The notes beneath the pieces are model-generated. The model saw only the letters and a list, made by a program, of their open reading frames with translations. It had not been told where the DNA came from and searched no databases. A program made the position numbers and the translations under genes. A DNA stretch of 64,000 nucleotides from Paraburkholderia sp. HP33-1 (lineage in GTDB: Bacteria; Pseudomonadota; Gammaproteobacteria; Burkholderiales; Burkholderiaceae), in contig NZ_JAJEJR010000001.1 in NCBI RefSeq assembly GCF_021390595.1, positions 3,414,188 to 3,478,187 on the forward strand. Reading direction: 5' to 3'. Below, one piece after another: positions 1 through 64,000 of the stretch. Numbering within the stretch: the first letter of the stretch is position 1; every line of letters starts with the position of its first letter.

Positions 1-739
1 CGACCCCGCTGCAGCGGCGGCCATCGAACACGACACGCTGCGTGTGGGCACCGGTAATGACCGTCAGATTCCCGCGCTTCAGCGCGGGCCTCAAAAATGC
101 CTTCGACGCATTCCAGCGAATACCGCGCTTCTGATTGACGTCGAAGTAGCCGACGCCGGTGTTGTCGCCGCGATTGAAATCGTCAGCGGCGGGAATGCCG
201 GTTTGCTGCGCGGCTTGCGCAAACTCTTCGAGAATCTTCCATTTGAGGCGCTGCTTTTCGACGCGCCACGGTCCGCCTGCACCGTGCGATTCGGTGGCGC
301 CGCCGTAATGGTCCTCGCTGCGCCTGAAGACCGGCAGCACCGCGTTCCATGACCATGCGCTGTCGTTCGTCACGCGCGCCCATTCGTCGTAGTCTTCGCG
401 CTGGCCGCGCATATAGATCATGCCGTTGATCGATGAACTGCCGCCGAGCACGCGCCCACGCGGATACGACAGCGCGCGGCCGTTCAGACCCGGTTCGGCC
501 TGCGTCTTGTACAGCCAGTCCGTGCGCGGATTGCCAATGCAGTACAGATAGCCGACCGGCACGTGAATCCAGTGGTAGTCGTCTTTGCCGCCGGCTTCGA
601 GCAGCAGCACCTGGACGTCGGGATCTTCGGTGAGCCGGTTCGCCAGCACGCAGCCCGCGGTGCCCGCACCGACAATGATGTAGTCGAACTCGCCTTCGAG
701 CCGCCGTGGGGTCCCGGGCGTACTGTCGCTATGACTCAT
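1..739 (-). CDS. GMC-family FAD oxidoreductase (choline dehydrogenase-like), 3' end cut by window edge
   Basis: N-terminal part of a glucose-methanol-choline oxidoreductase; about 246 of the usual 530-560 residues are present and the rest lies left of the window. The N terminus carries the FAD Rossmann motif (YIIVGAGTAGCVLANRL), an acidic residue ending the second strand (LLLEAGG), and the GMC signature around PRGRVLGGSSSINGM. The ATG at 737-739 is preceded by a good ribosome-binding site (AGGAGA). It lies 127 bp downstream of the methylmalonate-semialdehyde dehydrogenase gene on the same strand, so the two are probably cotranscribed. The family oxidises alcohols such as choline or long-chain alcohols with FAD; the substrate here cannot be told. 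Confidence 0.93.
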   Translation of the reverse strand, partial: MSHSDSTPGTPRRLEGEFDYIIVGAGTAGCVLANRLTEDPDVQVLLLEAGGKDDYHWIHVPVGYLYCIGNPRTDWLYKTQAEPGLNGRALSYPRGRVLGGSSSINGMIYMRGQREDYDEWARVTNDSAWSWNAVLPVFRRSEDHYGGATESHGAGGPWRVEKQRLKWKILEEFAQAAQQTGIPAADDFNRGDNTGVGYFDVNQKRGIRWNASKAFLRPALKRGNLTVITGAHTQRVVFDGRRCSGV

Positions 740-762
740 CGTTCAGTCTCCTAAGCATTTTT

Positions 763-806
763 GCCGCGCATGCGTGGACGCTTGAGCGTTCCAACGCATG
801 CGCGGC
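763..806 (-). repeat. Long intercistronic inverted repeat between mmsA and the GMC gene
   Basis: Perfect 13-bp inverted repeat: arm 763-775 (GCCGCGCATGCGT) pairs with 794-806. The 18-bp middle can extend the stem further (GGACGCT against AGCGTTCC). In the mmsA-to-GMC transcript the hairpin lies about 60 nt after the mmsA stop and just upstream of the ribosome-binding site of the GMC gene. No U-run follows in the direction of transcription, so it is not a plain terminator. A role in mRNA stability or translational coupling is inference. Confidence 0.6.
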
Positions 807-865
807 GAAGGGCTTTTATTTTTTGTGGAGCGCGTGCGGACTTGATGTTGCACGCAACCGCCCGA

Positions 866-2434
866 CTATTTGGCGACCGGCATCGTGAATTCAGCGCCCT
901 TCGCAATGCTGTCGGGCCAGCGCTGCATGATGCTCTTGTAGCGCGTGTAGAAGCGCACGCCTTCCTCACCGTACGCGTGATGATCGCCGAACAGCGACTT
1001 CTTCCAGCCGCCGAACGAATGCCAGGCCATCGGCACCGGAATCGGCACGTTGATGCCGACCATGCCGATCTCGATCTGGCGCGAAAACGCGCGCGCAATA
1101 CCGCCGTCGGACGTGAACAGCGACACGCCGTTCGCAAACTGATTCGCGTTGATCAGCTCGACCGCGGAAGCAAAGTCAGGCACGCGCACGACGCACAGCA
1201 CCGGTCCAAAAATCTCCTCACGGTAGATCTTCATCTCGGGCGAGACGTCGTCGAACAGCGTGCCGCCGAGGAAGAAGCCCTTCTCGCGCCCCGCGACCGC
1301 ATGACCGCGCCCATCGACGACGAGCTTTGCGCCCGCCGCGACGCCAGCGTCGATATAACCGACCACCTTGTCGCGATGCGCGCCGGTAACGAGCGGCCCC
1401 ATTTCGGCGGCCGCTTCCATGCCGTCGAGGATCTTCAGGCTCTTCACGCGCGGCGTCAGACGCTCGATCAGCTCATCGGCGATATGCCCCACCGCGACCG
1501 CCACCGAAATCGCCATGCAGCGCTCGCCGGCCGAACCGTAGGCGGCGCCGATCAGTGCGTCGACGGCCTGGTCGAGATCGGCGTCGGGCATCACGACGAG
1601 GTGATTTTTGGCACCGCCCAACGCCTGGACACGCTTGCCATGCTTCGTGCCTTCCGTATAGATATATTCGGCGATCGGCGTCGAGCCGACGAACGACAGC
1701 GCGCTCACTTCCGGATGCACGAGCAGCGCGTCGACCGCGACCTTGTCGCCGTGCACGACGTTGAACACGCCGTCCGGCAAGCCAGCTTCCTTCAGCAGTT
1801 CGGCGAGCCGGTTCGACGCGGACGGATCGCGTTCGGACGGCTTCAGCACGAAGGTGTTGCCGCACGCGATCGCGACCGGGAACATCCAGCACGGCACCAT
1901 CATCGGGAAATTGAACGGCGTGATACCCGCGACCACGCCGAGCGGCTGACGCAGATTCCAGTTGTCGATGCCGCCACCGATCTGATCGGTGAAGTCGGTC
2001 TTCAGCAGATTCGGGATGCCGCATGCAAATTCGACGATTTCGATGCCGCGCATCACCTCGCCTTTCGCGTCGGAAAACACCTTGCCATGCTCGCGCGTGA
2101 TCAACTCGGCAAGTTCGTCGTGATGACGGTCGAGCAATTCCTTGAACTTGAACAGCACGCGCGCGCGTTTGATCGGCGCGGTTTCGCTCCATGCGGGAAA
2201 CGCGGCTTTCGCGGCCGCGATCGCGGCATCCACCTCGGCGACGCTCGCGAGGGGCACATGCGCGCTGACCCTGCCGAGCGCCGGATTGAAGACATCGCCA
2301 AAGCGCCCGCTCGTGCCTTCGACGGGCTTGCCGTTGATGAAATGACTCAGCGCGCGTGCGCCAGCCGCCCGGCGTGCTGCGACGTCCTGGGCGCTTTCGT
2401 TCGGCGCGGTTTCGTTCTGATATGTCTCGCTCAT
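866..2434 (-). CDS. mmsA: CoA-acylating methylmalonate-semialdehyde dehydrogenase
   Basis: Aldehyde dehydrogenase superfamily, 522 residues; it matches MmsA, which converts (methyl)malonate semialdehyde to propionyl- or acetyl-CoA in valine, inositol and beta-alanine breakdown. Visible motifs: cofactor region ITPFNFPMM (171-179), LKPSERDPS (197-205) and catalytic cysteine 306 in [10 protein letters not shown]. The general-base glutamate of ordinary aldehyde dehydrogenases is replaced by LGGAKNH (272-278), as is usual in MmsA. The N terminus is about 20 residues longer than the common form. The start is supported by AGGAAGAGG just upstream. A LysR gene is divergent, and the GMC oxidoreductase follows on the same strand. 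Confidence 0.93.
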
Positions 2435-2534
2435 CTCGTTCCTCTTCCTGTGAAATCTTCCGCTTCGCGCTCGATACTGCGCGCCGAAGCATGCTGAATG
2501 CCAAGCGTACGGCGCTTACGGACGACAAATCCAA

Positions 2535-2547
2535 TGAGTAATGCTCA
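2535..2547. promoter_or_regulatory. LysR-type operator candidate between mmsA and the LysR gene
   Basis: The divergent interval 2435-2578 contains TGAGTAATGCTCA, a T-N11-A inverted repeat (TGAG/CTCA arms), the classic LysR-type binding pattern. It lies about 32 bp upstream of the LysR start, with an AT-rich -10-like stretch (TAATAT) after it. Position and form suggest that the adjacent LysR protein binds here and controls both directions. Inference from pattern only. Confidence 0.5.
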
Positions 2548-2578
2548 ATTGCGCTATAAGCCGCGCTAATATCAGGTT

Positions 2579-3478
2579 ATGGATCTGACTCTGCTTAGGG
2601 CCTTCGTCACCGTCGCACGCGAGGGCAACCTCACGCGTGCCGCGGTGCAACTGCACCTGACCCAACCTGCCGTCAGCCTGCAAATCAAGCACTTGCAGGA
2701 GACGCTCGACGTGACGCTGTTCACGCGGACTTCGCACGGGCTCGCGCTGACGCGCGACGGCCAGGCGCTGTTGCCGCACGCCGAACGCGCGCTCGGCGCG
2801 GCAGCCGACGTACAACGCGCCGCGCAGACGCTGCGCCAGGAGGTGCGCGGGCGCCTGCGCATCGGCACGATTCTCGACCCCGAGTTTCTGCGCCTCGGCG
2901 GTTTCCTGAAGCAGCTCGTCGAGACCTGGCCGCAGATCGAGACCGCGCTGCGCCACGGCATGTCAGGCTGGGTGCGCGAGCAGATTCGCGCGGGCGAGCT
3001 CGACGTCGGCTACTACATCGGCCTGCCGTCCGACGAGGACACCCGCGATGGCGCCACGTTTCACGCGGTCACGCTCACGCATTTCCAGTATCGCGTGCTC
3101 GCGCCGGCGGGCTGGAAAGATCGCGTGAAGGGTGCGCGTGACTGGCGCTCGCTCGCGGCGCTGCCGTGGATCTGGACGCCGCCGGCGTCCGCGCACAACC
3201 GGCTGCTGTCGCGGTGCTTCGGCGAGGCGGGCGTGAAGCCGGTCAAGGTGGCTGAGGTGGACCAGGAGCCGTCGATGCTCGATCTGGTCAAGTCGGGCGT
3301 CGGTCTCACGCTCGCGCGCGACGCGACCGCGATCGCCGAGGCGCATGCGCACGCGCTGACGATCGTCGACGGCATCACGGTGCCGACCCAGTTGAGCTTC
3401 ATTACGCTCGACGAGCGCAAGGACGAGCCGGCGATCGCGGCGGCGTTGAAGCTGATCGAACAGCAGTGGGCGACCTGA
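2579..3478 (+). CDS. LysR-family transcriptional regulator
   Basis: 299 residues, normal LysR length. The N-terminal winged helix-turn-helix is clear: MDLTLLRAFVTVAREGNLTR, then AAVQLHLTQPAVSLQIKHL as recognition helix (about 20-40), followed by the linker helix and a periplasmic-binding-protein-like effector domain. It is divergent from mmsA with a T-N11-A box between them, so control of the mmsA-GMC pair is the likely job. The effector is not readable; a semialdehyde or branched-chain catabolite would fit the target. Confidence 0.92.
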   Translation: MDLTLLRAFVTVAREGNLTRAAVQLHLTQPAVSLQIKHLQETLDVTLFTRTSHGLALTRDGQALLPHAERALGAAADVQRAAQTLRQEVRGRLRIGTILDPEFLRLGGFLKQLVETWPQIETALRHGMSGWVREQIRAGELDVGYYIGLPSDEDTRDGATFHAVTLTHFQYRVLAPAGWKDRVKGARDWRSLAALPWIWTPPASAHNRLLSRCFGEAGVKPVKVAEVDQEPSMLDLVKSGVGLTLARDATAIAEAHAHALTIVDGITVPTQLSFITLDERKDEPAIAAALKLIEQQWAT

Positions 3479-3720
3479 GCGGGGGCGGTCCGACTCGCGT
3501 TGCGATATGAGTCTCGCTAATGCCCGCCCCTCTCCCACCTGAGCGCCGCACTGAAACCAACTTGTCACGAAGTTTTTGCTAGATTGTCGATCTACGCCCG
3601 CGCCGCGGCCTCGCGCCGCTTTCCCTTCCGCCTGACTTTGTCCTTCCCGGCGGCTTCTCCCCGGCAACACCAGCAACCGCGGAAGCCGCCGGTCACTCCA
3701 TCCATCGACAGGAGCCTGAC

Positions 3721-4257
3721 ATGGCACGCAACATCGAAATCAAAGCCCGCGCCCAGCACTTCGACCAACTGCGCGAGCGCGCCGCGCAGCTCGCGACGGA
3801 GGCTCCGCTGATCTTCCGCCAGCAGGACTTTTTCTACGACGTGCCGCGCGGACGCCTGAAGCTGCGTCAGTTCGACGACGGCACGCCGGCCGAGCTGATC
3901 TTCTATCAGCGTGACGACCGCGACGGCCCAAAGGCGTCGTACTACACGCGCAGTCCGGTGACGAATCCCGAAGCAATGCATGCGCTGCTCGCGACCGCCC
4001 TGACCACCCGCGGCATCGTCTCGAAGGAACGGCACGTGTATCTGATCGGGCGCACGCGGATCCATCTGGATCGCGTTGACGGTCTCGGCGATTTCGTCGA
4101 ACTCGAAGTGGTGCTCGCGCAGAATGACGACGAAGAAGGCGGGCATGCCGAAGCGCACGCGATGTTCAAAAGCCTCGGCGTGTCCGAAGCGGATCTCGTG
4201 CCGGTCGCCTATGTCGATCTGCTCAATGCCGAAGATCAGCCAAAACAGGCGGCATAA
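3721..4257 (+). CDS. CYTH-domain protein (class IV adenylate cyclase-like)
   Basis: 178 residues forming one CYTH (triphosphate tunnel) domain. It starts with the strand NIEIKARAQ, which keeps the E-x-K part of the ExExK signature. Basic and acidic strand positions follow (LKLRQF, LIFYQR, VDGLGDFVELEVVL). The family includes class IV adenylate cyclases, thiamine triphosphatases and inorganic triphosphatases; this length and sequence are usually annotated as class IV adenylate cyclase. The start has GGAG about 8 bp upstream (ACAGGAGCCTGAC). It stands alone between a LysR gene and a convergent Lrp-type gene. The 242 bp upstream (3479-3720) show no other gene. Confidence 0.75.
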   Translation: MARNIEIKARAQHFDQLRERAAQLATEAPLIFRQQDFFYDVPRGRLKLRQFDDGTPAELIFYQRDDRDGPKASYYTRSPVTNPEAMHALLATALTTRGIVSKERHVYLIGRTRIHLDRVDGLGDFVELEVVLAQNDDEEGGHAEAHAMFKSLGVSEADLVPVAYVDLLNAEDQPKQAA

Positions 4258-4343
4258 AGCTCGGGGCACCGCAGGAGCCGCGGCACCGTACGCGCGGCTC
4301 CCTCTTTCCACCTGCCGGCGTCGCCGGCAATCTCGTCAATCCC

Positions 4344-4835
4344 TCAACCCGCCGCCGCCCCCGGCGCCAGATGCCCCAGCGGCAACGGCCCATTGCGCTT
4401 GAACGTGGTCAGCACGATATTCGAGCGCACGCTATCGACGCCCGGCACGCGCATCAGCTTCTTCATCACGAAGGTCGACAGGTAATTCAGATCCGGCGCG
4501 ACGATGCGCAGCAGATAGTCGGCATCGCCGACGACCGCATGGCATTCGAGCACTTCCGGCAGTACGTCGATTTGCTGCTGAAACTGCTCGATGATCGAAT
4601 CGCCGTGATGCTTGAGCTTCAGGCTCGTGAAGGCGGTGACGCCGAGCCCGAGCTTTTCGGGCCGTAGCACGACGCGATAGCCATCCACCACACCGACCTG
4701 TTCCAGCCGCTGCAAGCGCCGTCCGATCTGCGACGGCGACAGCGGCACCTGCTCGGCCAGCTGCTGATGCGTAGCGCGGCCAAAGCGCTGCAGCACGTCG
4801 AGCAGCGCGAGATCGAAGTGATCGAGTTCCAGCAT
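4344..4835 (-). CDS. Lrp/AsnC-family transcriptional regulator, divergent from phhA
   Basis: About 163 residues from the chosen start. N-terminal helix-turn-helix (LDHFDLALLDVLQRFGRAT, then QQLAEQVPLSPSQIGRRLQRLE) and a C-terminal RAM ligand domain (ECHAVVGDADYLLRIVAPD). Longer starts at 4841, 4850 and 4883 exist. I chose ATG 4833-4835 because GGGAA sits six bases upstream and the protein then begins as in the family. It is divergent from phhA. Lrp-type regulators commonly sense amino acids, so control of phenylalanine hydroxylase by phenylalanine or tyrosine is the natural inference. Confidence 0.92.
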   Translation of the reverse strand: MLELDHFDLALLDVLQRFGRATHQQLAEQVPLSPSQIGRRLQRLEQVGVVDGYRVVLRPEKLGLGVTAFTSLKLKHHGDSIIEQFQQQIDVLPEVLECHAVVGDADYLLRIVAPDLNYLSTFVMKKLMRVPGVDSVRSNIVLTTFKRNGPLPLGHLAPGAAAG

Positions 4836-4865
4836 GTTCATTTCCCGCATCAAATGGCTATTTAA

Positions 4866-4880
4866 TGCACGATTATTGCA
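4866..4880. promoter_or_regulatory. Candidate Lrp-type operator in the phhA divergent region
   Basis: TGCACGATTATTGCA is an AT-centred dyad (GCA and TGC arms) in the 150-bp interval between the Lrp-type gene and phhA, 31 bp from the regulator start. Lrp/AsnC proteins bind such short, degenerate, AT-centred dyads. Assignment rests on form and position only. Confidence 0.4.
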
Positions 4881-4985
4881 CATCGTCGCATCATCTCGCC
4901 AATCTTGCGCCCTTCCCGCGTGTGCTCCGCTCTACACTTGCATTCACCGATCTCACGCAATTCAAGCTGTTAGAGCAGCTTCGCC

Positions 4986-5882
4986 ATGTCCACCGCCGCC
5001 AGCACCGCCAAACTCAAGGAACCGTTCGACGCCGGTCTCGAAATCCGCGCCGACTTTACGATCGACCAGCCGATCGAACGCTACGGCGCGGTCGATCATG
5101 CGGTCTGGCAACAGCTATACGCGCGGCAAACGACCTTGCTCGAAGGCCGCGTTTGCGATGAATTCCTCGCGGGCGTCGAGCGCATTGGCCTGCCGCCCGA
5201 CCGGGTGCCGTGCGTCGCCGACGTCAATGCGAAGCTCACGCCCGCGACCGGCTGGCGCATCGTCGCGGTACCCGGCCTCGTGCCGGATCAGGTGTTTTTC
5301 GAGCATCTCGCGAATCGCCGCTTTCCGGTTACGTGGTGGATGCGCAGCCCGGACCAGCTCGACTATCTGCAGGAGCCCGACTGCTTTCACGATCTGTTCG
5401 GCCATGTGCCGCTGCTGATCAACCCGATGTTCGCCGACTACATGCACGCGTACGGCCGCGCCGCACTGGCGGCCAATCACGCGGGCGCGCTGCCGCTGCT
5501 CGCGCGGCTTTATTGGTACACAGTGGAGTTCGGGCTGATCCGCGATGCAGGGAGTCCGAACGGCGTGAAGATCTACGGTGCGGGCATCGTCTCGAGCAAG
5601 GGCGAGACGCTTTACAGCCAGCAGAGCGCGGCGCCGAACCGTCTCGGCTTCGCGCTGGAACGTGTGATGTGCACGCGTTATCGGATCGACACGTTCCAGA
5701 AAACCTACTTCGTAATCGATGACTTCGCGCAACTGTTCGGCGTCGCGCAAACCGACTTCGCGCCGCTGCTGGCGAAGCTCGCCAACGCACCCGCCTATGC
5801 GGCCGGCGACGTGTTCGACAGCGACTTCGTAATCACGCGAGGAAACCGCGAAGGCTGGCACACCAGCGATGACACACCATGA
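4986..5882 (+). CDS. phhA: Phenylalanine 4-monooxygenase
   Basis: 298 residues, the size of bacterial non-haem iron phenylalanine hydroxylases. It converts phenylalanine to tyrosine using tetrahydrobiopterin and oxygen. The iron ligands are visible: His135 and His140 in [12 protein letters not shown] and Glu181 in YWYTVEFGL. No N-terminal ACT regulatory domain is present, as usual in bacteria. phhB overlaps the 3' end by four bases, and an Lrp-type regulator is divergent, giving the standard phh arrangement. Confidence 0.97.
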
Positions 5883-6169
5883 TTCAGAAACTGACTTCCG
5901 GGGAGCGCACCCGGCAACTGGCGAAACTGCATGGCTGGGAAAGCGTGCCGGAGCGTGACGCGATTCGCCGCGCATTCGAGTTCGCCGACTTCAATGAGGC
6001 GTTCGGCTTCATGACGCGCGTCGCCATCAAGGCGCAGGAAATGGATCACCATCCCGAGTGGTTCAACGTGTACAGCAAGGTTGACATCATGCTGTCCACC
6101 CATGAAGCGAATGGCGTGACCGAACGCGACATCGCGCTGGCCACGTTCATCGACAGTATTGCTGCCTGA
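5879..6169 (+). CDS. phhB: Pterin-4-alpha-carbinolamine dehydratase
   Basis: 96 residues. It contains the PCD/DCoH signature [14 protein letters not shown] with the catalytic histidine pair and the downstream [13 protein letters not shown]. It regenerates the pterin cofactor by dehydrating 4a-hydroxytetrahydrobiopterin formed by PhhA. The ATGA overlap with phhA (5879-5882) means translational coupling. The 104-bp gap to the next gene is unremarkable apart from a near-consensus DnaA box (TTATCCACG, about 6199). Confidence 0.96.
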
Positions 6170-6273
6170 TACAAATAATTACGGGCTTTGACGCGTGTTT
6201 ATCCACGGCTGGTCGCGTAATCAGGCCACAATGAAAGGGCAATGCAGGCAATTCCCTGGGTAAACCTTCAGAT

Positions 6274-6498
6274 CTACAGGCTATTATTAAGTTGAACGTA
6301 AGCTTCCCACGCCTGCCTTGCAATCGGGTCGAAACGATCCAGTGATAGCGACTTCTGACGCTGTACAATCAGCAGCGCATATGGCTTGGAGAGCGCGCTT
6401 GCCTCCTTGCACAGAACGAGTTCGTCGCCGCTCGAAGGTGAGCGGGCGCGCCAGAAGTTGATCGCGGCTTCCAGTTCGTGAATGCTTATCTCGGACAT
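6274..6498 (-). CDS. DUF3717 domain protein
   Basis: A 74-residue protein beginning MSEISIHELEAAINFWRARS, characteristic of the DUF3717 family found in Burkholderiales. The open frame continues upstream to 6615, but the upstream part is arginine/alanine-rich, not family-like, and runs into the response-regulator leader. I therefore place the start at 6498. No function is known. It is divergent from the two-component genes and convergent with phhB. Confidence 0.75.
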   Translation of the reverse strand: MSEISIHELEAAINFWRARSPSSGDELVLCKEASALSKPYALLIVQRQKSLSLDRFDPIARQAWEAYVQLNNSL

Positions 6499-6647
6499 GA
6501 CTTCGCGACGGCTGGTAAGGTGCTTCGAGGCAGCTCGACAGCGGCTTTGCGGCGCGTTTTCCGCCGCTTCGCACGCTGCCTGTGTAGCAGGCGCCCCGGC
6601 GAACCACTTGCCCAAACGCCTAAACCCATTGTACTTGAGCGAAATCC

Positions 6648-7334
6648 ATGCGACTCCTTCTCATCGAAGATGACCGCCCCATCGCACGCGGCATCCAAAG
6701 CAGTCTCGAACAAGCCGGCTTCACCGTCGACATGGTCCATGACGGCATCTTTGCCGAGCAGGCCCTCACGCAAAACCGCCACGAACTCGTGATTCTCGAT
6801 CTGGGTCTGCCGGGCATCGACGGCATGACGCTGCTGTCGCGTTTCCGCCAGAGTAATCGTCACACGCCGGTGATCATCCTGACCGCGCGCGACGAACTGA
6901 ACGATCGCGTCCAGGGCCTGAACTCGGGCGCCGACGACTATATGTTGAAGCCGTTCGAACCCGCCGAGCTCGAAGCGCGCATTCGCGCGGTGATGCGCCG
7001 CAGCGGTCCGCACGGTGACATGCCGCGCCCGGAGGTGTCGCTGGGTGGCGTACGCCTGTCGGGCGTCGATCGCCGCATCTTCAACGACGACAAGCCGCTC
7101 GAGTTGTCGCCGCGCGAGTTCGCGGTGCTCGAAATGCTGCTGCTGCGTCATGGCCGCGTGGTCAGCAAGGCGCAGCTTCAAGATCACCTCACGCACTTCG
7201 GCGGCGATCTCGGCGATACCGCGATTGAAGTCTACGTGCACCGCGTGCGCAAGAAGCTCGAGAACTGCCGTGTCGAAATCGTCACCGTGCGTGGCTTCGG
7301 CTACCTGTTGCAGGAAATTCGCCAGGCCGCATGA
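6648..7334 (+). CDS. OmpR-family response regulator
   Basis: 228 residues. Receiver domain with acidic pocket IEDD (residues 6-9), phosphoacceptor Asp51 in VILDLGLPG and the conserved lysine in YMLKPFE. The C-terminal OmpR/PhoB winged helix includes LELSPREFAVLEMLL and VEIVTVRGFGYLL. Closest in style to QseB/PmrA/TctD-type regulators. It is followed after 155 bp by its histidine kinase. Confidence 0.95.
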   Translation: MRLLLIEDDRPIARGIQSSLEQAGFTVDMVHDGIFAEQALTQNRHELVILDLGLPGIDGMTLLSRFRQSNRHTPVIILTARDELNDRVQGLNSGADDYMLKPFEPAELEARIRAVMRRSGPHGDMPRPEVSLGGVRLSGVDRRIFNDDKPLELSPREFAVLEMLLLRHGRVVSKAQLQDHLTHFGGDLGDTAIEVYVHRVRKKLENCRVEIVTVRGFGYLLQEIRQAA

Positions 7335-7489
7335 TCGTCGTGAAGGCCGCGCAGCGAGTCGCGGCCTGACGGCCCCGGACCGGCGCCGCGCAGCGGCTGC
7401 GCCCGCTGCGCGCCGTGCCGGCATCCAAACGGTCTCTGGGCGCTTCGCGTCGTTGCCACCGCAGTTGCCACTTTCCCGCGCGTACGAAC

Positions 7490-9004
7490 ATGCACCAGCC
7501 GGCCGCCAATAGTCTGCGCCGCACGCTGCTGCGACGCCTCGCTGCTCCCCTGTCGCTGCTCGCGCTGATGAGCGGCCTGATCGCTTACTGGCTCGCCTGG
7601 CAGTACACGCAGCACGTGGTCGACCGCTCGCTCGCGGACCTCGCGACCGCAATTTCCAAACAGATTCAGATTGCCGGACCGGACGCGCCCGTCACGGTGC
7701 CGCCGCTCGCGCAGGCGATGTTCTCCGACCCGGTCGAACATCTGGTCTACCGGATCAGCAACGGCGAAACCGAAATTGCCGGCGACAACGATCTGCCGCT
7801 GCAAGGCACCAACGTGCGCCGCATGCATTACGCATACGTATTCGAGACGCAGCACCAAGGCGTGACCGTGCGCGTCGCGCAGGTGCGGGTCGATCAGCCG
7901 AACGGCAATCCGATCGTCGTCGAAGTGGGCCAGCCGGTGCATCACCGCTTCCGCATCGCCGCCGAGTTCCTGGTTGCGATCATGATGCCGCTATTGTTGC
8001 TGCTGCTGGCCGGCTGGGTGATCGTGTGGCGCGTCGTCAATCAGCAGCTCAATCCGCTGACTGCGCTCGCCGATTCACTGAACCGGCAGACCCACACGTC
8101 ACTCGAACCGGTCGACGAAACCTATGTGCCGGTCGAGATCCGTCCGCTGACGGGCGCGCTGAATGCGCTCCTCGATCGTTTGAAAGCCGCCCTCGACGCC
8201 CAACGCAAATTCATCGCCGATGCCGCGCATCAGTTGCGCACACCGCTCACCGCGGTGAAGCTGCATGCGGAGCAGGCCGCCGTCGCGCGCGATCCGCAGC
8301 AGACGCTCGCGGCCGTGCGCGAGCTGCGCGCCGCGGCCGATCGCGCGGTGCGGCTGTCGAATCAGTTACTGTCGCTCGCGCGCGCCGAGCCAGGCGAGCA
8401 GGCGGCCCGCTTCGTCAATCTCGACATGGCCGCGCTCGCATTCGACACCGGCGCCGAGTGGGTGCCGCGCGCGCTTCGGGTACACGTGGATCTCGGCTTC
8501 CAGCGCCTCGACGATCCGTCGAACGGTGAGCCGTTGATGGTGCGCGGCAGCCCGGTGCTGCTGCACGAAGTGATCGCGAATCTGCTCGATAACGCGCTGA
8601 AGTATGTGCCACCCTCGCGCGCCGACGGCGCCCGTATCACGGTGACGGTTTCGCAGGCCTCGAATGACGATCTGCGCATGGCCGAGATCGTCGTCGAAGA
8701 CAACGGGCCAGGCGTGCCGCGTTCGCAGCAGGCGGATCTGTTCAAGCGATTTTTCCGGGGCGACGGGCAGGCCGACGCGGGCGTCGACAGCGGTGCGGGT
8801 CTGGGCCTCGCGATCGTCCACGACATCATGGTGCTGCATCATGGCAGCGTGCATTACGAGGATGCGCCGGAGGGAGGCGCACGCTTTATCGTGAGAATTC
8901 CGTTGTTGCCGCGAGGTGAGTCCGCAGGTGCTGGCACCGCCCACGATGCCAATGCGCGGCGCACCACAAAAAAACCGGCGCACTCGGCGCCGGTGGATTT
9001 ATAG
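7490..9004 (+). CDS. Two-component sensor histidine kinase, QseC/TctE type
   Basis: 504 residues from ATG 7490; a GTG at 7415 would add an unlikely basic leader. Order: membrane segment (about 20-40), periplasmic region with a 2CSK-like N-terminal sensor, second membrane segment (FLVAIMMPLLLLLLAGWVIV), HAMP-like linker, H box with His247 in FIADAAHQLRTPLTAV, N box (NLLDNALKYV), and G boxes (VEDNGPGVP, GAGLGLAIV). It pairs with the upstream response regulator. The last codons overlap the terminator of the convergent SET gene. The signal is unknown; relatives sense organic acids or metals. Confidence 0.94.
   Translation: MHQPAANSLRRTLLRRLAAPLSLLALMSGLIAYWLAWQYTQHVVDRSLADLATAISKQIQIAGPDAPVTVPPLAQAMFSDPVEHLVYRISNGETEIAGDNDLPLQGTNVRRMHYAYVFETQHQGVTVRVAQVRVDQPNGNPIVVEVGQPVHHRFRIAAEFLVAIMMPLLLLLLAGWVIVWRVVNQQLNPLTALADSLNRQTHTSLEPVDETYVPVEIRPLTGALNALLDRLKAALDAQRKFIADAAHQLRTPLTAVKLHAEQAAVARDPQQTLAAVRELRAAADRAVRLSNQLLSLARAEPGEQAARFVNLDMAALAFDTGAEWVPRALRVHVDLGFQRLDDPSNGEPLMVRGSPVLLHEVIANLLDNALKYVPPSRADGARITVTVSQASNDDLRMAEIVVEDNGPGVPRSQQADLFKRFFRGDGQADAGVDSGAGLGLAIVHDIMVLHHGSVHYEDAPEGGARFIVRIPLLPRGESAGAGTAHDANARRTTKKPAHSAPVDL
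8968..8995 (-). terminator. Rho-independent terminator of the SET gene, inside the kinase 3' end
   Basis: On the minus strand ACCGGCGC pairs with GCGCCGGT (8988-8995 with 8975-8982), followed by a run of seven T. It serves the SET-domain gene ending at 9037. It lies within the last codons of the histidine kinase gene, so the two convergent genes share sequence. Confidence 0.8.
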
Positions 9005-9036
9005 GGATGTGAGCGGCCTCACTCCCGGGCCGCGCC

Positions 9037-9549
9037 TCATTTCTTCTTCGATTTCTTCGCCGACTTGCCCGACTTCTCCGGCTTGCTGCCGCCCTTGCCC
9101 TTCTGCGGCGGCGCCAGCATCGTGCCGCGGCACTTGCGCGCGCCGCAGCGGCATTCGTATTCCTTTTTCAGCTTCTTTGTCTGACGCGCGTCGATCACGA
9201 GCCCGTAGTCGTAAAAGACTTCCTCGCCTTCGGCGATATCGCGCAGCGCGTGCACGTACACGTGCCCGTCGATTTCCTCGGCCTCGCAGTTCGGCGCGCA
9301 CGAATGGTTGATCCAGCGCGCGCTATTGCCGTTCACCTTGCCGTCGATGACCTTGCCGTTATCCAGCGCGAAATAAAACGTGTGATTCGGTTCGGCCGGA
9401 TTATGCGGATGACGGCGCAACGCTTCTTTCCAGCTAATCCGCTCGCCCTTGTATTCGATCAGCCGCTCGCCGGCCGCGATCGGCTCGAGAGCAAACACGC
9501 CTTTGCCGTGCACACCCGAACGGCGCACGGCGATCCTGCGTGAATTCAT
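9037..9549 (-). CDS. SET-domain protein lysine methyltransferase with lysine-rich tail
   Basis: 170 residues. Complete SET core: GVHGKGVFA near the start, the SAM/knot motif RWINHSCAPNC (79-88), GEEVFYDYG (109-116) with the catalytic-type tyrosine, and a post-SET cysteine cluster (C133, C135, C140 in ECRCGARKCRG) that with C84 would bind zinc. The tail (about 150-170) is nearly all K, S, G and P and ends SKKK. The start at 9549 is set by AAGGA eight bases upstream. Bacterial SET proteins of this type occur across Burkholderiales; the substrate is not established. Confidence 0.88.
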   Translation of the reverse strand: MNSRRIAVRRSGVHGKGVFALEPIAAGERLIEYKGERISWKEALRRHPHNPAEPNHTFYFALDNGKVIDGKVNGNSARWINHSCAPNCEAEEIDGHVYVHALRDIAEGEEVFYDYGLVIDARQTKKLKKEYECRCGARKCRGTMLAPPQKGKGGSKPEKSGKSAKKSKKK

Positions 9550-9761
9550 TGAATGAATCCTTGTGAAGAACTGGGGAATGAAGTCTGGCAATCGTCAGGC
9601 GCGTCTTGCGCGCGGCTTTTTCTGACGCGAATAACAAACGCGGCGCCCTGCGAGCGCCGCGTCGACTTGCGACGCGCATCGCGCCACAACCGGCATCCTA
9701 CACGCTGTCGGCGACTTCCTTCAACAGTCAGCCGCTCCGTTTGTTCAACGTACGACGGGCG

Positions 9762-10874
9762 TCACCGTTGACCGAACGAAATCTCGCCGAACAGCGCTTT
9801 CTGATCGCGCGGCTGCGAACGCCAGTACTGCGGCGGCGCTTCGACGGTCGCGCCGAGTTGCGCGGCGGCATGCCACGGCCAGCGTGGGTTATAGAGCAAC
9901 GCACGAGCCAGCGCGATCAGATCGGCATCGCCCGCTTCGATCAACTGCTCGGCGTGCAGCGGATCGGTGATGAGTCCGACGCCGATCGTCGCGAGACCGG
10001 TTGCGTGCTTGACCGCCTTCGCGAACGGGATCTGATAGCCCGGTTCGAGCGGAATTTTCTGCAACGGCGACACGCCACCCGACGACACGTCGATCCAGTC
10101 GCAGCCGCGCTTTTCCAGCTCGTGCGCAAACGCGATCGTGTCTTCGAGCGTCCAGCCGCCTTCGACCCAGTCAGTCGCCGACACGCGCACGCCGACCGGT
10201 TTGTCGGCAGGGAATGCGGCACGCACGATGTCGAAGATTTCGAGCGGAAAACGCATGCGGTTTTCGCGCGAGCCGCCGTAGTCGTCGGTGCGCTGATTCG
10301 CGATCGGCGACAGGAACTGATGCAGCAGATAGCCGTGCGCGGCATGCACTTCGAGCGCATCGATGCCAAGACGCGCGGCACGCCGCGCAGATGCGGCGAA
10401 CGCCTCGCGAATCCGGTTCAGGCCGGCGACATCGAGCGCCAGCGGCGGTTCCTCGCCCGGCTTGTGCGGCAAGGACGACGGCGCATGCGGCAGCCACCCG
10501 CCTTGCGACACCGGAATCAGCTGACCGCCTTCCCACGGCACATGGCTTGATGCCTTGCGGCCCGCGTGCGCCAGTTGCATCGTCACGTTGATATGCGAAT
10601 GCTTGCGGATCGTGGCCAGCACCGGCACGAGTGCCTCTTCGGTCGCGTCGTCCCACAAGCCGAGGTCGCCCGGCGTGATGCGGCCATCCGGTTCGACTGC
10701 GGTTGCTTCGATGCACAGCATGCCCGCGCCGGACAGCGCGAGACTGCCGAGGTGAATCATGTGCCATGCGGTCGCTTCGCCGCGTTCCGCGGAATACTGG
10801 CACATCGGGGAGACGACGATACGATTGGGAAGCGTCACGCTACGCAGCGTGAGCGGAGAGAAAAGCGCGCTCAT
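9762..10874 (-). CDS. Old yellow enzyme family NADPH dehydrogenase (YqjM-like)
   Basis: 370 residues, FMN-dependent TIM barrel. Motifs: N-terminal MSALFSPLTLRSVTLPNRIV, the YqjM-type cysteine in SPMCQYSAERG that tunes the flavin, the substrate-binding pair in HAAHGYLLHQFLSP, and a phosphate-binding end (GVGLITDPLHAEQL). It reduces activated C=C bonds of enones with NADPH. It stands alone on the minus strand upstream of the SET gene. Physiological substrate unknown. Confidence 0.94.
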   Translation of the reverse strand: MSALFSPLTLRSVTLPNRIVVSPMCQYSAERGEATAWHMIHLGSLALSGAGMLCIEATAVEPDGRITPGDLGLWDDATEEALVPVLATIRKHSHINVTMQLAHAGRKASSHVPWEGGQLIPVSQGGWLPHAPSSLPHKPGEEPPLALDVAGLNRIREAFAASARRAARLGIDALEVHAAHGYLLHQFLSPIANQRTDDYGGSRENRMRFPLEIFDIVRAAFPADKPVGVRVSATDWVEGGWTLEDTIAFAHELEKRGCDWIDVSSGGVSPLQKIPLEPGYQIPFAKAVKHATGLATIGVGLITDPLHAEQLIEAGDADLIALARALLYNPRWPWHAAAQLGATVEAPPQYWRSQPRDQKALFGEISFGQR

Positions 10875-10983
10875 GGATTACGCCCAATGAAAGCCCGAGA
10901 GCGATCGAGCATAGCACTGCAAGGGGTTTACTGCATGAACGTGGCGCCTGGTCGGACGCCAACGGGGCCATTCGGTTAGCCAA

Positions 10984-11697
10984 TCAGACTTTCGACTCGA
11001 CCTGATCGAGCCATTCGCCGAACATGCGACACGCGGCGGCTTCGAGCGCGGGGCCGTATCGAGCGGTGTCGGCGCGCAACTGACGCGCGTCGATGCCGCG
11101 GCCGGCCAGTTCGTTCGCATTCCCAATCAGCCAGGGCTCGAACCGGTCGGTGCGAATCTCAGGATGACACTGCAAGCACAGCACGTGATCGCCCCATGTG
11201 AAGGCCTGATTCTCGCAGGCCGGAGTCGAAGCGAGACGGGTCGCGTTGGCGGGCAGATCGAAGGTATCTCCATGCCAATGCAGCATCGACGTATGAGCGC
11301 CATCCAGATGGCGCAGCGGCGAGACGCGACCGGCATCGGTCAGCGTGAGCGGCGTCCAGCCGAGTTCGGCCTGAGCCGCAGGATAGACGCGCTCACCGAG
11401 CGCCCGCGCGACCAGTTGTGCGCCGAGGCAGATGCCGAGCGTCGGCAGACCGGCCGCGATGCGTTTTTCGATCAACGACAGCAGCGGCTTGAGCGTGGGG
11501 TAGAGCGCCTCGTCAGAGGCGCTGATCGGGCCGCCGAGCACGACCATCAGCGACGCGGCAACCGGATTGGGCGCCTCGATACGGGCGAGGCCCACATCGA
11601 GATAGCGGACCGGACGCCCGCGCTCGCCGAGCACGAGCTCGAGACTGCCCAGATCCTCGAAGTGCACATGGCGAATGGCCAGTACTTCCCGGTTCAT
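10984..11697 (-). CDS. Class I glutamine amidotransferase-like protein
   Basis: 237 residues, a stand-alone GATase1 domain of the type often labelled 'GMP synthase-like'. Nucleophile Cys90 in TLGICLGAQLVA, catalytic histidine and glutamate in LQCHPEIR, and the oxyanion GGPIS. No synthetase domain is attached and none is nearby. Proteins of this form include gamma-glutamyl-polyamine or peptide hydrolases, so the acceptor is uncertain. It lies between the OYE gene and the MarR gene. Confidence 0.88.
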   Translation of the reverse strand: MNREVLAIRHVHFEDLGSLELVLGERGRPVRYLDVGLARIEAPNPVAASLMVVLGGPISASDEALYPTLKPLLSLIEKRIAAGLPTLGICLGAQLVARALGERVYPAAQAELGWTPLTLTDAGRVSPLRHLDGAHTSMLHWHGDTFDLPANATRLASTPACENQAFTWGDHVLCLQCHPEIRTDRFEPWLIGNANELAGRGIDARQLRADTARYGPALEAAACRMFGEWLDQVESKV

Positions 11698-11840
11698 CGG
11701 CCTACCCTATCTTCAGGTTAACTAACGACTTGCCGGCAACGACTCAATCCTTGCACGGCGCCAGCCGGCAGACAGACGGCGCATGCCGCCCGCCGCTGCC
11801 GGCCAGGCCATGTTAGCGGATTGCCCCGGAAGACGCCGCG

Positions 11841-12479
11841 TTACTGGGCGAAGATCTTCCAAGTTTTCTTCTGGGTGGCGACGTCCGCGGTTTCGTGCAC
11901 GGAGCAGTCGAGACGCAGATCGGTGTCCGCCATGTTCAGGTCGAGCAGCGCGCAGTGATGCGGCGTCTTCTTTGGATTCTTGCTCGGCTGCAAATGCGTG
12001 CAGCTCAGGCACATACGATGCGACGGGATCGTGTTTTGCGCTTCGAGCTGATAGATGGTCTTGAGCAGCGTGCGATAGAACACGGCCTGCTCCTCGTCGC
12101 GCAGCGTACCGACCGCCTTGCTCAGGAAGTCCGGCCATTGCGCGGCGCGTTTGGCCGCGGTGCGGCCACGCGAGGTCAGGCGTACCGCGAGCGCACGACC
12201 GTCGTCGAGTGCGCGACGCTTTTCGACCAGGCCCTTGGTTTCGAGCGTGCTCACCGCATCGCTGGTGGTCGCGGCGGTCAGCGCCGTTTCACGCGCGATT
12301 TCGCCGAGACGCATCGGCCCCTTGCGTTGCATCAACAGCACGAGGATTTCGCCCTGGGTCGGCGTAAGGCCTGCGGCTTCCGCCCATTCCCAAGCCTGGC
12401 TTCGCATCGCCGTGCTCAATCGCAAGAGGCTGTGGGTCACTCGCCCGTTTGCCTGTTCTCCGTATACGCCTTCGCTCAT
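11841..12479 (-). CDS. MarR-family regulator with C-terminal cysteine-rich extension
   Basis: 212 residues. Residues 1-140 are a MarR winged helix (LTPTQGEILVLLMQRKGPMR, then LGEIARETALTAATTSDAVS as recognition helix, and a basic wing). About 70 further residues carry Cys157-x2-Cys160, His174-His175-Cys176 and Cys192 (MCLSCTHL, HHCALLD, LDCSVHE), a pattern able to hold a metal or Fe-S cluster. Ordinary MarR proteins are 140-160 residues. The long noncoding interval with DnaA boxes lies directly upstream. A metal or redox sensor role is inference. Confidence 0.88.
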   Translation of the reverse strand: MSEGVYGEQANGRVTHSLLRLSTAMRSQAWEWAEAAGLTPTQGEILVLLMQRKGPMRLGEIARETALTAATTSDAVSTLETKGLVEKRRALDDGRALAVRLTSRGRTAAKRAAQWPDFLSKAVGTLRDEEQAVFYRTLLKTIYQLEAQNTIPSHRMCLSCTHLQPSKNPKKTPHHCALLDLNMADTDLRLDCSVHETADVATQKKTWKIFAQ

Positions 12480-13047
12480 AATCTTCGATTCGTTTATTTA
12501 CCGTTTCGGTGCGATGCCGGCGACTGCTTGCCGGAATACGCCCGTTGCGTGTGTGGGGTAGCTTCTCCCAACCGCGGATGAAGCCGTTTTTACTATCTCA
12601 AAAATATACCGCCTTGGAAGCTCCAGGCGGCGAAAACGACATTCTATGCGAGAGCTGCAAATCGTACAGCTAACTTATCCAAAGGGGGCTGTGGATAAGC
12701 AGGGGAAAACGTTTGGACAGCCTGTGCAGCGTTTTACAACAAGCACTTGCAGCAAGTTGAACGATTCCTCGGTTCTGCTTGCAGGGCTTGGCCGACAGCG
12801 GTTTTACGAGCCCAGTTATCATTTCCCCAGCGCGTTGACTTTGCAAGAAATTATTCAGTTGTCCACAGCCTTTAGCAAGCCTGCTTACGAATACTACGCT
12901 TGTATACGTAAAGTTTCGGAAAACCTGAAGGGCTGCGCGCGTGAAAAATCATAAAAAAATTTTTACGAAAAAAAACCCGCACGCGGCGGGTTTCGTCGAA
13001 ACGTCGCGTACGTAGCGCACGCAAACGTTTTTTTGCAGTCTTCACGA
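12480..13047. other. Noncoding interval with a DnaA-box cluster and AT-rich end
   Basis: 568 bp between the MarR start and the ybdK stop, without a convincing gene. It holds a consensus DnaA box at 12690-12698 (TGTGGATAA), one-mismatch boxes at 12675-12683 (TTATCCAAA) and 12859-12867 (TTGTCCACA), and weaker ones near 12816 and 12851. A very AT-rich stretch follows at 12942-12975 and merges into the ybdK terminator. The left part must also contain the MarR promoter. It resembles one half of a bacterial origin; see the interval at 15457-16443. Confidence 0.6.
12968..12993 (-). terminator. Rho-independent terminator of the ybdK-type gene
   Basis: On the minus strand AAACCCGC pairs with GCGGGTTT around the loop CGCGT, followed by eight T. 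It lies about 55 bp past the stop of the carboxylate-amine ligase. Confidence 0.85.
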
Positions 13048-14163
13048 CTACGCACGCCACTGCAGACACTGTTGCCGCACCACTTCGTGTAAGGACTTTT
13101 CCTGCGCAAACACGCTGCGTAGCCACTTCGCGTCATTGACCTGGCCACGCGCGATCGCGCCGATTTCGGCCAGTGCGTTGACCGAACCGAGCGCTTGCGC
13201 GTGCGGAGCGATCCGTTCGAGCGTTTCGAGGATATCCTCGGAAATCGTCTTGCGTTCCCCGGTTTGCGGATTGATGCAGGTACCGCCGAGTCCGAAGCGG
13301 CAGGCCTCGAAACGGTTGAACGTGTAGACCAGATAGTCGTCTTCCTGCGGCGTGATCGGCTTGTCGAGCAGCAGATGACGCGCGAGCGTCTGGATGTAGC
13401 AGGCGATAGCCGCGGCGCGATCCACCGAAAACGGCGTATCCATCACCCGCACTTCGATCGTGCCGAAGCCGGGCTTCGGGCGGATGTCCCAGTAGAAATC
13501 CTTCATGCTGTTGACCACGCCCGTGTGGACCATCTTCGAGAAGTACTCCTCGAAGCTGTCCCACGTCAGCACGAACGGCGCCCGGCCCGACAGCGGAAAC
13601 GCGAACACGGAATTCAGCCGTGCCGAATGAAATCCGGTATCCACGCCCTGCACGAAAGGCGACGACGCCGACAGCGCGATGAAATGCGGGATGAATCGCG
13701 ACATCGAATGCAGCAGATACAGCGCGCTGTTCGGATTCGGGCACCCGATGTGCACGTGCTGGCCGAACACGGTGAACTGCTTCGCGAGATAGCCGTACAA
13801 CTCGGAAAGATACTGAAAGCGAGGCGTATCGACGATCTGCCGCTCACTCCATTGCTGGAAGGCATGCGTGCCGCCGCCGCACAGGCCGACGTTCAGATGA
13901 TCGGCTGCGGACACCAGCGTGTCGCGAATCTTGCGTAGATCGGCGACCGCCTGCTCGTGCGACGTGCAGATACCGGTCGACAGCTCGATCATGCTCTCCG
14001 TGATCTCCGGCGTGATATTGCCGGGGATTTTTTCATCCTTGATAAGGCGCAGCAGGTCCGTACCGGCTTTGGTCAGATCATAGTCATGCGTATTGACGAT
14101 CTGCATTTCGAGCTCGATACCGAACGTAAACGGTTTCGAATCGATGAAGGGTTCGAGTGACAT
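13048..14163 (-). CDS. YbdK-type carboxylate-amine ligase (glutamate-cysteine ligase GCS2 family)
   Basis: 371 residues of the ATP-grasp-like GCS2 family. Features: [11 protein letters not shown] near the N terminus, [37 protein letters not shown] and a long conserved C terminus. The family makes gamma-glutamyl compounds with weak glutamate-cysteine ligase activity; the true substrate in Burkholderia is unsettled, and a proteobacterial gshA is present at 39 kb. It lies between the two DnaA-box intervals, on the minus strand, and the antiporter gene ends 88 bp upstream of its start. Confidence 0.9.
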
Positions 14164-14250
14164 GGCGTCCCCTAGGTCAGGTCGTTTGAAGCGATGGTGT
14201 TGAAAAAGGGTTCGTGAAACGCGCGAGCCAACAAAATGCGCGTTTCGCGC

Positions 14251-15456
14251 TTACTCCTCGCGCCGCTCAGCGACGAGCGCGAGGCTGCGATAGACGAGCC
14301 ACGGCCCGAGAATCTGCAGCACGAAGATCGAACACATGACGATCGCGCGCAGTTGCGGATCGAAATTCGGATAAAGGTTGTAGGTGTCGTCGACGAGCAG
14401 ATACGCAAGCGCCGACATGGGTGACAACGACAGCCCCAGCGCCACGCCCTGCTTCCAGTTCAGGCCGCTTGGCTTCGCAAACGCAAGCACGCCGACCAGC
14501 TTCGCCGCGAGCCGCGCAACGATCAGCCCCAGCGCCGCAACTCCGCCCAACGCGATGTGCTTCCACTCGAACGACGTCAGCGTCAACACGAACAGGATAA
14601 CGGTCAGCAGCCAGCCGGCCGTGCCGAAATGCTGCGGCCACAACTGCGGACGCGCTTCGTGATTCTTCACGATGATGCCTGCGGCGAGCAGCGCGAGAAT
14701 CGTCGACAGCTTAAACAGATGCGCGATCGCGATCGCGAGCAGCACGAGACCGAACAGCGCGACGAACGAATGCTCGTCGTGCATGTTAAGGCGCCGATAA
14801 AAGAATGTGCAGGTGCGCGCGAGCAGATACGCGAGCACGAGCGAGCCGACCAGCAGATACAACGGCTGCAGGATGGTCGCAAACACGTTGCCGTAAACCT
14901 CCTGATGCAGCCAGCTCGACACGAGCTTTTCAATCACGACCGCATACATGCTGTTCAGCGCGGTCAAGGTCAGAAGACGCTGCGTGACCTGGCCTTCGGC
15001 GCGCAGTTCTGTTTTGAGCTGGATCACCATCGCCGGCGATGTCGCCATCGCGATCGCGGCGAGTACGGTCGCGACCATCAACGGCACGTGCAGGAACAGA
15101 AGCACCGGCAGTACCAGCACGAAAGTCAGCGTGGCTTCGGCGACGCTCGACAGGATCAGCCACGGATTACGGCGAATCCAGCGCAAATCCAGCCGGCTGC
15201 CCAGTTCGAACAACAACAGGCCGAGCGCGACGTCGAGCAGCGGCCGCGCGGCGCTCGCGGATTCCGCATCGATCACGCCAAAGCCAGCCGTGCCGGCCAC
15301 GAGGCCGATCACCGCGTAGCCGGAAATACGAGGTAAACGCCAGGCGCGATAGCAGAGCTCGCCGCACAGACCGGCGGCAAGCAACGCAAGACCTGCCCAG
15401 AAAATGGCGTCAGGTGAAAGCGGCCACGCTGGCAGAAACGAAAACGCCGAATTCAT
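14251..15456 (-). CDS. CPA2-family monovalent cation:proton antiporter (KefB/RosB-like membrane domain)
   Basis: About 401 residues with 11-12 hydrophobic segments spread over the whole length and no TrkA-N nucleotide-binding tail, so shorter than KefB/KefC (about 600). Typical membrane-domain traits are GYAVIGLVAGTAGFGV near the start and ATSPAMVIQLKTEL in the core. I chose ATG 15454-15456 because AAGGAG lies 11 bases upstream and the protein then begins with the first membrane segment; the upstream 22 codons look non-coding. Ion unknown, potassium or sodium likely. The long noncoding interval lies immediately upstream. Confidence 0.88.
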   Translation of the reverse strand: MNSAFSFLPAWPLSPDAIFWAGLALLAAGLCGELCYRAWRLPRISGYAVIGLVAGTAGFGVIDAESASAARPLLDVALGLLLFELGSRLDLRWIRRNPWLILSSVAEATLTFVLVLPVLLFLHVPLMVATVLAAIAMATSPAMVIQLKTELRAEGQVTQRLLTLTALNSMYAVVIEKLVSSWLHQEVYGNVFATILQPLYLLVGSLVLAYLLARTCTFFYRRLNMHDEHSFVALFGLVLLAIAIAHLFKLSTILALLAAGIIVKNHEARPQLWPQHFGTAGWLLTVILFVLTLTSFEWKHIALGGVAALGLIVARLAAKLVGVLAFAKPSGLNWKQGVALGLSLSPMSALAYLLVDDTYNLYPNFDPQLRAIVMCSIFVLQILGPWLVYRSLALVAERREE

Positions 15457-16443
15457 CGTAATGGGTTCTCCTTGGCAGCAACGGCAGACGACACGAAACG
15501 ACGCAGACGCACGCCGTGGCACGAGCGAACCGAGCGCGCTCGTTGTCGCAAGCGCTTCGCGAAGTCAGCGTTGCGAGGTTTCAATGATCGGATGATCGGA
15601 ACGCGCCGCGCACGCAAAGAACCGCACAGAGTCCGGCACATTCACGGATGCGGCTGGTGCAACACGCACGGTGAAGGAACGCCGTCGACTTCGAATCAGA
15701 TTCTGTTTGACCGGCACCGTTCCAATGCTGCGCGTGCCGCCAGATGCTGTGGCACGGCGCGGAAAAGAACGGGGATTGTGCCACAGCTTTTTCCGCATCG
15801 ACCGAAAAGACGTTAACTTGCTGGCAAAACGGTAAATAAGTACGTTATTTTCGCGACGAACGGAAAAAGCGACCTTTTTTCGACATATCACGCCAGTTTC
15901 GACTACCTCGCGAACAGCGGACTCGAGCGCCAGTGTTTACGCGGCGCGTGTGATCTCGATATGTGGTTTCGTCTGCGTTTCCCGCTTGCTCGTTTACGCG
16001 CGTCTACGTTTACCCGAGGCAATGGGAGATCCGTTTACGCGAAATCGAATGGAATTCAGCCAGCCCGATGGGCGGGGCGTTAGCCCCCGGCTTTGCTGTT
16101 TACTGGTTTACCGTATGTATACGTAGTAACAGTTAACAAGATGCCTCGGTTTCTGTGGATAACCCACGTTTACCGAAATGAATCAGCGAGTTGCCGACCG
16201 CATAACCGGATGCACAGCATGTGCGGCAGCCGCCGGTATACGCGAGCAACTTTTCGCGCTTTTTCGCGACGTTCGAGTTACCCCGTTTACGTCCACAATG
16301 GTTCCACACGACTTGCGTAGGTTAACTGCGCAGTTATCCACAGGTTGCGGTGGATAAGCCGGAACGCCGGTTAACGCGGTTTACCCGGTGGGCGGCGCTC
16401 ATCTGCCCGACGCAGTGGTTAACTTCGAAATAGTCACAGCCGG
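15457..16443. other. Candidate replication origin (oriC) of chromosome 1
   Basis: About 990 bp with no believable gene, between the antiporter start and the mnmC stop. Contents: consensus DnaA boxes at 16154-16162 (TGTGGATAA) and 16334-16342 (TTATCCACA), with a one-mismatch partner in inverted orientation at 16349-16357; nine GTTTAC repeats (15935-16384); six GTTAAC elements (15812, 16132, 16321, 16370, 16418, 16443); and an AT-rich stretch 15810-15880 that could be the unwinding element. The first 300 bp should also hold the antiporter promoter. The combination is that of a bacterial origin, but it is unproven here. Confidence 0.6.
15935..16384 (+). repeat. Array of nine same-strand GTTTAC hexamers
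   Basis: GTTTAC starts at 15935, 15992, 16008, 16033, 16098, 16106, 16168, 16285 and 16379, all on the plus strand; I found no GTAAAC inside the interval. Most are followed by C or G plus CG, giving a consensus near CGTTTACSCG. Spacing is irregular (8-117 bp). A protein-binding array, such as initiator or origin-regulator sites, is the simplest reading. Confidence 0.75.
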
Positions 16444-18411
16444 TTAACTGACCGTCCCTTGCCGCAACGCGCGCAGCAAAAAACGCGCAGGGTCGATGTC
16501 TTCGGCGAGGTCGCGTTCGAGCGGCCACGGCTCGCCTTCGATCTGCGATGCGATCAGCTCAGCCCCAAGCGCGGCCCACACCAGCCCGCGAGAACCATAG
16601 GCGAATGCGCCGTACAGGCCGTCGACGCGTGGCAGATCGAGCGGCCATGCACCGCGTAGGCGCGCAGCGTCGCGCGAAGCCGCGACTTCGTCGGCGAGCT
16701 GGCCGATCATCGGCATGCGGTCGGAGGTCACGCAACGAAACGCAACGCGACCTGCGAGCGAGGTCAGCGGCGCGGCATCGAGTGCGCCTGCGAACGCGGG
16801 CAGCATCTGTGCGACGCGCTCGATATTCTCGCGATGACCGTCGGCCCGCAATGACGTGTCGGGGTCATCGAGTTCATAGGTCGCCCCCGTCAGCGTGACG
16901 CCGTTCGCGAGCGGCACCGCGTAGCCCTCGCCGATCACGGGCAACGTGAGCGGCGCGACGGTACCCGCCGGCAGCAAGCTCAACTGACCGCGAATGCTGC
17001 GCGTCGGCGCATAACGCAAGCCGGCGATGGGCGCGGCTTCATGTGCGCCCGCGACGATCACGACCGGCGCACGCGCGAGCGCATTGCCCGCGGTGTCGAA
17101 GACGGTCCACTGATCGCCGGAACGTTCGAGACGCGCGACGTCGACGCCGAAGCGTCGTTCGACCAACCCGCCTGCCGCGGCGAGCTGCGCCGCGCACAGC
17201 GAGGCCGGATCGATCCAGCCGCCACGCGGAAAGAACCAGCCGCCACGCGCGATCGGCATGCCGGCGAGTTGCGCTGCATCGGCCGCGCCGACCGGCGTCA
17301 CGTAGTCGGACGGATAGCGGAACGTGGCGATCGCGTCGCCGATCGCGCGCGCTTCGTCGTCGTCCGCGGCGATCTGCAGCAAGCCGCGATCGCCCCGCGC
17401 GAGTTGATGCCCTGCCCGTTCGAGCGCGGCCCAACGATTGAGCGCGTAAAGGAAGCCCGCGCGCGTGACGCGCGACGCGACGCTGTCGTCGCGCGAAATC
17501 ATTGGGTGGAATACGCCGGCCGGATTGCCGGACGCGTCCTGCGCAACCGACGCATGCCGTTCGAGTGAAGTGACGCGCCAGCCACGTGCCGCGAGCCGTT
17601 CGATCACCGCGCAGCCAGCCAGCCCCGCGCCGATCACGACCGCATGTCGCGCGTCGTACGCGAACGGCGCGGGTGGCTCATAACGGCGCACGCGCCAGCG
17701 CGGCGCGAAGCGGCCGACCAGCATCGCGCGTTTCCAGCCGAAGCCGTCGACCTTCCGATACTCGAAGCCGCATTGCGTCAGTGCGCGTTTGACGTCGCCC
17801 GCGCTGGTGTAAGTGGCGAAGGTCGCATCATCGGCCGCGACGCGTGCGAGCGACTTGAAGATGGCCGGGCTCCATAGCTCCGGATTTTTCGCTGGTGCGA
17901 AGCCATCCAGATAAAACGCGTCGGCACGCAGCCGCAACGCGGGCAGGCTCTCGACTGCATCGGCAAAGATCAGCGTCAACACGACTCGTCCGCCTTCGAA
18001 TTCGAGCCGGTGCGTGCCGGGCACGAGCATCGGCCATTCGGTCGCGAGCGTGTCCGCGAGTTCGGATATCAGCGGTTCGGAGATCGTCATCGCGAGGACG
18101 CGGCGCAAATCGGCAGCGCTAAACGGATGCTTCTCGGTCGACACGAAATGCAGCCGCTCGCAGCGTGCGGGATCGGCGCGCCATGCAGCCCACGTCACGA
18201 GAAAGTTGATGCCGATGCCAAACCCGGTTTCAAGCACGGTGAACGTGCGACGGCCTTGCCATCGTTCGGGCAATTCGTTGCCACGCAGAAAGACGTAGTG
18301 AGCCTGCTCGAGCGCGCCGACGGCGCTGTGATAGATGTCGTCGTAGAACGGTGAATAGGGGCTGCCGTTGTCGCGGAAAGCGAGGACGGCGGAGATCAGC
18401 GGATCGGTCAT
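16444..18411 (-). CDS. mnmC: Bifunctional tRNA 5-methylaminomethyl-2-thiouridine biosynthesis protein MnmC
   Basis: 655 residues, the normal two-domain length. The N-terminal SAM methyltransferase (MnmD) has LETGFGIGINFLVTW (about 60-74) and YLDGFAPAKNPELW. The C-terminal FAD oxidoreductase begins with VVIGAGLAGCAVIERL (about 255-270). The C domain removes the carboxymethyl group of cmnm5s2U34 and the N domain methylates the product, finishing the wobble uridine begun by MnmE/GidA. mnmE is also in this window (57970-59364). The stop overlaps the last GTTAAC element of the presumed origin. Confidence 0.96.
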   Translation of the reverse strand: MTDPLISAVLAFRDNGSPYSPFYDDIYHSAVGALEQAHYVFLRGNELPERWQGRRTFTVLETGFGIGINFLVTWAAWRADPARCERLHFVSTEKHPFSAADLRRVLAMTISEPLISELADTLATEWPMLVPGTHRLEFEGGRVVLTLIFADAVESLPALRLRADAFYLDGFAPAKNPELWSPAIFKSLARVAADDATFATYTSAGDVKRALTQCGFEYRKVDGFGWKRAMLVGRFAPRWRVRRYEPPAPFAYDARHAVVIGAGLAGCAVIERLAARGWRVTSLERHASVAQDASGNPAGVFHPMISRDDSVASRVTRAGFLYALNRWAALERAGHQLARGDRGLLQIAADDDEARAIGDAIATFRYPSDYVTPVGAADAAQLAGMPIARGGWFFPRGGWIDPASLCAAQLAAAGGLVERRFGVDVARLERSGDQWTVFDTAGNALARAPVVIVAGAHEAAPIAGLRYAPTRSIRGQLSLLPAGTVAPLTLPVIGEGYAVPLANGVTLTGATYELDDPDTSLRADGHRENIERVAQMLPAFAGALDAAPLTSLAGRVAFRCVTSDRMPMIGQLADEVAASRDAARLRGAWPLDLPRVDGLYGAFAYGSRGLVWAALGAELIASQIEGEPWPLERDLAEDIDPARFLLRALRQGTVS

Positions 18412-18780
18412 GCGCGACGAAAAAACACGCTCAAAAGGACGCTCGAAAGAGCAGGTTCGATGGACCGAGTCGGTGCGTGCCGCTCGCGATTCGTCCTAAA
18501 AGACCCACCGGGACACGTGCGGGCGCCTTGCCGCGTTGGAAAAAACCAACGCCAAGCCCCGCCAGGACTGGGTTTCAGGCCTCGTTTAGGGGGTGCAGAG
18601 GGGCAAAATTTCGATTTCCTCGCAAGAACGGCCCGAGAACCGCGCATTTCTTCGAAAGCCTTATCCTGATTGGGTTTGCGCTGCGCTATCATAGCAAGCG
18701 CCGCGAAGGGAGCGGCAGCACGGCCGCCGAACAGGGTTCTGTTTGGCGCGAGAGATCTTCAGGATCAGGACCGCAGCTGC

Positions 18781-18808
18781 TCGACGGCGCGGTGCGCGCA
18801 CGTATAAT
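18781..18808 (+). promoter_or_regulatory. Promoter of the HU gene
   Basis: TCGACG at 18781-18786 and a perfect -10 TATAAT at 18803-18808 with a 16-bp spacer, 50 bp before the HU start; AAAGGAA gives the ribosome-binding site. The rest of the 446-bp gap (18412-18857) shows no gene; TATCAT near 18688 could be a second, upstream -10. Confidence 0.65.
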
Positions 18809-18857
18809 CGGCGCGGTCGCGCTGTTCGTATCAACCTAAACTCAGAAAGGAACCTTA

Positions 18858-19136
18858 ATGAACAAACAGGAACTGATCGACGCTGTCGCAGGACAGACGG
18901 GCGCCAGCAAAGCTCAAACCGGTGAAACGCTGGACACGTTGCTTGATGTGATCAAGAAGTCTGTGTCGAAGGGTGATGCGGTCCAGCTGATCGGCTTCGG
19001 GAGCTTTGGTTCGGGCAAGCGCGCAGCGCGTACGGGTCGCAATCCGAAGACCGGCGAAACTATCAAGATTCCGGCTGCCAAGACAGTCAAGTTCACGGCA
19101 GGCAAGGCGTTCAAGGACGCGGTCAACAAGCGCTAA
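18858..19136 (+). CDS. HU-family nucleoid DNA-binding protein
   Basis: 92 residues, a full HU/IHF fold. N-terminal [19 protein letters not shown], central [19 protein letters not shown] (the DNA-binding arm with the conserved RNP), and C-terminal [12 protein letters not shown]. It bends and compacts DNA and in many bacteria assists DnaA-dependent opening of the origin. It has a consensus promoter and its own terminator, so it is monocistronic. It is the first plus-strand gene to the right of the presumed origin. Confidence 0.97.
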
Positions 19137-19168
19137 GCAGATTACCGTCGGGCAGTTGACACCCGCGA

Positions 19169-19195
19169 GAAACCCGCCAATGGCGGGTTTTTTTT
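19169..19195 (+). terminator. Rho-independent terminator of the HU gene
   Basis: AACCCGCC pairs with GGCGGGTT around a 3-base loop and is followed by a run of T, about 35 bp past the HU stop. Confidence 0.9.
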
Positions 19196-19234
19196 CGTCC
19201 ATGCGGTGTGCTTCAAACACGCCGCGTGCTTCGC

Positions 19235-20590
19235 TCAGTCGTGACGATGCACGGTCTGGCCATGTCCGCAATGCTCGCAGTCGTCGCCGTGTCCGTGATG
19301 ATGGTGATGGTGGCCGTGATCGTGATCGTGATCGTCATCATCGAAGTCCCACGCCGGGAACGGATCGGGGAACTGCTGCCAGGCTTGCGGCCCTAGCGCG
19401 TATTCGTCGTCGGTGAGGAGACACGCGTCGAACCTCGCGCGCCAGATGGCGGGATCGATATCGACGCCGATCAGCACGAACTCCTGACGACGATCGCCGA
19501 TGCTCATATCGTCCGGTGCGCCGTACCAGTCCGCGGCGATTTCGGCGGCCAGCTCGTCGTCGCCTTCCGGCCATTCGCTGCGATCCTGCGCAGCCCACCA
19601 CATGCCCGCCGGACCATGCCGGCAAGCGCCACCTGCCTGCGATAGCGAGCCGCCGATATCGTTGCGCGTCGCGAGCCAGAAGAAACCCTTGCTACGCAGC
19701 ACACCCTTCCACTCCTGATGCAGCAACTCCCACAGCCGCTGCGGATGAAAGGGCCGGCGCGCGCGATAGACAAAATGGCCGACGCCGTATTCGTCGGCTT
19801 CGCTGTGATGCGTGTGGCCGTGCTGAGCGCCGTGCTCGTGCTCTTGTTCGTGCTCGAGCGCCGCGAGCCAGCCCGCCGCATTCGACGCCGCGTCGAAATC
19901 GAAGCGCCCGGTGTTCAGCACCTGGTCGAGCGGCACCTCGGCGAAGCGGCTCACGAGTTGCACGGCCCGCGGGTTCAGGCACGCGAGGATGCGCTGCAAA
20001 CGTGCGAGTTCGTCGGCGCTGACGAGATCAATCTTGTTCACGACAAGCACGTCACTAAACTCGATCTGCTCGATCAGCAGTTCGACGACCGTTCGGTCGT
20101 CGTCCTCGGTGACTGCGATGCCGCGTTCGGAGAGCGCGTCGGCCGACGCGTAGTCGCGCAGGAAGTTGAAGGCATCGACGATCGTGACCATCGTGTCGAG
20201 CCGCGCGACATCGGCAAGCGACGCGCCGTCGTTGTCGTCGACGAACGTGAAGGTCTCGGCGATCTGTATCGGTTCGGTGACGCCGGTCGATTCGATCACG
20301 AACGCGTCAAAGCGCTTTTCGCCGGCGAGGCGATGGATTTCATCCAGCAGATCGTCGTGCTGCGTGCAGCAGATGCAGCCGTTCGTGAGTTCAACCACCT
20401 GTTCGCCGACACGTGGCGGCTCGGCCGGAGTCTGCACGAGCGTTGGGTCGATATCGACGGTGGCGAGATCGTTGACGATCACCGCGACGCGCAAGCCGGC
20501 GCGATTCGCGAGGATATGGTTCAGGAGCGTGGTCTTGCCGGCGCCCAGAAAACCGGAGAGCACGGTGATGGGCAATAGCGGCTGGTTCAT
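19235..20590 (-). CDS. CobW/COG0523 GTPase with histidine-rich metal-binding segments
   Basis: About 451 residues from ATG 20588-20590. G1 loop GFLGAGKTT (13-21), the diagnostic metal motif C72-I-C74-C75 in TNGCICCTQ, a VNKIDL G4 motif and a C-terminal CobW_C domain. There are two histidine-rich tracts: one in the middle ([16 protein letters not shown]) and a tail mixing D, H and G with a CEHC pair. The family passes zinc or other metals to client enzymes; His-rich members (ZigA/ZagA/YjiA-type) are usually zinc-related. No Zur site was identified. The longer frame to 20683 adds an unlikely leader. Confidence 0.92.
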
Positions 20591-20733
20591 CGCGGTACGG
20601 AATACGGGAAGATTGGAAGGCGTGCCGGGCGCGGGGTCAGTCCGTCGGCGCTGCGACGGCGCGGCGGCAGCATGAAGCCGCATTGTGCATCAAAACGGGT
20701 GCGGCCCGCGCGGGCCACGGCGCCAGAAAAAGC

Positions 20734-21177
20734 TTACTGCGCGGGCATCAACTTCCAGCTGCGCAGAATCGCGACGATCTGCTGGGCGTACTTGTCTCGC
20801 AACGCCGGTGTTTCCGAGTGGTAGGCACCGACCGCCTGCCAGGTATTGCCGTACTTGTTCATCTGGTGGCGCAGATGCCACGCCGCGATATAAACGTTCT
20901 TGCACGGCTCCATCAGCGTGCCCTGCGAGATCCCGTACTGCGCGAGCACCGGCAGATGTATCGAATTGATCTGCATCACACCGTAGTCGGTCGAGCCATT
21001 CGCGTTCTTGTGCTGGGCATCCGGCCGGTTATGCGACTCCTGCCAGGCGATTGCCCGCAAAACGAGCGGATTGACCTTCTGGTACTTCGCCGCCTCGTCG
21101 AAGCAGTCGGCGCGCGCGGAGGCGGCTGCGGCAAACAGCGCGAGCGTGGCGGTGACGGTGACAAGCGGACGTTTCAT
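20734..21177 (-). CDS. Secreted lytic transglycosylase (SLT domain)
   Basis: 147 residues: signal peptide (MKRPLVTVTATLALFAAAASARA) and one small SLT domain with catalytic Glu47 in IAWQESHNRPDA, then DYGVMQINS and AYHSE. Similar in size to IagB/PilT-type transglycosylases that open peptidoglycan for secretion or pilus machines. It lies upstream of and divergent from the gsp cluster, so a role in placing the type II secretion channel is plausible but inferred. ATG 21175-21177 is preferred over the TTG codon just before it. Confidence 0.92.
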   Translation of the reverse strand: MKRPLVTVTATLALFAAAASARADCFDEAAKYQKVNPLVLRAIAWQESHNRPDAQHKNANGSTDYGVMQINSIHLPVLAQYGISQGTLMEPCKNVYIAAWHLRHQMNKYGNTWQAVGAYHSETPALRDKYAQQIVAILRSWKLMPAQ

Positions 21178-21678
21178 CAATCAAGACGACTAATTAAAGT
21201 CGAGGTAAGAATTGGTAAGGCGGTTTGCCGGCCGCTATGCGGCCGCAACAGCAAGCTGGCCGGGCGTTTGTCGGACATCGGGGAAAACCCGTGTCAGCAA
21301 ACACAAAACAGCGAGTCGAACGGCTCGTATCATACCGGCAGTCCGATCATCGTCAAGTTGGCTAACCGACATAAGACCGCATAAGCCCGGCTAATGTCGG
21401 GAGCGTACGGTGGTGCCGGTTAGCTTTCATTTTAATAACGGCAGCGTGAATCTTTAACGGATTCGCATGCGGTCGCTCGTTTTGTTTCAAATCCGACATG
21501 AAAAGCTGTTACTGTTCGATCTTTTCGGACGTCGGGGCGCCTGAGCTCGAAGCGAAGTTCGCTGTTAAGGCGGGCTCACAGGCCGATTGGGCGGCGGCTT
21601 GCTGCCAGGTCCGCATCGCATGACCGTCGGTGGCCGAGGCTGCCGGTATCGATATCACATCCCATGAGAAGAAATAGT
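21178..21678. other. Intergenic region upstream of gspD
   Basis: About 500 bp, no gene seen. It contains a 7-bp inverted repeat CCGACAT/ATGTCGG at 21366-21400 and a GGCCGC-TAT-GCGGCC dyad near 21230. Promoters for the transglycosylase and for gspDEF must lie here; I could not place convincing -35/-10 pairs. Confidence 0.5.
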
Positions 21679-24003
21679 ATGGCTTTGCGTCGCGTTGCAA
21701 CGGCGCTGCTGGTGGCTGGACTGATCACCGCGCAGGCAGCACAGGCACAGGTGACACTGAACTTCGTCAACGCCGACATCGATCAGGTCGCGAAAGCGAT
21801 CGGCGCTGCGACCGGCAAGACGATCATCGTCGATCCGCGGGTGAAGGGGCAACTGAACCTCGTCTCCGAAAACGCGGTGCCCGAGGATCAGGCACTCAAA
21901 ACCTTGCAGTCCGCGCTGCGCATGCAGGGCTTCGCGCTCGTACAGGATCATGGCGTGCTGAAAGTGGTGCCCGAGGCGGACGCCAAGCTGCAAGGCGTGC
22001 CGACCTATGTGGGCAACGTGCCGACCGCGCGCGGCGACCAGGTCGTCACACAGGTCTTCACACTGAGGAACGAATCGGCCAACAACCTGCTGCCGGTACT
22101 GCGTCCGCTGATCTCGCCGAACAACACCGTCGCAGCCTACCCCTCTAACAACACTATTGTCGTTACCGATTACGCCGACAACGTTCGGCGCATCGCGCAG
22201 ATCATCGCGGGCGTCGATAGCGCGGCGGGCCAGTCGGTTGCGGTCGTGCCGCTGAAGAACGCGAACGCGATCGACATCGCGCAGCAGCTGAACAAGATGC
22301 TCGACCCGGGCTCGATCGGCAGCACGGACGCGACGCTGAAGGTGTCGATTTCGTCTGATGCGCGCACCAACTCGCTGCTGATGCGCGCATCGAACACCGC
22401 ACGCCTCGCGGCGGCGAAGGAGCTCGCGAAACAGCTCGACGTGCCGACCACGATGCCCGGCAACATTCACGTCGTGCCGCTGCGCAACGCGGATGCGACA
22501 AAGCTCGCGCGCACGCTGCGCTCGATGCTCGGTAAGGGCGCCGGCGGCGAAGGCGGTTCGTCGGCTGGCTCGAACGAGGCCAACGCGTTCAACCAGAACG
22601 CCGGCGGTGGGGGCGGCAGCAGCACTTCGACGGGCGTTGCCGGCACGGCGCCGTTGCCGTCGGGTGGTCTCGGCAGCAGTTCGATGGGCTCGTCGCCGAT
22701 GGGCGGCTCTTCCGGTTCGGGCAAGGAGTCCGGCGGCTTCCTCGGTGGCGACAAGGAGAAGGGCAGCGAGGACCAGGGCGGCGGTATGATCACCGCCGAT
22801 GCGGCGACCAACTCGCTGATCGTCACGGCGCCCGAGGCGGTGTACCGTAATCTGCGCGCGGTGATCGACCAGCTCGATGCGCGTCGCGCTCAGGTGTATA
22901 TCGAGGCACTGATCGTCGAGCTGAATTCGAATACGAGCGGCAACCTCGGTATTCAGTGGCAGGTCGCGAACGGTAACTTATTTGCCGGTACCAACCTGGC
23001 GACTGGCTCGGGCAACAGCATCATCAACCTGACGGCCGCGGCGGCCGCGGCTGGATCGACCGGCGGCCTCGCGACGGCGCTGGGCACCCAGGGCCTGCAA
23101 CAAGGCCTGAACGTCGGCTGGATTCACAACATTTTTGGCGTTCAGGGTCTCGGCGCGTTGCTGCAGGCGCTGTCGCAGACCGCCGACGCGAATGTGCTGT
23201 CCACACCGAACCTGATCACGCTCGACAACGAAGAAGCGAAGATCATCGTCGGTACCAACGTGCCGATCCAGACCGGCTCGTATTCGAACCTGACGAGCAG
23301 CACGACGAGCACGGCTTTCAACACGTTCGACCGCGTCGACATCGGTCTGACGCTGCACGTGAAGCCGCAAATTACCGATGGCGGCATCCTGAAGCTGCAG
23401 CTCTACACGGAAGACTCGGCGATCGTCAACGGCACGAACAACGCGTCGACGAACCCGCAGGGCCCGGAATTCACGAAGCGTTCGATCCAGTCGACCGTGC
23501 TGTGCGATAACGGCGAGATCATCGTGCTCGGCGGCCTGATGCAGGACAACTACCAGGTCAGCAACAGCAAGGTGCCGCTGCTTGGCGACATTCCCTGGCT
23601 GGGCCAGCTGTTCCGCTCCGAGCAGAAGACGCGCGACAAGACCAACCTGATGGTCTTCCTGCGCCCGGTGATCCTCGCCGACCGCGAAACCACGCAGGCC
23701 GTCTCGGCGAACCGCTACGACTACATCCAGGGTGTGCAGGGTGCGTACCGTTCGGACAACAGGGTCATGAAGGATCACGACGATCCAGTCGTGCCGCCGA
23801 TGCCAGTCGGCCCGAGCCAGGGCGGGGTGCCGGCGATGAACCTGTTCGACCTGAACCAGATGCGCCGCCAGCAGCAGGCACCGCAACCGATCCCTCAACA
23901 GGTTCCTCAACAGATGCCGCCGCAGGCGGTGCCGCAAGCCGCCGTCGTCGATCCGGCAAGCGGCGTGGTGTCGAGCACGGTGTCGCCGGGAGCGCATCCG
24001 TGA
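21679..24003 (+). CDS. gspD: Type II secretion system secretin GspD
   Basis: About 774 residues. Signal peptide (ALRRVATALLVAGLITAQAAQA), N0 domain (LNFVNADIDQVAKAIG), three N domains, a Gly/Ser-rich insertion (about 280-360) within the third N repeat, and the secretin domain with VPLLGDIPWLGQLFR and a C-terminal Pro/Gln-rich tail. It forms the outer-membrane channel. ATG 21664 would add five residues; 21679 is preferred because AGAAG sits seven bases upstream. First gene of gspDEF; gspE overlaps its stop. Confidence 0.97.
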   Translation: MALRRVATALLVAGLITAQAAQAQVTLNFVNADIDQVAKAIGAATGKTIIVDPRVKGQLNLVSENAVPEDQALKTLQSALRMQGFALVQDHGVLKVVPEADAKLQGVPTYVGNVPTARGDQVVTQVFTLRNESANNLLPVLRPLISPNNTVAAYPSNNTIVVTDYADNVRRIAQIIAGVDSAAGQSVAVVPLKNANAIDIAQQLNKMLDPGSIGSTDATLKVSISSDARTNSLLMRASNTARLAAAKELAKQLDVPTTMPGNIHVVPLRNADATKLARTLRSMLGKGAGGEGGSSAGSNEANAFNQNAGGGGGSSTSTGVAGTAPLPSGGLGSSSMGSSPMGGSSGSGKESGGFLGGDKEKGSEDQGGGMITADAATNSLIVTAPEAVYRNLRAVIDQLDARRAQVYIEALIVELNSNTSGNLGIQWQVANGNLFAGTNLATGSGNSIINLTAAAAAAGSTGGLATALGTQGLQQGLNVGWIHNIFGVQGLGALLQALSQTADANVLSTPNLITLDNEEAKIIVGTNVPIQTGSYSNLTSSTTSTAFNTFDRVDIGLTLHVKPQITDGGILKLQLYTEDSAIVNGTNNASTNPQGPEFTKRSIQSTVLCDNGEIIVLGGLMQDNYQVSNSKVPLLGDIPWLGQLFRSEQKTRDKTNLMVFLRPVILADRETTQAVSANRYDYIQGVQGAYRSDNRVMKDHDDPVVPPMPVGPSQGGVPAMNLFDLNQMRRQQQAPQPIPQQVPQQMPPQAVPQAAVVDPASGVVSSTVSPGAHP

Positions 24004-25523
24004 CGCAGACGCCCGCGCAAACCGCGCCATCGCAACGTCTGCTGAACAGTGACGGCGCCGACGGCGAGCGCGCGGCGCCGTCGCCGCTTGCCGCCCGGCT
24101 CGTGCCGTACGGCTTTGCGCGCAGCGGCCAGATTCTGGTCGCGCATCAGCATGCCGACAGCCTCGAAGTCTGGATCAGCGAGCGCACGAGCGAAGCCGCG
24201 CTTGCCGAAGTCGCGCGCAATTACGGCACGGTGTCGGTCGTGCGCATGCCCGCCGACGAGCTCGCGCAGGCGATCAACCAGGCGTATGCGCGCCAGGACG
24301 GCAGCGCTGCGCAGGTGGTCGGAGAAGTGGAAGGCGAAGTCGATCTGTCGCGTCTGATGCAGGACATCCCCGAGGTCGAGGATCTGCTCGAGTCGGAAGA
24401 TGACGCGCCGATCATCCGCATGATCAACGCGCTGCTCACGCAAGCGGCGCGCGAGCAGGCATCCGATATCCACATCGAGCCGTTCGAGAATGCGTCCGTG
24501 GTGCGCTTTCGCGTCGACGGCACGCTGCGTGATGTGGTGCGGCCGAAAAAAGCGCTGCACGGCGCGCTGATCTCGCGGATCAAGATCATGGCGCAGCTCG
24601 ACATCGCGGAAAAACGTCTGCCGCAGGACGGCCGCATCACGCTACGCGTCGGCGGTCGCCCGGTCGACGTGCGCGTATCGACGCTGCCGACCGGTCACGG
24701 CGAGCGCGCGGTGCTGCGTCTGCTCGAAAAAGACGCGGCACGACTCAATCTCGAAGCGCTCGGCATGGCGTCCGACACGCTCGGCCAGTTCGACAAGCTG
24801 ATCGGCAAGCCGCACGGCATCGTGCTCGTGACGGGCCCGACCGGTTCCGGCAAGACCACGACGCTGTATGCGTCGATGTCGCGACTGGAAACGGCGACCA
24901 CCAACATCATGACGGTGGAAGATCCGATCGAATACGACCTGTCCGGCATCGGCCAGACCCAGGTCAACGAGCGGATCGGCATGAGCTTCGCACGCGCATT
25001 GCGCTCGATTCTGCGTCAGGACCCGGACGTCATCATGATCGGTGAAATCCGCGACCTCGAAACCGCGCAGATCGCGGTGCAGGCATCGCTGACGGGCCAC
25101 CTGGTGCTCGCGACGCTTCACACGAACGACGCGGCATCTGCCGTCACGCGACTGACCGACATGGGCGTCGAGCCGTATCTGCTGGCGTCATCGCTGCTCG
25201 GCGTGCTCGCGCAGCGGCTGGTGCGGCGTCTATGCCCGGTGTGCCGCGAAGAGCGCACCGAAGAGGACGGCAGCAAGCGCTGGCATCCGGTCGGCTGCGA
25301 CCGTTGCGGCCAATCCGGTTACGCGGGACGGCGCGGCGTCTACGAGTTGCTGCTGATCGACGAAACGATCCGCTCGCTGATCCACCGCAACGCGGCGGAT
25401 GCCGAAATTCTCGAAGCCGGCCGTTCGCAGGGCATGCGCACGCTGCGCGACGATTCGGAGCGTTGGCTTGCGTCGGGACTGACGTCGCTCGAAGAAGTGA
25501 TTCGCGTGACGGGCGGAGCGTAA
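24000..25523 (+). CDS. gspE: Type II secretion system ATPase GspE
   Basis: 507 residues. N1E/N2E region, then the secretion ATPase core: Walker A GPTGSGKTT starting at residue 279, Asp box (MTVEDPIEY), Walker B (DPDVIMIGEIRDLETA), and a tetracysteine zinc knuckle (RRLCPVCRE, GCDRCGQSGY). It powers pseudopilus assembly from the cytoplasmic side. The GTG start overlaps the gspD stop, implying coupling. Confidence 0.97.
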   Translation: MTQTPAQTAPSQRLLNSDGADGERAAPSPLAARLVPYGFARSGQILVAHQHADSLEVWISERTSEAALAEVARNYGTVSVVRMPADELAQAINQAYARQDGSAAQVVGEVEGEVDLSRLMQDIPEVEDLLESEDDAPIIRMINALLTQAAREQASDIHIEPFENASVVRFRVDGTLRDVVRPKKALHGALISRIKIMAQLDIAEKRLPQDGRITLRVGGRPVDVRVSTLPTGHGERAVLRLLEKDAARLNLEALGMASDTLGQFDKLIGKPHGIVLVTGPTGSGKTTTLYASMSRLETATTNIMTVEDPIEYDLSGIGQTQVNERIGMSFARALRSILRQDPDVIMIGEIRDLETAQIAVQASLTGHLVLATLHTNDAASAVTRLTDMGVEPYLLASSLLGVLAQRLVRRLCPVCREERTEEDGSKRWHPVGCDRCGQSGYAGRRGVYELLLIDETIRSLIHRNAADAEILEAGRSQGMRTLRDDSERWLASGLTSLEEVIRVTGGA

Positions 25524-25527
25524 GCGC

Positions 25528-26745
25528 ATGCCGGCATTTCGTTTTGAAGCGATCGACGCGGCGGGCAAGCCACAAAAAGGCGTGCTCGACGCCGACAGCG
25601 CGCGCGGCGCGCGCACGAGCCTGCGTTCGCAGGGGCTCACCCCGCTCGTCGTCGAACCAGCGGCATCGCGCACGCGCGGCGAGCGCAATCGGCGGCTCGC
25701 GCTCGGGCGTCGTCTGTCGCAGCGCGAGCAGGCCATTCTGACGCGGCAGCTCGCGAGTCTGCTGATCGCCGGCTTGCCGCTCGACGAAGCTCTCGCGGTG
25801 CTGACCGAGCAGTCGGAGCGCGATTACATCCGCGAGCTGATGGCGGCGATTCGCGCCGAAGTGCTCGGCGGTCATTCGCTCGCCAACGCGCTGCAGCAGC
25901 ATCCGAAGGATTTCCCCGAGATCTACCGGGCGCTCGTCGCGGCCGGCGAACACACGGGCAAGCTCGGTTTGGTGCTGTCGCGGCTCGCCGACTATATCGA
26001 GCAGCGCAACGCACTGAAGCAGAAGATCGTGCTGGCGTTCACCTATCCGACGATCGTCACGTTCATCGCGTTCGGCATCGTCACGTTCCTGCTCAGCTAT
26101 GTGGTGCCGCAGGTCGTCAACGTGTTCGCGAGCACGAAACAGCAACTGCCATTTCTGACGATCGTGATGATGGCGCTGTCCGGCTTCGTGCGGCACTGGT
26201 GGTGGGCGATGCTAATCGGCGTGCTCGTGGTCGGCTATCTGGTGCGCGCGACGCTCAGGCAACCGGCGCCGCGTCTCGCGTTCGACCGTTGGCTGCTCAC
26301 CGCGCCGCTGATCGGCAAGCTCGTGCGCGGCTATAACACCGTGCGCTTCGCGAGCACGCTTGGCATTCTGACCGCGGCGGGCGTGCCGATTCTGCGCGCG
26401 TTGCAGGCCGCGGCCGAAACGCTCAGCAACAACGCGATGCGCGAGAACATCGACGACGCGATCGTGCGGGTGCGCGAAGGTACGTCGCTGTCGCGCGCGC
26501 TCGGCAATACGAAGACGTTTCCGCCGGTGCTCGTGCACCTGATCCGCTCGGGCGAAGCGACCGGTGACGTGACGACGATGCTCGATCGCGCGGCCGACGG
26601 CGAAGCGCGCGAGCTTGAGCGTCGCACGATGTTCCTGACGAGCCTGCTCGAGCCGCTGCTGATTCTGGCGATGGGGGGCGTGGTGCTCGTGATCGTGCTC
26701 GCGGTGATGCTGCCGATCATCGAGCTGAACAACCTCGTGCAGTAG
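25528..26745 (+). CDS. gspF: Type II secretion inner-membrane platform protein GspF
   Basis: 405 residues with two repeated T2SSF domains and three membrane segments, the last near the C terminus (LLEPLLILAMGGVVLVIVLAVMLPI). N-terminal motif FRFEAIDAAGKPQKGVLDADS is typical. It starts four bases after the gspE stop. It anchors GspE and the pseudopilus machinery. Confidence 0.97.
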   Translation: MPAFRFEAIDAAGKPQKGVLDADSARGARTSLRSQGLTPLVVEPAASRTRGERNRRLALGRRLSQREQAILTRQLASLLIAGLPLDEALAVLTEQSERDYIRELMAAIRAEVLGGHSLANALQQHPKDFPEIYRALVAAGEHTGKLGLVLSRLADYIEQRNALKQKIVLAFTYPTIVTFIAFGIVTFLLSYVVPQVVNVFASTKQQLPFLTIVMMALSGFVRHWWWAMLIGVLVVGYLVRATLRQPAPRLAFDRWLLTAPLIGKLVRGYNTVRFASTLGILTAAGVPILRALQAAAETLSNNAMRENIDDAIVRVREGTSLSRALGNTKTFPPVLVHLIRSGEATGDVTTMLDRAADGEARELERRTMFLTSLLEPLLILAMGGVVLVIVLAVMLPIIELNNLVQ

Positions 26746-26814
26746 CAGCAGCGCGAGGAAGGAAAAGAAAGAATTGCGCGGCTTACCGCATCAGCCGCGC
26801 AATCGTTTCAGGTT

Positions 26815-27228
26815 TCAGCGCACGTAGATGGTAGGTCCGCCGGCATTGGCGGGCAGGAATATTTCGGAGTGGGCGCCGTTGCGGTCGATGATGATCGAGC
26901 GGGCGCGAACTTCGGAGAGTCTGGTGCCTTGCATGAGCGCGCTGCCAAGCGACACCGCGTGAGGCGGTTCGCCGCCGACGCTGACGATCGCCGCGGCGCC
27001 TTCGCTCAACGCGAGGATGCCAAAGAGATGGATGTCCTGATTGACGTTGCGCGTGAGTTGCCCGCCGAACAGTGCTGCGGCCTGGTCGGTCGAGACCTGC
27101 GTATGTGCGGCGGCGGCCGGCAACGGCGCGCCGGACATCGTGGTGAGCGTGATGACCCAGTAGGTCAGCGTCGCACAGAAAGCGGCGAACACCGCGAGCG
27201 ACAGGAGGCGGATTTGGATGGCGTTCAT
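26815..27228 (-). CDS. gspC: GspC-type type II secretion protein, inverted within the cluster
   Basis: 137 residues: one N-terminal membrane anchor (LLSLAVFAAFCATLTYWVITL) and a GspC homology-region periplasmic domain (FGILALSEGAAAIVSVGGEPP). It has no PDZ or coiled coil at the end, so it is much shorter than enterobacterial GspC (about 270). It links the inner-membrane platform to the N0 domain of GspD. It is on the opposite strand between gspF and gspG, the arrangement I associate with Burkholderia. Confidence 0.85.
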   Translation of the reverse strand: MNAIQIRLLSLAVFAAFCATLTYWVITLTTMSGAPLPAAAAHTQVSTDQAAALFGGQLTRNVNQDIHLFGILALSEGAAAIVSVGGEPPHAVSLGSALMQGTRLSEVRARSIIIDRNGAHSEIFLPANAGGPTIYVR

Positions 27229-27364
27229 GCGCTCATTGTACGGACTATTGTGAAAATTGCGGTGGGTTGAAACCCTTCAACTGCATGACATTAAAATGAC
27301 CGGCCCGGCGTGTTCAATCTGACAGCCGGAGTCGAAAATTTCACCTGAAAAGAGGTAGCAAGCT

Positions 27365-27829
27365 ATGCAACTGTCGACCATTCGCCGCGCTGACAACGCG
27401 GGTCCGCGCAGCCGTCGTCAGCGTGGTTTCACGCTGATCGAAATCATGGTCGTGATCGCGATTCTCGGCATTCTCGCCGCGCTGATCGTGCCGAAGATCA
27501 TGAGCCGTCCGGACGAAGCGCGGCGCGTCGCCGCGAAGCAGGATATCGGCACCGTGATGCAGGCGTTGAAGCTCTATCGCCTCGACAATGGCCGCTATCC
27601 GACCCAGGAACAGGGTCTGCGCTCGCTGATCGAAAAGCCCTCCACCGACCCGGTCCCCAACAACTGGAAGGACGGCGGCTATCTCGAGCGTCTGCCGAAC
27701 GATCCGTGGGGCAATCCGTACCAGTACCTGAATCCGGGCGTGCACGGCGAGATCGATGTGTTCAGCTACGGCGCCGATGGCAAACCGGGCGGCGAAGGCA
27801 ACGATGCCGACGTCGGGTCCTGGCAATAA
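27365..27829 (+). CDS. gspG: Major pseudopilin GspG
   Basis: 154 residues. Prepilin cleavage site QRG/FTLIEIMVV with Glu at +5, hydrophobic helix, then the GspG-specific calcium/C-terminal motif (PNDPWGNPYQYLNPG, DVFSYGADGKPGGEG). Main subunit of the pseudopilus. The 136 bp upstream lies between the divergent gspC and gspG and should contain the promoter of gspGHIJKLMN. Confidence 0.97.
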   Translation: MQLSTIRRADNAGPRSRRQRGFTLIEIMVVIAILGILAALIVPKIMSRPDEARRVAAKQDIGTVMQALKLYRLDNGRYPTQEQGLRSLIEKPSTDPVPNNWKDGGYLERLPNDPWGNPYQYLNPGVHGEIDVFSYGADGKPGGEGNDADVGSWQ

Positions 27830-28007
27830 ACGCGCCGAACCCCAGGTTCCCGCCAGGCTCGAAGATGTCCATGTACGCGCCCTCTTTGCCATCGGTTTGG
27901 CCGCTGGTTTCGCCGAGCGCCCTGCCCGCCGCGCCGCAATTTTCGCGGCGCGTCGAGGCGCGCGTGCTTCACCGATGCATTGCTGTTTGAATTTTCGTTG
28001 ATCGTCG

Positions 28008-28547
28008 ATGGCCGGCACTATGCGCACGTCCGCTTGCAAGTCCCGCGTGGACAATTCGTGTACGGTTTCGCGGCCGCGCTTGCGCCAGCGCCGCGGCCGC
28101 GCGGCCGGCTTCACGCTGCTCGAAATGATGGTTGTGCTCGTGATCGCGGGCCTGCTCGTGTCGCTGACCGCGGTGACGATGACGCGTAATCCGCGCACCG
28201 ATCTGAACGAGGAAGCGCAGCGTCTCGCGCTATTGTTCGAATCCGCCGGCGACGAAGCGCAGGTGCGCGCGCGGCCGATCGCGTGGCGGCCGCTAGAGGG
28301 CGGCTTCCGTTTCGATCAGCGCACAGAAGACGGCTGGCGTCCGCTGCGCGACGATCTGCTCGGACCGCGTCAGTGGGAAGGCGGTGTGACCGGTGTCGCG
28401 ATCAGCTACCCGGGCTCGGATTCGCAAGCCGATCGCATCGTGTTCGGTACCGAAGCGATCGACGTGCCGGTGCAGGTCACGCTGTTTTCGGCGGCCGGCC
28501 AGGCGACGATCGTCGGTACCGGCAATGGCCGCTACGAGGTGCGTTGA
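28008..28547 (+). CDS. gspH: Minor pseudopilin GspH
   Basis: 179 residues with a long basic leader, prepilin site AAG/FTLLEMMVV (Glu+5) at about residue 34 and a GspH globular domain. The leader is longer than usual, so the true start could be the internal ATG at 28020. The 178-bp gap after gspG holds no gene of its own that I can support. Confidence 0.92.
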   Translation: MAGTMRTSACKSRVDNSCTVSRPRLRQRRGRAAGFTLLEMMVVLVIAGLLVSLTAVTMTRNPRTDLNEEAQRLALLFESAGDEAQVRARPIAWRPLEGGFRFDQRTEDGWRPLRDDLLGPRQWEGGVTGVAISYPGSDSQADRIVFGTEAIDVPVQVTLFSAAGQATIVGTGNGRYEVR

Positions 28548-28548
28548 G

Positions 28549-28992
28549 ATGCCGATGCGTCGTTATGGCAGGGCCGCATGCGCCCCCTCCCCCTTCATGA
28601 TGCGTCACGGCGCGGGCCGCAAGTCGCGCGGCTTCACGATGATCGAGGTGCTGGTCGCGCTCGCCATCATCGCGGTTGCGCTCGCCGCGTCGCTGCGCGC
28701 GGTCGGCAGTCTCGCGAGCGGCGAAGCCGATCTGCACCGGCGTCTGCTCGCCGGCTGGAGCGCGGATAACACGCTCGCGCAACTGCATCTGAAGCATGTA
28801 TGGCCGAACATCGGCTCAACGAGCTTCGATTGCTCGCAAGGCAATCTGCAGCTGCTCTGTACCGAGCATGTGACGGCGACGCCCAATCCGGTGTTTCGCC
28901 GTGTCGAAGTAATGGTGACGATGCCCGGGCAAACCGGCAATCTTGCCCAGATGGTCACGGTGGTCGCGAATGAAACCAACCGCTCGCTGTGA
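28549..28992 (+). CDS. gspI: Minor pseudopilin GspI
   Basis: 147 residues from ATG 28549, one base after the gspH stop. Prepilin site SRG/FTMIEVLVALAII with Glu+5 at about residue 27, then a GspI domain containing the two cysteines (FDCSQ, LLCTEH). It initiates the pseudopilus tip complex with J and K. gspJ overlaps its 3' end. Confidence 0.92.
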   Translation: MPMRRYGRAACAPSPFMMRHGAGRKSRGFTMIEVLVALAIIAVALAASLRAVGSLASGEADLHRRLLAGWSADNTLAQLHLKHVWPNIGSTSFDCSQGNLQLLCTEHVTATPNPVFRRVEVMVTMPGQTGNLAQMVTVVANETNRSL

Positions 28993-29641
28993 GCGCCGCC
29001 GCCGGTACGGCGCGCGCGGCTTCACGCTGATCGAACTGCTGGTCGCGATCGCGATCCTCGCGGTCATCGCCGTGCTGTCGTGGCGCGGACTCGATCAGAT
29101 CATCCGCGGCCGCACGACGATCACGAACGCGATGGAAGACGAGCGCGTGTTCGCGCAGCTGTTCGACCAGATGCGCATCGATGCGCGCCAGGCCGCCGGG
29201 GACGAATCGGGTGAGGCCGCGGTTTCGATCAACGGCAACACGCTGCAGATCGTGCGGCACATGGTGCTGCCGGGCATCGCGCCGCGTCTTCAGGTGGTGC
29301 GCTATCAGATCTCGAACGGCCGGGTGGTGCGCTACGCGTCGCCGCCGCTTGGCAATGTCGGCGAGTTGCGACGCGCGCTGCACGGCAGCGACGAAGGCTG
29401 GAGCGCGGTGCCGCTGATGGGCGGCGTCGGTTCGATTTCGGCGCGCATGTATGTGCCGAAGCTCGGCTGGACCACACAGATGAACGACGTGCAAACCGCG
29501 ATGACGGAGGCCACCAACAACCTGAAGGTGCCGCAGCTCGGCAACGCGCCGATGCCGCGCTCGGTGACGGGGCTCGAGATCAGCATCGGCGCGACGTCGC
29601 TCGCGCGGCCGATCACGCGCGTTTTTCTGGTCGGAGAATGA
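28970..29641 (+). CDS. gspJ: Minor pseudopilin GspJ
   Basis: 223 residues from ATG 28970, overlapping gspI by 23 bp. Prepilin site ARG/FTLIELLVAIAIL with Glu+5 at about residue 16, then WRGLDQIIRGR and a beta-rich globular domain typical of GspJ. Part of the I-J-K tip complex. Confidence 0.93.
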   Translation: MKPTARCERRRRYGARGFTLIELLVAIAILAVIAVLSWRGLDQIIRGRTTITNAMEDERVFAQLFDQMRIDARQAAGDESGEAAVSINGNTLQIVRHMVLPGIAPRLQVVRYQISNGRVVRYASPPLGNVGELRRALHGSDEGWSAVPLMGGVGSISARMYVPKLGWTTQMNDVQTAMTEATNNLKVPQLGNAPMPRSVTGLEISIGATSLARPITRVFLVGE

Positions 29642-29642
29642 G

Positions 29643-30746
29643 ATGACGTTCTCCTCGTCGTTGCCGAAAAAGTCCGCGTCGGGTTCGCGTGCACGCGAGC
29701 GCGGCGCGGCCATCATCAGCGCGCTGCTCGTCGTCGCGCTGTCGGCGGTCCTCGTGTCCGGCATGTTGTGGCGCCAGCAGGTGCAGATCCGGCGCATCGA
29801 GAATCAGCGGCTGCTGTCGCAGGCGCAGTGGGTTGCGCGCGGGGCGCTCGACTGGACGCGGCTGATCCTGCGTTCCGAAGGCGATACGTCGGCGGGCATC
29901 ACGTATCTGGGTGGCCTGTGGGGCGTGCCGATTGCAAAAACACGGCTGTCGGATTTTCTCGGCCAGATCGGCGAGGTGCGTGCGGAGCAAGGTGCGGCGA
30001 CGTACCTGTCAGGCTCGATCGAGGACGCGCAATCCCGATTCAATCTGCGCAATCTGGTCGCGAGTCCGGCGCCCGGCGTGATGCAGATCAGCGCCGAGCA
30101 GATGGCCGCGTATCAGCGTTTGCTCGTGTCGCTCGGCCTGAGCGGACAGCTCGCCAAAGTGACCGCGCTGCACATGCGTGCGGGGCTGTCGCAATCGGCG
30201 ACGCGCTTTCAGACCGGCACCTCGGTCACCAGTTCGACGCAGGTCGGTGGCGGCGGCATGACGGGCGGCAACTTCGCGAACCAGCCCGGCATCGAGGACG
30301 GCGACGACAACGTGGCGGTCGCGCCGCTCCTGATGACGAGCGTCGATTCGCTGCTCGACATTCCGGGCTATACGCCGGAGACCATCGCGCGGCTGCGCCC
30401 GTTCGTCACCGTGTTGCCCACGACCACCGCGATCAACATGAACACCGCGTCGGCCGAAGTGATCGCGGCAGTGGTGCCGGGCATGACGGTGTCGCAGGCG
30501 CAGGCACTCGTCGCGCGGCGGCAGACCGTGTTCTTCCGCAACGTCGGCGACGTGTCGCTCGCGCTGACCGCGGCTGGCGTGCCGTCGGTGTCGATCGATC
30601 AGAACCAGTTCGACGTCAACTCGAACTACTTTTTAGTCCACGGCAGTGTGCAGCACGAGCGCGCCGAAGTGGATCGCACGACGCTCGTCTATCGCGATCC
30701 GCTGACTCACACCACGCGTATCGTGCGGGTACAAGACCAACTATGA
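29643..30746 (+). CDS. gspK: Minor pseudopilin GspK (pseudopilus cap)
   Basis: 367 residues, the largest pseudopilin. N-terminal site ERG/AAIISALLVVALSAVL lacks Glu+5, as expected for GspK, which caps the tip. The C-terminal half has the helical SAM-like region (LLDIPGYTPETIARLRPFV, INMNTASAEVIAAV). It starts one base after the gspJ stop. Confidence 0.95.
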   Translation: MTFSSSLPKKSASGSRARERGAAIISALLVVALSAVLVSGMLWRQQVQIRRIENQRLLSQAQWVARGALDWTRLILRSEGDTSAGITYLGGLWGVPIAKTRLSDFLGQIGEVRAEQGAATYLSGSIEDAQSRFNLRNLVASPAPGVMQISAEQMAAYQRLLVSLGLSGQLAKVTALHMRAGLSQSATRFQTGTSVTSSTQVGGGGMTGGNFANQPGIEDGDDNVAVAPLLMTSVDSLLDIPGYTPETIARLRPFVTVLPTTTAINMNTASAEVIAAVVPGMTVSQAQALVARRQTVFFRNVGDVSLALTAAGVPSVSIDQNQFDVNSNYFLVHGSVQHERAEVDRTTLVYRDPLTHTTRIVRVQDQL

Positions 30747-30774
30747 ATAATGCAATCCACAGAGAGGGTGGCCT

Positions 30775-32133
30775 TTGAGCACGCTGATCGTCCTATTGCC
30801 GCCGCGTGATCCGGCGGTGCCCTCGCAGGAATGGCAACTGCCCGAGCTGACATTTCTGCTGCTCGATAAGGCGGGGCGCACGCAGCGCGCCGGCCGCTCG
30901 GCGCTCGCGCTACTGCCGCGCGCGAGCACGACGGTGCTGATGGTCGCCGCGCGCGACCTGCTGCTGATGCCCGCGACGCTGCCGCCGCTACGCGGCCCGA
31001 AGCTGCGCCAGGCATTGCCTAATATCGTCGAGGATCAACTGATCCAGGACCCGCAGACCTGCCATATCGCGGTCGATCCGCAGAGGCTCGGCGATGGCCG
31101 GCACCTGCTCGCGATCGTCGATCGCGGCTGGTTCCGTTTCGTCTGCGAGGCGTTCACAGCGGCCGGTCATCGCAGTCTGCGCGCGGTGCCGGTCACGCGT
31201 TGCCTGCCGCAGGCGCCGGTGGCCGAAGTGGCCGCGAGCGTCGATGAAACAGCCGACGCGCGCGAGCCGGTGGTGGCGCCCGAAGCGCCGGCCATCGTGC
31301 CGATGGTGGCGGCAGTGCTCGGTGCGGTGGTGCAGACCGCGCCCGCGCTGCTGCTCGAAGGCGCGGTCGACAGCGGCGTGCCGCGCGTCGAACTGGCGAT
31401 TGCGCGCGGCGCGCAGGGCGAAGGCCTCGCGGCGCCTGCCAACGCGGTCAATGCAACCCTCGCCGCGCTCGCCGGTGCGGCTCCGGTCTCGCTGTACATG
31501 CTGACCGAGGTGCCCGGCAACGAGCCGAGCCACACCACGACGAGTCCCGCACGGCTCGCCGCGCACATCCACGGCGCGAGTCCTCTGCCGTTCGAACAGC
31601 TCGCGCGGCGCGCGCTCGAATGCCGCTTCGACCTGTGCCAGTTCGAGTTCGCGTCGCAGCCGTGGCGCCTCGATCGTGCGACGCTGCGGCGTCTGCGTCT
31701 TCCGATCGGACTCGCAATCGCCGCGCTCGTCGTCGCGATCATCGGCGCGAACGTGCAGTGGCTGATGCTCTCGCGTCAGCGCGACGCGATCAACACGCAG
31801 ATGACGGAGTTGCTGCTCAACACGTTCCCGAAGACGACCGTCGTGCTCGACGCGCCAGATCAGATGGCGCGTCAGGTGCAGCAATTGCGGGTCGCGGCGG
31901 GCGAGTTGTCGCCGGAGGATTTCCTGTCCATCGCTGACGGTCTCGCGCGTTCGCTGTCGCCTCTGCCGGTCAACGGCATCGCCGCGCTCGACTATCACGA
32001 CCACCGCCTCGACGTGACCTTCAAACCCGCGATCAAGGTCGACCCCGACTTTGCCAAGCGCCTCGCGCGCAACGGCCTCACCGGCGCGATCGACAGCAGT
32101 ACCGGAAAGTGGACCATCAGGAACGGACAATGA
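30775..32133 (+). CDS. gspL: Type II secretion inner-membrane protein GspL
   Basis: 452 residues: a cytoplasmic actin-like domain that recruits GspE, one membrane segment ([22 protein letters not shown]) at about 310-330, and a periplasmic ferredoxin-like domain. The start is TTG 30775 with AGAGGG upstream; no ATG fits. gspM overlaps the stop. Confidence 0.93.
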   Translation: MSTLIVLLPPRDPAVPSQEWQLPELTFLLLDKAGRTQRAGRSALALLPRASTTVLMVAARDLLLMPATLPPLRGPKLRQALPNIVEDQLIQDPQTCHIAVDPQRLGDGRHLLAIVDRGWFRFVCEAFTAAGHRSLRAVPVTRCLPQAPVAEVAASVDETADAREPVVAPEAPAIVPMVAAVLGAVVQTAPALLLEGAVDSGVPRVELAIARGAQGEGLAAPANAVNATLAALAGAAPVSLYMLTEVPGNEPSHTTTSPARLAAHIHGASPLPFEQLARRALECRFDLCQFEFASQPWRLDRATLRRLRLPIGLAIAALVVAIIGANVQWLMLSRQRDAINTQMTELLLNTFPKTTVVLDAPDQMARQVQQLRVAAGELSPEDFLSIADGLARSLSPLPVNGIAALDYHDHRLDVTFKPAIKVDPDFAKRLARNGLTGAIDSSTGKWTIRNGQ

Positions 32134-32633
32134 AAGCTGAACTCGCTCAAACATGGGCTGGCTTCTGGGAACAGCGCACTGATCGTGAAAAAGCGCTGCT
32201 GACGTGGGGCGGCGCCGCGCTCGCCGTGGCGATCGCGTGGTCGGTGCTGTGGGCACCCGCGCAGGAAGGCCGCGCACATCTGCACGAATCGCTGCCCAGT
32301 CTGCAGCGCCAGCTCGCGCAGATGACCTCGCAGGCCAACGAGGCACGCTCGCTGTCGGCGGCCGCGCAAGGTGTCGCGCCGACCGGCGCCGCGCTCAAGG
32401 ACGCGCTGAGCGCATCGCTCGGCGAGCATGGCCTCGCCGCGACGCAGGTGCAGTTCGTTGGCAACGCGGTGCAGGTGCAGATGAAAAACGTGGCGTTTCC
32501 CGCCTGGACCACGTGGGTCGATGACGTGCGCAAGCAGTTCAAGGTGCAGGTCTCAGAGGCTCACATCACGGCGTTGAAGGACGACGGCCAGGTGGACCTG
32601 ACGGTGGCGCTGCAACCATCGACCGCGAAATAA
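32130..32633 (+). CDS. gspM: Type II secretion inner-membrane protein GspM
   Basis: 167 residues from ATG 32130, an ATGA overlap with gspL; CAGGAACGG gives the ribosome-binding site. Short cytoplasmic N terminus (WAGFWEQRTDREKALL), one membrane helix (GGAALAVAIAWSVLWAP) and a periplasmic ferredoxin-like domain. Partner of GspL. Confidence 0.92.
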   Translation: MKAELAQTWAGFWEQRTDREKALLTWGGAALAVAIAWSVLWAPAQEGRAHLHESLPSLQRQLAQMTSQANEARSLSAAAQGVAPTGAALKDALSASLGEHGLAATQVQFVGNAVQVQMKNVAFPAWTTWVDDVRKQFKVQVSEAHITALKDDGQVDLTVALQPSTAK

Positions 32634-32661
32634 CAACGCGCCGCTCGCGACAGGATCTCGA

Positions 32662-33441
32662 ATGAATTACTGGATGTGGCGCCTGCGTGTGGCGCTGCCG
32701 TGGCTGGTCGTGGCCATTTTGTCGGTCGCGGCCGTGACGCTCGCGTTGCTGCCGGCCGCCTGGATTACGCCGCAGTTCGCGCGGCAAACGCACGGGCATG
32801 TCAATCTCGTCGACGCCGAGGGCTCGCTGTGGCACGGCTCGGCGACGCTGATGCTGGCCGCCGGTTCCGATATGAGCGCGGCGACAATGCTGCCTGGGCG
32901 GATCGAATGGCGCACCGCCTTCTGGCCGCTTTTCACCGGGCGTGTGCGCATGGTCATGCGGCAAAGCGAAGCGATGCCCGACCCGATCACGGTCGATGCG
33001 ACACTGCGCGGGGCAACCGTCACGCCGGGCGTGCTCGTGGTGCCGGCGTCGCTGCTCGCGGGGCTCGGCGCGCCGTTCAACACGCTCGATCTGCAGGGCA
33101 ACGTGCAGCTGTCGTGGTCCGACTGGCGTAGCTTCAACGGCGAAGCGTTCGGACAACTGACGATGATGCTCGACGACCTCAGCTCACGCGTGTCGCTCGT
33201 GAAGCCGCTCGGGTCGTACCGGGTCAGGTTTCAGGCGCAGGGCATGTCGTCGGCGCTCGATCTGAGCACGGTGAAGGGACCGTTGACGCTGAACGGCACC
33301 GGCACGGTCTCGGCCGCATCGACGTCGTTTCGTGGCACGGCGAGCGCCGCGCCGGAGCAGCACGACAACCTCGCCGGCCTGCTGAATCTGCTTGGCCGGC
33401 CGAGCGGACCGGATACGGTGGCGCTGACGTTCGTGCACTGA
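32662..33441 (+). CDS. gspN: Type II secretion system protein GspN
   Basis: 259 residues: N-terminal membrane anchor (LPWLVVAILSVAAVTLALLPAAW) and a periplasmic GspN domain (QTHGHVNLVDAEGSLWHGSATL). GspN is present only in some systems and its role is unclear. AGGAT lies ahead of the ATG. Last gene of gspG-N; the cluster ends against a convergent efflux gene. Confidence 0.92.
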   Translation: MNYWMWRLRVALPWLVVAILSVAAVTLALLPAAWITPQFARQTHGHVNLVDAEGSLWHGSATLMLAAGSDMSAATMLPGRIEWRTAFWPLFTGRVRMVMRQSEAMPDPITVDATLRGATVTPGVLVVPASLLAGLGAPFNTLDLQGNVQLSWSDWRSFNGEAFGQLTMMLDDLSSRVSLVKPLGSYRVRFQAQGMSSALDLSTVKGPLTLNGTGTVSAASTSFRGTASAAPEQHDNLAGLLNLLGRPSGPDTVALTFVH

Positions 33442-33496
33442 GGTGCGCTGTTTTGCGCTGCGCGCTTCGCATTGACCGAGGCGCGCGCGGCGGCCG

Positions 33497-35110
33497 TTAT
33501 TTGCTCTGCACCCGCGCTTGCGGCGCGTCTGCGCTTTGCGTGATGCCTTGCGCGATGGACGTCGCGCCGGGTGCCGCCACTGCGGCAGCCGCTGGAGCCG
33601 ACGCCGGCAGCGGTGCGGGCGCGGCGACATCGCCGGTCTCGCGATCCATCTGCGACACGTCCCAGCCGCCGCCGAGCGCCTTCACGAGACCCACCGACGA
33701 CACCATCCGCTGCCCGGCGATGGTCTCGAGCTTCTGTTCGGCCGTGAATGCCGTGGTCTGCGCGGTCAGCACGTTGACGAAACCGACCGTACCCGCCTTG
33801 TACTCGTTCGTGACGATCGCCAGCGCCTGGCGCGCCGAGTCGACCGCCTGCCGCTGCACGACGATTTCCTGCTCGAGGATGCGCAGCGACGCGAGGTTGT
33901 CCTCGACGTCCTGGAACGCGGCGAGCACCGTTTGCCGATAGGTCGCGACATCGGCGTCGTAGGTGGCGCGCGCGGCCTCGGTTTTCGCCTGGCGCAGGCC
34001 GGCGTCGAAGATCGTTCCGGCCAGTTGCGGGCCGAGCGTCCAGAAGCGCGACGGCAAGGTCAGCAGTTGCGAGAACACTGAGTTCTCGAAGCCGCCGGTC
34101 GCCGACAGCGTCAGCGACGGGAAGAACGCGGCGATCGCCACGCCGATCTGCTCGTTCGCCGCAGCGGCCTTGCGTTCCGCGGACGCGATATCCGGCCTGC
34201 GTTCGAGCAGCGCAGACGGCATTTGCGCGGGCACGGCGGGTGGCGTCGCGGTGAGCGGCATCGGCGGCAGCGAGAACGTCGACGCGGGCACGCCGATCAG
34301 CACCGCGATCGCGTGCTCGTCCTGCGCGCGCTGGATGCCATTGTCGATCGCGGCGGCCTGCGCCGATTGCAGCTGGGTTTGCGCCTGGATCACGTCCGAG
34401 CGCGCGGCGACGCCGGCCGCGTACTGATTCTGTGTGAGCTGCAGCGAGCGCTGATAGGCCTCGACGGTGTCGTCTAGCAGCTTTTGCGTGGAATCGAGCG
34501 CGCGTAGCAGGAAGTAGGTCTGCGCGAGCGTGGCTTGCGCCGACAGGCGCGCGTTCGCGAGGTCGGCGGCCGCACCTTGCTGGCCGGCTGTCTGTGCGTT
34601 GACCGAGCGCGTGACCGAGCCCCACAGGTCCGGTTCCCAGCTCGCCTGCATCTGGACGTTGAAGCTGTTGCTGATGCCGGCGCGGCTCGTCGCCGTCGTC
34701 GCATTGCCGCCGGTTTGCGTGCCGTTGCCGGAGCGTGTCACGCCCGCCGACGCACCGATCGTCGGGAAGTACGCGGCGCGCGCTTCGCCGACGAGCGCGC
34801 GCGCCTGCCGGTAGTTCGCGGCGAATTGCGCGATGGTCTGGTTCGCGGCGTTGAGCTTGTCTACGAGTTCGTTGAGCTTCGGGTCTTCGTAGATCGCCCA
34901 CCAGTTGCCGCGGTCGTGTTGATCGGCCGGTTCGGCGACCTTCCAGCCGGGCGCGGCTTCCTTGAACGACGCGGGGATCTGGGTGGCCGGCCGCTGATAG
35001 TTCGGGCCGACCGCGCAGGCGGCGACGAGCGTCGCGCAGGCCGCGCTGATGGCGAGGGTCAGGACGCGCGGCGCAAACGCCCGCGCGCGCGCGATTCGAT
35101 CAGACTGCAT
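33497..35110 (-). CDS. Outer-membrane efflux lipoprotein (NodT/OprM family)
   Basis: 537 residues from ATG 35108-35110 (AAGGA upstream). Lipoprotein signal ending LVAAC with Cys32, then AVGPNYQRP, typical of NodT-type tripartite-pump outer-membrane factors. Two TolC-like repeats follow (NWWAIYEDPKLNELV, ARADL/RPDIASAERK region). No membrane-fusion or pump gene is in the same operon; the nearest pump is the EmrB-type exporter at 36.7 kb on the other strand. The 279 bp upstream hold no gene. Confidence 0.94.
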   Translation of the reverse strand: MQSDRIARARAFAPRVLTLAISAACATLVAACAVGPNYQRPATQIPASFKEAAPGWKVAEPADQHDRGNWWAIYEDPKLNELVDKLNAANQTIAQFAANYRQARALVGEARAAYFPTIGASAGVTRSGNGTQTGGNATTATSRAGISNSFNVQMQASWEPDLWGSVTRSVNAQTAGQQGAAADLANARLSAQATLAQTYFLLRALDSTQKLLDDTVEAYQRSLQLTQNQYAAGVAARSDVIQAQTQLQSAQAAAIDNGIQRAQDEHAIAVLIGVPASTFSLPPMPLTATPPAVPAQMPSALLERRPDIASAERKAAAANEQIGVAIAAFFPSLTLSATGGFENSVFSQLLTLPSRFWTLGPQLAGTIFDAGLRQAKTEAARATYDADVATYRQTVLAAFQDVEDNLASLRILEQEIVVQRQAVDSARQALAIVTNEYKAGTVGFVNVLTAQTTAFTAEQKLETIAGQRMVSSVGLVKALGGGWDVSQMDRETGDVAAPAPLPASAPAAAAVAAPGATSIAQGITQSADAPQARVQSK

Positions 35111-35389
35111 GCAATGAATTCCTTCTGGACGCCGCGGTGCGGCAGGGAGCGGCGCCACCGGCGGGGCGAGATCATGGTCTGCCGGAATGTTAGCGTATGA
35201 GTCCGCGCGAGCGCGGGAAACTGAAAGCTGAAAGGTTAATGCGACGCGCTGCGCAGGTGTGTTACTTGCGGCGACGCGATGGTTACGCGTTGTTACCGGC
35301 AGGCACGAGGAACTGCGGGTGCGCTGCGGCTCAGGCGGCGAGCGGAAGCAAACGGGTGTCTCGAAAGCGCGTTGGGAAGCGGCGCGTCG

Positions 35390-35782
35390 TTAGAGGCGCG
35401 AATCTGCGGTTTGGGTCTGCTTGCGCTGACGCTGGCGCGCGAGTTTGCCCGCCGAAGCCCGGCACGATGCACCGCCGGGCGCAACGCAAGCGCTGCCGCT
35501 GTTGGCTGCCGCGACGTCTGTCGCTTCAATCGCCAAGCTTTCCTTAGGCAGCACGATCTCGTTGGATTCCGCGAGCGTGGCGCTGTCGTTCTTCGCCTGC
35601 TTCGTCCCCCGTCGATGCTCGACCCAAGCGAGCAGCGCGACGCCCACCGATCCGCCCGGCAGCACCATCAGTCCCGCGAACAGCGCGAGCTTCCACCAAC
35701 GGTGTCGGCCCTGGAAGCTGTGAAGTGCGGAATCGGTCAGTGAGCGGCTGAGGCCGCCAAGCGTGTTTTTGAGGTACGGCAT
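35390..35782 (-). CDS. Hypothetical single-span membrane protein
   Basis: 130 residues, not recognised. One membrane helix (WWKLALFAGLMVLPGGSVGVALLAWV, about 29-54) followed by a basic segment and a long polar tail with two cysteines and a lysine/arginine-rich end. CAGGA lies upstream of the ATG, and length and codon use fit a real gene. It is divergent from the marR/emrB unit. Confidence 0.6.
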   Translation of the reverse strand: MPYLKNTLGGLSRSLTDSALHSFQGRHRWWKLALFAGLMVLPGGSVGVALLAWVEHRRGTKQAKNDSATLAESNEIVLPKESLAIEATDVAAANSGSACVAPGGASCRASAGKLARQRQRKQTQTADSRL

Positions 35783-35981
35783 CGGGGAAATCCTGTTGCG
35801 CGCGTCGCGAGCGGGGCGGCGTGCGTCGATCGGTCAGAACATGGTCTCAAATGGCGCAGGACGCGCGAAACTCATTGCTAGTCATAATATTGACTATGCA
35901 ATTAAATTTCAAGATACTGCGCCGCGCGGACATTTCGACTGTTGTTTTTAGGTTGGCCGGTCGTGCACCGCAAAATGTGAT

Positions 35982-36009
35982 TTGACTTGTCTGCTTAGGC
36001 AGCTAAACT
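35982..36009 (+). promoter_or_regulatory. marR promoter with a palindrome in the spacer
   Basis: TTGACT (35982-35987), 16-bp spacer and TAAACT (36004-36009), 31 bp before the MarR start. The spacer contains the dyad CTGCTTAGGCAG (35991-36002), a good place for autorepression. A similar dyad occurs before emrB. Confidence 0.55.
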
Positions 36010-36040
36010 TCGATTTGCTTGTGGATGTTGCGGATACCCC

Positions 36041-36547
36041 ATGACTGATGGCCCCTACAAAGCGGACGAGGTCGAGCTCACGAGCAGTCTCGGCTACTAC
36101 CTGACGAAAGCGCGTAACGTGCTGGTGGAGCGCACGGACCGCGCGGTCAAGCCGCTCGGGCTCACCGCGCAACAGATCGGCGTGATTCTGATGCTGTCGT
36201 CGCGGCGCGCGAGCACGCCATTCGAGCTGTCGCGCGCGATGTCGTACGACAGCGGTTCGATGACGCGTCTGCTCGACCGCCTGGAAAAAAAGGGCTTCGT
36301 CGTGCGCACGCGCAGCAGTGACGACCGTCGCATGGTGAAGCTGGAGTTGACTCCCCAGGGCCATGACGCCGCGCGGCAATTGCCGAATCTGGGGGCGACC
36401 GTGCTGAACGATCAATTGCGCGGCTTTACGGCCGAAGAGCACGCGACGCTGATTCACCTGCTCGCCCGTTTCATCGCGAACGGTCCCGAGGGAGAAGCCG
36501 GCGTGGGCTGCGGACCGGCGCCCCAGCCCGACGAGCCACAGACTTGA
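36041..36547 (+). CDS. MarR-family regulator of the adjacent exporter
   Basis: 168 residues. Winged helix-turn-helix with TAQQIGVILMLSSRRASTP, recognition helix SYDSGSMTRLLDRLEKKG and the DDRR-type wing (SSDDRRMVKLELTPQG). It lies 197 bp upstream of the EmrB-type gene on the same strand, so repression of the exporter and of itself, relieved by a phenolic or drug-like ligand, is the usual logic. Confidence 0.93.
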   Translation: MTDGPYKADEVELTSSLGYYLTKARNVLVERTDRAVKPLGLTAQQIGVILMLSSRRASTPFELSRAMSYDSGSMTRLLDRLEKKGFVVRTRSSDDRRMVKLELTPQGHDAARQLPNLGATVLNDQLRGFTAEEHATLIHLLARFIANGPEGEAGVGCGPAPQPDEPQT

Positions 36548-36639
36548 AGCGAAGCGCAGTCGTCGTCACCAGGCGGCGCTTCATCACGAAGTACTAGCAG
36601 CGCAACCAAGAGGCGCCTTTTTTGAAGGCGTTATTGTCT

Positions 36640-36659
36640 TAAGATATCTGTCTGGGCAG
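36640..36659 (+). promoter_or_regulatory. Candidate MarR operator before the emrB-type gene
   Basis: CTGTCTGGGCAG at 36648-36659 matches the dyad in the marR promoter (CTGCTTAGGCAG) at 9 of 12 positions and sits just past a TAAGAT -10-like hexamer (36640-36645). Shared-operator assignment is inference. Confidence 0.4.
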
Positions 36660-36744
36660 AGGGTGATCCGGCATGCAAACACCGCGTCTGAAACGCGTGA
36701 TAAAGCTGCCGCGACAAGCTTTTGCCACCTGAGGAGAACAACCT

Positions 36745-38307
36745 ATGGACACCACGGCTTCCAACGCCGCGCTGCCCGTCACCGAACCCGTCCCGCTGCA
36801 AGGCGGCGCGCTCGCGCTGCTGACCGTCGGTCTTGCACTGGGCACCTTTATGGAGGTGCTCGACACCTCGATCGCGAACGTCGCGGTGCCGACCATTTCC
36901 GGCAGCCTCGGCGTCGCGACAAGCCAGGGCACCTGGGTGATCTCGTCGTACTCGGTCGCCTCGGCCATCGCCGTGCCGCTGACCGGCTGGCTCGCGCGAC
37001 GCGTCGGCGAGGTGCGACTTTTCACGCTGTCGGTACTGCTGTTCACGATCGCATCGGCGGCCTGCGGTTTCGCGCATAACTTCGAATCGCTGATCGCGTT
37101 CCGGCTCGTGCAAGGGCTCGTGTCCGGGCCGATGGTGCCGCTGTCGCAGACGATCCTGATGCGCTCCTACCCGCCCGCGAAGCGCGGCCTCGCGCTCGGC
37201 TTATGGGCGATGACCGTGATCTGCGCGCCGATCTTCGGCCCGGTGATGGGCGGCTACATCACGGATAATTTCACGTGGCCGTGGATCTTCTATATCAACG
37301 TGCCGATCGGCCTGTTCTCGGCGTTCTGCGCGTACCTGCTGCTACGGGGCCGCGAGACGCAGACGACGCGCCAGCGCATCGACGTGATCGGCCTCGTGTT
37401 GCTGGTGACCGGTGTGTCGTGTCTGCAGATGATGCTCGACCTCGGCAAGGACCGCGACTGGTTCAACTCGACGTTCATCGCCACGCTCGGCGTGATCGCG
37501 CTCGTGTCGATAGCGTTCCTGCTCGTGTGGGAGTTGACGGAGAAGGAGCCGATCGTCGACCTGTCGCTGTTCAAGGATCGCAACTTCGCGCTCGGCGTGG
37601 TGATCATCTCGTTCGGCTTCATGGCGTTCTTCGGCTCGGTGGTGATCTTCCCGCTGTGGCTGCAAACGGTGATGGGCTATACGGCCGGCCTCGCGGGTCT
37701 CGCCACGGCGCCGGTCGGATTGCTCGCGCTGTTCCTGTCGCCGATGATCGGCAAGAACATGCATCGGCTGAATCTGCGCATGGTCGCGAGCTTCGCGTTT
37801 ATCGTGTTCGCGATCGTGTCGTTCTGGAACTCGACGTTCACGCTCGACGTGCCGTTCGGCCACGTGATCCTGCCGCGGCTCGTACAGGGCATCGGCGTCG
37901 CGTGCTTCTTCGTGCCGATGACGACGATTACGCTGTCCAGCGTGCCCGACGAGCGTCTTGCGAGCGCCTCGGGTTTGTCGAACTTCTTCCGCACGTTGTC
38001 GGGCGCGATCGGCACGGCGATCAGCACGACCTTCTGGGAAAACGACACGATCTACCACCACGCGATGCTGGCCGATACGGTCAACGCATATTCGGCGAAC
38101 ACCAATGCCTATACGAATGCGCTCGCGGGCGCGGGGTTGTCCGGCGACAGCCTGACCGCGCAGCTGAACCAGGTGGTAACGAGCCAGGCGTACATGATGG
38201 CCACCAACGACTTCTTCCGCATCTCGTGCGCGGCGTTTATCGTGCTGGCATTGCTCGTGTGGATGACGAAGCCGCGCAACGGTGCCGGGGCTTCGTTAGG
38301 ACACTGA
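36745..38307 (+). CDS. DHA2-family major facilitator exporter (EmrB/QacA type)
   Basis: 520 residues with about 14 membrane helices. Motifs: FMEVLDTSIANVAVPTI (helix 1, DHA2 type), WLARRVGEVRLF (loop 2-3) and PMVPLSQTILMRSYPP. Strong GAGGAG ribosome-binding site. Proton-driven drug or fatty-acid export. EmrB usually works with an EmrA fusion protein, but no emrA is present here; it may borrow one encoded elsewhere and the NodT-type factor nearby. Confidence 0.93.
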   Translation: MDTTASNAALPVTEPVPLQGGALALLTVGLALGTFMEVLDTSIANVAVPTISGSLGVATSQGTWVISSYSVASAIAVPLTGWLARRVGEVRLFTLSVLLFTIASAACGFAHNFESLIAFRLVQGLVSGPMVPLSQTILMRSYPPAKRGLALGLWAMTVICAPIFGPVMGGYITDNFTWPWIFYINVPIGLFSAFCAYLLLRGRETQTTRQRIDVIGLVLLVTGVSCLQMMLDLGKDRDWFNSTFIATLGVIALVSIAFLLVWELTEKEPIVDLSLFKDRNFALGVVIISFGFMAFFGSVVIFPLWLQTVMGYTAGLAGLATAPVGLLALFLSPMIGKNMHRLNLRMVASFAFIVFAIVSFWNSTFTLDVPFGHVILPRLVQGIGVACFFVPMTTITLSSVPDERLASASGLSNFFRTLSGAIGTAISTTFWENDTIYHHAMLADTVNAYSANTNAYTNALAGAGLSGDSLTAQLNQVVTSQAYMMATNDFFRISCAAFIVLALLVWMTKPRNGAGASLGH

Positions 38308-38365
38308 GGTAGACGGCGCGGCAACGGTGCCTGGAGCGCCGCTGCCGACGCCGCGCATCAGTCCG

Positions 38366-38872
38366 CTATTGCGACATCGCCTCGCCGTTCGGCAGCGTCG
38401 TCGTTTTGCCGGGCAGCGTCTCCGGATGCGTCGCATCGGGCGCGTTCTGCATTGGTGTCGCGCTGCCTTGCGGCACGCCGGCGCCCGCGCCTCTCACATA
38501 CCGCTTGAAATCCGCACCCGCTTCCCACGGATTCGGCTTGCAGCCGAGCGAGCTGTCGCAATGCGCGGAAAAGCCGATCGTCGTAGTGCCGTCGGGATTC
38601 GCGGCGCGCGTGATCTGATACGCGAGCGTGCGCTTGCCGCCGTCGGGTCCGGTGGTCTGGATCAACGAGTCGTTAGCGATCGCGATCTCGTACTTCGAAT
38701 GGCTCGCGATCCATGTGTGCGCCCGTTGCCACCAGAGATCGCATTCGGCCTTGTTCGAACACGTCAGCGGTTCGGTCGCGATCTGCATGACGTCCGGATC
38801 GACCTGACCTTGGGTCGAGCATGCTGCCGTCGCCACGAGACACAGCGCGGCCAAAAGACCTTTGTTCTTCAC
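38366..38872 (-). CDS. Hypothetical lipoprotein
   Basis: 168 residues from a GTG start at 38872 chosen for the strong GGGGAGG seven bases upstream. Lipoprotein signal GLLAALCLVATAAC with Cys18. The mature part has four cysteines and a pattern (CSNKAECDLWWQRAHTWIA, SLGCKPNPWE) seen in uncharacterised Burkholderia lipoproteins. Function unknown. The tail is Pro/Thr-rich. Confidence 0.75.
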   Translation of the reverse strand: MKNKGLLAALCLVATAACSTQGQVDPDVMQIATEPLTCSNKAECDLWWQRAHTWIASHSKYEIAIANDSLIQTTGPDGGKRTLAYQITRAANPDGTTTIGFSAHCDSSLGCKPNPWEAGADFKRYVRGAGAGVPQGSATPMQNAPDATHPETLPGKTTTLPNGEAMSQ

Positions 38873-39036
38873 GTCGATACCTCCCCATGTGCATCGTGTC
38901 ATAACATTTTGGACCGGCACGCCGAGGCCGTGTTTCATCCAGATCAGAGAATTGCGACGACGCGCGGAGTTATTTGGGGCAACGAAAAAGCGGCCGCGCG
39001 GGCCGCTTGTCTGCGTCTCGAGATGGGGGCGAACGC

Positions 39037-40653
39037 TCAGACGCTAAAGCGATTGAGCGTATAGGCCCGATACGCAGCCACGAACGCATCGAACGAACCG
39101 ACTTCTTCGCGTTCGAGCTTCGCCTGTTCGTCGAGCGATTGCAGCGCGAGGTCTGCAAACGCCTTGGACTGCGCGGCGTCGAGCGGACGCGCGCGGAAGT
39201 ACGCGGCGTGCGCTTCGCTTTGGGCGAGGCCGAACGCGAGGAAGCTCTGCTGCCGGTCGCGCATCGTTTGCAGCACGCGCGCCGACGGCGTCAGCGACAC
39301 GTCCGCGAGCTTCGCGCGTTGCGCGGCGACCGTGCGCGCATGTTCGTCGCCGCCGTTCAGGCTGTCGAGCACCGCGGCCGCGGCGTCGATTTTCGCGAGC
39401 AGTTCGTTGGCCCAGTCGGTCATTGCGACCGGCTTGCCGTCGCGGATCAGCTCGAGGCCGGGCTTGCGACCTTCCATCGTCATGCGGCCGAAGTTCTGGT
39501 TCGCTTCCGTGTAGGCGAGCGGCGGTAGCGGCGCGCTGTCGTCGAGCGCGCACACGAGCAGGTAAGCGTCGAGAAAGCGCGACGTTTCAAGGGAAATGCC
39601 GGTCGGCTCAAACGGATCGATGTCCATGCAACGCACCTCGACGTATTGCACGCCGCGCGCGGCGAGCGCATGCAGCGGCCGCTCGCCCGGATACGTGACC
39701 CGCTTCGGACGAATCGTCGAATAGAACTCGTTTTCGATCTGCAGCACGTTGGTGTTGATCTGCACCCACTCGCCGTCGCGTTGCGTGCCGATCTTCTCGT
39801 AGGCCGGGTAAGGCTGGCTGACGGCCTTCGAGAGCGCGTCGAGATAGCCGGGCAGCGTGTCGTAGTCGGCGCGCAGCGCGGCTTGCGCGGTGGTGTTCGA
39901 ATAGCCAAGGTCGCTCATGCGCAGGCTCGTCGCGTACGGGCGATACAGCGTGTCGGCATCGAACGTGTCGAGCGTGTGTTTGCGATCGCGGAGAAATCGA
40001 CGATCGAGCGCCGGCGATGCGCCAAACAGATACATCAGCAGCCAGTTGGTGCGCCGGAAATTGCGGATCAGCGCGAGGTAGCGGTCGGACTGGAAGTCGA
40101 CGGTGTTCGCGGTGGATCGCTGATCGGCGTGCAGCAGTCGCCACACTTCTTCGTTCAGCGAATAGTTGTAGTGGATGCCGGCGATGCATTGCATCGTGCG
40201 GCCATAGCGCAATGCGAGGCCGACGCGATACACGTACTTCAGCTTGCCGATATTCGACGTCCCATAGTGCGCGATCGGAATGCCGTCGTCGGTGGCGGGC
40301 AACAGGCCCGGCATCGAGTTGTTCCACAGGATTTCGTCGCCGAGCTCCGCGTAGACGAAGCGATGCAGCAGGTCGAGCTGCGCGAGCGTTTCGGCGACGT
40401 CCTGCTCGGCCGGGGTAATCAGCTCGAGCAGCGCCTCGGAGTAGTCGGTTGTGAGCGACGGATGGGTCAGCGCCGAGCCGAGCGCGCGCGGATGCGGCGT
40501 CATGGCGAGCTGGCCGTCGCGCGTCACGCGCAGGCTTTCCCTCTCGATGCCGCGCAGACCGCGTATCAGCGCATCGCGCTGCGGGCCCGAGCCGAGCACG
40601 GACAAGCGGTGCGAAAGCGCGTCGGTCGCGCGGGAAGGTGTCGTGTTTGGCAT
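39037..40653 (-). CDS. gshA: Glutamate-cysteine ligase (proteobacterial type)
   Basis: 538 residues from ATG 40651-40653; the longer frame adds a cysteine-rich leader that looks non-coding. Family signs: RGIERESLRVTRDGQLAMTP, EALLELITPAEQDV, HYNYSLNEEVW, YPGERPLHALAARGVQYVEVR and DIDPFEPTGI. First step of glutathione synthesis. Alone on the minus strand with no gshB nearby. Distinct from the YbdK-type ligase at 13 kb. Confidence 0.96.
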   Translation of the reverse strand: MPNTTPSRATDALSHRLSVLGSGPQRDALIRGLRGIERESLRVTRDGQLAMTPHPRALGSALTHPSLTTDYSEALLELITPAEQDVAETLAQLDLLHRFVYAELGDEILWNNSMPGLLPATDDGIPIAHYGTSNIGKLKYVYRVGLALRYGRTMQCIAGIHYNYSLNEEVWRLLHADQRSTANTVDFQSDRYLALIRNFRRTNWLLMYLFGASPALDRRFLRDRKHTLDTFDADTLYRPYATSLRMSDLGYSNTTAQAALRADYDTLPGYLDALSKAVSQPYPAYEKIGTQRDGEWVQINTNVLQIENEFYSTIRPKRVTYPGERPLHALAARGVQYVEVRCMDIDPFEPTGISLETSRFLDAYLLVCALDDSAPLPPLAYTEANQNFGRMTMEGRKPGLELIRDGKPVAMTDWANELLAKIDAAAAVLDSLNGGDEHARTVAAQRAKLADVSLTPSARVLQTMRDRQQSFLAFGLAQSEAHAAYFRARPLDAAQSKAFADLALQSLDEQAKLEREEVGSFDAFVAAYRAYTLNRFSV

Positions 40654-40847
40654 TGATGCGAGTCGCGCGTTGCAGGTACGCTGTGTATCGCCTGATGATT
40701 CGCAGACGGTACAGCGGCTGACAGCGTTCGGCGGAATTTTCGGTAGCGGGCACTTTAACATCTCGCCAGAACGGCTGCTTGCGCCCGCCTCGCTGGAGGA
40801 GGGTTGCGCTGAGCTACGCCATCACCATCGCCATGCCACGGCGACAC

Positions 40848-41765
40848 TCATCCGCCGCGCGCCGCGCCAGCCCGATCAGCGACCTCGTTCCACAGATGCA
40901 TCGCGGCATACGCGCGATAAGGCCGCCACGTGTCGGTGCGGCTGCGCTGCTGCGCGGGCCGCACGAGCGATGGATCGCGCGCGCAGATCGATTGCATCAG
41001 CACGAGATCCGACGCGGGCCATGCGTCGGGATCACGCCATGCGCGCATCGCGACGTATTCGACGGTCCAGGGCCCGATGCCCGCGAGCGCAAGCAATGCG
41101 GCGCGCAGGCTTGCGGCGTCGATGGCATCGCTGTCGAGCGGCACGTCGCCGCTCGCGACCGCGCGCGCGAAGCCCTGCAACGCAGCGACGCGTTTGCCCG
41201 GCATGCCAATCTGCGCGAGATCGGCTCCGGCGAGCGCGGCCGGCGTCGGAAAACGCCACGCGGTGTTTTCATGTGGATGCCCGTCGATGCGTTCGCCCGC
41301 GCGCTGCACGAGCCGCCCGATGATCGTCGTCGCGGCCTTCACGCTGACCTGCTGACCGACGATCGCACGCACCACCAGCTCGAAGCCCGACCACGCGCCC
41401 GGCACACGCAAACCGGGGACCGCAGCGACGAGCGGCGCGAGCCACGGGTCCGAGGCGAGCGCGGCGGCGATCTTCTTCGGATCAGCACGCAGATCGAACA
41501 TCTTCGCGACTGGCGTCGAGAGCGCATCGGCGTGACGACTCGCCGGCCCTTCGATGCTCGCGATGATGCAGCGCTTGCGCGGATGCAGCCGCACGCTGAG
41601 CGTGCCGCTGTCACCGTTCCAGTCGATCGCGCGGCGATACGCGCCGTCCTCGACGGCCTCGACGCCGGGCGTCGCGCGGCCGCTGAAAAACCGCAGCAGC
41701 CGAGGCCAGTCGAACGGTGCCTTGAACGGTAATTCGAGCGTTGCGACGTCGTTAAGCGTGCTCAA
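40848..41765 (-). CDS. alkA: DNA-3-methyladenine glycosylase II
   Basis: 305 residues. N-terminal AlkA_N-like domain, then the helix-hairpin-helix glycosylase core: ELVVRAIVGQQVSVKAATTI, LAGIGPWTVEYVAMRAW, and catalytic aspartate in WPASDLVLM. Removes alkylated bases. Its start overlaps the ada stop by four bases, so it is the second gene of an ada-alkA adaptive-response operon. Confidence 0.94.
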   Translation of the reverse strand: MSTLNDVATLELPFKAPFDWPRLLRFFSGRATPGVEAVEDGAYRRAIDWNGDSGTLSVRLHPRKRCIIASIEGPASRHADALSTPVAKMFDLRADPKKIAAALASDPWLAPLVAAVPGLRVPGAWSGFELVVRAIVGQQVSVKAATTIIGRLVQRAGERIDGHPHENTAWRFPTPAALAGADLAQIGMPGKRVAALQGFARAVASGDVPLDSDAIDAASLRAALLALAGIGPWTVEYVAMRAWRDPDAWPASDLVLMQSICARDPSLVRPAQQRSRTDTWRPYRAYAAMHLWNEVADRAGAARGG

Positions 41766-42943
41766 GCGGCGTGATCCAGTTGGGAGTTGCGGGAATGAGC
41801 GTCGGTATCGGCACGGCTCGCGTCGCCGGCTGAAACGCCGCCTGCGTGCTGCGCCTCATTGTCGAGCAAGGCGGCCTTGCGCGGCAGCCCCCAGCGATAG
41901 CCGGCGAGCGCCCCACCCTTTTGCACGACGCGATGGCATGGAATCGCGAGCGCGACTGGATTCGTCGCGCATGCGCTGGCCACTGCGCGCACCGCGCGCG
42001 GCGAGCCGACGGCCTCGGCGATCTGCGAGTAGCTGCGCGTCTCGCCGTACGGGATGCGCCGCAGCGCATCCCACACGCGCTGCTTGAATGCGGTCGAGGC
42101 GATATCGAGCGGCAGGTCGAAGTCCTGGCGAGTGCCGCGCAGATACGCGTCGATCTGCGCGATGAACGGCGCGAGCCGCCCGGCGTCTTCGCGCAGCTCG
42201 GCATTCGCGAACTCGCCGCGCAATTCATCGATCAGCGGGGCGGGGTCATCGCCGAAGCCGATCTTGCAGATGCCCTTGTCTGTCGCGGCGACCAGCACGA
42301 AGCCGAGCGAGTTCGGCGCGCTCGCGTAGCACACCGTGAGCCCGGCACCTTTGCGCCGATACGCGGACGGCGCCATACCGAGCTCGGCCGGCGCGCTGTC
42401 GTACATCCGCGACGGCGAGCCGAAACCGGCGTCGAGCGTCGCGCGCGTGACGTCGGCGCCGCCTTGCAGCGCATCGCGCAACGCGGCGCCGCGCTGCGCG
42501 GCCTGGTACTGACGCGGTGACACGCCGACCACGCGCTTGAACAGGCGTTGCAAATGAAACGGGCTCACGTGCACGGCGTCGCTCAGTTGCGCGAGCGTGA
42601 GGCGCTGCTGCGGATCGGCGTCGAGCGCGGCACACGCCCGAGCGACGATGTCGAGCTCGCGCGGCAGGCCGCCGGGCTGGCAGCGCTTGCAATCGCGAAA
42701 GCCCGCGGCGCGAGCAGCGGCGGCATCGGTGAAGAAGGCGACGTTTTCGCGGTGCGGCAGGCGCGACGCGCAAGATGGCCGGCAGAACACGCCGGTCGTC
42801 CTGACCGCGTAGAAGAATGCGCCGTCGGCGTCGCGGTCGCGGTGCGTGACGGCGTCCCAGCGTTCGTCGTCGGTGCGCCACTGGGTGGTGTCGACGTCGC
42901 CGGCGGTGTGCACGGTGGCGAATTGGCGGGTGGTGGCGTTCAT
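41762..42943 (-). CDS. ada: Bifunctional Ada: transcriptional activator / O6-methylguanine-DNA methyltransferase
   Basis: 393 residues. Zinc domain with Cys54, Cys58, Cys85 and Cys88 (VFCRPSCASR, DCKRCQPGG), where Cys54 corresponds to the methylphosphotriester acceptor. Next, an AraC-type helix-turn-helix (LAQLSDAVHVSPFHLQRLFKR) and a C-terminal methyltransferase with the acceptor cysteine in AIPCHRVVQ. Methylated Ada activates its own operon. alkA overlaps the 3' end. Confidence 0.96.
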   Translation of the reverse strand: MNATTRQFATVHTAGDVDTTQWRTDDERWDAVTHRDRDADGAFFYAVRTTGVFCRPSCASRLPHRENVAFFTDAAAARAAGFRDCKRCQPGGLPRELDIVARACAALDADPQQRLTLAQLSDAVHVSPFHLQRLFKRVVGVSPRQYQAAQRGAALRDALQGGADVTRATLDAGFGSPSRMYDSAPAELGMAPSAYRRKGAGLTVCYASAPNSLGFVLVAATDKGICKIGFGDDPAPLIDELRGEFANAELREDAGRLAPFIAQIDAYLRGTRQDFDLPLDIASTAFKQRVWDALRRIPYGETRSYSQIAEAVGSPRAVRAVASACATNPVALAIPCHRVVQKGGALAGYRWGLPRKAALLDNEAQHAGGVSAGDASRADTDAHSRNSQLDHAA

Positions 42944-42970
42944 GATGTCCTCGGAGCCCGGATGAGCAGG

Positions 42971-42988
42971 TGATGACGATGGTCATCA
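42971..42988. promoter_or_regulatory. Palindrome upstream of ada
   Basis: TGATGAC-GATG-GTCATCA, a perfect 7-bp dyad with a 4-bp centre, 28 bp before the ada start. It could be an operator or a short leader hairpin. It does not resemble the E. coli Ada box (AAAGCGCA). Confidence 0.4.
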
Positions 42989-43178
42989 ATGTAGGCCCGA
43001 TCTCTACACAGTACGCGCCGGTTCTTGCTCTGTCATTCGACCGCGCTTTCGCTTGGTTGTTGTAGGGTCAAAACTCGTTAAATCGCAATCCGAAACGCTT
43101 CGAACCGCCTGCTGGCCGGGCTTTTCGCCTCAAATTGCGACAATTTGGCACGATGTCGGGTTTTCCCTTAAAAAGTTA

Positions 43179-43207
43179 TTGCGTCGCACCAACCCGATGT
43201 GTATATT
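43179..43207 (+). promoter_or_regulatory. Promoter of the candidate small RNA
   Basis: TTGCGT at 43179-43184 and TATATT at 43202-43207 with an exact 17-bp spacer. No coding start follows; the next signal is the terminator at 43247-43277. Confidence 0.65.
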
Positions 43208-43212
43208 AGGAA

Positions 43213-43277
43213 CTGTCTCCTCCATGTCTCCTCCTGATATGGATTCAGCCCGCTCCACTTGAGCGGGCTTTTTTTTT
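43213..43277 (+). ncRNA. Candidate small RNA with two anti-Shine-Dalgarno motifs
   Basis: About 65 nt from the predicted start to a strong rho-independent terminator: AGCCCGCTC (43247-43255), loop CACTT, GAGCGGGCT (43261-43269), then nine T. The 5' part carries TCTCCTCC (43216-43223) and TCTCCTCCT (43227-43235), complementary to AGGAGGA ribosome-binding sites, and should be single-stranded. Small RNAs using C/U-rich anti-SD seeds are known in several bacterial groups. The rest of 42989-43364 shows no gene. No name assigned. Confidence 0.65.
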
Positions 43278-43364
43278 GGTTTTTCGCGGATTTCCGAGGA
43301 GGCGGCTTGCAGACGGGCTGTAGTCGGCCATGATCAGCCGCAGGTCATCGGATTGTATAGGGCG

Positions 43365-43661
43365 TTATTCCCACTCATGTGGGTAGGGCATCTGGCGCTC
43401 GCGTTCGACTTCGATCGCGAAGGCGACCGCTTCTTCGAAGTCACGGTCGGTATAGGCCGAAGCAACATCTGCTGGTTCGCTCTTGCTTGGACTTTCCGCG
43501 AGAGAGCCGTGATCAACTAAGAGGTCTGCGCTGCCTTGCCTATCCCTTGCGAGCCGTCGTGCGATAGCCTTGTGCAGGCGAGTCTTTACCGCGCCAACGT
43601 CAGACATTGCCAGGATCGCCACTCCGACAATACTAAAAAACACATCCCCGGATACAGTCAT
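43365..43661 (-). CDS. Hypothetical small protein in a lower-GC patch
   Basis: 98 residues, not recognised. N-terminal hydrophobic stretch (VFFSIVGVAILAMSDVGA) followed by a basic helix (RLHKAIARRLARDR) and an acidic C terminus (FEEAVAFAIEVERERQ). No good ribosome-binding site. The surrounding 43.0-43.8 kb is visibly lower in GC than the neighbours, suggesting acquired DNA. May be real or chance. Confidence 0.4.
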   Translation of the reverse strand: MTVSGDVFFSIVGVAILAMSDVGAVKTRLHKAIARRLARDRQGSADLLVDHGSLAESPSKSEPADVASAYTDRDFEEAVAFAIEVERERQMPYPHEWE

Positions 43662-43935
43662 TGTTGTTTTTTCATTGCTCTAATTCACAAAGCGTGCCAG
43701 ACCTAGGCGCCACCGTAAACAACATTTTATTACAATCACAAAACAAACGTTTGCGTATTGCTTACTCCGAACTAGTGCCTCCTAATCTCGTGTGAGAAAT
43801 CTAGAGATCCTTGTGCAGCAGGCTTTTTTTGCCCGCGTTTTTCTCGGCCCTGCCGGCGCTTTCCCGACGATCCGCCCCGCCCTTTCTCCTACACTTCGCT
43901 AATCGGTTCTCCGAAACAGCCAGAGGGCGTTCGAC

Positions 43936-44361
43936 ATGAAAATCCACATTCGCGAGATCGACCACGTCGTGATCCGCGCGACCCACGCCGACACGTTGTC
44001 GCGCTTTTACTGCGACGTGCTCGGTTGCAGCGTTGAAAAGGAGCAGCGCGAACTTGGCCTCACACAACTGCGCGCGGGACGTTCGCTGATCGATGTGCTG
44101 CAGGCCGGTGCGAAGCTGGATCGCGCGGAAAACGGCGCGGCGGGAGCGGGACGCAACATGGATCACCTGTGTCTGCGCGTCGAGTCGTTCGACGCCGACG
44201 CGCTGAAGGCGCATCTGAGCGCGCATGGCGCGCGGCTCGGCGAACAGGGGGTGCGTTATGGTGCGGACGGCTTCGGACCGTCGCTGTATCTGTTCGACCC
44301 GGAGGGCAACATGGTCGAACTGAAGGGGCCGCCGGAAGCGGCACGGGTCACATCGCTCTGA
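43936..44361 (+). CDS. VOC-superfamily (glyoxalase/dioxygenase-like) protein
   Basis: 141 residues, two beta-alpha-beta-beta-beta modules: IDHVVIRATHADTLSRFYCD at the start, NMDHLCLRVESFD in the middle and LYLFDPEGNMVELKGP at the end. The metal ligands H, H and E are in place. Commonly annotated as virulence-protein-like glyoxalases; the reaction is not predictable. Confidence 0.9.
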   Translation: MKIHIREIDHVVIRATHADTLSRFYCDVLGCSVEKEQRELGLTQLRAGRSLIDVLQAGAKLDRAENGAAGAGRNMDHLCLRVESFDADALKAHLSAHGARLGEQGVRYGADGFGPSLYLFDPEGNMVELKGPPEAARVTSL

Positions 44362-44405
44362 ATGCGAAAACGAAACTGCGCTAAAACCGTTTCAGATCTG
44401 TGCAA

Positions 44406-44960
44406 TCACGCGTCGGCGGGGGCTTTCAGTACGGTCCAGTCGATCTTCACCGCATCGGCTTCGGCGCTGCCAAGCCATGCCTCGCCGTCCTGCACGGTGC
44501 ATTGCAGCCGCATGGTGCGTTCGGCGAGCGAGCCGAGGGATGCCGCGACGTCTTCGCCGAGCGTCCATACCGTCACGTTGCGCAGGCGCTCCACCTTGTT
44601 GCGCACGCCCTGCCACCAGATCTCCGAGGTCCGCCCGCCATACCCGATCACGATCACGTGATTCGCGCGGCCGCTCGCCTTCGCGATGCGCCGCTCGTCG
44701 GGCTGGCCGACCTCGATCCACGTGTCGATCGCGCCGGTCAGGTCCTTCGCCCACAGATCGGGTTCGTCGACATCCGACAAACCTTTGCAAAACTCCAGCC
44801 GTTCCTGTGCGAACAGCGCGAACGCGGCGACGCGGACCATCATCCGTTCGTCGGTTTCGGAGGGGTGACGCGCGATCGTCAGCGAATGGTCGGCGTAATA
44901 GTGCCGGTCCATGTCCGCGATCTGCAGTTCAGCCTTGTATATCGTCGATTTGAGAGCCAT
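44406..44960 (-). CDS. yaeQ: YaeQ family protein
   Basis: 184 residues from ATG 44958-44960, where the family begins (MALKSTIYKAELQIADMDRH). Other family motifs: HPSETDERMMVRVAAFALFA, DEPDLWAKDLTG and WIEVGQPDERRI. YaeQ has a PD-(D/E)XK nuclease-like fold; function unclear. The open frame upstream to 45050 is not family-like. Confidence 0.92.
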   Translation of the reverse strand: MALKSTIYKAELQIADMDRHYYADHSLTIARHPSETDERMMVRVAAFALFAQERLEFCKGLSDVDEPDLWAKDLTGAIDTWIEVGQPDERRIAKASGRANHVIVIGYGGRTSEIWWQGVRNKVERLRNVTVWTLGEDVAASLGSLAERTMRLQCTVQDGEAWLGSAEADAVKIDWTVLKAPADA

Positions 44961-45102
44961 GCCGTTGCTAAACCAGGCGCCCGCTCCACAGGAGCGCAGC
45001 GAAAATGAATCGTCGACGGCGCGTTGCCGTTTCTTGTGTTTGCTGTACATCGCATGTTCCTCCCGCGCCGTGGGCCGGTGCCTGTGACACAGGAGGAAGC
45101 AT

Positions 45103-46080
45103 TTACCGGGCCACTGCGGGCTCCGTGGCCGTGCCGTATACGTCGCGAGCCGCGTCCCGCAACGCTTCGAGCACGACCGCGGCCGCCGGAGACAACAGAT
45201 GCGACTGGCGCGTGATGATACCGAATGTATCCATCCTGCACGGTAAATCGATCGGTACGCGCTTCAATACGCCGTACTGTTGGTATTGACGCGCCACTTC
45301 GTCCGGGAGCACCGCCAACATATCGCTTTGCAGCAGCAGGCTCGAAATCGCAAGGAAGTTGTTCGTATTGACGACGTTTTGCGGCGGATTCAGGCCGATC
45401 TGCGAAAACATCATATCGAAGCGATGGCGCAGCACGCTGCCCGGCGGATGCAGCACCCAGCTCGCGTTGACGATGCCGCGCAGCGTCAAATCCGTTTCAT
45501 TTTCGAGTGGGTGGCCGGGGCGCGCGACCACGCACAAGGGTTCGTCGGCGAGCGGCTCGTAGCGCACGTCGGTCTTGAACTGGTTCTGACGCTCCAGGAC
45601 GCGGCCGATCATGATGTCGAGATCGCCTTCGGCGAGCCGCGGCAACATCACGTCGGAGGTCTCGACCTCGGTCCAGATCTGCAGCTGCGGATAGCGCTCC
45701 TTCACGCTCGCGATCGCGAGCGGCACCATCGTCGCGGCGGCCGCTGCGATCACGCCGATGCGCACCTGACCCGCGAGCCCCGCGCGCAACGCCGAGATTT
45801 CGTCGTGGGCCTGACTCAGGTTCGACAACACCATACGCGCGTGGCGGATCATCACCTCGCCGTACAGCGTCGCGTGCATGCCGTGCGGCGTGCGGTCAAA
45901 CAGGCTCACGCCGAGCATGTCCTCGAGTTCCTTCAGCAGACGCGACGCGGCCGGCTGCGTCATGCCGAGCACGTCGGCCGCGCGGCGCACGTTGCCCTCC
46001 TCCTCCATCGCGGCAAGCAGCAGCAACTGGCGCGTCTTTAGCCGCGCGCGCACGAACCAGTTCGAATAGCTACGCGTCAT
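45103..46080 (-). CDS. LysR-family regulator, GbpR-like (sugar uptake)
   Basis: 325 residues. Winged helix with RRAADVLGMTQPAASRLLKELE (about 31-52) and a full effector domain. Sequence and setting fit GbpR, which controls periplasmic sugar-binding proteins in Azospirillum and Agrobacterium. It is divergent from the aldehyde dehydrogenase and araFGH genes, so arabinose or galactose response is the likely role. Confidence 0.9.
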   Translation of the reverse strand: MTRSYSNWFVRARLKTRQLLLLAAMEEEGNVRRAADVLGMTQPAASRLLKELEDMLGVSLFDRTPHGMHATLYGEVMIRHARMVLSNLSQAHDEISALRAGLAGQVRIGVIAAAAATMVPLAIASVKERYPQLQIWTEVETSDVMLPRLAEGDLDIMIGRVLERQNQFKTDVRYEPLADEPLCVVARPGHPLENETDLTLRGIVNASWVLHPPGSVLRHRFDMMFSQIGLNPPQNVVNTNNFLAISSLLLQSDMLAVLPDEVARQYQQYGVLKRVPIDLPCRMDTFGIITRQSHLLSPAAAVVLEALRDAARDVYGTATEPAVAR

Positions 46081-46144
46081 TGCGTGGTCTCCGGGTTTTA
46101 CAAGCGATGTTTATACGTTGTTCCGCTGAAGCTTCCATGATGCC

Positions 46145-46162
46145 ATATCGAAACTGATATCG
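46145..46162. promoter_or_regulatory. Candidate GbpR-type operator
   Basis: ATATCG-AAACTG-ATATCG: a direct repeat of ATATCG that also contains the dyad ATATC/GATAT, 64 bp from the regulator start, in the 210-bp divergent interval. Fits a LysR-type site; untested. Confidence 0.4.
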
Positions 46163-46290
46163 GAGAGACCAAAAAAGGGATTGGAAAGTTATTGGGGCCG
46201 CTCATACCATTCGTGGACTTTGCGAACTTCCTTGAGATTTTTGATCAGGCGCCCGCGTCGCGCCGTACTTTTGTGCGCCCTTTTCCGCCG

Positions 46291-47739
46291 ATGAACCGCG
46301 ATCTGCTCGTTCCGCTCATTGCCAGTCCATTTCGCCACTACATCAACGGCGGATGGGAGACCGGCGCGACCGCGGGCGTGTCGTTCAATCCGTCGGATCT
46401 CGACGAGCCGGTCGGCGAATACGTGCGCGCCGACGTGCGGCAGACCGATAGCGCGATCGAGGCCGCGCACGCGGCGTTTCGCGACTGGTCGCTCGCCTCC
46501 GCGCAGCGCCGCGCGGACGCGCTCGATGCGATCGGCAGCGAAATGCTCGCGCGCCGCGAGGAGCTTGGCAGGCTGCTCGCGCGTGAAGTCGGCACGGTGC
46601 TCGCCGAAGCGCTCGCCGAAGCGACGCGCGCGGGGCAACTGTTCAAGCTGTTTGCGGCCGAGGCGCTGCGCGCGTTCGCCGAGCCGCACGCGTCGGCGCG
46701 TGCCGGTGTCGACATCGACGTGACGCGCGAGCCGCTCGGGGTGGTCGGCATCATCGCGCCGTGGAGCGCGCCGCTCGCGATTGCCGCCGCGAAGATCGGC
46801 GCTGCGCTCGCGCACGGCAACTGCGTCGTCTACAAGCCGGCCGAATCGGCGCCGGCCTGCGCCGCGGCGCTGGCGTCGATCGTCAGTCGAGCGGGTTTGC
46901 CGGCCGGCGTGTTCAATCTCGTGATGGGCAGCGGGCGCAAGGTCGGCGCGCGCATCGTCGCGCATCCGCTCGTCGCGGCGATCAGCTTTACCGGCTCGAC
47001 CGACACCGGCACGCGCGTGCTGCAGGCCGCCGCCGCGCGCCAGGCGCGCGTGCAGCTGGAGATGGGCGGCAAGAATCCGTTCGTCGTGCTGGCCGACGCC
47101 GATCTCGACGGCGCAGTCGACGCGGCGCTCACCGGCGCCTTCAGCGCGGCGGGCCAGCGCAGCACGGCGGCCGCAAGGCTGATCGTCGAGCGCGCGGTGT
47201 TCGCGCCGTTCGTCGACGCGTTGCAGGCGAAGCTGGCGAGACTCAGCGTCGATCACGCGCTGAAGCACGGCACCGATATCGGCCCGCTCGCGAACACCGC
47301 GCAACTCGAACGCAATCTCGACTACGTGCGCATCGGCGAGCAGGAAGGCGCGCAGTTGCTGCGCGGCGGGCGAGCGCTCACGCGCGCGACGCGCGGCTAT
47401 TTCTTCGAGCCGGCGCTGTTCATCGGCGAACCGGAGCATCGCATCGCGCGCGAAGAGATTTTTGGCCCGCTCGCGGTCGTGCTGCGCGCGGACGATTACG
47501 AACACGCACTGCATCTCGCGAACGGCACCGCCTACGGACTGTGCGCCGGCATCTGCACGCGCTCGCTCGAACGCGCGCGGCATTTTCGCCGCCACGTGCA
47601 GAGCGGTCTCGTCACGATCAATCTGCCGACCACGGCCGTGGAACATCACGGACCTGGCGGCGGGCGCAAGGCGTCGGCTTACGGCGCCAGCGATGCCGCG
47701 TTCTGGACCGCCGTGAAAACGGCATACGTGGCGGGCTAG
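46291..47739 (+). CDS. Aldehyde dehydrogenase family protein with Ser in place of the catalytic Cys
   Basis: 482 residues from ATG 46291. Fold motifs are present: IIAPWSAPLAIAAAK, YKPAESAP, FTGSTDTG and the general base Glu257 in LEMGGKNPF. Exactly 34 residues on, where Cys is invariant (GQxCTA), the sequence reads AGQRSTAAARL with Ser291 (codon AGC). Activity as a normal dehydrogenase is therefore doubtful. By position, upstream of araFGH, it would be expected to oxidise a sugar-derived semialdehyde. A TTG upstream at 46192 gives a longer but unlikely form. Confidence 0.88.
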   Translation: MNRDLLVPLIASPFRHYINGGWETGATAGVSFNPSDLDEPVGEYVRADVRQTDSAIEAAHAAFRDWSLASAQRRADALDAIGSEMLARREELGRLLAREVGTVLAEALAEATRAGQLFKLFAAEALRAFAEPHASARAGVDIDVTREPLGVVGIIAPWSAPLAIAAAKIGAALAHGNCVVYKPAESAPACAAALASIVSRAGLPAGVFNLVMGSGRKVGARIVAHPLVAAISFTGSTDTGTRVLQAAAARQARVQLEMGGKNPFVVLADADLDGAVDAALTGAFSAAGQRSTAAARLIVERAVFAPFVDALQAKLARLSVDHALKHGTDIGPLANTAQLERNLDYVRIGEQEGAQLLRGGRALTRATRGYFFEPALFIGEPEHRIAREEIFGPLAVVLRADDYEHALHLANGTAYGLCAGICTRSLERARHFRRHVQSGLVTINLPTTAVEHHGPGGGRKASAYGASDAAFWTAVKTAYVAG

Positions 47740-47832
47740 ACCCGATGAGCCGAGCCACGGCTTTCGCCGCCCGCGTTACCCCGCTGCAACTACATGACAT
47801 CGATGCAGCTTTTTAGTCTGAGGAGACAAGAG

Positions 47833-48837
47833 ATGACCAGCAAGCTTCGCCGTTTGACCCTGACCGCAATGGCCGCCGCCGCCCTCGCCGCGCCGTTTGC
47901 CGCGCAACTGTCCGCGCGCGCCGACGAGCCGCTCAAGGTCGGCTTCCTCGTGAAAATGCCGGAACAGGCGTGGTTCATCAACGAACAGAAGGCCGCGACC
48001 GCGGTCGGCCAGAAGGACGGATTCTCGGTCGTCAACATCGGTACGCCCGACGGCGAAAAAGTGCTGGCCGCGATCGACAACCTCGGCGCGCAAGGCGCGA
48101 AGGGCTTCGTGATCTGCGCGCCCGACGTGCGCCTCGGACCGGCGATTCAGGCGCGCGCGAAGCGCTACAACATGAAGTTCGTGACCGTCGACGATCAGCT
48201 GGTCGATTCGACCGGCAAGCCGCTCGCCAACGTGCCGCACCTCGGCATGTCGGCGTTCAAGATCGGCAACCAGGTCGGCCAGGCGATCAGCGAAGAAATG
48301 AAGCGCCGCGGCTGGAAGCCTGAAGAAGTCGGCGCGCTGCGTATCACGGACTACGAATTGCCGACCGCGAAGCTGCGCACCGACGGCGCGACGCAGTCGC
48401 TGCTCGCCGGCGGCTTCAAGAAGGAAAACATCTTCGATGCGCCGCAGAAAACCACCGACGACGAAGGCGGCTTCAACGCGGTGTCGCCGGTGCTCGCGCA
48501 GCATCCGAACATCAAGAAGTGGGTGATCTTCGCGCTCAACGAGGAAAGCGTGCTCGGCGGCGTGCGCGCGACCGAGCAGCTGCATATTCCCGCCGCGGAC
48601 GTGATCGGCGTCGGCATCAACGGCGCGGGCGAGGCGTTCGCCGAGTTCCAGAAGAAGGAACCGACGGGCTTCTTCGGCACGATCGCCGTCAGCTCGACGA
48701 ACCACGGCAAAGAGAGCACGGAAAATCTCGTCGAATGGATCAAGGACGGCAAGCAGCCGCCCGCCGACACGCAGACCACCGGCAAGCTGATGGTGCGCGG
48801 CAACTGGCAGGACGTGCGCAAGGAACTGGGTATCTAA
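47833..48837 (+). CDS. araF: L-arabinose ABC transporter periplasmic binding protein
   Basis: 334 residues from ATG 47833 (AGGAGA upstream). Signal peptide ending in LSARA. The mature protein follows E. coli AraF closely: [74 protein letters not shown]. Type I sugar-binding fold. First gene of araFGH. Galactose may be bound too. Confidence 0.93.
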
Positions 48838-48931
48838 GCGGAGTTCCCGCAGCAGATGGCGGGCCGCATCGCGCGGCGCGTTCAGCGCGCGAGCGCGGCC
48901 CGCTCAGGTTCCATCCGTTCGAGGTTTTTCG

Positions 48932-50491
48932 ATGACGTCCTTATTCACCGGGTCGCATGCCAGCGGGGCCGCGCTCGCGCCCTCGCCTTCATTGACGCCC
49001 GCATCCGAGACCCCCTATCTCCGGCTCGACGGCATCACCGTGCGCTTTCCGGGCGTGCTCGCGCTCGATCAGGTTTCGCTCGAAGTGCGCCGCGGCGAGG
49101 TGCACGGCCTGATGGGCGAAAACGGCGCCGGCAAGTCCACTCTGTTGAAGGTGCTGTCCGGCGTCAATCATCCAGTTGCGGGCACGCTGTCGCTCGATGG
49201 CGTCGAGCAGCAGTTCGCGACGACCAAGGCGGCGATCGCCGCGGGCATCGCCATCATCTATCAGGAACTGCATCTGGTGCCGGAGCTGACCGTCGCCGAG
49301 AACCTGATGCTCGGCGCGCTGCCAAATCGGTTCGGTGTACTGGACGAAAAGGCACTGGTCGCACGCGCGATGCGCGAGCTCGAACGGCTTGGCGAGAAGC
49401 TCGATCCGTCGCAACAGGTCAAGCATCTGTCGATCGGTCAGCGGCAGATGATCGAAATCGGCAAGGCGCTGATGCGCGACGCGCGCGTGATCGCGTTCGA
49501 CGAACCGACCAGCTCGCTGTCGTCGCGCGAAACGACGCAACTGTTCCGCATCATCCGGGCACTGAAGGCCGAAGGCCGCGCGATCATCTATGTCACGCAC
49601 CGGATGGATGAAGTCTACGAGCTGTGCGATCGCGTCACCGTGTTTCGCGACGGCCGCCGCATTGAGACCTTCGAAGCCGGCGCGGGACTTGATCGCGACC
49701 GGCTGATCAGCTGCATGGTGGGCCGTTCGATCGCCGACGTGTACGGCTATCGCGCGCGCGAACTCGGCGAGGTGCAGCTTCAGGTCGATGGCGTGATGGG
49801 ACCGGGCCTGCGCGAGGCAGCCACGTTTTCGGCGCGCAAGGGCGAGATCGTCGGCTTTTTCGGGCTCGTCGGCGCGGGACGCTCCGAGCTGATGAAGCTG
49901 ATTTACGGCGCGGTCAAGCCGAGCGCCGGCGAGGTCGCGCTGAAGGGCAAGCGCGTGCAGTTCGCCACGCCGCGCGACGCGGTGCGCGCCGGTGTCGCGC
50001 TGTGTCCCGAGGATCGCAAGCAGGAAGGCATCGTGTCGATCGCGTCAGTCTCGGACAACCTGAACATCAGCTGCCGCCGCCACTTCAGCCGCTTCAACGT
50101 GCTCAACAACCGCAAGGAAGCGCAGACCACGCGCGAGTTCATCGGCAGGCTCGCGATCAAGACACGCAACGGCGACACGCCGATCGGCACGCTCTCCGGC
50201 GGCAATCAGCAGAAGGTGATCCTGTCGCGCTGGCTCGCGGAAGAGATCGATGTGTTCCTCATGGACGAGCCGACTCGTGGCATCGACGTCGGCGCGCGCA
50301 GCGAGATCTATGGGCTGCTGTATGGGCTCGCCGAGGCGGGCCGCACGGTCATCGTCGTGTCGAGCGATCTCGCCGAGGTGATCGGCGTGACCGATCGCGT
50401 GATCGTGATGAAGGAAGGCCGCATCGTCGGCGATCTGCCGAAGGCGCAGGCCACGCCCGATGCGTTGATCAAGCTGGCGTTGCCGCGTTGA
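48932..50491 (+). CDS. araG: Arabinose ABC transporter ATP-binding protein
   Basis: 519 residues with two ABC domains. First: Walker [10 protein letters not shown], signature [15 protein letters not shown], Walker [12 protein letters not shown]. Second: degenerate Walker [10 protein letters not shown], signature [15 protein letters not shown], Walker [13 protein letters not shown]. This asymmetry is normal for carbohydrate-uptake (CUT2) ATPases. Confidence 0.95.
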
Positions 50492-50565
50492 TCGCCAACC
50501 GGGTCGCGCCACCCGAGCTCTTACCGAATACCGCAACGAAAACGGCATTGAATGGAACAGACATC

Positions 50566-51570
50566 ATGAACACACCTTCAACCGATTCCTCGACCCCCGC
50601 CGTCGCTTCCGCGGGCTTGACCGCCCGCGCCGCGCGCACCTGGGACCTGATCAACAAATCCGGCATCGTGATGGTGTTCATCATCCTGTTCGCGGTGCTG
50701 TCGTTCACGGTCCCCGACTTTCTGAGCACGCGCAATATCCAGGGCCTGCTGCTGTCGGTCACGCTGATCGGCTCGATCTCCGTCACGATGATGTTCGTGC
50801 TCGCGCTCGGCGAGGTCGACTTGTCGGTGGCGTCGATCGTCGCGTTTTCGGGCGTGGTCGCTTCCGTGCTGATCACCGCGACGCATAGCGTGTTCGTCGG
50901 CGTCGCGGCCGGTGTGCTCGCTGGCGGCGCAGTCGGGCTCGTCAACGGCACGCTGGTCGCGCGCTACAAGATCAACTCGCTGATCGTCACGCTCGCGATG
51001 ATGGAGGTCGTGCGCGGCCTCGCGTACATCACGTCGAACGGCGACGCGGTGATGATCTCCGAGGAGCGCTTCTTCGATCTCGGCGGCGGCGCGTTCCTCG
51101 GCATTTCATATCCGATCTGGAGCAACATCGTCGGCTTCGTGCTGTTCGGCTTCCTGCTAAAAAAGACCGTATTCGGCAAGAACGTTCTGGCCGTCGGCGG
51201 CAACAGTGAAGCGGCCGTGCTCGCGGGGCTGCCCGTCACGCGCATCAAGATCACCGTGTTCGTGCTGCAAGGCCTCGTGACCGGTTTCGCGGGCGTGATG
51301 CTCGCGTCGCGCATGAGCCTCGGCGATCCGAAGACGTCGGTCGGGCTGGAACTCGGTGTGATTTCCGCGTGTGTGCTCGGCGGCGTGTCGCTGACGGGTG
51401 GTGTCGCGACGATCTCCGGCGTGCTGGTCGGCGTGCTGATCATGGGCTCGGTGCAGGACGCCATGAGCCTCCTGAACGTGCCGACGTTCTACCAATACCT
51501 GATTCGCGGCGGCATCCTGCTGCTCGCGGTGCTGTTCGACCAGTTCCGCCGCAGCAAGCGCGTGCACTGA
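50566..51570 (+). CDS. araH: Arabinose ABC transporter permease
   Basis: 334 residues from ATG 50566. CUT2-type permease with 8-10 membrane segments; motifs LALGEVDLSVASIVAFSG, NGTLVARYKINSLIVTLAMM and GGNSEAAVLAGLPVTRIK. The long N-terminal polar stretch (MNTPSTDSSTPAVASAG) is usual in this genus. Ends the operon; a terminator follows. Confidence 0.95.
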   Translation: MNTPSTDSSTPAVASAGLTARAARTWDLINKSGIVMVFIILFAVLSFTVPDFLSTRNIQGLLLSVTLIGSISVTMMFVLALGEVDLSVASIVAFSGVVASVLITATHSVFVGVAAGVLAGGAVGLVNGTLVARYKINSLIVTLAMMEVVRGLAYITSNGDAVMISEERFFDLGGGAFLGISYPIWSNIVGFVLFGFLLKKTVFGKNVLAVGGNSEAAVLAGLPVTRIKITVFVLQGLVTGFAGVMLASRMSLGDPKTSVGLELGVISACVLGGVSLTGGVATISGVLVGVLIMGSVQDAMSLLNVPTFYQYLIRGGILLLAVLFDQFRRSKRVH

Positions 51571-51619
51571 CGCGCCGTTGCTCGCGGCCGGTTTCCTGCG
51601 CTTTGCGAGAAGGCGTACT

Positions 51620-51657
51620 GCCGACGCGGATCGAGAAAATCCGCATCGGCTTTTTTT
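51620..51657 (+). terminator. Terminator of araFGH
   Basis: GCCGACGCGGAT pairs with ATCCGCATCGGC around a short A-rich loop, followed by seven T, 50 bp past the araH stop. Confidence 0.9.
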
Positions 51658-51692
51658 ATCGCACGCGAAGCCGGGCCGGCATGAAGGGCAAT

Positions 51693-51727
51693 AAAAAAAC
51701 GGCTTGGCATTTGAATGGCCAAGCCGT
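51693..51727 (-). terminator. Terminator of the periplasmic protein gene at 51823
   Basis: On the minus strand ACGGCTTGGC pairs with GCCAAGCCGT and seven T follow. The plus-strand reading has only a short T-run. Confidence 0.8.
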
Positions 51728-51822
51728 CTTTCAGCTCACGCGTTCACGCTTGCGACTTTTCAAAGCCGCGCGGACACGCATGCGACCGCATTCCGGCTTT
51801 TGCCGGAATACCGGTGTTGTGC

Positions 51823-52161
51823 TTATTGCTTGATAAATCGGTCGTTCGCCCAGAGTCCTTCGGTGTCGCTATTGCCGGCATTCACGAACTCGACGTCGTG
51901 GCCAACTACGCGCACCACACGGAAACTTGAGTCGGTCGGCGTCGATACGCATTGGTATCCGGAGAAGAATTCCTGCATTTGCTGCTGTTCGCCGGCTTGC
52001 GCGTGGTGGTCGGCGGCATCGAGCTTGTCTTTCGATACGCAACCATACCCATTGGCCTTGAACTGGATCGTTTGCTGCGGCTTGATCACGACGTCTTGCG
52101 CCTGAACGCTAGCGGCAGCCAAACCCGCAATGGCGAAAACAACGGCAATTCGAGTTTTCAT
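51823..52161 (-). CDS. Small periplasmic protein, unknown function
   Basis: 112 residues. Signal peptide MKTRIAVVFAIAGLAAASVQA; mature part of about 91 residues with two cysteines (YGCVSKD, YQCVSTP), possibly a disulphide. AGGAAG before the ATG. Not recognised; it has its own terminator and stands alone. Confidence 0.7.
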   Translation of the reverse strand: MKTRIAVVFAIAGLAAASVQAQDVVIKPQQTIQFKANGYGCVSKDKLDAADHHAQAGEQQQMQEFFSGYQCVSTPTDSSFRVVRVVGHDVEFVNAGNSDTEGLWANDRFIKQ

Positions 52162-52655
52162 TTCTTCCTCCGGTGCGGGCCGAAAAAATACTCGGGTTAG
52201 CTATGTATTTAACTTTATCGATTGACCCACAACTTGCACTCTAGGAGAACCATGGAGAACGACAAGCACATCTTGTGTGCGGTTGCAACAGTGTCGAATT
52301 GTCGCACCCAGTGTCGCTGCTGATTAAGGCTTGACCAAACCCCTGATCGAACAGCAATGAAACGGATAAATAATAAATTGATCGTTCGCGCGCCTTTAAC
52401 TGGTAAAGCTTTGCGCGCGTATTCTCGTAAACGCGTAGGAGAAATTAAGAGAATTACTACTATTTAATCCGCCGCTTTGTGCGTCGCACACAAAGTCATT
52501 CAGCGGGCAAAGGCCGGCATGCGCAATAACGAGGCAGATGTAGAAGATAAACAGTGCCAGCCGCTGATCGAGCATCTTTCCGACGCGCCTGGCCGCCATG
52601 CGGATATAAGCGTTGCTCTACAATTGAAACGAATCTCCTGCGACTGGAGGCTATC
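52162..52655. other. Low-GC noncoding interval
   Basis: About 490 bp, distinctly AT-richer than the flanks (for instance 52360-52470). It must contain the promoter of the periplasmic protein (left) and of the small membrane protein (right). I see no supported gene and no clear repeat. Confidence 0.5.
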
Positions 52656-52835
52656 GTGAACGAGCACGTCATACTCGGGATTTTTCTGGTCGTTCCGCTG
52701 CTGATCGTTATGTTTCTTTTTTCCGACGAATTGTGGCAGGAGCACCGAGACCTGCACGAAGACCGGCCATTGCCAGCGCGACCCCGACGCATCGACTGGC
52801 GGCATCCGTTGCGCCGTTCGCGCGATCGGGTCTGA
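52656..52835 (+). CDS. Small single-span membrane protein
   Basis: 59 residues from a GTG start with a strong GGAGG six bases upstream. One N-terminal membrane helix (VILGIFLVVPLLIVMFLF, about 5-22), then a charged tail rich in E, R and P (WQEHRDLHEDRPLPARPRR). Not recognised. The ribosome-binding site and clean helix argue for a real gene. Confidence 0.55.
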   Translation: MNEHVILGIFLVVPLLIVMFLFSDELWQEHRDLHEDRPLPARPRRIDWRHPLRRSRDRV

Positions 52836-52857
52836 GATTGCGAAGCGGATCGCCCAA

Positions 52858-52886
52858 AGAAAAAAGCCTGCCACTGCGGGCAGGCT
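52858..52886 (-). terminator. Terminator downstream of the HIT gene
   Basis: On the minus strand AGCCTGCC pairs with GGCAGGCT around a 6-base loop and a T-run follows. It lies 148 bp past the HIT stop. Confidence 0.75.
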
Positions 52887-53033
52887 AAAAAGAGATCCAC
52901 ACTCAATGCCTTGAACACAAGGCAATAGCAGTCTAACGGCGCCGCGCCTATTCACGGTTGCAACGGCTTTTACAGTTGTTACCGAACGTGACCGCGATGC
53001 GATGCGCATCAGTGCGCCTCGCGTCGTGCTTCT

Positions 53034-53459
53034 TCAATGGGCGCGCCAGTGCGCGCGAATCCGTGTGGCGAGCGCCTCGAGCGTGTCCGTATCGGCGAGT
53101 TCGCGCGCATGCAGCTTCAGCGGTTGACCCTCCCAGCGCGGAATCACGTGGAAATGAACGTGCGGCACCGTCTGTCCCGCCGCCGCACCGTTGAACTGGC
53201 CGATGAACACCCCGTCCGGGCGCAGTGCCGCACGCACCGCGATCGCGAGTTTCTGCGCCATGCGCATCGACGCGACGAGCGCTGCATCCGACAGATCGAA
53301 AATTTCCGCCACCGCTTCTTTCGGCACGACGAGCAGATGGCCGTCGGCTTGCGGCATCAAGTCCATGAAAGCCAGAGCCTGGTCGTTTTCGGCCACCTTG
53401 ATGCACGGTAGTTCGCCGCGCAGGATTTTGGCGAACGGGTTGCTGTCGTTGTAGCTCAT
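53034..53459 (-). CDS. HIT-family nucleotide hydrolase
   Basis: 141 residues. Histidine triad HVHFHVIPRW, preceded by FIGQFNGAAAGQTVPH; N-terminal NPFAKILRGELPCIKV. Related to bacterial Hint-like purine nucleoside phosphoramidases. Single gene; substrate not defined. Confidence 0.93.
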   Translation of the reverse strand: MSYNDSNPFAKILRGELPCIKVAENDQALAFMDLMPQADGHLLVVPKEAVAEIFDLSDAALVASMRMAQKLAIAVRAALRPDGVFIGQFNGAAAGQTVPHVHFHVIPRWEGQPLKLHARELADTDTLEALATRIRAHWRAH

Positions 53460-53565
53460 CGCGTTTCCTTTACTCGTTTAGGCTGGGTTCGATTCACGGG
53501 TCGAGCGGGAGACTGTTTTTTTGCCCAGCTTCACACCGCAGGTTTCCTATTCTCCACCAGATTGC

Positions 53566-54501
53566 TCACGGCACGCGGGCGGCGCGCCGGATCGCTTGCG
53601 GCGGCTGGCCGAATGCGCGCAGAAACGCGCGCCGCATCCGCTCGGTGTCGATGAAGCCAGTGTCGGCCGCTACCGTTTCGATCGAATGACGGCCGGTTTC
53701 GAGCATCGTGCGTGCCGCTTCGACGCGCAGCGCCTCGATCGCGCGGGCCGGCGACTGGCGCGTCTCGTCGCGAAACGCCCGGCTGAACTGGCGCGGACTC
53801 AGATGCGCGACGTCGGCGAGCTGCTCGACGCTCAGCGCCTCGCGCAGATGGCTCTTCGCATACGACAGCGCGTTCTGGATCCGATCGGATTTCGGTTCGA
53901 GATCGAGCATTGCCGAGTACTGCGATTGTCCGCCCGTGCGCCGGTGATAGACGACGAGCTTCTTCGCGATCGCGCGCGACACCGCGACGCCGAGGTCGTT
54001 CTCGACAAGCGCGAGACACAGATCGATGCACGCGGTCATGCCGGCCGACGTCCACACCGAGCCGTCGACGATAAAGATGCGGTCCTCGTCGATCCGCGCG
54101 CGCGGAAAGCGCCGCTGAAGATCGCGCGCATGAGCCCAGTGCGTGGTCGCGTGGCGGCCGTCGAGAATGCCCGCTTCGGCGAGCACGAACGCGCCTGTGC
54201 AGATGCTCGCGGTGCGGCGCGAGACGGCGAGCGCGTCATTCAGAAACGCGAGCAGCCCGGGCGACGACGGCGCGATCTCCATCGCGCCGGTGACGATCAC
54301 CGTGTCATAGGCTGGATCGCCGAGCGGCCGCGTGGCGACTTCGACGCCCGACGAGCTGCGCACCATGCCGCCGTGCTCGGAGATCACGGTGACGTCGTAC
54401 GCAGGCACGTCGGTGCCCTGATTGGCAAGTTCGAAAATCGACACCGCGATCATGTCGAGGATCTGGAAGCCCGGAAACACCACCACGCCGATGCGTTTCA
54501 T
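53566..54501 (-). CDS. GlxA-type transcriptional regulator (DJ-1/PfpI plus AraC domains)
   Basis: 311 residues. N-terminal DJ-1/PfpI-like domain (IGVVVFPGFQILDMIAVSIFE) with the nucleophile-elbow-like cysteine in TASICTGAFVLAEAG, then an AraC helix-turn-helix pair (LSVEQLADVAHLSPRQFSRAFRDE and SIETVAADTGFIDTERMRRAF). Such proteins respond to quaternary amines or other small ligands. It is divergent from the SDR gene and may control it. Confidence 0.93.
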   Translation of the reverse strand: MKRIGVVVFPGFQILDMIAVSIFELANQGTDVPAYDVTVISEHGGMVRSSSGVEVATRPLGDPAYDTVIVTGAMEIAPSSPGLLAFLNDALAVSRRTASICTGAFVLAEAGILDGRHATTHWAHARDLQRRFPRARIDEDRIFIVDGSVWTSAGMTACIDLCLALVENDLGVAVSRAIAKKLVVYHRRTGGQSQYSAMLDLEPKSDRIQNALSYAKSHLREALSVEQLADVAHLSPRQFSRAFRDETRQSPARAIEALRVEAARTMLETGRHSIETVAADTGFIDTERMRRAFLRAFGQPPQAIRRAARVP

Positions 54502-54672
54502 TGCGATGTCCTGAAACGAGGGAAATATGACATTTGAGACAAAACGGTACGCGCCTACACTCAGCTCGTCAACACCGCCGCATCAGTGCGGGAGCGGGGC
54601 GGCGAGTTCACGGATGTTCCCATTCAACGGATAGGGCGGCCGCAATACGCGCAGCCCGCAAGGAGAGCTTCA

Positions 54673-55512
54673 ATGGCAACGCAGGCAGAGAAGGGCGTAC
54701 AAGGCGGTTCGAACGAGGGCAAGGGCACGGCGGTGATCACGGGCGCCTCCTCGGGTATCGGCGCGGTCTATGCGGACCGGCTCGCGCGGCGCGGCTACGA
54801 TCTGCTGCTGATCGCGCGCGACGGCGCGCGCCTGAACAGTCTCGCCGACCGGCTTACGAAGGAGACCGGCCGCCTCGTGAGCACCGTCAGTGCCGATCTG
54901 ACCGACAAGGCCGACGTGCACCGCATCGAGAACCAGCTGCGCGCCGAGCGCGGCATCACGATGCTGGTCAATAACGCGGGCGTCGGCGCAACCTCGACGC
55001 TGATCGACTCGGACATCGATCAGCTCGAGAAGATGATCGACTTGAACGTGACCGCGCTCACCCGCTTGACGGCGGCGGTGTTGCCGGGCTTCATCGCGCG
55101 TGGCGCGGGCACGGTGATCAACATCTCGTCGATCGTCGCGCTGTCGCCGGAATTGCTGAACGGCACCTATAGCGGCACCAAGGCGTACGTGTTGAACCTC
55201 ACGCAGTCACTGCATCACGAGGTGGGCGGCAAGGGCGTGCGGTTGCAGGCGGTGCTGCCGGGCGCGACGAGCACGGCGTTCTGGGACCGCGCGGGTCTCG
55301 CGGTCGAGAACCTGCCTTCGCAGATCGTGATGAGCGCCGAGGACATGGTCGACGCGGCGCTCGCCGGCCTCGATCAGGGTGAGCTGGTGACGATCCCGTC
55401 GTTACCCGATGCCGCCGACTGGGAGCGGCTGAACAGCGCACGTCTGCATCTGCAGCCGAATCTGTCGCACAGCGCGCCGGCCGGGCGCTATACGCGAGCC
55501 GTGGTGGCCTGA
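54673..55512 (+). CDS. Short-chain dehydrogenase/reductase
   Basis: 279 residues from ATG 54673 (AAGGAGAG upstream). Cofactor loop VITGASSGIG (about 20-29), NNAGVG, catalytic Ser in NISSIVAL and YSGTKAYV. Classical SDR. NADP preference is suggested by basic residues near the first strands but is not certain. Divergent from the GlxA-type regulator. Confidence 0.92.
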   Translation: MATQAEKGVQGGSNEGKGTAVITGASSGIGAVYADRLARRGYDLLLIARDGARLNSLADRLTKETGRLVSTVSADLTDKADVHRIENQLRAERGITMLVNNAGVGATSTLIDSDIDQLEKMIDLNVTALTRLTAAVLPGFIARGAGTVINISSIVALSPELLNGTYSGTKAYVLNLTQSLHHEVGGKGVRLQAVLPGATSTAFWDRAGLAVENLPSQIVMSAEDMVDAALAGLDQGELVTIPSLPDAADWERLNSARLHLQPNLSHSAPAGRYTRAVVA

Positions 55513-55541
55513 AAGAGAAGGTGGGGAGGGCCGCCTGGGAC

Positions 55542-55695
55542 TCAGCCGCTCATCGCCACCTGATTCTTGCCGTCGTGTTGCGCGCGATACACGCCCACGG
55601 CGGCGGCTTCGATCAGCGTCGTCACCGGCTCGGCGACAGACAGCACCACCATCGCCGCGCCGATGCTGATCGTTATGCGGCTGTTACAGAGTTAA
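55542..55695 (-). pseudogene. Remnant of a GGDEF (diguanylate cyclase) gene, 3' end only
   Basis: Reading the minus strand into the stop at 55542-55544 gives about 50 codons matching the end of a GGDEF domain: RITISIGAAMVVLS, VTTLIEAAAVGVYRAQHDG, KNQVAMSG. These are the last strand, the 'ADxALYxAKxxGRN' helix and the tail. Upstream the frame closes within 15 codons and no GGDEF motif or start is present, so the rest of the gene has been lost. It sits between the SDR gene and a small secreted protein. Confidence 0.75.
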
Positions 55696-55774
55696 TGCCC
55701 CGTTACCAACTGCAGCATCTATTTCCGTGCGCACCGGCGACAATTCATCCATGCCTGAACGGCGGGAGCTCAAT

Positions 55775-56104
55775 ATGAAAAAGATCGCAGTGGCGTTGGT
55801 AATGGCGGGCAGTTTGACGGTGGCGGGCCAGGCGTCCGCGCACGGAAACGGCGGGGACGTCGTGGGGGCGCTGATCGGCGGCGCGGTGTTGGGCGCGGTG
55901 GTCACTTCGGCGTTGACGCCGGCGCCGGTGGTCGCTTATCCGCAGCCGGTCTATGCGCAGCCCGCGTATCAGCCCGCGCCGGTTTACGCGGCACCGCCGC
56001 CCGGCTATTGCTATGACCAGTACCAGCGCGCCTATGTCGCGTGCGGCGCACCGCCGCCCGGACAGTATGGGTACGAGCAGCCGCAACCTCAGCCGCAGTG
56101 GTGA
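55775..56104 (+). CDS. Small exported Pro/Tyr-rich protein with glycine-zipper segment
   Basis: 109 residues from ATG 55775 (GGGAG upstream). Signal peptide MKKIAVALVMAGSLTVAGQASA, a glycine-zipper-like hydrophobic segment (DVVGALIGGAVLGAVVTSAL), then a Pro/Tyr/Gln-rich tail with two cysteines (GYCYDQYQRAYVACGAP). Typical of small Burkholderia envelope proteins; function unknown. Confidence 0.75.
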   Translation: MKKIAVALVMAGSLTVAGQASAHGNGGDVVGALIGGAVLGAVVTSALTPAPVVAYPQPVYAQPAYQPAPVYAAPPPGYCYDQYQRAYVACGAPPPGQYGYEQPQPQPQW

Positions 56105-56154
56105 GCCTGTGAAGGCTCTGATGCGCGAATGATCCGCATGAGCAGCGCGCAGAC

Positions 56155-56187
56155 AAAAAGGCCGTCGCCCAGTGCGACGGCCTTTTC
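56155..56187. terminator. Bidirectional terminator between convergent small genes
   Basis: AAAAGGCCGTCGC pairs with GCGACGGCCTTTT around CCAGT; T-runs on both strands serve the genes ending at 56104 (+) and 56203 (-). Confidence 0.9.
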
Positions 56188-56202
56188 TATGTAAGGCACG
56201 GC

Positions 56203-56364
56203 CTAATGCTTGTGATGCAGCCACTCCGCGTAATGCGTATCTAGCCAGCGCTCGAGCCTGGGTGGCTTGGACGGGTCGTGGTGACGCGACATCATCCAGA
56301 TGGCAATGCCAACCAGCAGCATGACGGTGGGCCCCAGCAGGTAGGCGAGCATCGATTCAGACAT
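56203..56364 (-). CDS. Small single-span membrane protein
   Basis: 53 residues from ATG 56362-56364 with GGAGG five bases upstream. Membrane helix LGPTVMLLVGIAIWMM followed by a polar tail rich in H, P and W (SRHHDPSKPPRLERWLDTHYAEWLHHKH region). Not recognised, but the ribosome-binding site and the shared terminator support it. Confidence 0.6.
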   Translation of the reverse strand: MSESMLAYLLGPTVMLLVGIAIWMMSRHHDPSKPPRLERWLDTHYAEWLHHKH

Positions 56365-56609
56365 CGGAACCTCCGTATCGGCGTGCATCCATCTGTCAGT
56401 TTAGGCGATGGAAGCGGGGAAGGAACGACGATGTGAAGCGGCCGCGAGAAGCGGAAAAGGCGCGTTTCCGGCCGACTTCGAAACCTGATCGTTTTATAGC
56501 TTTTCGTTTATTTGCGTAGGTTTGGGGAGAGGTCGCATCGGCCTGTGTACCATCCCGTTTGCGGCATGACGGCAAGCGTCGCATGGCGCCAAAACCCATG
56601 ACAATGCCG

Positions 56610-57788
56610 TCAAGTCATCCCGTTCGCCGCTTGCCGTGCGACTTCTATCTGGCTATCGACAAAGTCGGCCCAACCCTGAAGCAGGCGCCGCTGGCGCGCC
56701 GCTTCACGCTGCGTGGTGTCGCCCTCGGCGCCTGATTGCAGCTCCATGTCACGTAGGTGCGTCGACGCGGTGCGACGAAAGTCATGCAGCACGAAATGCT
56801 CGACGTCGAGCCCCAATGCCTTGACTGCCTGGTTCAGCGTGCTTTTCGCGATCGGCCGATCGTCGCCCCTGACGCTCGGGAAGACGAACTTCTCGCTGGT
56901 CCGCGCGCATTGCAGTTCGCGCAGCAGCGCAACCGCCTGACGCGGCAAACAGACGATGCGATCCTCGCGCGCGTTCAGGCGCGCGGCGGGGATCGTCCAC
57001 AGCGCGTCGTCCAGATCGAACTCGGCCCATGTCGATTCGATGAGGTCCGATTTGCGCGCCATCGTCAGCACCAGCAGATGCAGCGCGAGCTTCAGCGGGC
57101 GGCGGATGTTCGACGTGTCGATCGTGCGCAGCGTGACGCCGATCTCGGCGCCGGACAGCACGCGGGTGCGGCTGTCGAAGGTCGCGATCGAGCGCGCGGG
57201 CACGACTTCCGCGGGATTGCTGGTCGCGAGCTGCCGCGCGATCAGGTACGCGTAGAGGCGCTTCACGACGTTACGCGTGTGCAGCGCCATCTTCGGCGAA
57301 CCGCGGCTTTTGATGCGCTCGCAGATCGTGACGATATCGTCGGCACTCACCGCGCCGATCGGCTTGTTGCCGATCGCCGGCAGCACGTCCTTGTCGAGCG
57401 CGCGCCGCGTGGTGCGGCGATATTCGTCCGACTTGCCGGCCAGCGCCGTCGCGAGATAAAGCTCGGCCGCTTCTCGCAGCACGTCGGCCTTGCTTTCGGC
57501 GCCGCGATCGCGGCGCGCGGTCGCGACCGGCGAGATGCCCTGCGCGACGAGTGCCGCGTACTTCTGCGCCTTCGCGCGCGCGACGCGCAGCGAAATCATC
57601 CGGTAATCGCCGATCGTCGCGAGCGGTTGACGCTTGCCGTTCAACGTATAGCGGAAGCGCCAGACCTTGGTTCCGGTCGTCATGACCTCGATCACGAGGC
57701 CGTTGCCGTCGGCGACGCAGTAGCGGGCCGCGCGCGGTTCGAGCGCGCGGATCTCGGATTCTGTGAGCGGGGTGGCGAGGCGAGGCAT
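56610..57788 (-). pseudogene. P4-type tyrosine integrase lacking the catalytic tyrosine region
   Basis: 392 residues from ATG 57786-57788. N-terminal DUF4102 arm-binding domain (ALEPRAARYCVADGNGLVIEV) and core-binding domain are present. Catalytic Arg245 (TMARKSDL) and His335-x-x-Arg338 (LHDFRRTASTHL) are present. The segment that should follow, carrying the second His and the tyrosine nucleophile (family form LAH...YNRAEY), is missing: STHLRDMELQSGAEG runs straight into the normal C-terminal QRRLLQGWADFVDSQ. The frame is open, so an in-frame internal loss is likely and the protein should be inactive. It lies 181 bp past the 3' end of mnmE. Confidence 0.85.
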
Positions 57789-57969
57789 GCTGGACGCTGT
57801 ACGTTGAGACTCGGACAGCGGGGATTTTAAACCTTTACGTTGGCTGTGTACCAAAAAATGAACCGGTTTTTGGTCGACGGGATGTGATTTCCGGTCGCGC
57901 CGAAGCAGTGCTTATTTGATCGCGGCGGGCTGTGCGACGGCGAACGCCTGCGGACATGCAACTCCGGCG

Positions 57970-57987
57970 TTACTTGCCGATGCAGAA
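57970..57987 (-). other. trmE-type integrase attachment site (attB-like) at the mnmE 3' end
   Basis: The last 18 bases of mnmE read TTCTGCATCGGCAAGTAA on the coding strand, matching the SGI1 attB TTCTGTATTGGTAAGTAA at 15 of 18 positions (SGI1 sequence from memory). An integrase gene lies right beside it. No second copy was found in the window by eye. Confidence 0.55.
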
Positions 57988-59364
57988 TCGACTGAAAATC
58001 ACTCCGAGCAGATCGTCCGAGCTGAACTCACCGGTAATCGAATTCAACTGATCCTGCGCGAGCCGCAATTCCTCGGCGAACAGATCGAGCGCCTGCGCAT
58101 TCTGCTCAGCATGCGCGGCGGCGGTCGCCAGATGCTCCTCGGCCGCGCGCAACGCAATCAGGTGCCGCTCGCGCGCGAGATAGACGCTTTCCGCGCCTGC
58201 CTGCCAGCCGGCGATTCGCAGCAGTTCGTCGCGCAGCAACGCGACGCCGTCACCCTTCTTCGCCGACAATCGCACCTCGCTGAGTTCGAGATCGGCGTCG
58301 AGCGCCTGCGTCGCCGGCGCGAGCCCAGTCAGGTCGGTCTTGTTCAGCACGCGCACGACCGGCACGCCGCGCGGAAAGCGCCCGGCGATCGTTTCGTCGT
58401 CGGCCGTCATGCCGGTGCGTGCGTCGAGCAGATGCAGCACCACGTCCGCGCGCTCGATCTCGCCCCACGTGCGCTCGATGCCGATCTTCTCCACCTCGTC
58501 CTCCGTCTCACGCAGGCCGGCCGTGTCGATCACGTGCAGCGGGATGCCTTCGATCTGGATCGTCTGTGCGACCTTGTCGCGCGTCGTGCCGGCGATCGGT
58601 GTGACGATCGCCAGTTCGGCGCCGGCAAGCGCGTTCAGCAGCGACGACTTGCCGACGTTCGGCTGCCCCGCCAGCACGACCGACAAACCCTCGCGCAGCA
58701 ATGCACCCTGGCGCGCCTCGCTCAGCACGTGCGCGAGACGCTCGCGAATGCGCGCGAGCTTGCCGCGCGCGTCGGCGGCTTCGAGAAAGTCGATTTCCTC
58801 TTCAGGGAAGTCGAGCGTCGCTTCGACCAGCATCCGCAGCGTAATCACTTCTTCGACCAGCGCATGGATGTCGCGCGAGAAGGCGCCGTCGAGCGAGCGG
58901 CCGGCCGAACGCGCAGCGGCCTCGGTGCTTGCCTCGATCAGATCGGCGACGGCTTCGGCCTGCGCGAGATCGAGTTTGTCGTTCAGGAAAGCGCGGCGCG
59001 TGAATTCGCCGGGCTCGGCGAGGCGCAGACCGAACGCGCGGCCGGCGTCGATGCAGCGCTGCAGCACCAGCTGCAGCACCACCGGGCCGCCGTGGCCCTG
59101 CAGTTCGAGCACGTGCTCGCCGGTGTATGAATGCGGCGCGGGAAAGTGCAGCGCGATGCCGCGGTCGAGCGGATTGCCGCTCGCATCGAGAAATGGCACG
59201 TAGCTCGCGTGACGCGGCGCGAGCGTCTGGCCGGTGAGCGCCTGCATCAAGGGCCGGGCCGCCGCCTCTCCGGCACGGCCGAACGAGATCCGGACGACGC
59301 CAATGCCTCCCCGGCCGGGCGCGGTAGCAATGGCAACGATGGGATCGGAGTCGGTCGTGAGCAT
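57970..59364 (-). CDS. mnmE: tRNA uridine-5-carboxymethylaminomethyl GTPase MnmE
   Basis: 464 residues from ATG 59362-59364. N-terminal folate-binding domain ([21 protein letters not shown]), helical domain interrupted by a G domain ([19 protein letters not shown]2 in [21 protein letters not shown]), and the C-terminal CIGK with the essential cysteine. With GidA it installs the cmnm5 group on U34, which MnmC (also here) finishes. Confidence 0.97.
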
Positions 59365-59746
59365 GGGAAGTCGGGCGAAAACGCGAGGGGAAGGGCAGGG
59401 CCGCGCCGATGGAAAGGGCGCGAGGCATTGTAACGCGCGTGTCTCGAACTGATGGACTTGCGGCAAGGGGGCGAAGCGGATGATGTGCTTGCTCGGCCTG
59501 TCGTCTGAAGAACTCGGATTTATCTTAAATAAGCTAGGATCATTACTACGGTACTTAAGAACCGTCGAGACAAAACAAGACCTGCAGTTCTGGAAAAGGC
59601 AAGCCAGGCAACAGAGAGATGAAAAAATTCGTTTTCGCGCTATGCGTTGTCTGGCGCGCGCTGCAAGCTAAAACTATCTCAAATAGGAGAAATGGAAGCT
59701 TGATCGGTTGTCAACTGGGTGAACGCTGAATTGCACAATCTGGCCC
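59365..59746. other. AT-richer interval between mnmE and the XRE gene
   Basis: About 380 bp; the right two thirds (59490-59700) are markedly lower in GC. They contain a possible 36-codon ORF (59619-59729, [17 protein letters not shown] start, AGAGAG upstream) that I do not call. Promoters for mnmE and the XRE gene must lie here. It looks like inserted DNA together with the XRE gene. Confidence 0.45.
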
Positions 59747-60154
59747 ATGCCAACCGACAAAGAAAAAGCCGCCTTCGCGAGGAGGCTGAAAGATCTGCTC
59801 GAGCCGCTGAAAATTCGCGGCGGGACCAAACTCGCCGAGCAGTTCAATCTTCGCTATCACGGCGAGCGTCCCGTGACACCGCAGACCGCGCACAAATGGC
59901 TGACGGGCACGACGATTCCAAAGCCGGACAAGTTGCGCACGCTCGCCGAATGGTTGAACGTCAAGGAGCACTGGCTCCATTACGGACCGCCGCCCGGCAC
60001 GAGCGCAAGACCGATGGCCCGCGGCGAAAAGTACCCGCCGACGCCCGAAACGATCGAGCTGGCTTCGAAGATCGCATCGCTGACGCCGAAAGACCGAAAC
60101 CTGGTCGAGGAAATGATCGTGCGCTTCTATGGTGAAGATTCTGACGAAGAGTGA
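59747..60154 (+). CDS. XRE/Cro-type helix-turn-helix protein
   Basis: 135 residues. Helix-turn-helix about 22-60 (GGTKLAEQFNLRYHGE, VTPQTAHKWLTGTTIP), followed by KLRTLAEWLNVKEHWLHYGP, typical of phage-repressor-like DNA-binding proteins without a peptidase domain. The C terminus is acidic. It sits between mnmE and yidC, breaking an otherwise conserved block. Target unknown. Confidence 0.85.
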   Translation: MPTDKEKAAFARRLKDLLEPLKIRGGTKLAEQFNLRYHGERPVTPQTAHKWLTGTTIPKPDKLRTLAEWLNVKEHWLHYGPPPGTSARPMARGEKYPPTPETIELASKIASLTPKDRNLVEEMIVRFYGEDSDEE

Positions 60155-60207
60155 GCGACGAAGATTAATCACGCGGCCGCGCGCCGCATTTCCTTCAACC
60201 GCACCAT

Positions 60208-60243
60208 AAAAAAAGCCGCCCGGTTCGCACCGGGCGGCTTTTC
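60208..60243. terminator. Bidirectional terminator between the XRE gene and yidC
   Basis: AAAAGCCGCCCGG pairs with CCGGGCGGCTTTT around TTCGCA; T-runs on both strands. Confidence 0.9.
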
Positions 60244-60294
60244 GTTTTCAGCTTGGGTCGGCGGCGGCCATGCCGGCCGCCGCGGGACAGAACA

Positions 60295-61953
60295 TCAGGC
60301 CGGTTTCGCCTTCGAGCTGCCCATCATCCGCGTGATGTAGTACTGCTGCGCGATCGACAGCACGTTGTTCACGACGTAGTACAGCACGAGGCCCGCTGGG
60401 AAGAAGAAGAACATCACCGAGAACGCGATCGGCATGAACATCATCATCTTCGCCTGAACCGGGTCCGGTGGCGTCGGGTTCAAGCGAGTCTGCAGGAACA
60501 TCGACACGGCCATCAGGATCGGCAGGATGAAGTACGGGTCCTGCTGCGACAGATCCTGAATCCACAGAATCCACGGCGCGCCGCGCATTTCCACCGACGA
60601 CAGCAGCACCCAGTACAGCGAGATGAACACCGGAATCTGGATCACGACCGGCAGACAGCCGCCGAACGGATTGACCTTCTCGGTTTTGTACAGCTCCATC
60701 AGCGCCGCGTTCATCTTCTGCGGGTCACCCTTGAAGCGCTCGCGCAACGCCTGCATGCGCGGCGTGATCGCCTTCATGCGTGCCATCGACTTGTAGCTCG
60801 CGGCCGACAGCGGGAAGAACACCGCCTTGATCAGCACCGTGAGCAGCACGATCGACCAGCCCCAGTTGCCGACATAGCTGTGGATCTTCGACAGCAGCCA
60901 GAACAGCGGCTTCGCGATGATCGTGACCCAGCCGTAGTCCTTCACGAGCTCGAGCCCCGGTGCGATGCCTTCGAGCATCTTCTCTTCTTCCGGACCGGCG
61001 AACAGACGCGCGGACACGCTGACGGTCTGGCCCGGCTGGATGGTCGGCAGATCCTGCTTCATGCCGACGCGATACAGCGACGGATCGAACTTCTCGGCGT
61101 AGAACTCACGCTTTGTGCCTTCCTGCGGAATCCACGCCGACGCGAAGTAATGCTGGACCATCGCGACCCAGCCATCGTTGGCCGACGTCGCGAAGTTCTG
61201 CTTGTTCTTGTCGAGATCGCTGAACGTCATCTTCTGGAAGTGATGCTCGTTCGTGTAGACAGCTGGTCCGATGAACGTGTGCGAGAAGCGCGGTGTTTCG
61301 ACCGGCTGATCGTCACGCACCAGTTCCATATAGACCTGTGGCGTCACTGCCGTGGTGCCGACGTTCTGGACTTTCGTCTCCACGCCGATCACGTAACTTC
61401 CGCGCGTGAACGTGTACGTCTTGATGACCTTGAGGCCGCCCTTTTCCGGCGACTCGAAGCTCATCTGGAACGAGTTCTGACCGTCAGCCAGTTGGGTCGG
61501 CTGATTCGGCATCAGCGTGAAGATGTCGTTGTGATTCGGGAAATCGCCGCCGAGTAGGCCGGTGCGCGCCAGATACGTGTGGTTGTTCGTGCGGTCGAAC
61601 AGCGTAATCACAAGATCCGGCTGCTTGCCGTCGCCCTGCTTGACGAGCGACAGGCGCGACACCGTGCCGCCGCGGGTGTCGATTTCGCCGCTATAGACGT
61701 CAGTGCTGAACTTCACGAGTTGCGATTGTGCAGCTGCCGGCGCGTTGCCGGGCGCGGCCGCGTTGGTGGCCGGCAGATCGGCCGGCTGGGTGCCCGGCGT
61801 CGTGGTGCCCGGCGCGGCGCTGCCTGCGGTCTGGGTCGGCGTCGTGCTCGGGAAGAACATCGACGGGCGTCCGTGGTCGCGTTGCCAGTTGTCGAACAGC
61901 ATGACAGCTGACATGATAAAGATGACCCATAGGACGGTGCGTTTGATATCCAT
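60295..61953 (-). CDS. yidC: Membrane protein insertase YidC
   Basis: 552 residues, Gram-negative form. N-terminal membrane helix ([20 protein letters not shown]), Pro/Thr/Ala-rich linker, large periplasmic domain, then the five-helix 60KD_IMP core ([22 protein letters not shown], the conserved basic groove residue, [21 protein letters not shown]). Inserts proteins alone or with SecYEG. Part of mnmE-yidC-yidD-rnpA-rpmH. Confidence 0.97.
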
Positions 61954-61983
61954 GCGTTGTCTCAGTGTCGATGGAACGGCGCG

Positions 61984-62214
61984 TCAGCGCTTTTCAGAAG
62001 TGGGTGGCGGGACGAGATCGATGCCGCCCGCGGAAAACGGGTGACAGCGGCAAACACGCCTCACGGCGAGATAAGTCCCGCGCGCGGCGCCATGATACTG
62101 GATTGCCTCGCGCGCGTAATCAGAGCAGGAAGGGTAAAAACGGCACCGGTTGCCGAGCATGGGGCTCACGGCAAGCTTGTAAAAACGCAATAAAGCGATG
62201 AGTACCGTTTGCAT
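61984..62214 (-). CDS. yidD: Membrane protein insertion efficiency factor YidD
   Basis: 76 residues from ATG 62212-62214, where the family begins ([20 protein letters not shown]). Cysteine-containing core [15 protein letters not shown] and [10 protein letters not shown]. An upstream ATG (62322) would add a 36-residue Ala/Arg-rich leader not seen in the family. Lies between rnpA and yidC. Confidence 0.92.
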
Positions 62215-62326
62215 GGCAGGTGCGGCGGGACGGCGCCGCGCAACGTGAAATACCGGGCGACGACCGCGCCCTGAAGCTGCCGGCGCCACGCCAGTGGCGG
62301 CGGCCGTGGTGCGGGTGGTCACTGCG

Positions 62327-62815
62327 TCAATCCGTCCGGGGCGCTTCCGCGGGCGGCGCCTGACGACGGGTAATTTCGCGCGCTGCCTTGTCGAGCAACG
62401 CCTCGATTTCGCTGCGGCACAGCGCCTTTAACGGCGGCGACGACGCGCTCGGCAAAGCTTTTTTGTCGAAACGCGTATGTAGACGCAGCAGCACATCCCA
62501 ACCGCCGAATTCCGCGCGCCGCAGCCGGAAGGCTTCACGAGCGATCCGGCGGACCAGATTACGCGTCGCCGCGCGCGGTGCATACTTCTTGCCGATCACG
62601 AGGCCAAGACGCGCCTCGTTGCCGGTGGGCCGGCCGTACACGACGAAATGCGCGGTACGGCGCCACGGCCGCAAACGAAAAACGGATGAAAATTCATCCG
62701 TTTTTAGTAGCCTTGCGGCTTTGGGGAAGTCGGCTTGCGCTCGCAACGGAACCGAGCCCGGTTGCAGCGCCCCGGCCGCTCCCGCTTCGTCGCGGGCTTC
62801 GGTCACAGCGCGCAA
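62327..62815 (-). CDS. rnpA: Ribonuclease P protein component
   Basis: 162 residues if the TTG at 62813-62815 is used; AAGG eight bases upstream supports it, and GTG 62806 is an alternative. No ATG fits. Core RnpA begins at about residue 30 ([18 protein letters not shown]) and has the RNR-type motif [14 protein letters not shown]. Protein subunit of RNase P for tRNA 5' maturation. Starts 11 bp after rpmH. Confidence 0.93.
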
Positions 62816-62825
62816 TCCGCTTGCC

Positions 62826-62960
62826 TTAGATTGCGAGGCGCTTGCGGCCCTTCGCGCGACGTGCGTTGATGACCTTGCGGCCGCCAGCGGTCTTCATGCG
62901 AACGCGAAAGCCGTGGGTGCGCTTGCGACGGGTAACGGAAGGTTGGTAAGTACGTTTCAT
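62826..62960 (-). CDS. rpmH: 50S ribosomal protein L34
   Basis: 44 residues: [19 protein letters not shown], then [19 protein letters not shown] and the end KRLAI. Highly basic, full-length L34. First gene of the minus-strand block rpmH-rnpA-yidD-yidC, divergent from dnaA. Confidence 0.98.
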
Positions 62961-63343
62961 GTTGCTCTCACTTGATCGAAAAAAACCGCGCGATCATCGC
63001 TGAAAGCGCAATGGCCGGTGGTTTACTGAAATTGGTTTTCGCGGAACCCGCTATTTAAACTGGTTTTCCGTTGGCCGTCAATAGTTTAGCCATCTTCCGG
63101 CGCAAGTGGTGCTCGCCGGGCCAGGCGATCAGTCCCTGTGGATAACTCACTGGCGGCACCGTTTTGGCGTTAGAATCTCGCCTTACTTCCCAAAAATGTT
63201 GCACGTCGCTCCGGCACGTTTGTCCCGCAAACCCTTGTGGCACAAGCGCCTGGGGCGCTTACGCCTGGCTGCTCAGGGCCTTGTTGCGCGCGCGCGACAG
63301 GGGCAGCGGCGACCGCCGTGCACACCATAACGACAGCATCTTG
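62961..63343. promoter_or_regulatory. rpmH-dnaA divergent region with one DnaA box
   Basis: 383 bp. One consensus DnaA box, TGTGGATAA at 63137-63145, lies just upstream of a TAGAAT -10-like hexamer (63171-63176), the arrangement expected for DnaA autoregulation. There is one GTTTAC at about 63020. I found no cluster of boxes and no strong AT-rich unwinding element, so this does not look like a full origin. Confidence 0.6.
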
Positions 63344-64000
63344 ATGAACGAATTCTGGCAACACTGTTCCGCATTGCTGGAGCGCGAGCTTACGCCCCAG
63401 CAATACGTGACGTGGATCAAACCCTTGGCCCCGGTCGCCTTCGACGCCGCTGCGAACACGTTGAGCATCGCCGCGCCGAACCGCTTTAAGCTCGACTGGG
63501 TCAAGAGCCAGTTCTCCGGCCGCATCGCGGATATGGCCCGCGATTTCTGGCACGCGCCGGTGGACGTGCAATTCGTACTGGATCCGAAGGCCGGCATGCG
63601 CGGCCCGGCGGCGGCTGCGCCGGCGCCGTCCTCAGCACGTCCAGCTTCGGTCGCGCCGCAGGGCGGTAATGCCGGTGCCGTCGCCGCCTTGGATGCGGCC
63701 GTGGGCGCCGTGCAGGCGGCGCAGTCCGCGCGCGCGAATCCCGCAGCAGCGGCGCTCGCCGCGCAAAACGCAAACGCGCGCCACGCCGCCGAAGACGCCG
63801 CCGATCTCGATCTGCCGAGCCTCGACGCGAACGAAGCCGCCGCCGGGCGTCGCACGTGGCGTCCGGGCCAGGGCGCGGGCGCGGCCGGCAGCGGCGAGAA
63901 CGACTCGATGTACGAGCGCTCGAAGCTGAACCCCGTACTGACCTTCGACAACTTCGTGACCGGTAAGGCGAACCAGCTCGCGCGCGCGGCTGCGATCCAG
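63344..64000 (+). CDS. dnaA: Chromosomal replication initiator DnaA, 3' end cut by window edge
   Basis: First 219 residues. Domain I ([30 protein letters not shown]) that binds DnaB and regulators, a long Ala/Pro-rich domain II (about 85-190, longer than in E. coli), and the beginning of domain III ([21 protein letters not shown]). The ATPase Walker motifs and DNA-binding domain lie beyond the window. Divergent from rpmH. Confidence 0.98.

Follow-up and report, generated by a model that had tools for sequence, protein, structure and literature searches.

The stretch of DNA analysed here (the window) is the final 64 kb of contig C1 (3,478,187 bp) in a Paraburkholderia genome of 7.35 Mb and four contigs; positions without a contig prefix are those of the window. 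At the start of C1, positions 1-936 hold a dnaA frame that lacks its first part; dnaN and gyrB come next. Because this partial frame opens the contig, C1 looks like circular chromosome 1 opened within dnaA. A second match to the DnaA ATPase domain (38.3 bits), at C4:127704-128060, may belong to a DnaA-like, Hda-like or other AAA+ protein. The relevant part of the window contains:

13048-14163, minus strand: gshA, glutamate-cysteine ligase gene (GCS2 family), between modules i and ii
14251-15456, minus strand: Na+/H+ exchanger gene (PF00999), between modules i and ii
15457-16443, no strand: gene-free interval with the putative main origin module (module i), from the ORF list and the skew plateau
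16444-18411: mnmC (PF05430 and PF01266), the other neighbour of the interval
18858-19136: HU gene (PF00216)
21664-24003: gspD

No ORF of at least 120 aa lies inside 15457-16443. The interval is gene-free, adjoins mnmC and has the HU gene nearby, as the first-pass annotation described it. A 140-aa ORF on the plus strand overlaps it by 5 bases, and the exchanger frame has an alternative start (GTG at 15522, versus ATG at 15456). The interval is downstream of mnmC and is flanked by two genes of the same reading direction. Elsewhere in the window, positions 43214-43276 match the Betaproteobacteria toxic small RNA (RF02278, 83.6 bits, E 1.7e-15).

The locus had been framed by reference to B. pseudomallei, which holds as a parallel only; the host genus is Paraburkholderia instead. 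Among the best 80 of 89 mnmC relatives, the nearest come from Burkholderia sp. H160 (95%) and Paraburkholderia. These 80 gave 78 distinct loci for comparison, spanning Paraburkholderia, Caballeronia, Trinickia and a leaf-symbiont Burkholderia; very near genomes possibly fall outside this set.

Elements of module i

The following elements were located in and around module i:

15812-16448, no strand: GTWWAC array, 17 sites (16 inside the interval)
16092-16141, no strand: the 50 bp with the lowest nearest-neighbour stability in the interval, beside box 16154
16113-16137, minus strand: putative unwinding motif GTTAACTGTTACTACGTATACATAC, 16 bp outside the R1-like box, containing three DnaA-trio-like triplets
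16154-16162, minus strand: consensus DnaA box in the R1-like place, adjoining the unwinding motif
16181-16193, plus strand: IHF-like site (WATCARNNNNTTR, 0 mismatches; window sequence AATCAGCGAGTTG), 27 bp from the start of the R1-like box
16275-16298, minus strand: inner block TTGTGGACGTAAACGGGGTAACTC, strongly conserved (78 loci and window), with a box-like site (by eye) and one GTWWAC
16334-16342, plus strand: consensus DnaA box in the R4-like place, 180 bp from the first
16349-16357, minus strand: one-mismatch box that pairs with 16334 as an inverted doublet, which is repeated in the opposite orientation at 12675/12690

Exact DnaA boxes (TTATCCACA) occur in the window at 12690 (minus), 16154 (minus), 16334 (plus) and 63137 (minus). 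The first-pass annotation had counted four consensus boxes, three of them in 12.6-16.4 kb, and had given 16349 (minus) as the one-mismatch partner of the two in the gap; all these positions are correct, and its claim of a density far above chance was confirmed by shuffling both the window and the interval. In the window, boxes with at most one mismatch number 11 against 3.07 expected, and TTATNCACA occurs 4 times against 0.33 expected; none of 100 shuffles reached either count. The interval alone holds 2 exact boxes (0.004 expected) and 3 with at most one mismatch (0.10 expected), the latter count being reached in 0 of 1000 dinucleotide shuffles. A cluster of DnaA boxes beyond chance is therefore present in a gene-free region. 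Two further box pairs were seen outside the window. An exact pair 348 bp apart, at C1:3382523 and 3382871 (L018 12523-12879), lies 48 kb left of the putative origin without an unwinding motif, its first box in ORF 10473-12719 and its second between that ORF and the one at 13185. Near the start of C2 (C2:7006-7040, L126), two exact inverted boxes 26 bp apart are possibly part of the chromosome 2 origin.

The spacing and orientation of boxes 16154 and 16334 are those of R1 and R4 in E. coli oriC. In E. coli MG1655 (L127), exact boxes, which we take to be the ones named R1 and R4, are found at 1302 and 1482, 180 bp apart and oriented as in the window. The E. coli IHF site, placed here on the same assumption, is GATCAACAACCTG, 27 bp from R1, and the IHF-like site of the window has the same offset. 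The resemblance is weaker in the interior, where module i and E. coli share 54 of 171 positions versus 41.9 +/- 5.7 in shuffles (about 2 sd). A pair with a gap of 169-173 bp was present in 3 of 120 genomes of the order, that is 2 of 4 from this family and 1 of 116 from other families. Because of this weak interior identity and the rarity of the pair in the order, we claim likeness to E. coli oriC and not descent.

Analysis of the corresponding loci indicated that the arrangement is conserved at the same place in relatives. Allowing one mismatch in all, 75 of the 78 loci keep the box pair at 179-181 bp, and the loss of boxes in close relatives that would have spoken against an origin was looked for and did not occur. 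The exceptions are two Pararobbsia loci (L091, 170 bp; L096, no pair) and a symbiont MAG (L093, 193 bp). Paraburkholderia xenovorans LB400 (L058) has the core, its boxes standing 180 bp apart. The IHF-like site is present within one mismatch in 69 of the 78, at offset 27 in 61 and at offset 22 in 8. In an alignment of the 78 cores with the window, the best-conserved parts include the boxes, 16275-16298, the IHF-like triplets and the unwinding motif. At family level, an inverted pair with a gap of 160-185 bp was found in 145 of 249 genomes and 13 of 25 genera (0 in the reversed control) and was not found in the other 104 of the 249.

The AT-rich stretch at 15810-15880, proposed earlier as part of the origin, was confirmed (61% AT), but the 50 bp of lowest stability in the gap lie elsewhere, at 16092-16141. 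As expected of an oriC, this unstable element stands beside the boxes; 39 overlapping 50-bp segments elsewhere in the 64 kb are less stable. The complementary strand of the unwinding motif reads GAC AAT GAT running away from the box, which is a DnaA-trio pattern. By eye, this run begins 21 bp from the box, beyond the limit of the published search, whose rule for a basal unwinding system calls for three or more NAN triplets no farther than 16 bp from a DnaA box (PMC8287927). A weaker trio run, TAG AAC AAT, begins 11 bp from the box in module i and was not seen in modules iii or iv, both by eye.

At up to three mismatches, the motif occurs at three sites only in the whole genome, namely modules i, iii and iv; its zero mismatches there are by construction, because the consensus was written from those three sites. 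In the corresponding gap of the 78 loci it has 0 mismatches in 49, at most one in 67 and at most four in 77, L094 being the sole locus from which it is absent at this threshold. The control, 156 mnmC and gshA gene bodies searched at up to four mismatches, gave 0 matches.

What had been noted as dense short repeats is GTWWAC, a methylation motif, with 16 copies in the gap against a shuffle mean of 1.28 and a maximum of 6 (1000 shuffles). Seven related palindromes of equal base make-up have 0-2 copies each in the interval. Similarly, the 78 intergenic loci (70.2 kb) contain 666 GTWWAC (3 to 21 per locus, median 8), and the seven other patterns 11-55. The background in the sampled genome, window included, is 126 in 764 kb. 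A methylation motif is therefore enriched at the putative origin, as at methylation-controlled origins; a pattern of GTWWAC pairs spaced by 6 proved uninformative. One protein of the genome scored above the cut-off for the N6_N4 methyltransferase family (PF01555), with a second match below it, and its gene lies between trpB and trpA on C2. From the family and the trpB-trpA neighbourhood we infer that this protein is the GTWWAC enzyme here; the B. cenocepacia enzyme gene is presumably in the trp operon. In B. cenocepacia and R. solanacearum, an orphan methyltransferase methylates adenine in GTWWAC (PMC7364216, PMC5390034), and GTWWAC and CACAG marks were reported at the origins of B. cenocepacia (PMC7364216). 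Methylation at such origins is already known; what is added here is the density of the array over the core.

Strand composition and the mirror module

GC skew was calculated for nineteen 20-kb stretches sampled over C1 and, for the cumulative curve, over a contiguous 484 kb. The nine stretches from 0 to 1.6 Mb gave values of 0.001 to 0.031 (C1:1-20000 near zero), and the ten from 1.8 to 3.41 Mb gave -0.006 to -0.052. The skew is negative to the left of a plateau at 8.2-19.7 kb of the window and positive on average to the right, and in the sampled stretches these signs hold for about 1.6 Mb on each side. The cumulative minimum of the contiguous 484 kb falls at 10197, 5.9 kb off module i, and the values within 40 of it extend over 8244-19746, an 11.5-kb plateau. 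There is thus a switch in strand composition, as expected of an oriC; its resolution is several kb, and it covers modules i and ii, which the skew does not separate.

Other positional signals agree with the skew. All 8 KOPS-like octamers (GGGNAGGG) between -200 kb and 18 kb are in reverse orientation, with 0 forward; between 18 and 284 kb, 14 are forward and 3 reverse. In five relatives, picked from 58 for their long contigs (three look closely related), the cumulative minimum lies at -2820, -2933, -2930, -2994 and -2954 bp from module i. All five minima are inside the module pair and nearer to module ii, itself at about -3.2 to -3.3 kb, and they are known to a few kb only because the positions within 40 of the minimum span 3.2 to 16.4 kb. 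Two parS sites were found 29-31 kb from module i (at -14.8 and -13.2 kb), one inside mnmG of an mnmG-rsmG-parA-parB cluster and one next to it. Collectively, the skew, the KOPS-like octamers, the minima of the relatives and the parS sites place the switch at the mnmC-gshA stretch and not at dnaA, 47 kb off, which supports the earlier choice of this gap over dnaA. A search for dif with an E. coli-like core and at most 2 mismatches found nothing, so the terminus, between about 1.6 and 2.0 Mb, is placed solely from the skew.

Module ii is an inverted counterpart of module i, about 3.2 kb off at 12675-12907, in the gap between a marR-type gene and gshA:

12675-12698, no strand: far box doublet of module ii (TTATCCAAA on plus, TTATCCACA on minus), mirroring 16334-16357
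12859-12867, plus strand: near box of module ii, TTGTCCACA
12883-12907, plus strand: remnant of the unwinding motif, with 6 mismatches here

We consider it plausible, if on balance doubtful, that the origin is bipartite, with modules i and ii acting together, or with opening at ii and the DnaA platform at i, like the origins of H. pylori or B. subtilis. The bipartite origins of these two species have two DnaA-box clusters with the dnaA gene between them. Here too, two box clusters are separated by one or more genes; they differ in that the modules are homologous and inverted and that each carries an unwinding-like motif. The box doublets of i and ii are mirror images, the skew minima of the five relatives are closest to ii, and 73 of the 78 loci have, under loose scoring (at most 8 mismatches), an intact or degenerate inverted motif at a distance of 2787-3324 bp from that of i. 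A tree of 36 modules, taken from 11 of the 78 loci, the window and chosen copies of modules iii and iv, argues in the same direction. In it, the copies of module i fall into one supported group (100/99) and those of module ii into another (96/94), so i and ii are old paralogues and not recent copies.

Against a bipartite origin stands the state of the ii motif. It has 0-2 mismatches in 44 of the 78 loci, 0-3 in 54 and 4 in one, but 5-8 in 19, where chance or a one-base shift may contribute in some loci. Of the remaining four, L060, L067 and L074 have none and L063 has only one, in the wrong orientation. Decay is seen in the window (6 mismatches) and in L020-L026 (5-7), where the motif of i is intact (0), and in this genome the 300 bp on each side of the ii motif together contain only one GTWWAC. 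Because module ii is decaying in this genome, we take module i as the main one.

Distant modules

Two further copies, modules iii and iv, align over their length with module i and have direct boxes 184 bp apart; their motifs are as good as those of i, a point against an origin at module i. Module iii (boxes at C1:6468/6652, motif at 6677) follows gyrB and adjoins an AraC/GyrI-type gene. A transposase gene of the Mutator family occupies C1:5139-6389 (L001), between gyrB and module iii. Module iv (boxes at C1:3233942/3234126, motif at 3234151) lies beside a DUF2242 gene, 196 kb to the left.

Candidates for both were found in relatives. Among ten for module iii, L165, L166, L167 and L169 keep exact boxes at -209 and -25 together with the AraC/GyrI neighbour; in L163 and L164 this neighbour is a weak match and the far boxes are changed; L168 has gyrB beside it and the near box only; L160-L162 have an inverted pair and none of the iii neighbours. 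Among seven for module iv, four lie beside DUF2242: L174 and L176, in which both boxes are exact, and L173 and L175, with one-mismatch boxes at -209 and -208. The other three, L170-L172, have the near box only and no tested neighbour in common. L160-L162, L170-L172, L177 and L178 (the last two from G261) carry the motif without iii or iv neighbours; counted as unassigned here, they may be further or moved copies. At up to 2 mismatches the motif is present in all 58 genus genomes, at one place in 8, two in 18, three in 15 and four in 17 (counted by eye), and the box-plus-motif pattern in 148 of 249 family genomes and 13 of 25 genera. In the tree of 36 modules, iv was grouped weakly (49/42) and iii was not one group.

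The 10-kb skew beside module iv ranges from -0.009 to +0.014 over 70 kb. Module iv may be a weak secondary origin, which the skew neither favours nor opposes. The flat stretch itself, at about C1 3.23-3.30 Mb (-180 to -110 kb relative to the window), belongs to the left replichore; for about 70 kb the skew there stays close to zero or is weakly positive. It begins near module iv and could stem from an inversion, from acquired DNA or from weak local initiation. Modules iii and iv may be DnaA-control sites or relics; the skew gives no sign of regular firing. A possible model is offered by datA, DARS1 and DARS2 of E. coli, which have DnaA boxes at fixed chromosomal places; they differ in that the legend in PMC10380432 shows an unwinding element for oriC only, and modules iii and iv carry the motif.

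Interpretation and precedents

The gap at 15457-16443 is, judging from its sequence, very probably the start point of main-chromosome copying. We regard it as highly probable that the oriC of chromosome 1 lies in this interval. In the simplest account, module i would be an origin of the E. coli kind, opened by DnaA with an IHF-like protein, and module ii its helper or a decaying second half. From the position, skew, conservation, spacing and motifs we infer the protein contacts, the opening, and the methylation with its effect as follows. DnaA would bind the R1-like box (16154) and the R4-like doublet (16334/16349), and an IHF-like protein would bend the DNA at 16181-16193. A DnaA oligomer, via lower-affinity sites such as 16275-16298, would then reach the unstable 16092-16141; opening would occur at the DnaA-trio-like motif at 16113-16137, and helicases would be loaded both ways. 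Module ii could be a second DnaA platform looping to module i, or a spare opening site. Both strands of the GTWWAC array would carry methylation, each firing would leave the sites hemimethylated for a time, and this state could delay re-initiation, as GATC does with SeqA in E. coli.

Beyond the spacing of boxes and IHF site, the proposed origin resembles E. coli oriC in having an unwinding element outside R1, methylation motifs throughout and a location away from dnaA. It differs in its neighbours, which are mnmG and mioC in E. coli and mnmC and the exchanger gene here, and in having GTWWAC and a DnaA-trio-like motif, with a mirror module nearby, where E. coli has GATC and the AT-rich L, M and R elements.

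Alternatively, the boxes and GTWWAC sites might form a DnaA- or methylation-regulated promoter or a control site like datA or DARS, the true origin being elsewhere. In E. coli, datA and DARS2 also pair DnaA boxes with IHF sites (PMC10380432), and GTWWAC is promoter-enriched in Ralstonia (PMC5390034). The place of the interval, downstream of mnmC between two same-direction genes and coinciding with the skew switch, makes this reading very improbable. An origin at rpmH-dnaA or behind gyrB at module iii, such as many bacteria have, is scarcely credible: module iii is homologous to module i, with box pair, motif and GTWWAC sites, and an exact box (63137) lies upstream of dnaA, but this box and one GTWWAC are all that 62.7-64.0 kb contain, the skew is positive on average over 16-64 kb, which together with the single box speaks against dnaA itself, and across module iii it runs opposite to what an origin would show (+0.029 over the 10 kb on its left, -0.034 over the 10 kb on its right).

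An origin away from dnaA has already been published for Cupriavidus metallidurans. On CHR1 of strain CH34, the skew transition lies about 90 kb from dnaA and adjoins a 213-nt stretch with three perfect boxes (PMC2864759). In B. cenocepacia J2315, oric1 was described with DnaA boxes, an IHF site, an AT-rich block and short repeats, a second box cluster was noted near nucleotide 1 and the skew minimum, and the exact position of the chromosome 1 origin was called uncertain by the authors (PMC4948915). The passages of that report considered here describe neither inverted homologous modules nor a 180-bp pair; overlap with its map is possible. Double origins were proposed elsewhere from box counts and skew, including in R. 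pickettii (PMC4403523). In the titles and abstract openings of the open-access literature we found no account of a mirror pair, extra modules or so dense a GTWWAC array.

More tentatively, chromosome 1 of Paraburkholderia may carry as many as four homologous origin modules that form a conserved family. The head-to-head modules i and ii around gshA and the exchanger gene would be the origin, and iii and iv would be distant paralogues that keep box pair and motif as DnaA-control sites or dormant reserve origins, all of them GTWWAC-methylated. The most detailed study that we found for the group, in B. cenocepacia, did not settle the precise location of the chromosome 1 origin; the 190-bp core with its fixed spacing, common to dozens of species, offers a target of a few hundred bases. 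With the GTWWAC array there is a defined place at which a methylation clock other than GATC/SeqA and GANTC could be tested. Should modules iii and iv hold DnaA or open, they would offer a natural test of whether more than one origin-like site can persist on a bacterial chromosome, and of how firing stays restricted to one.
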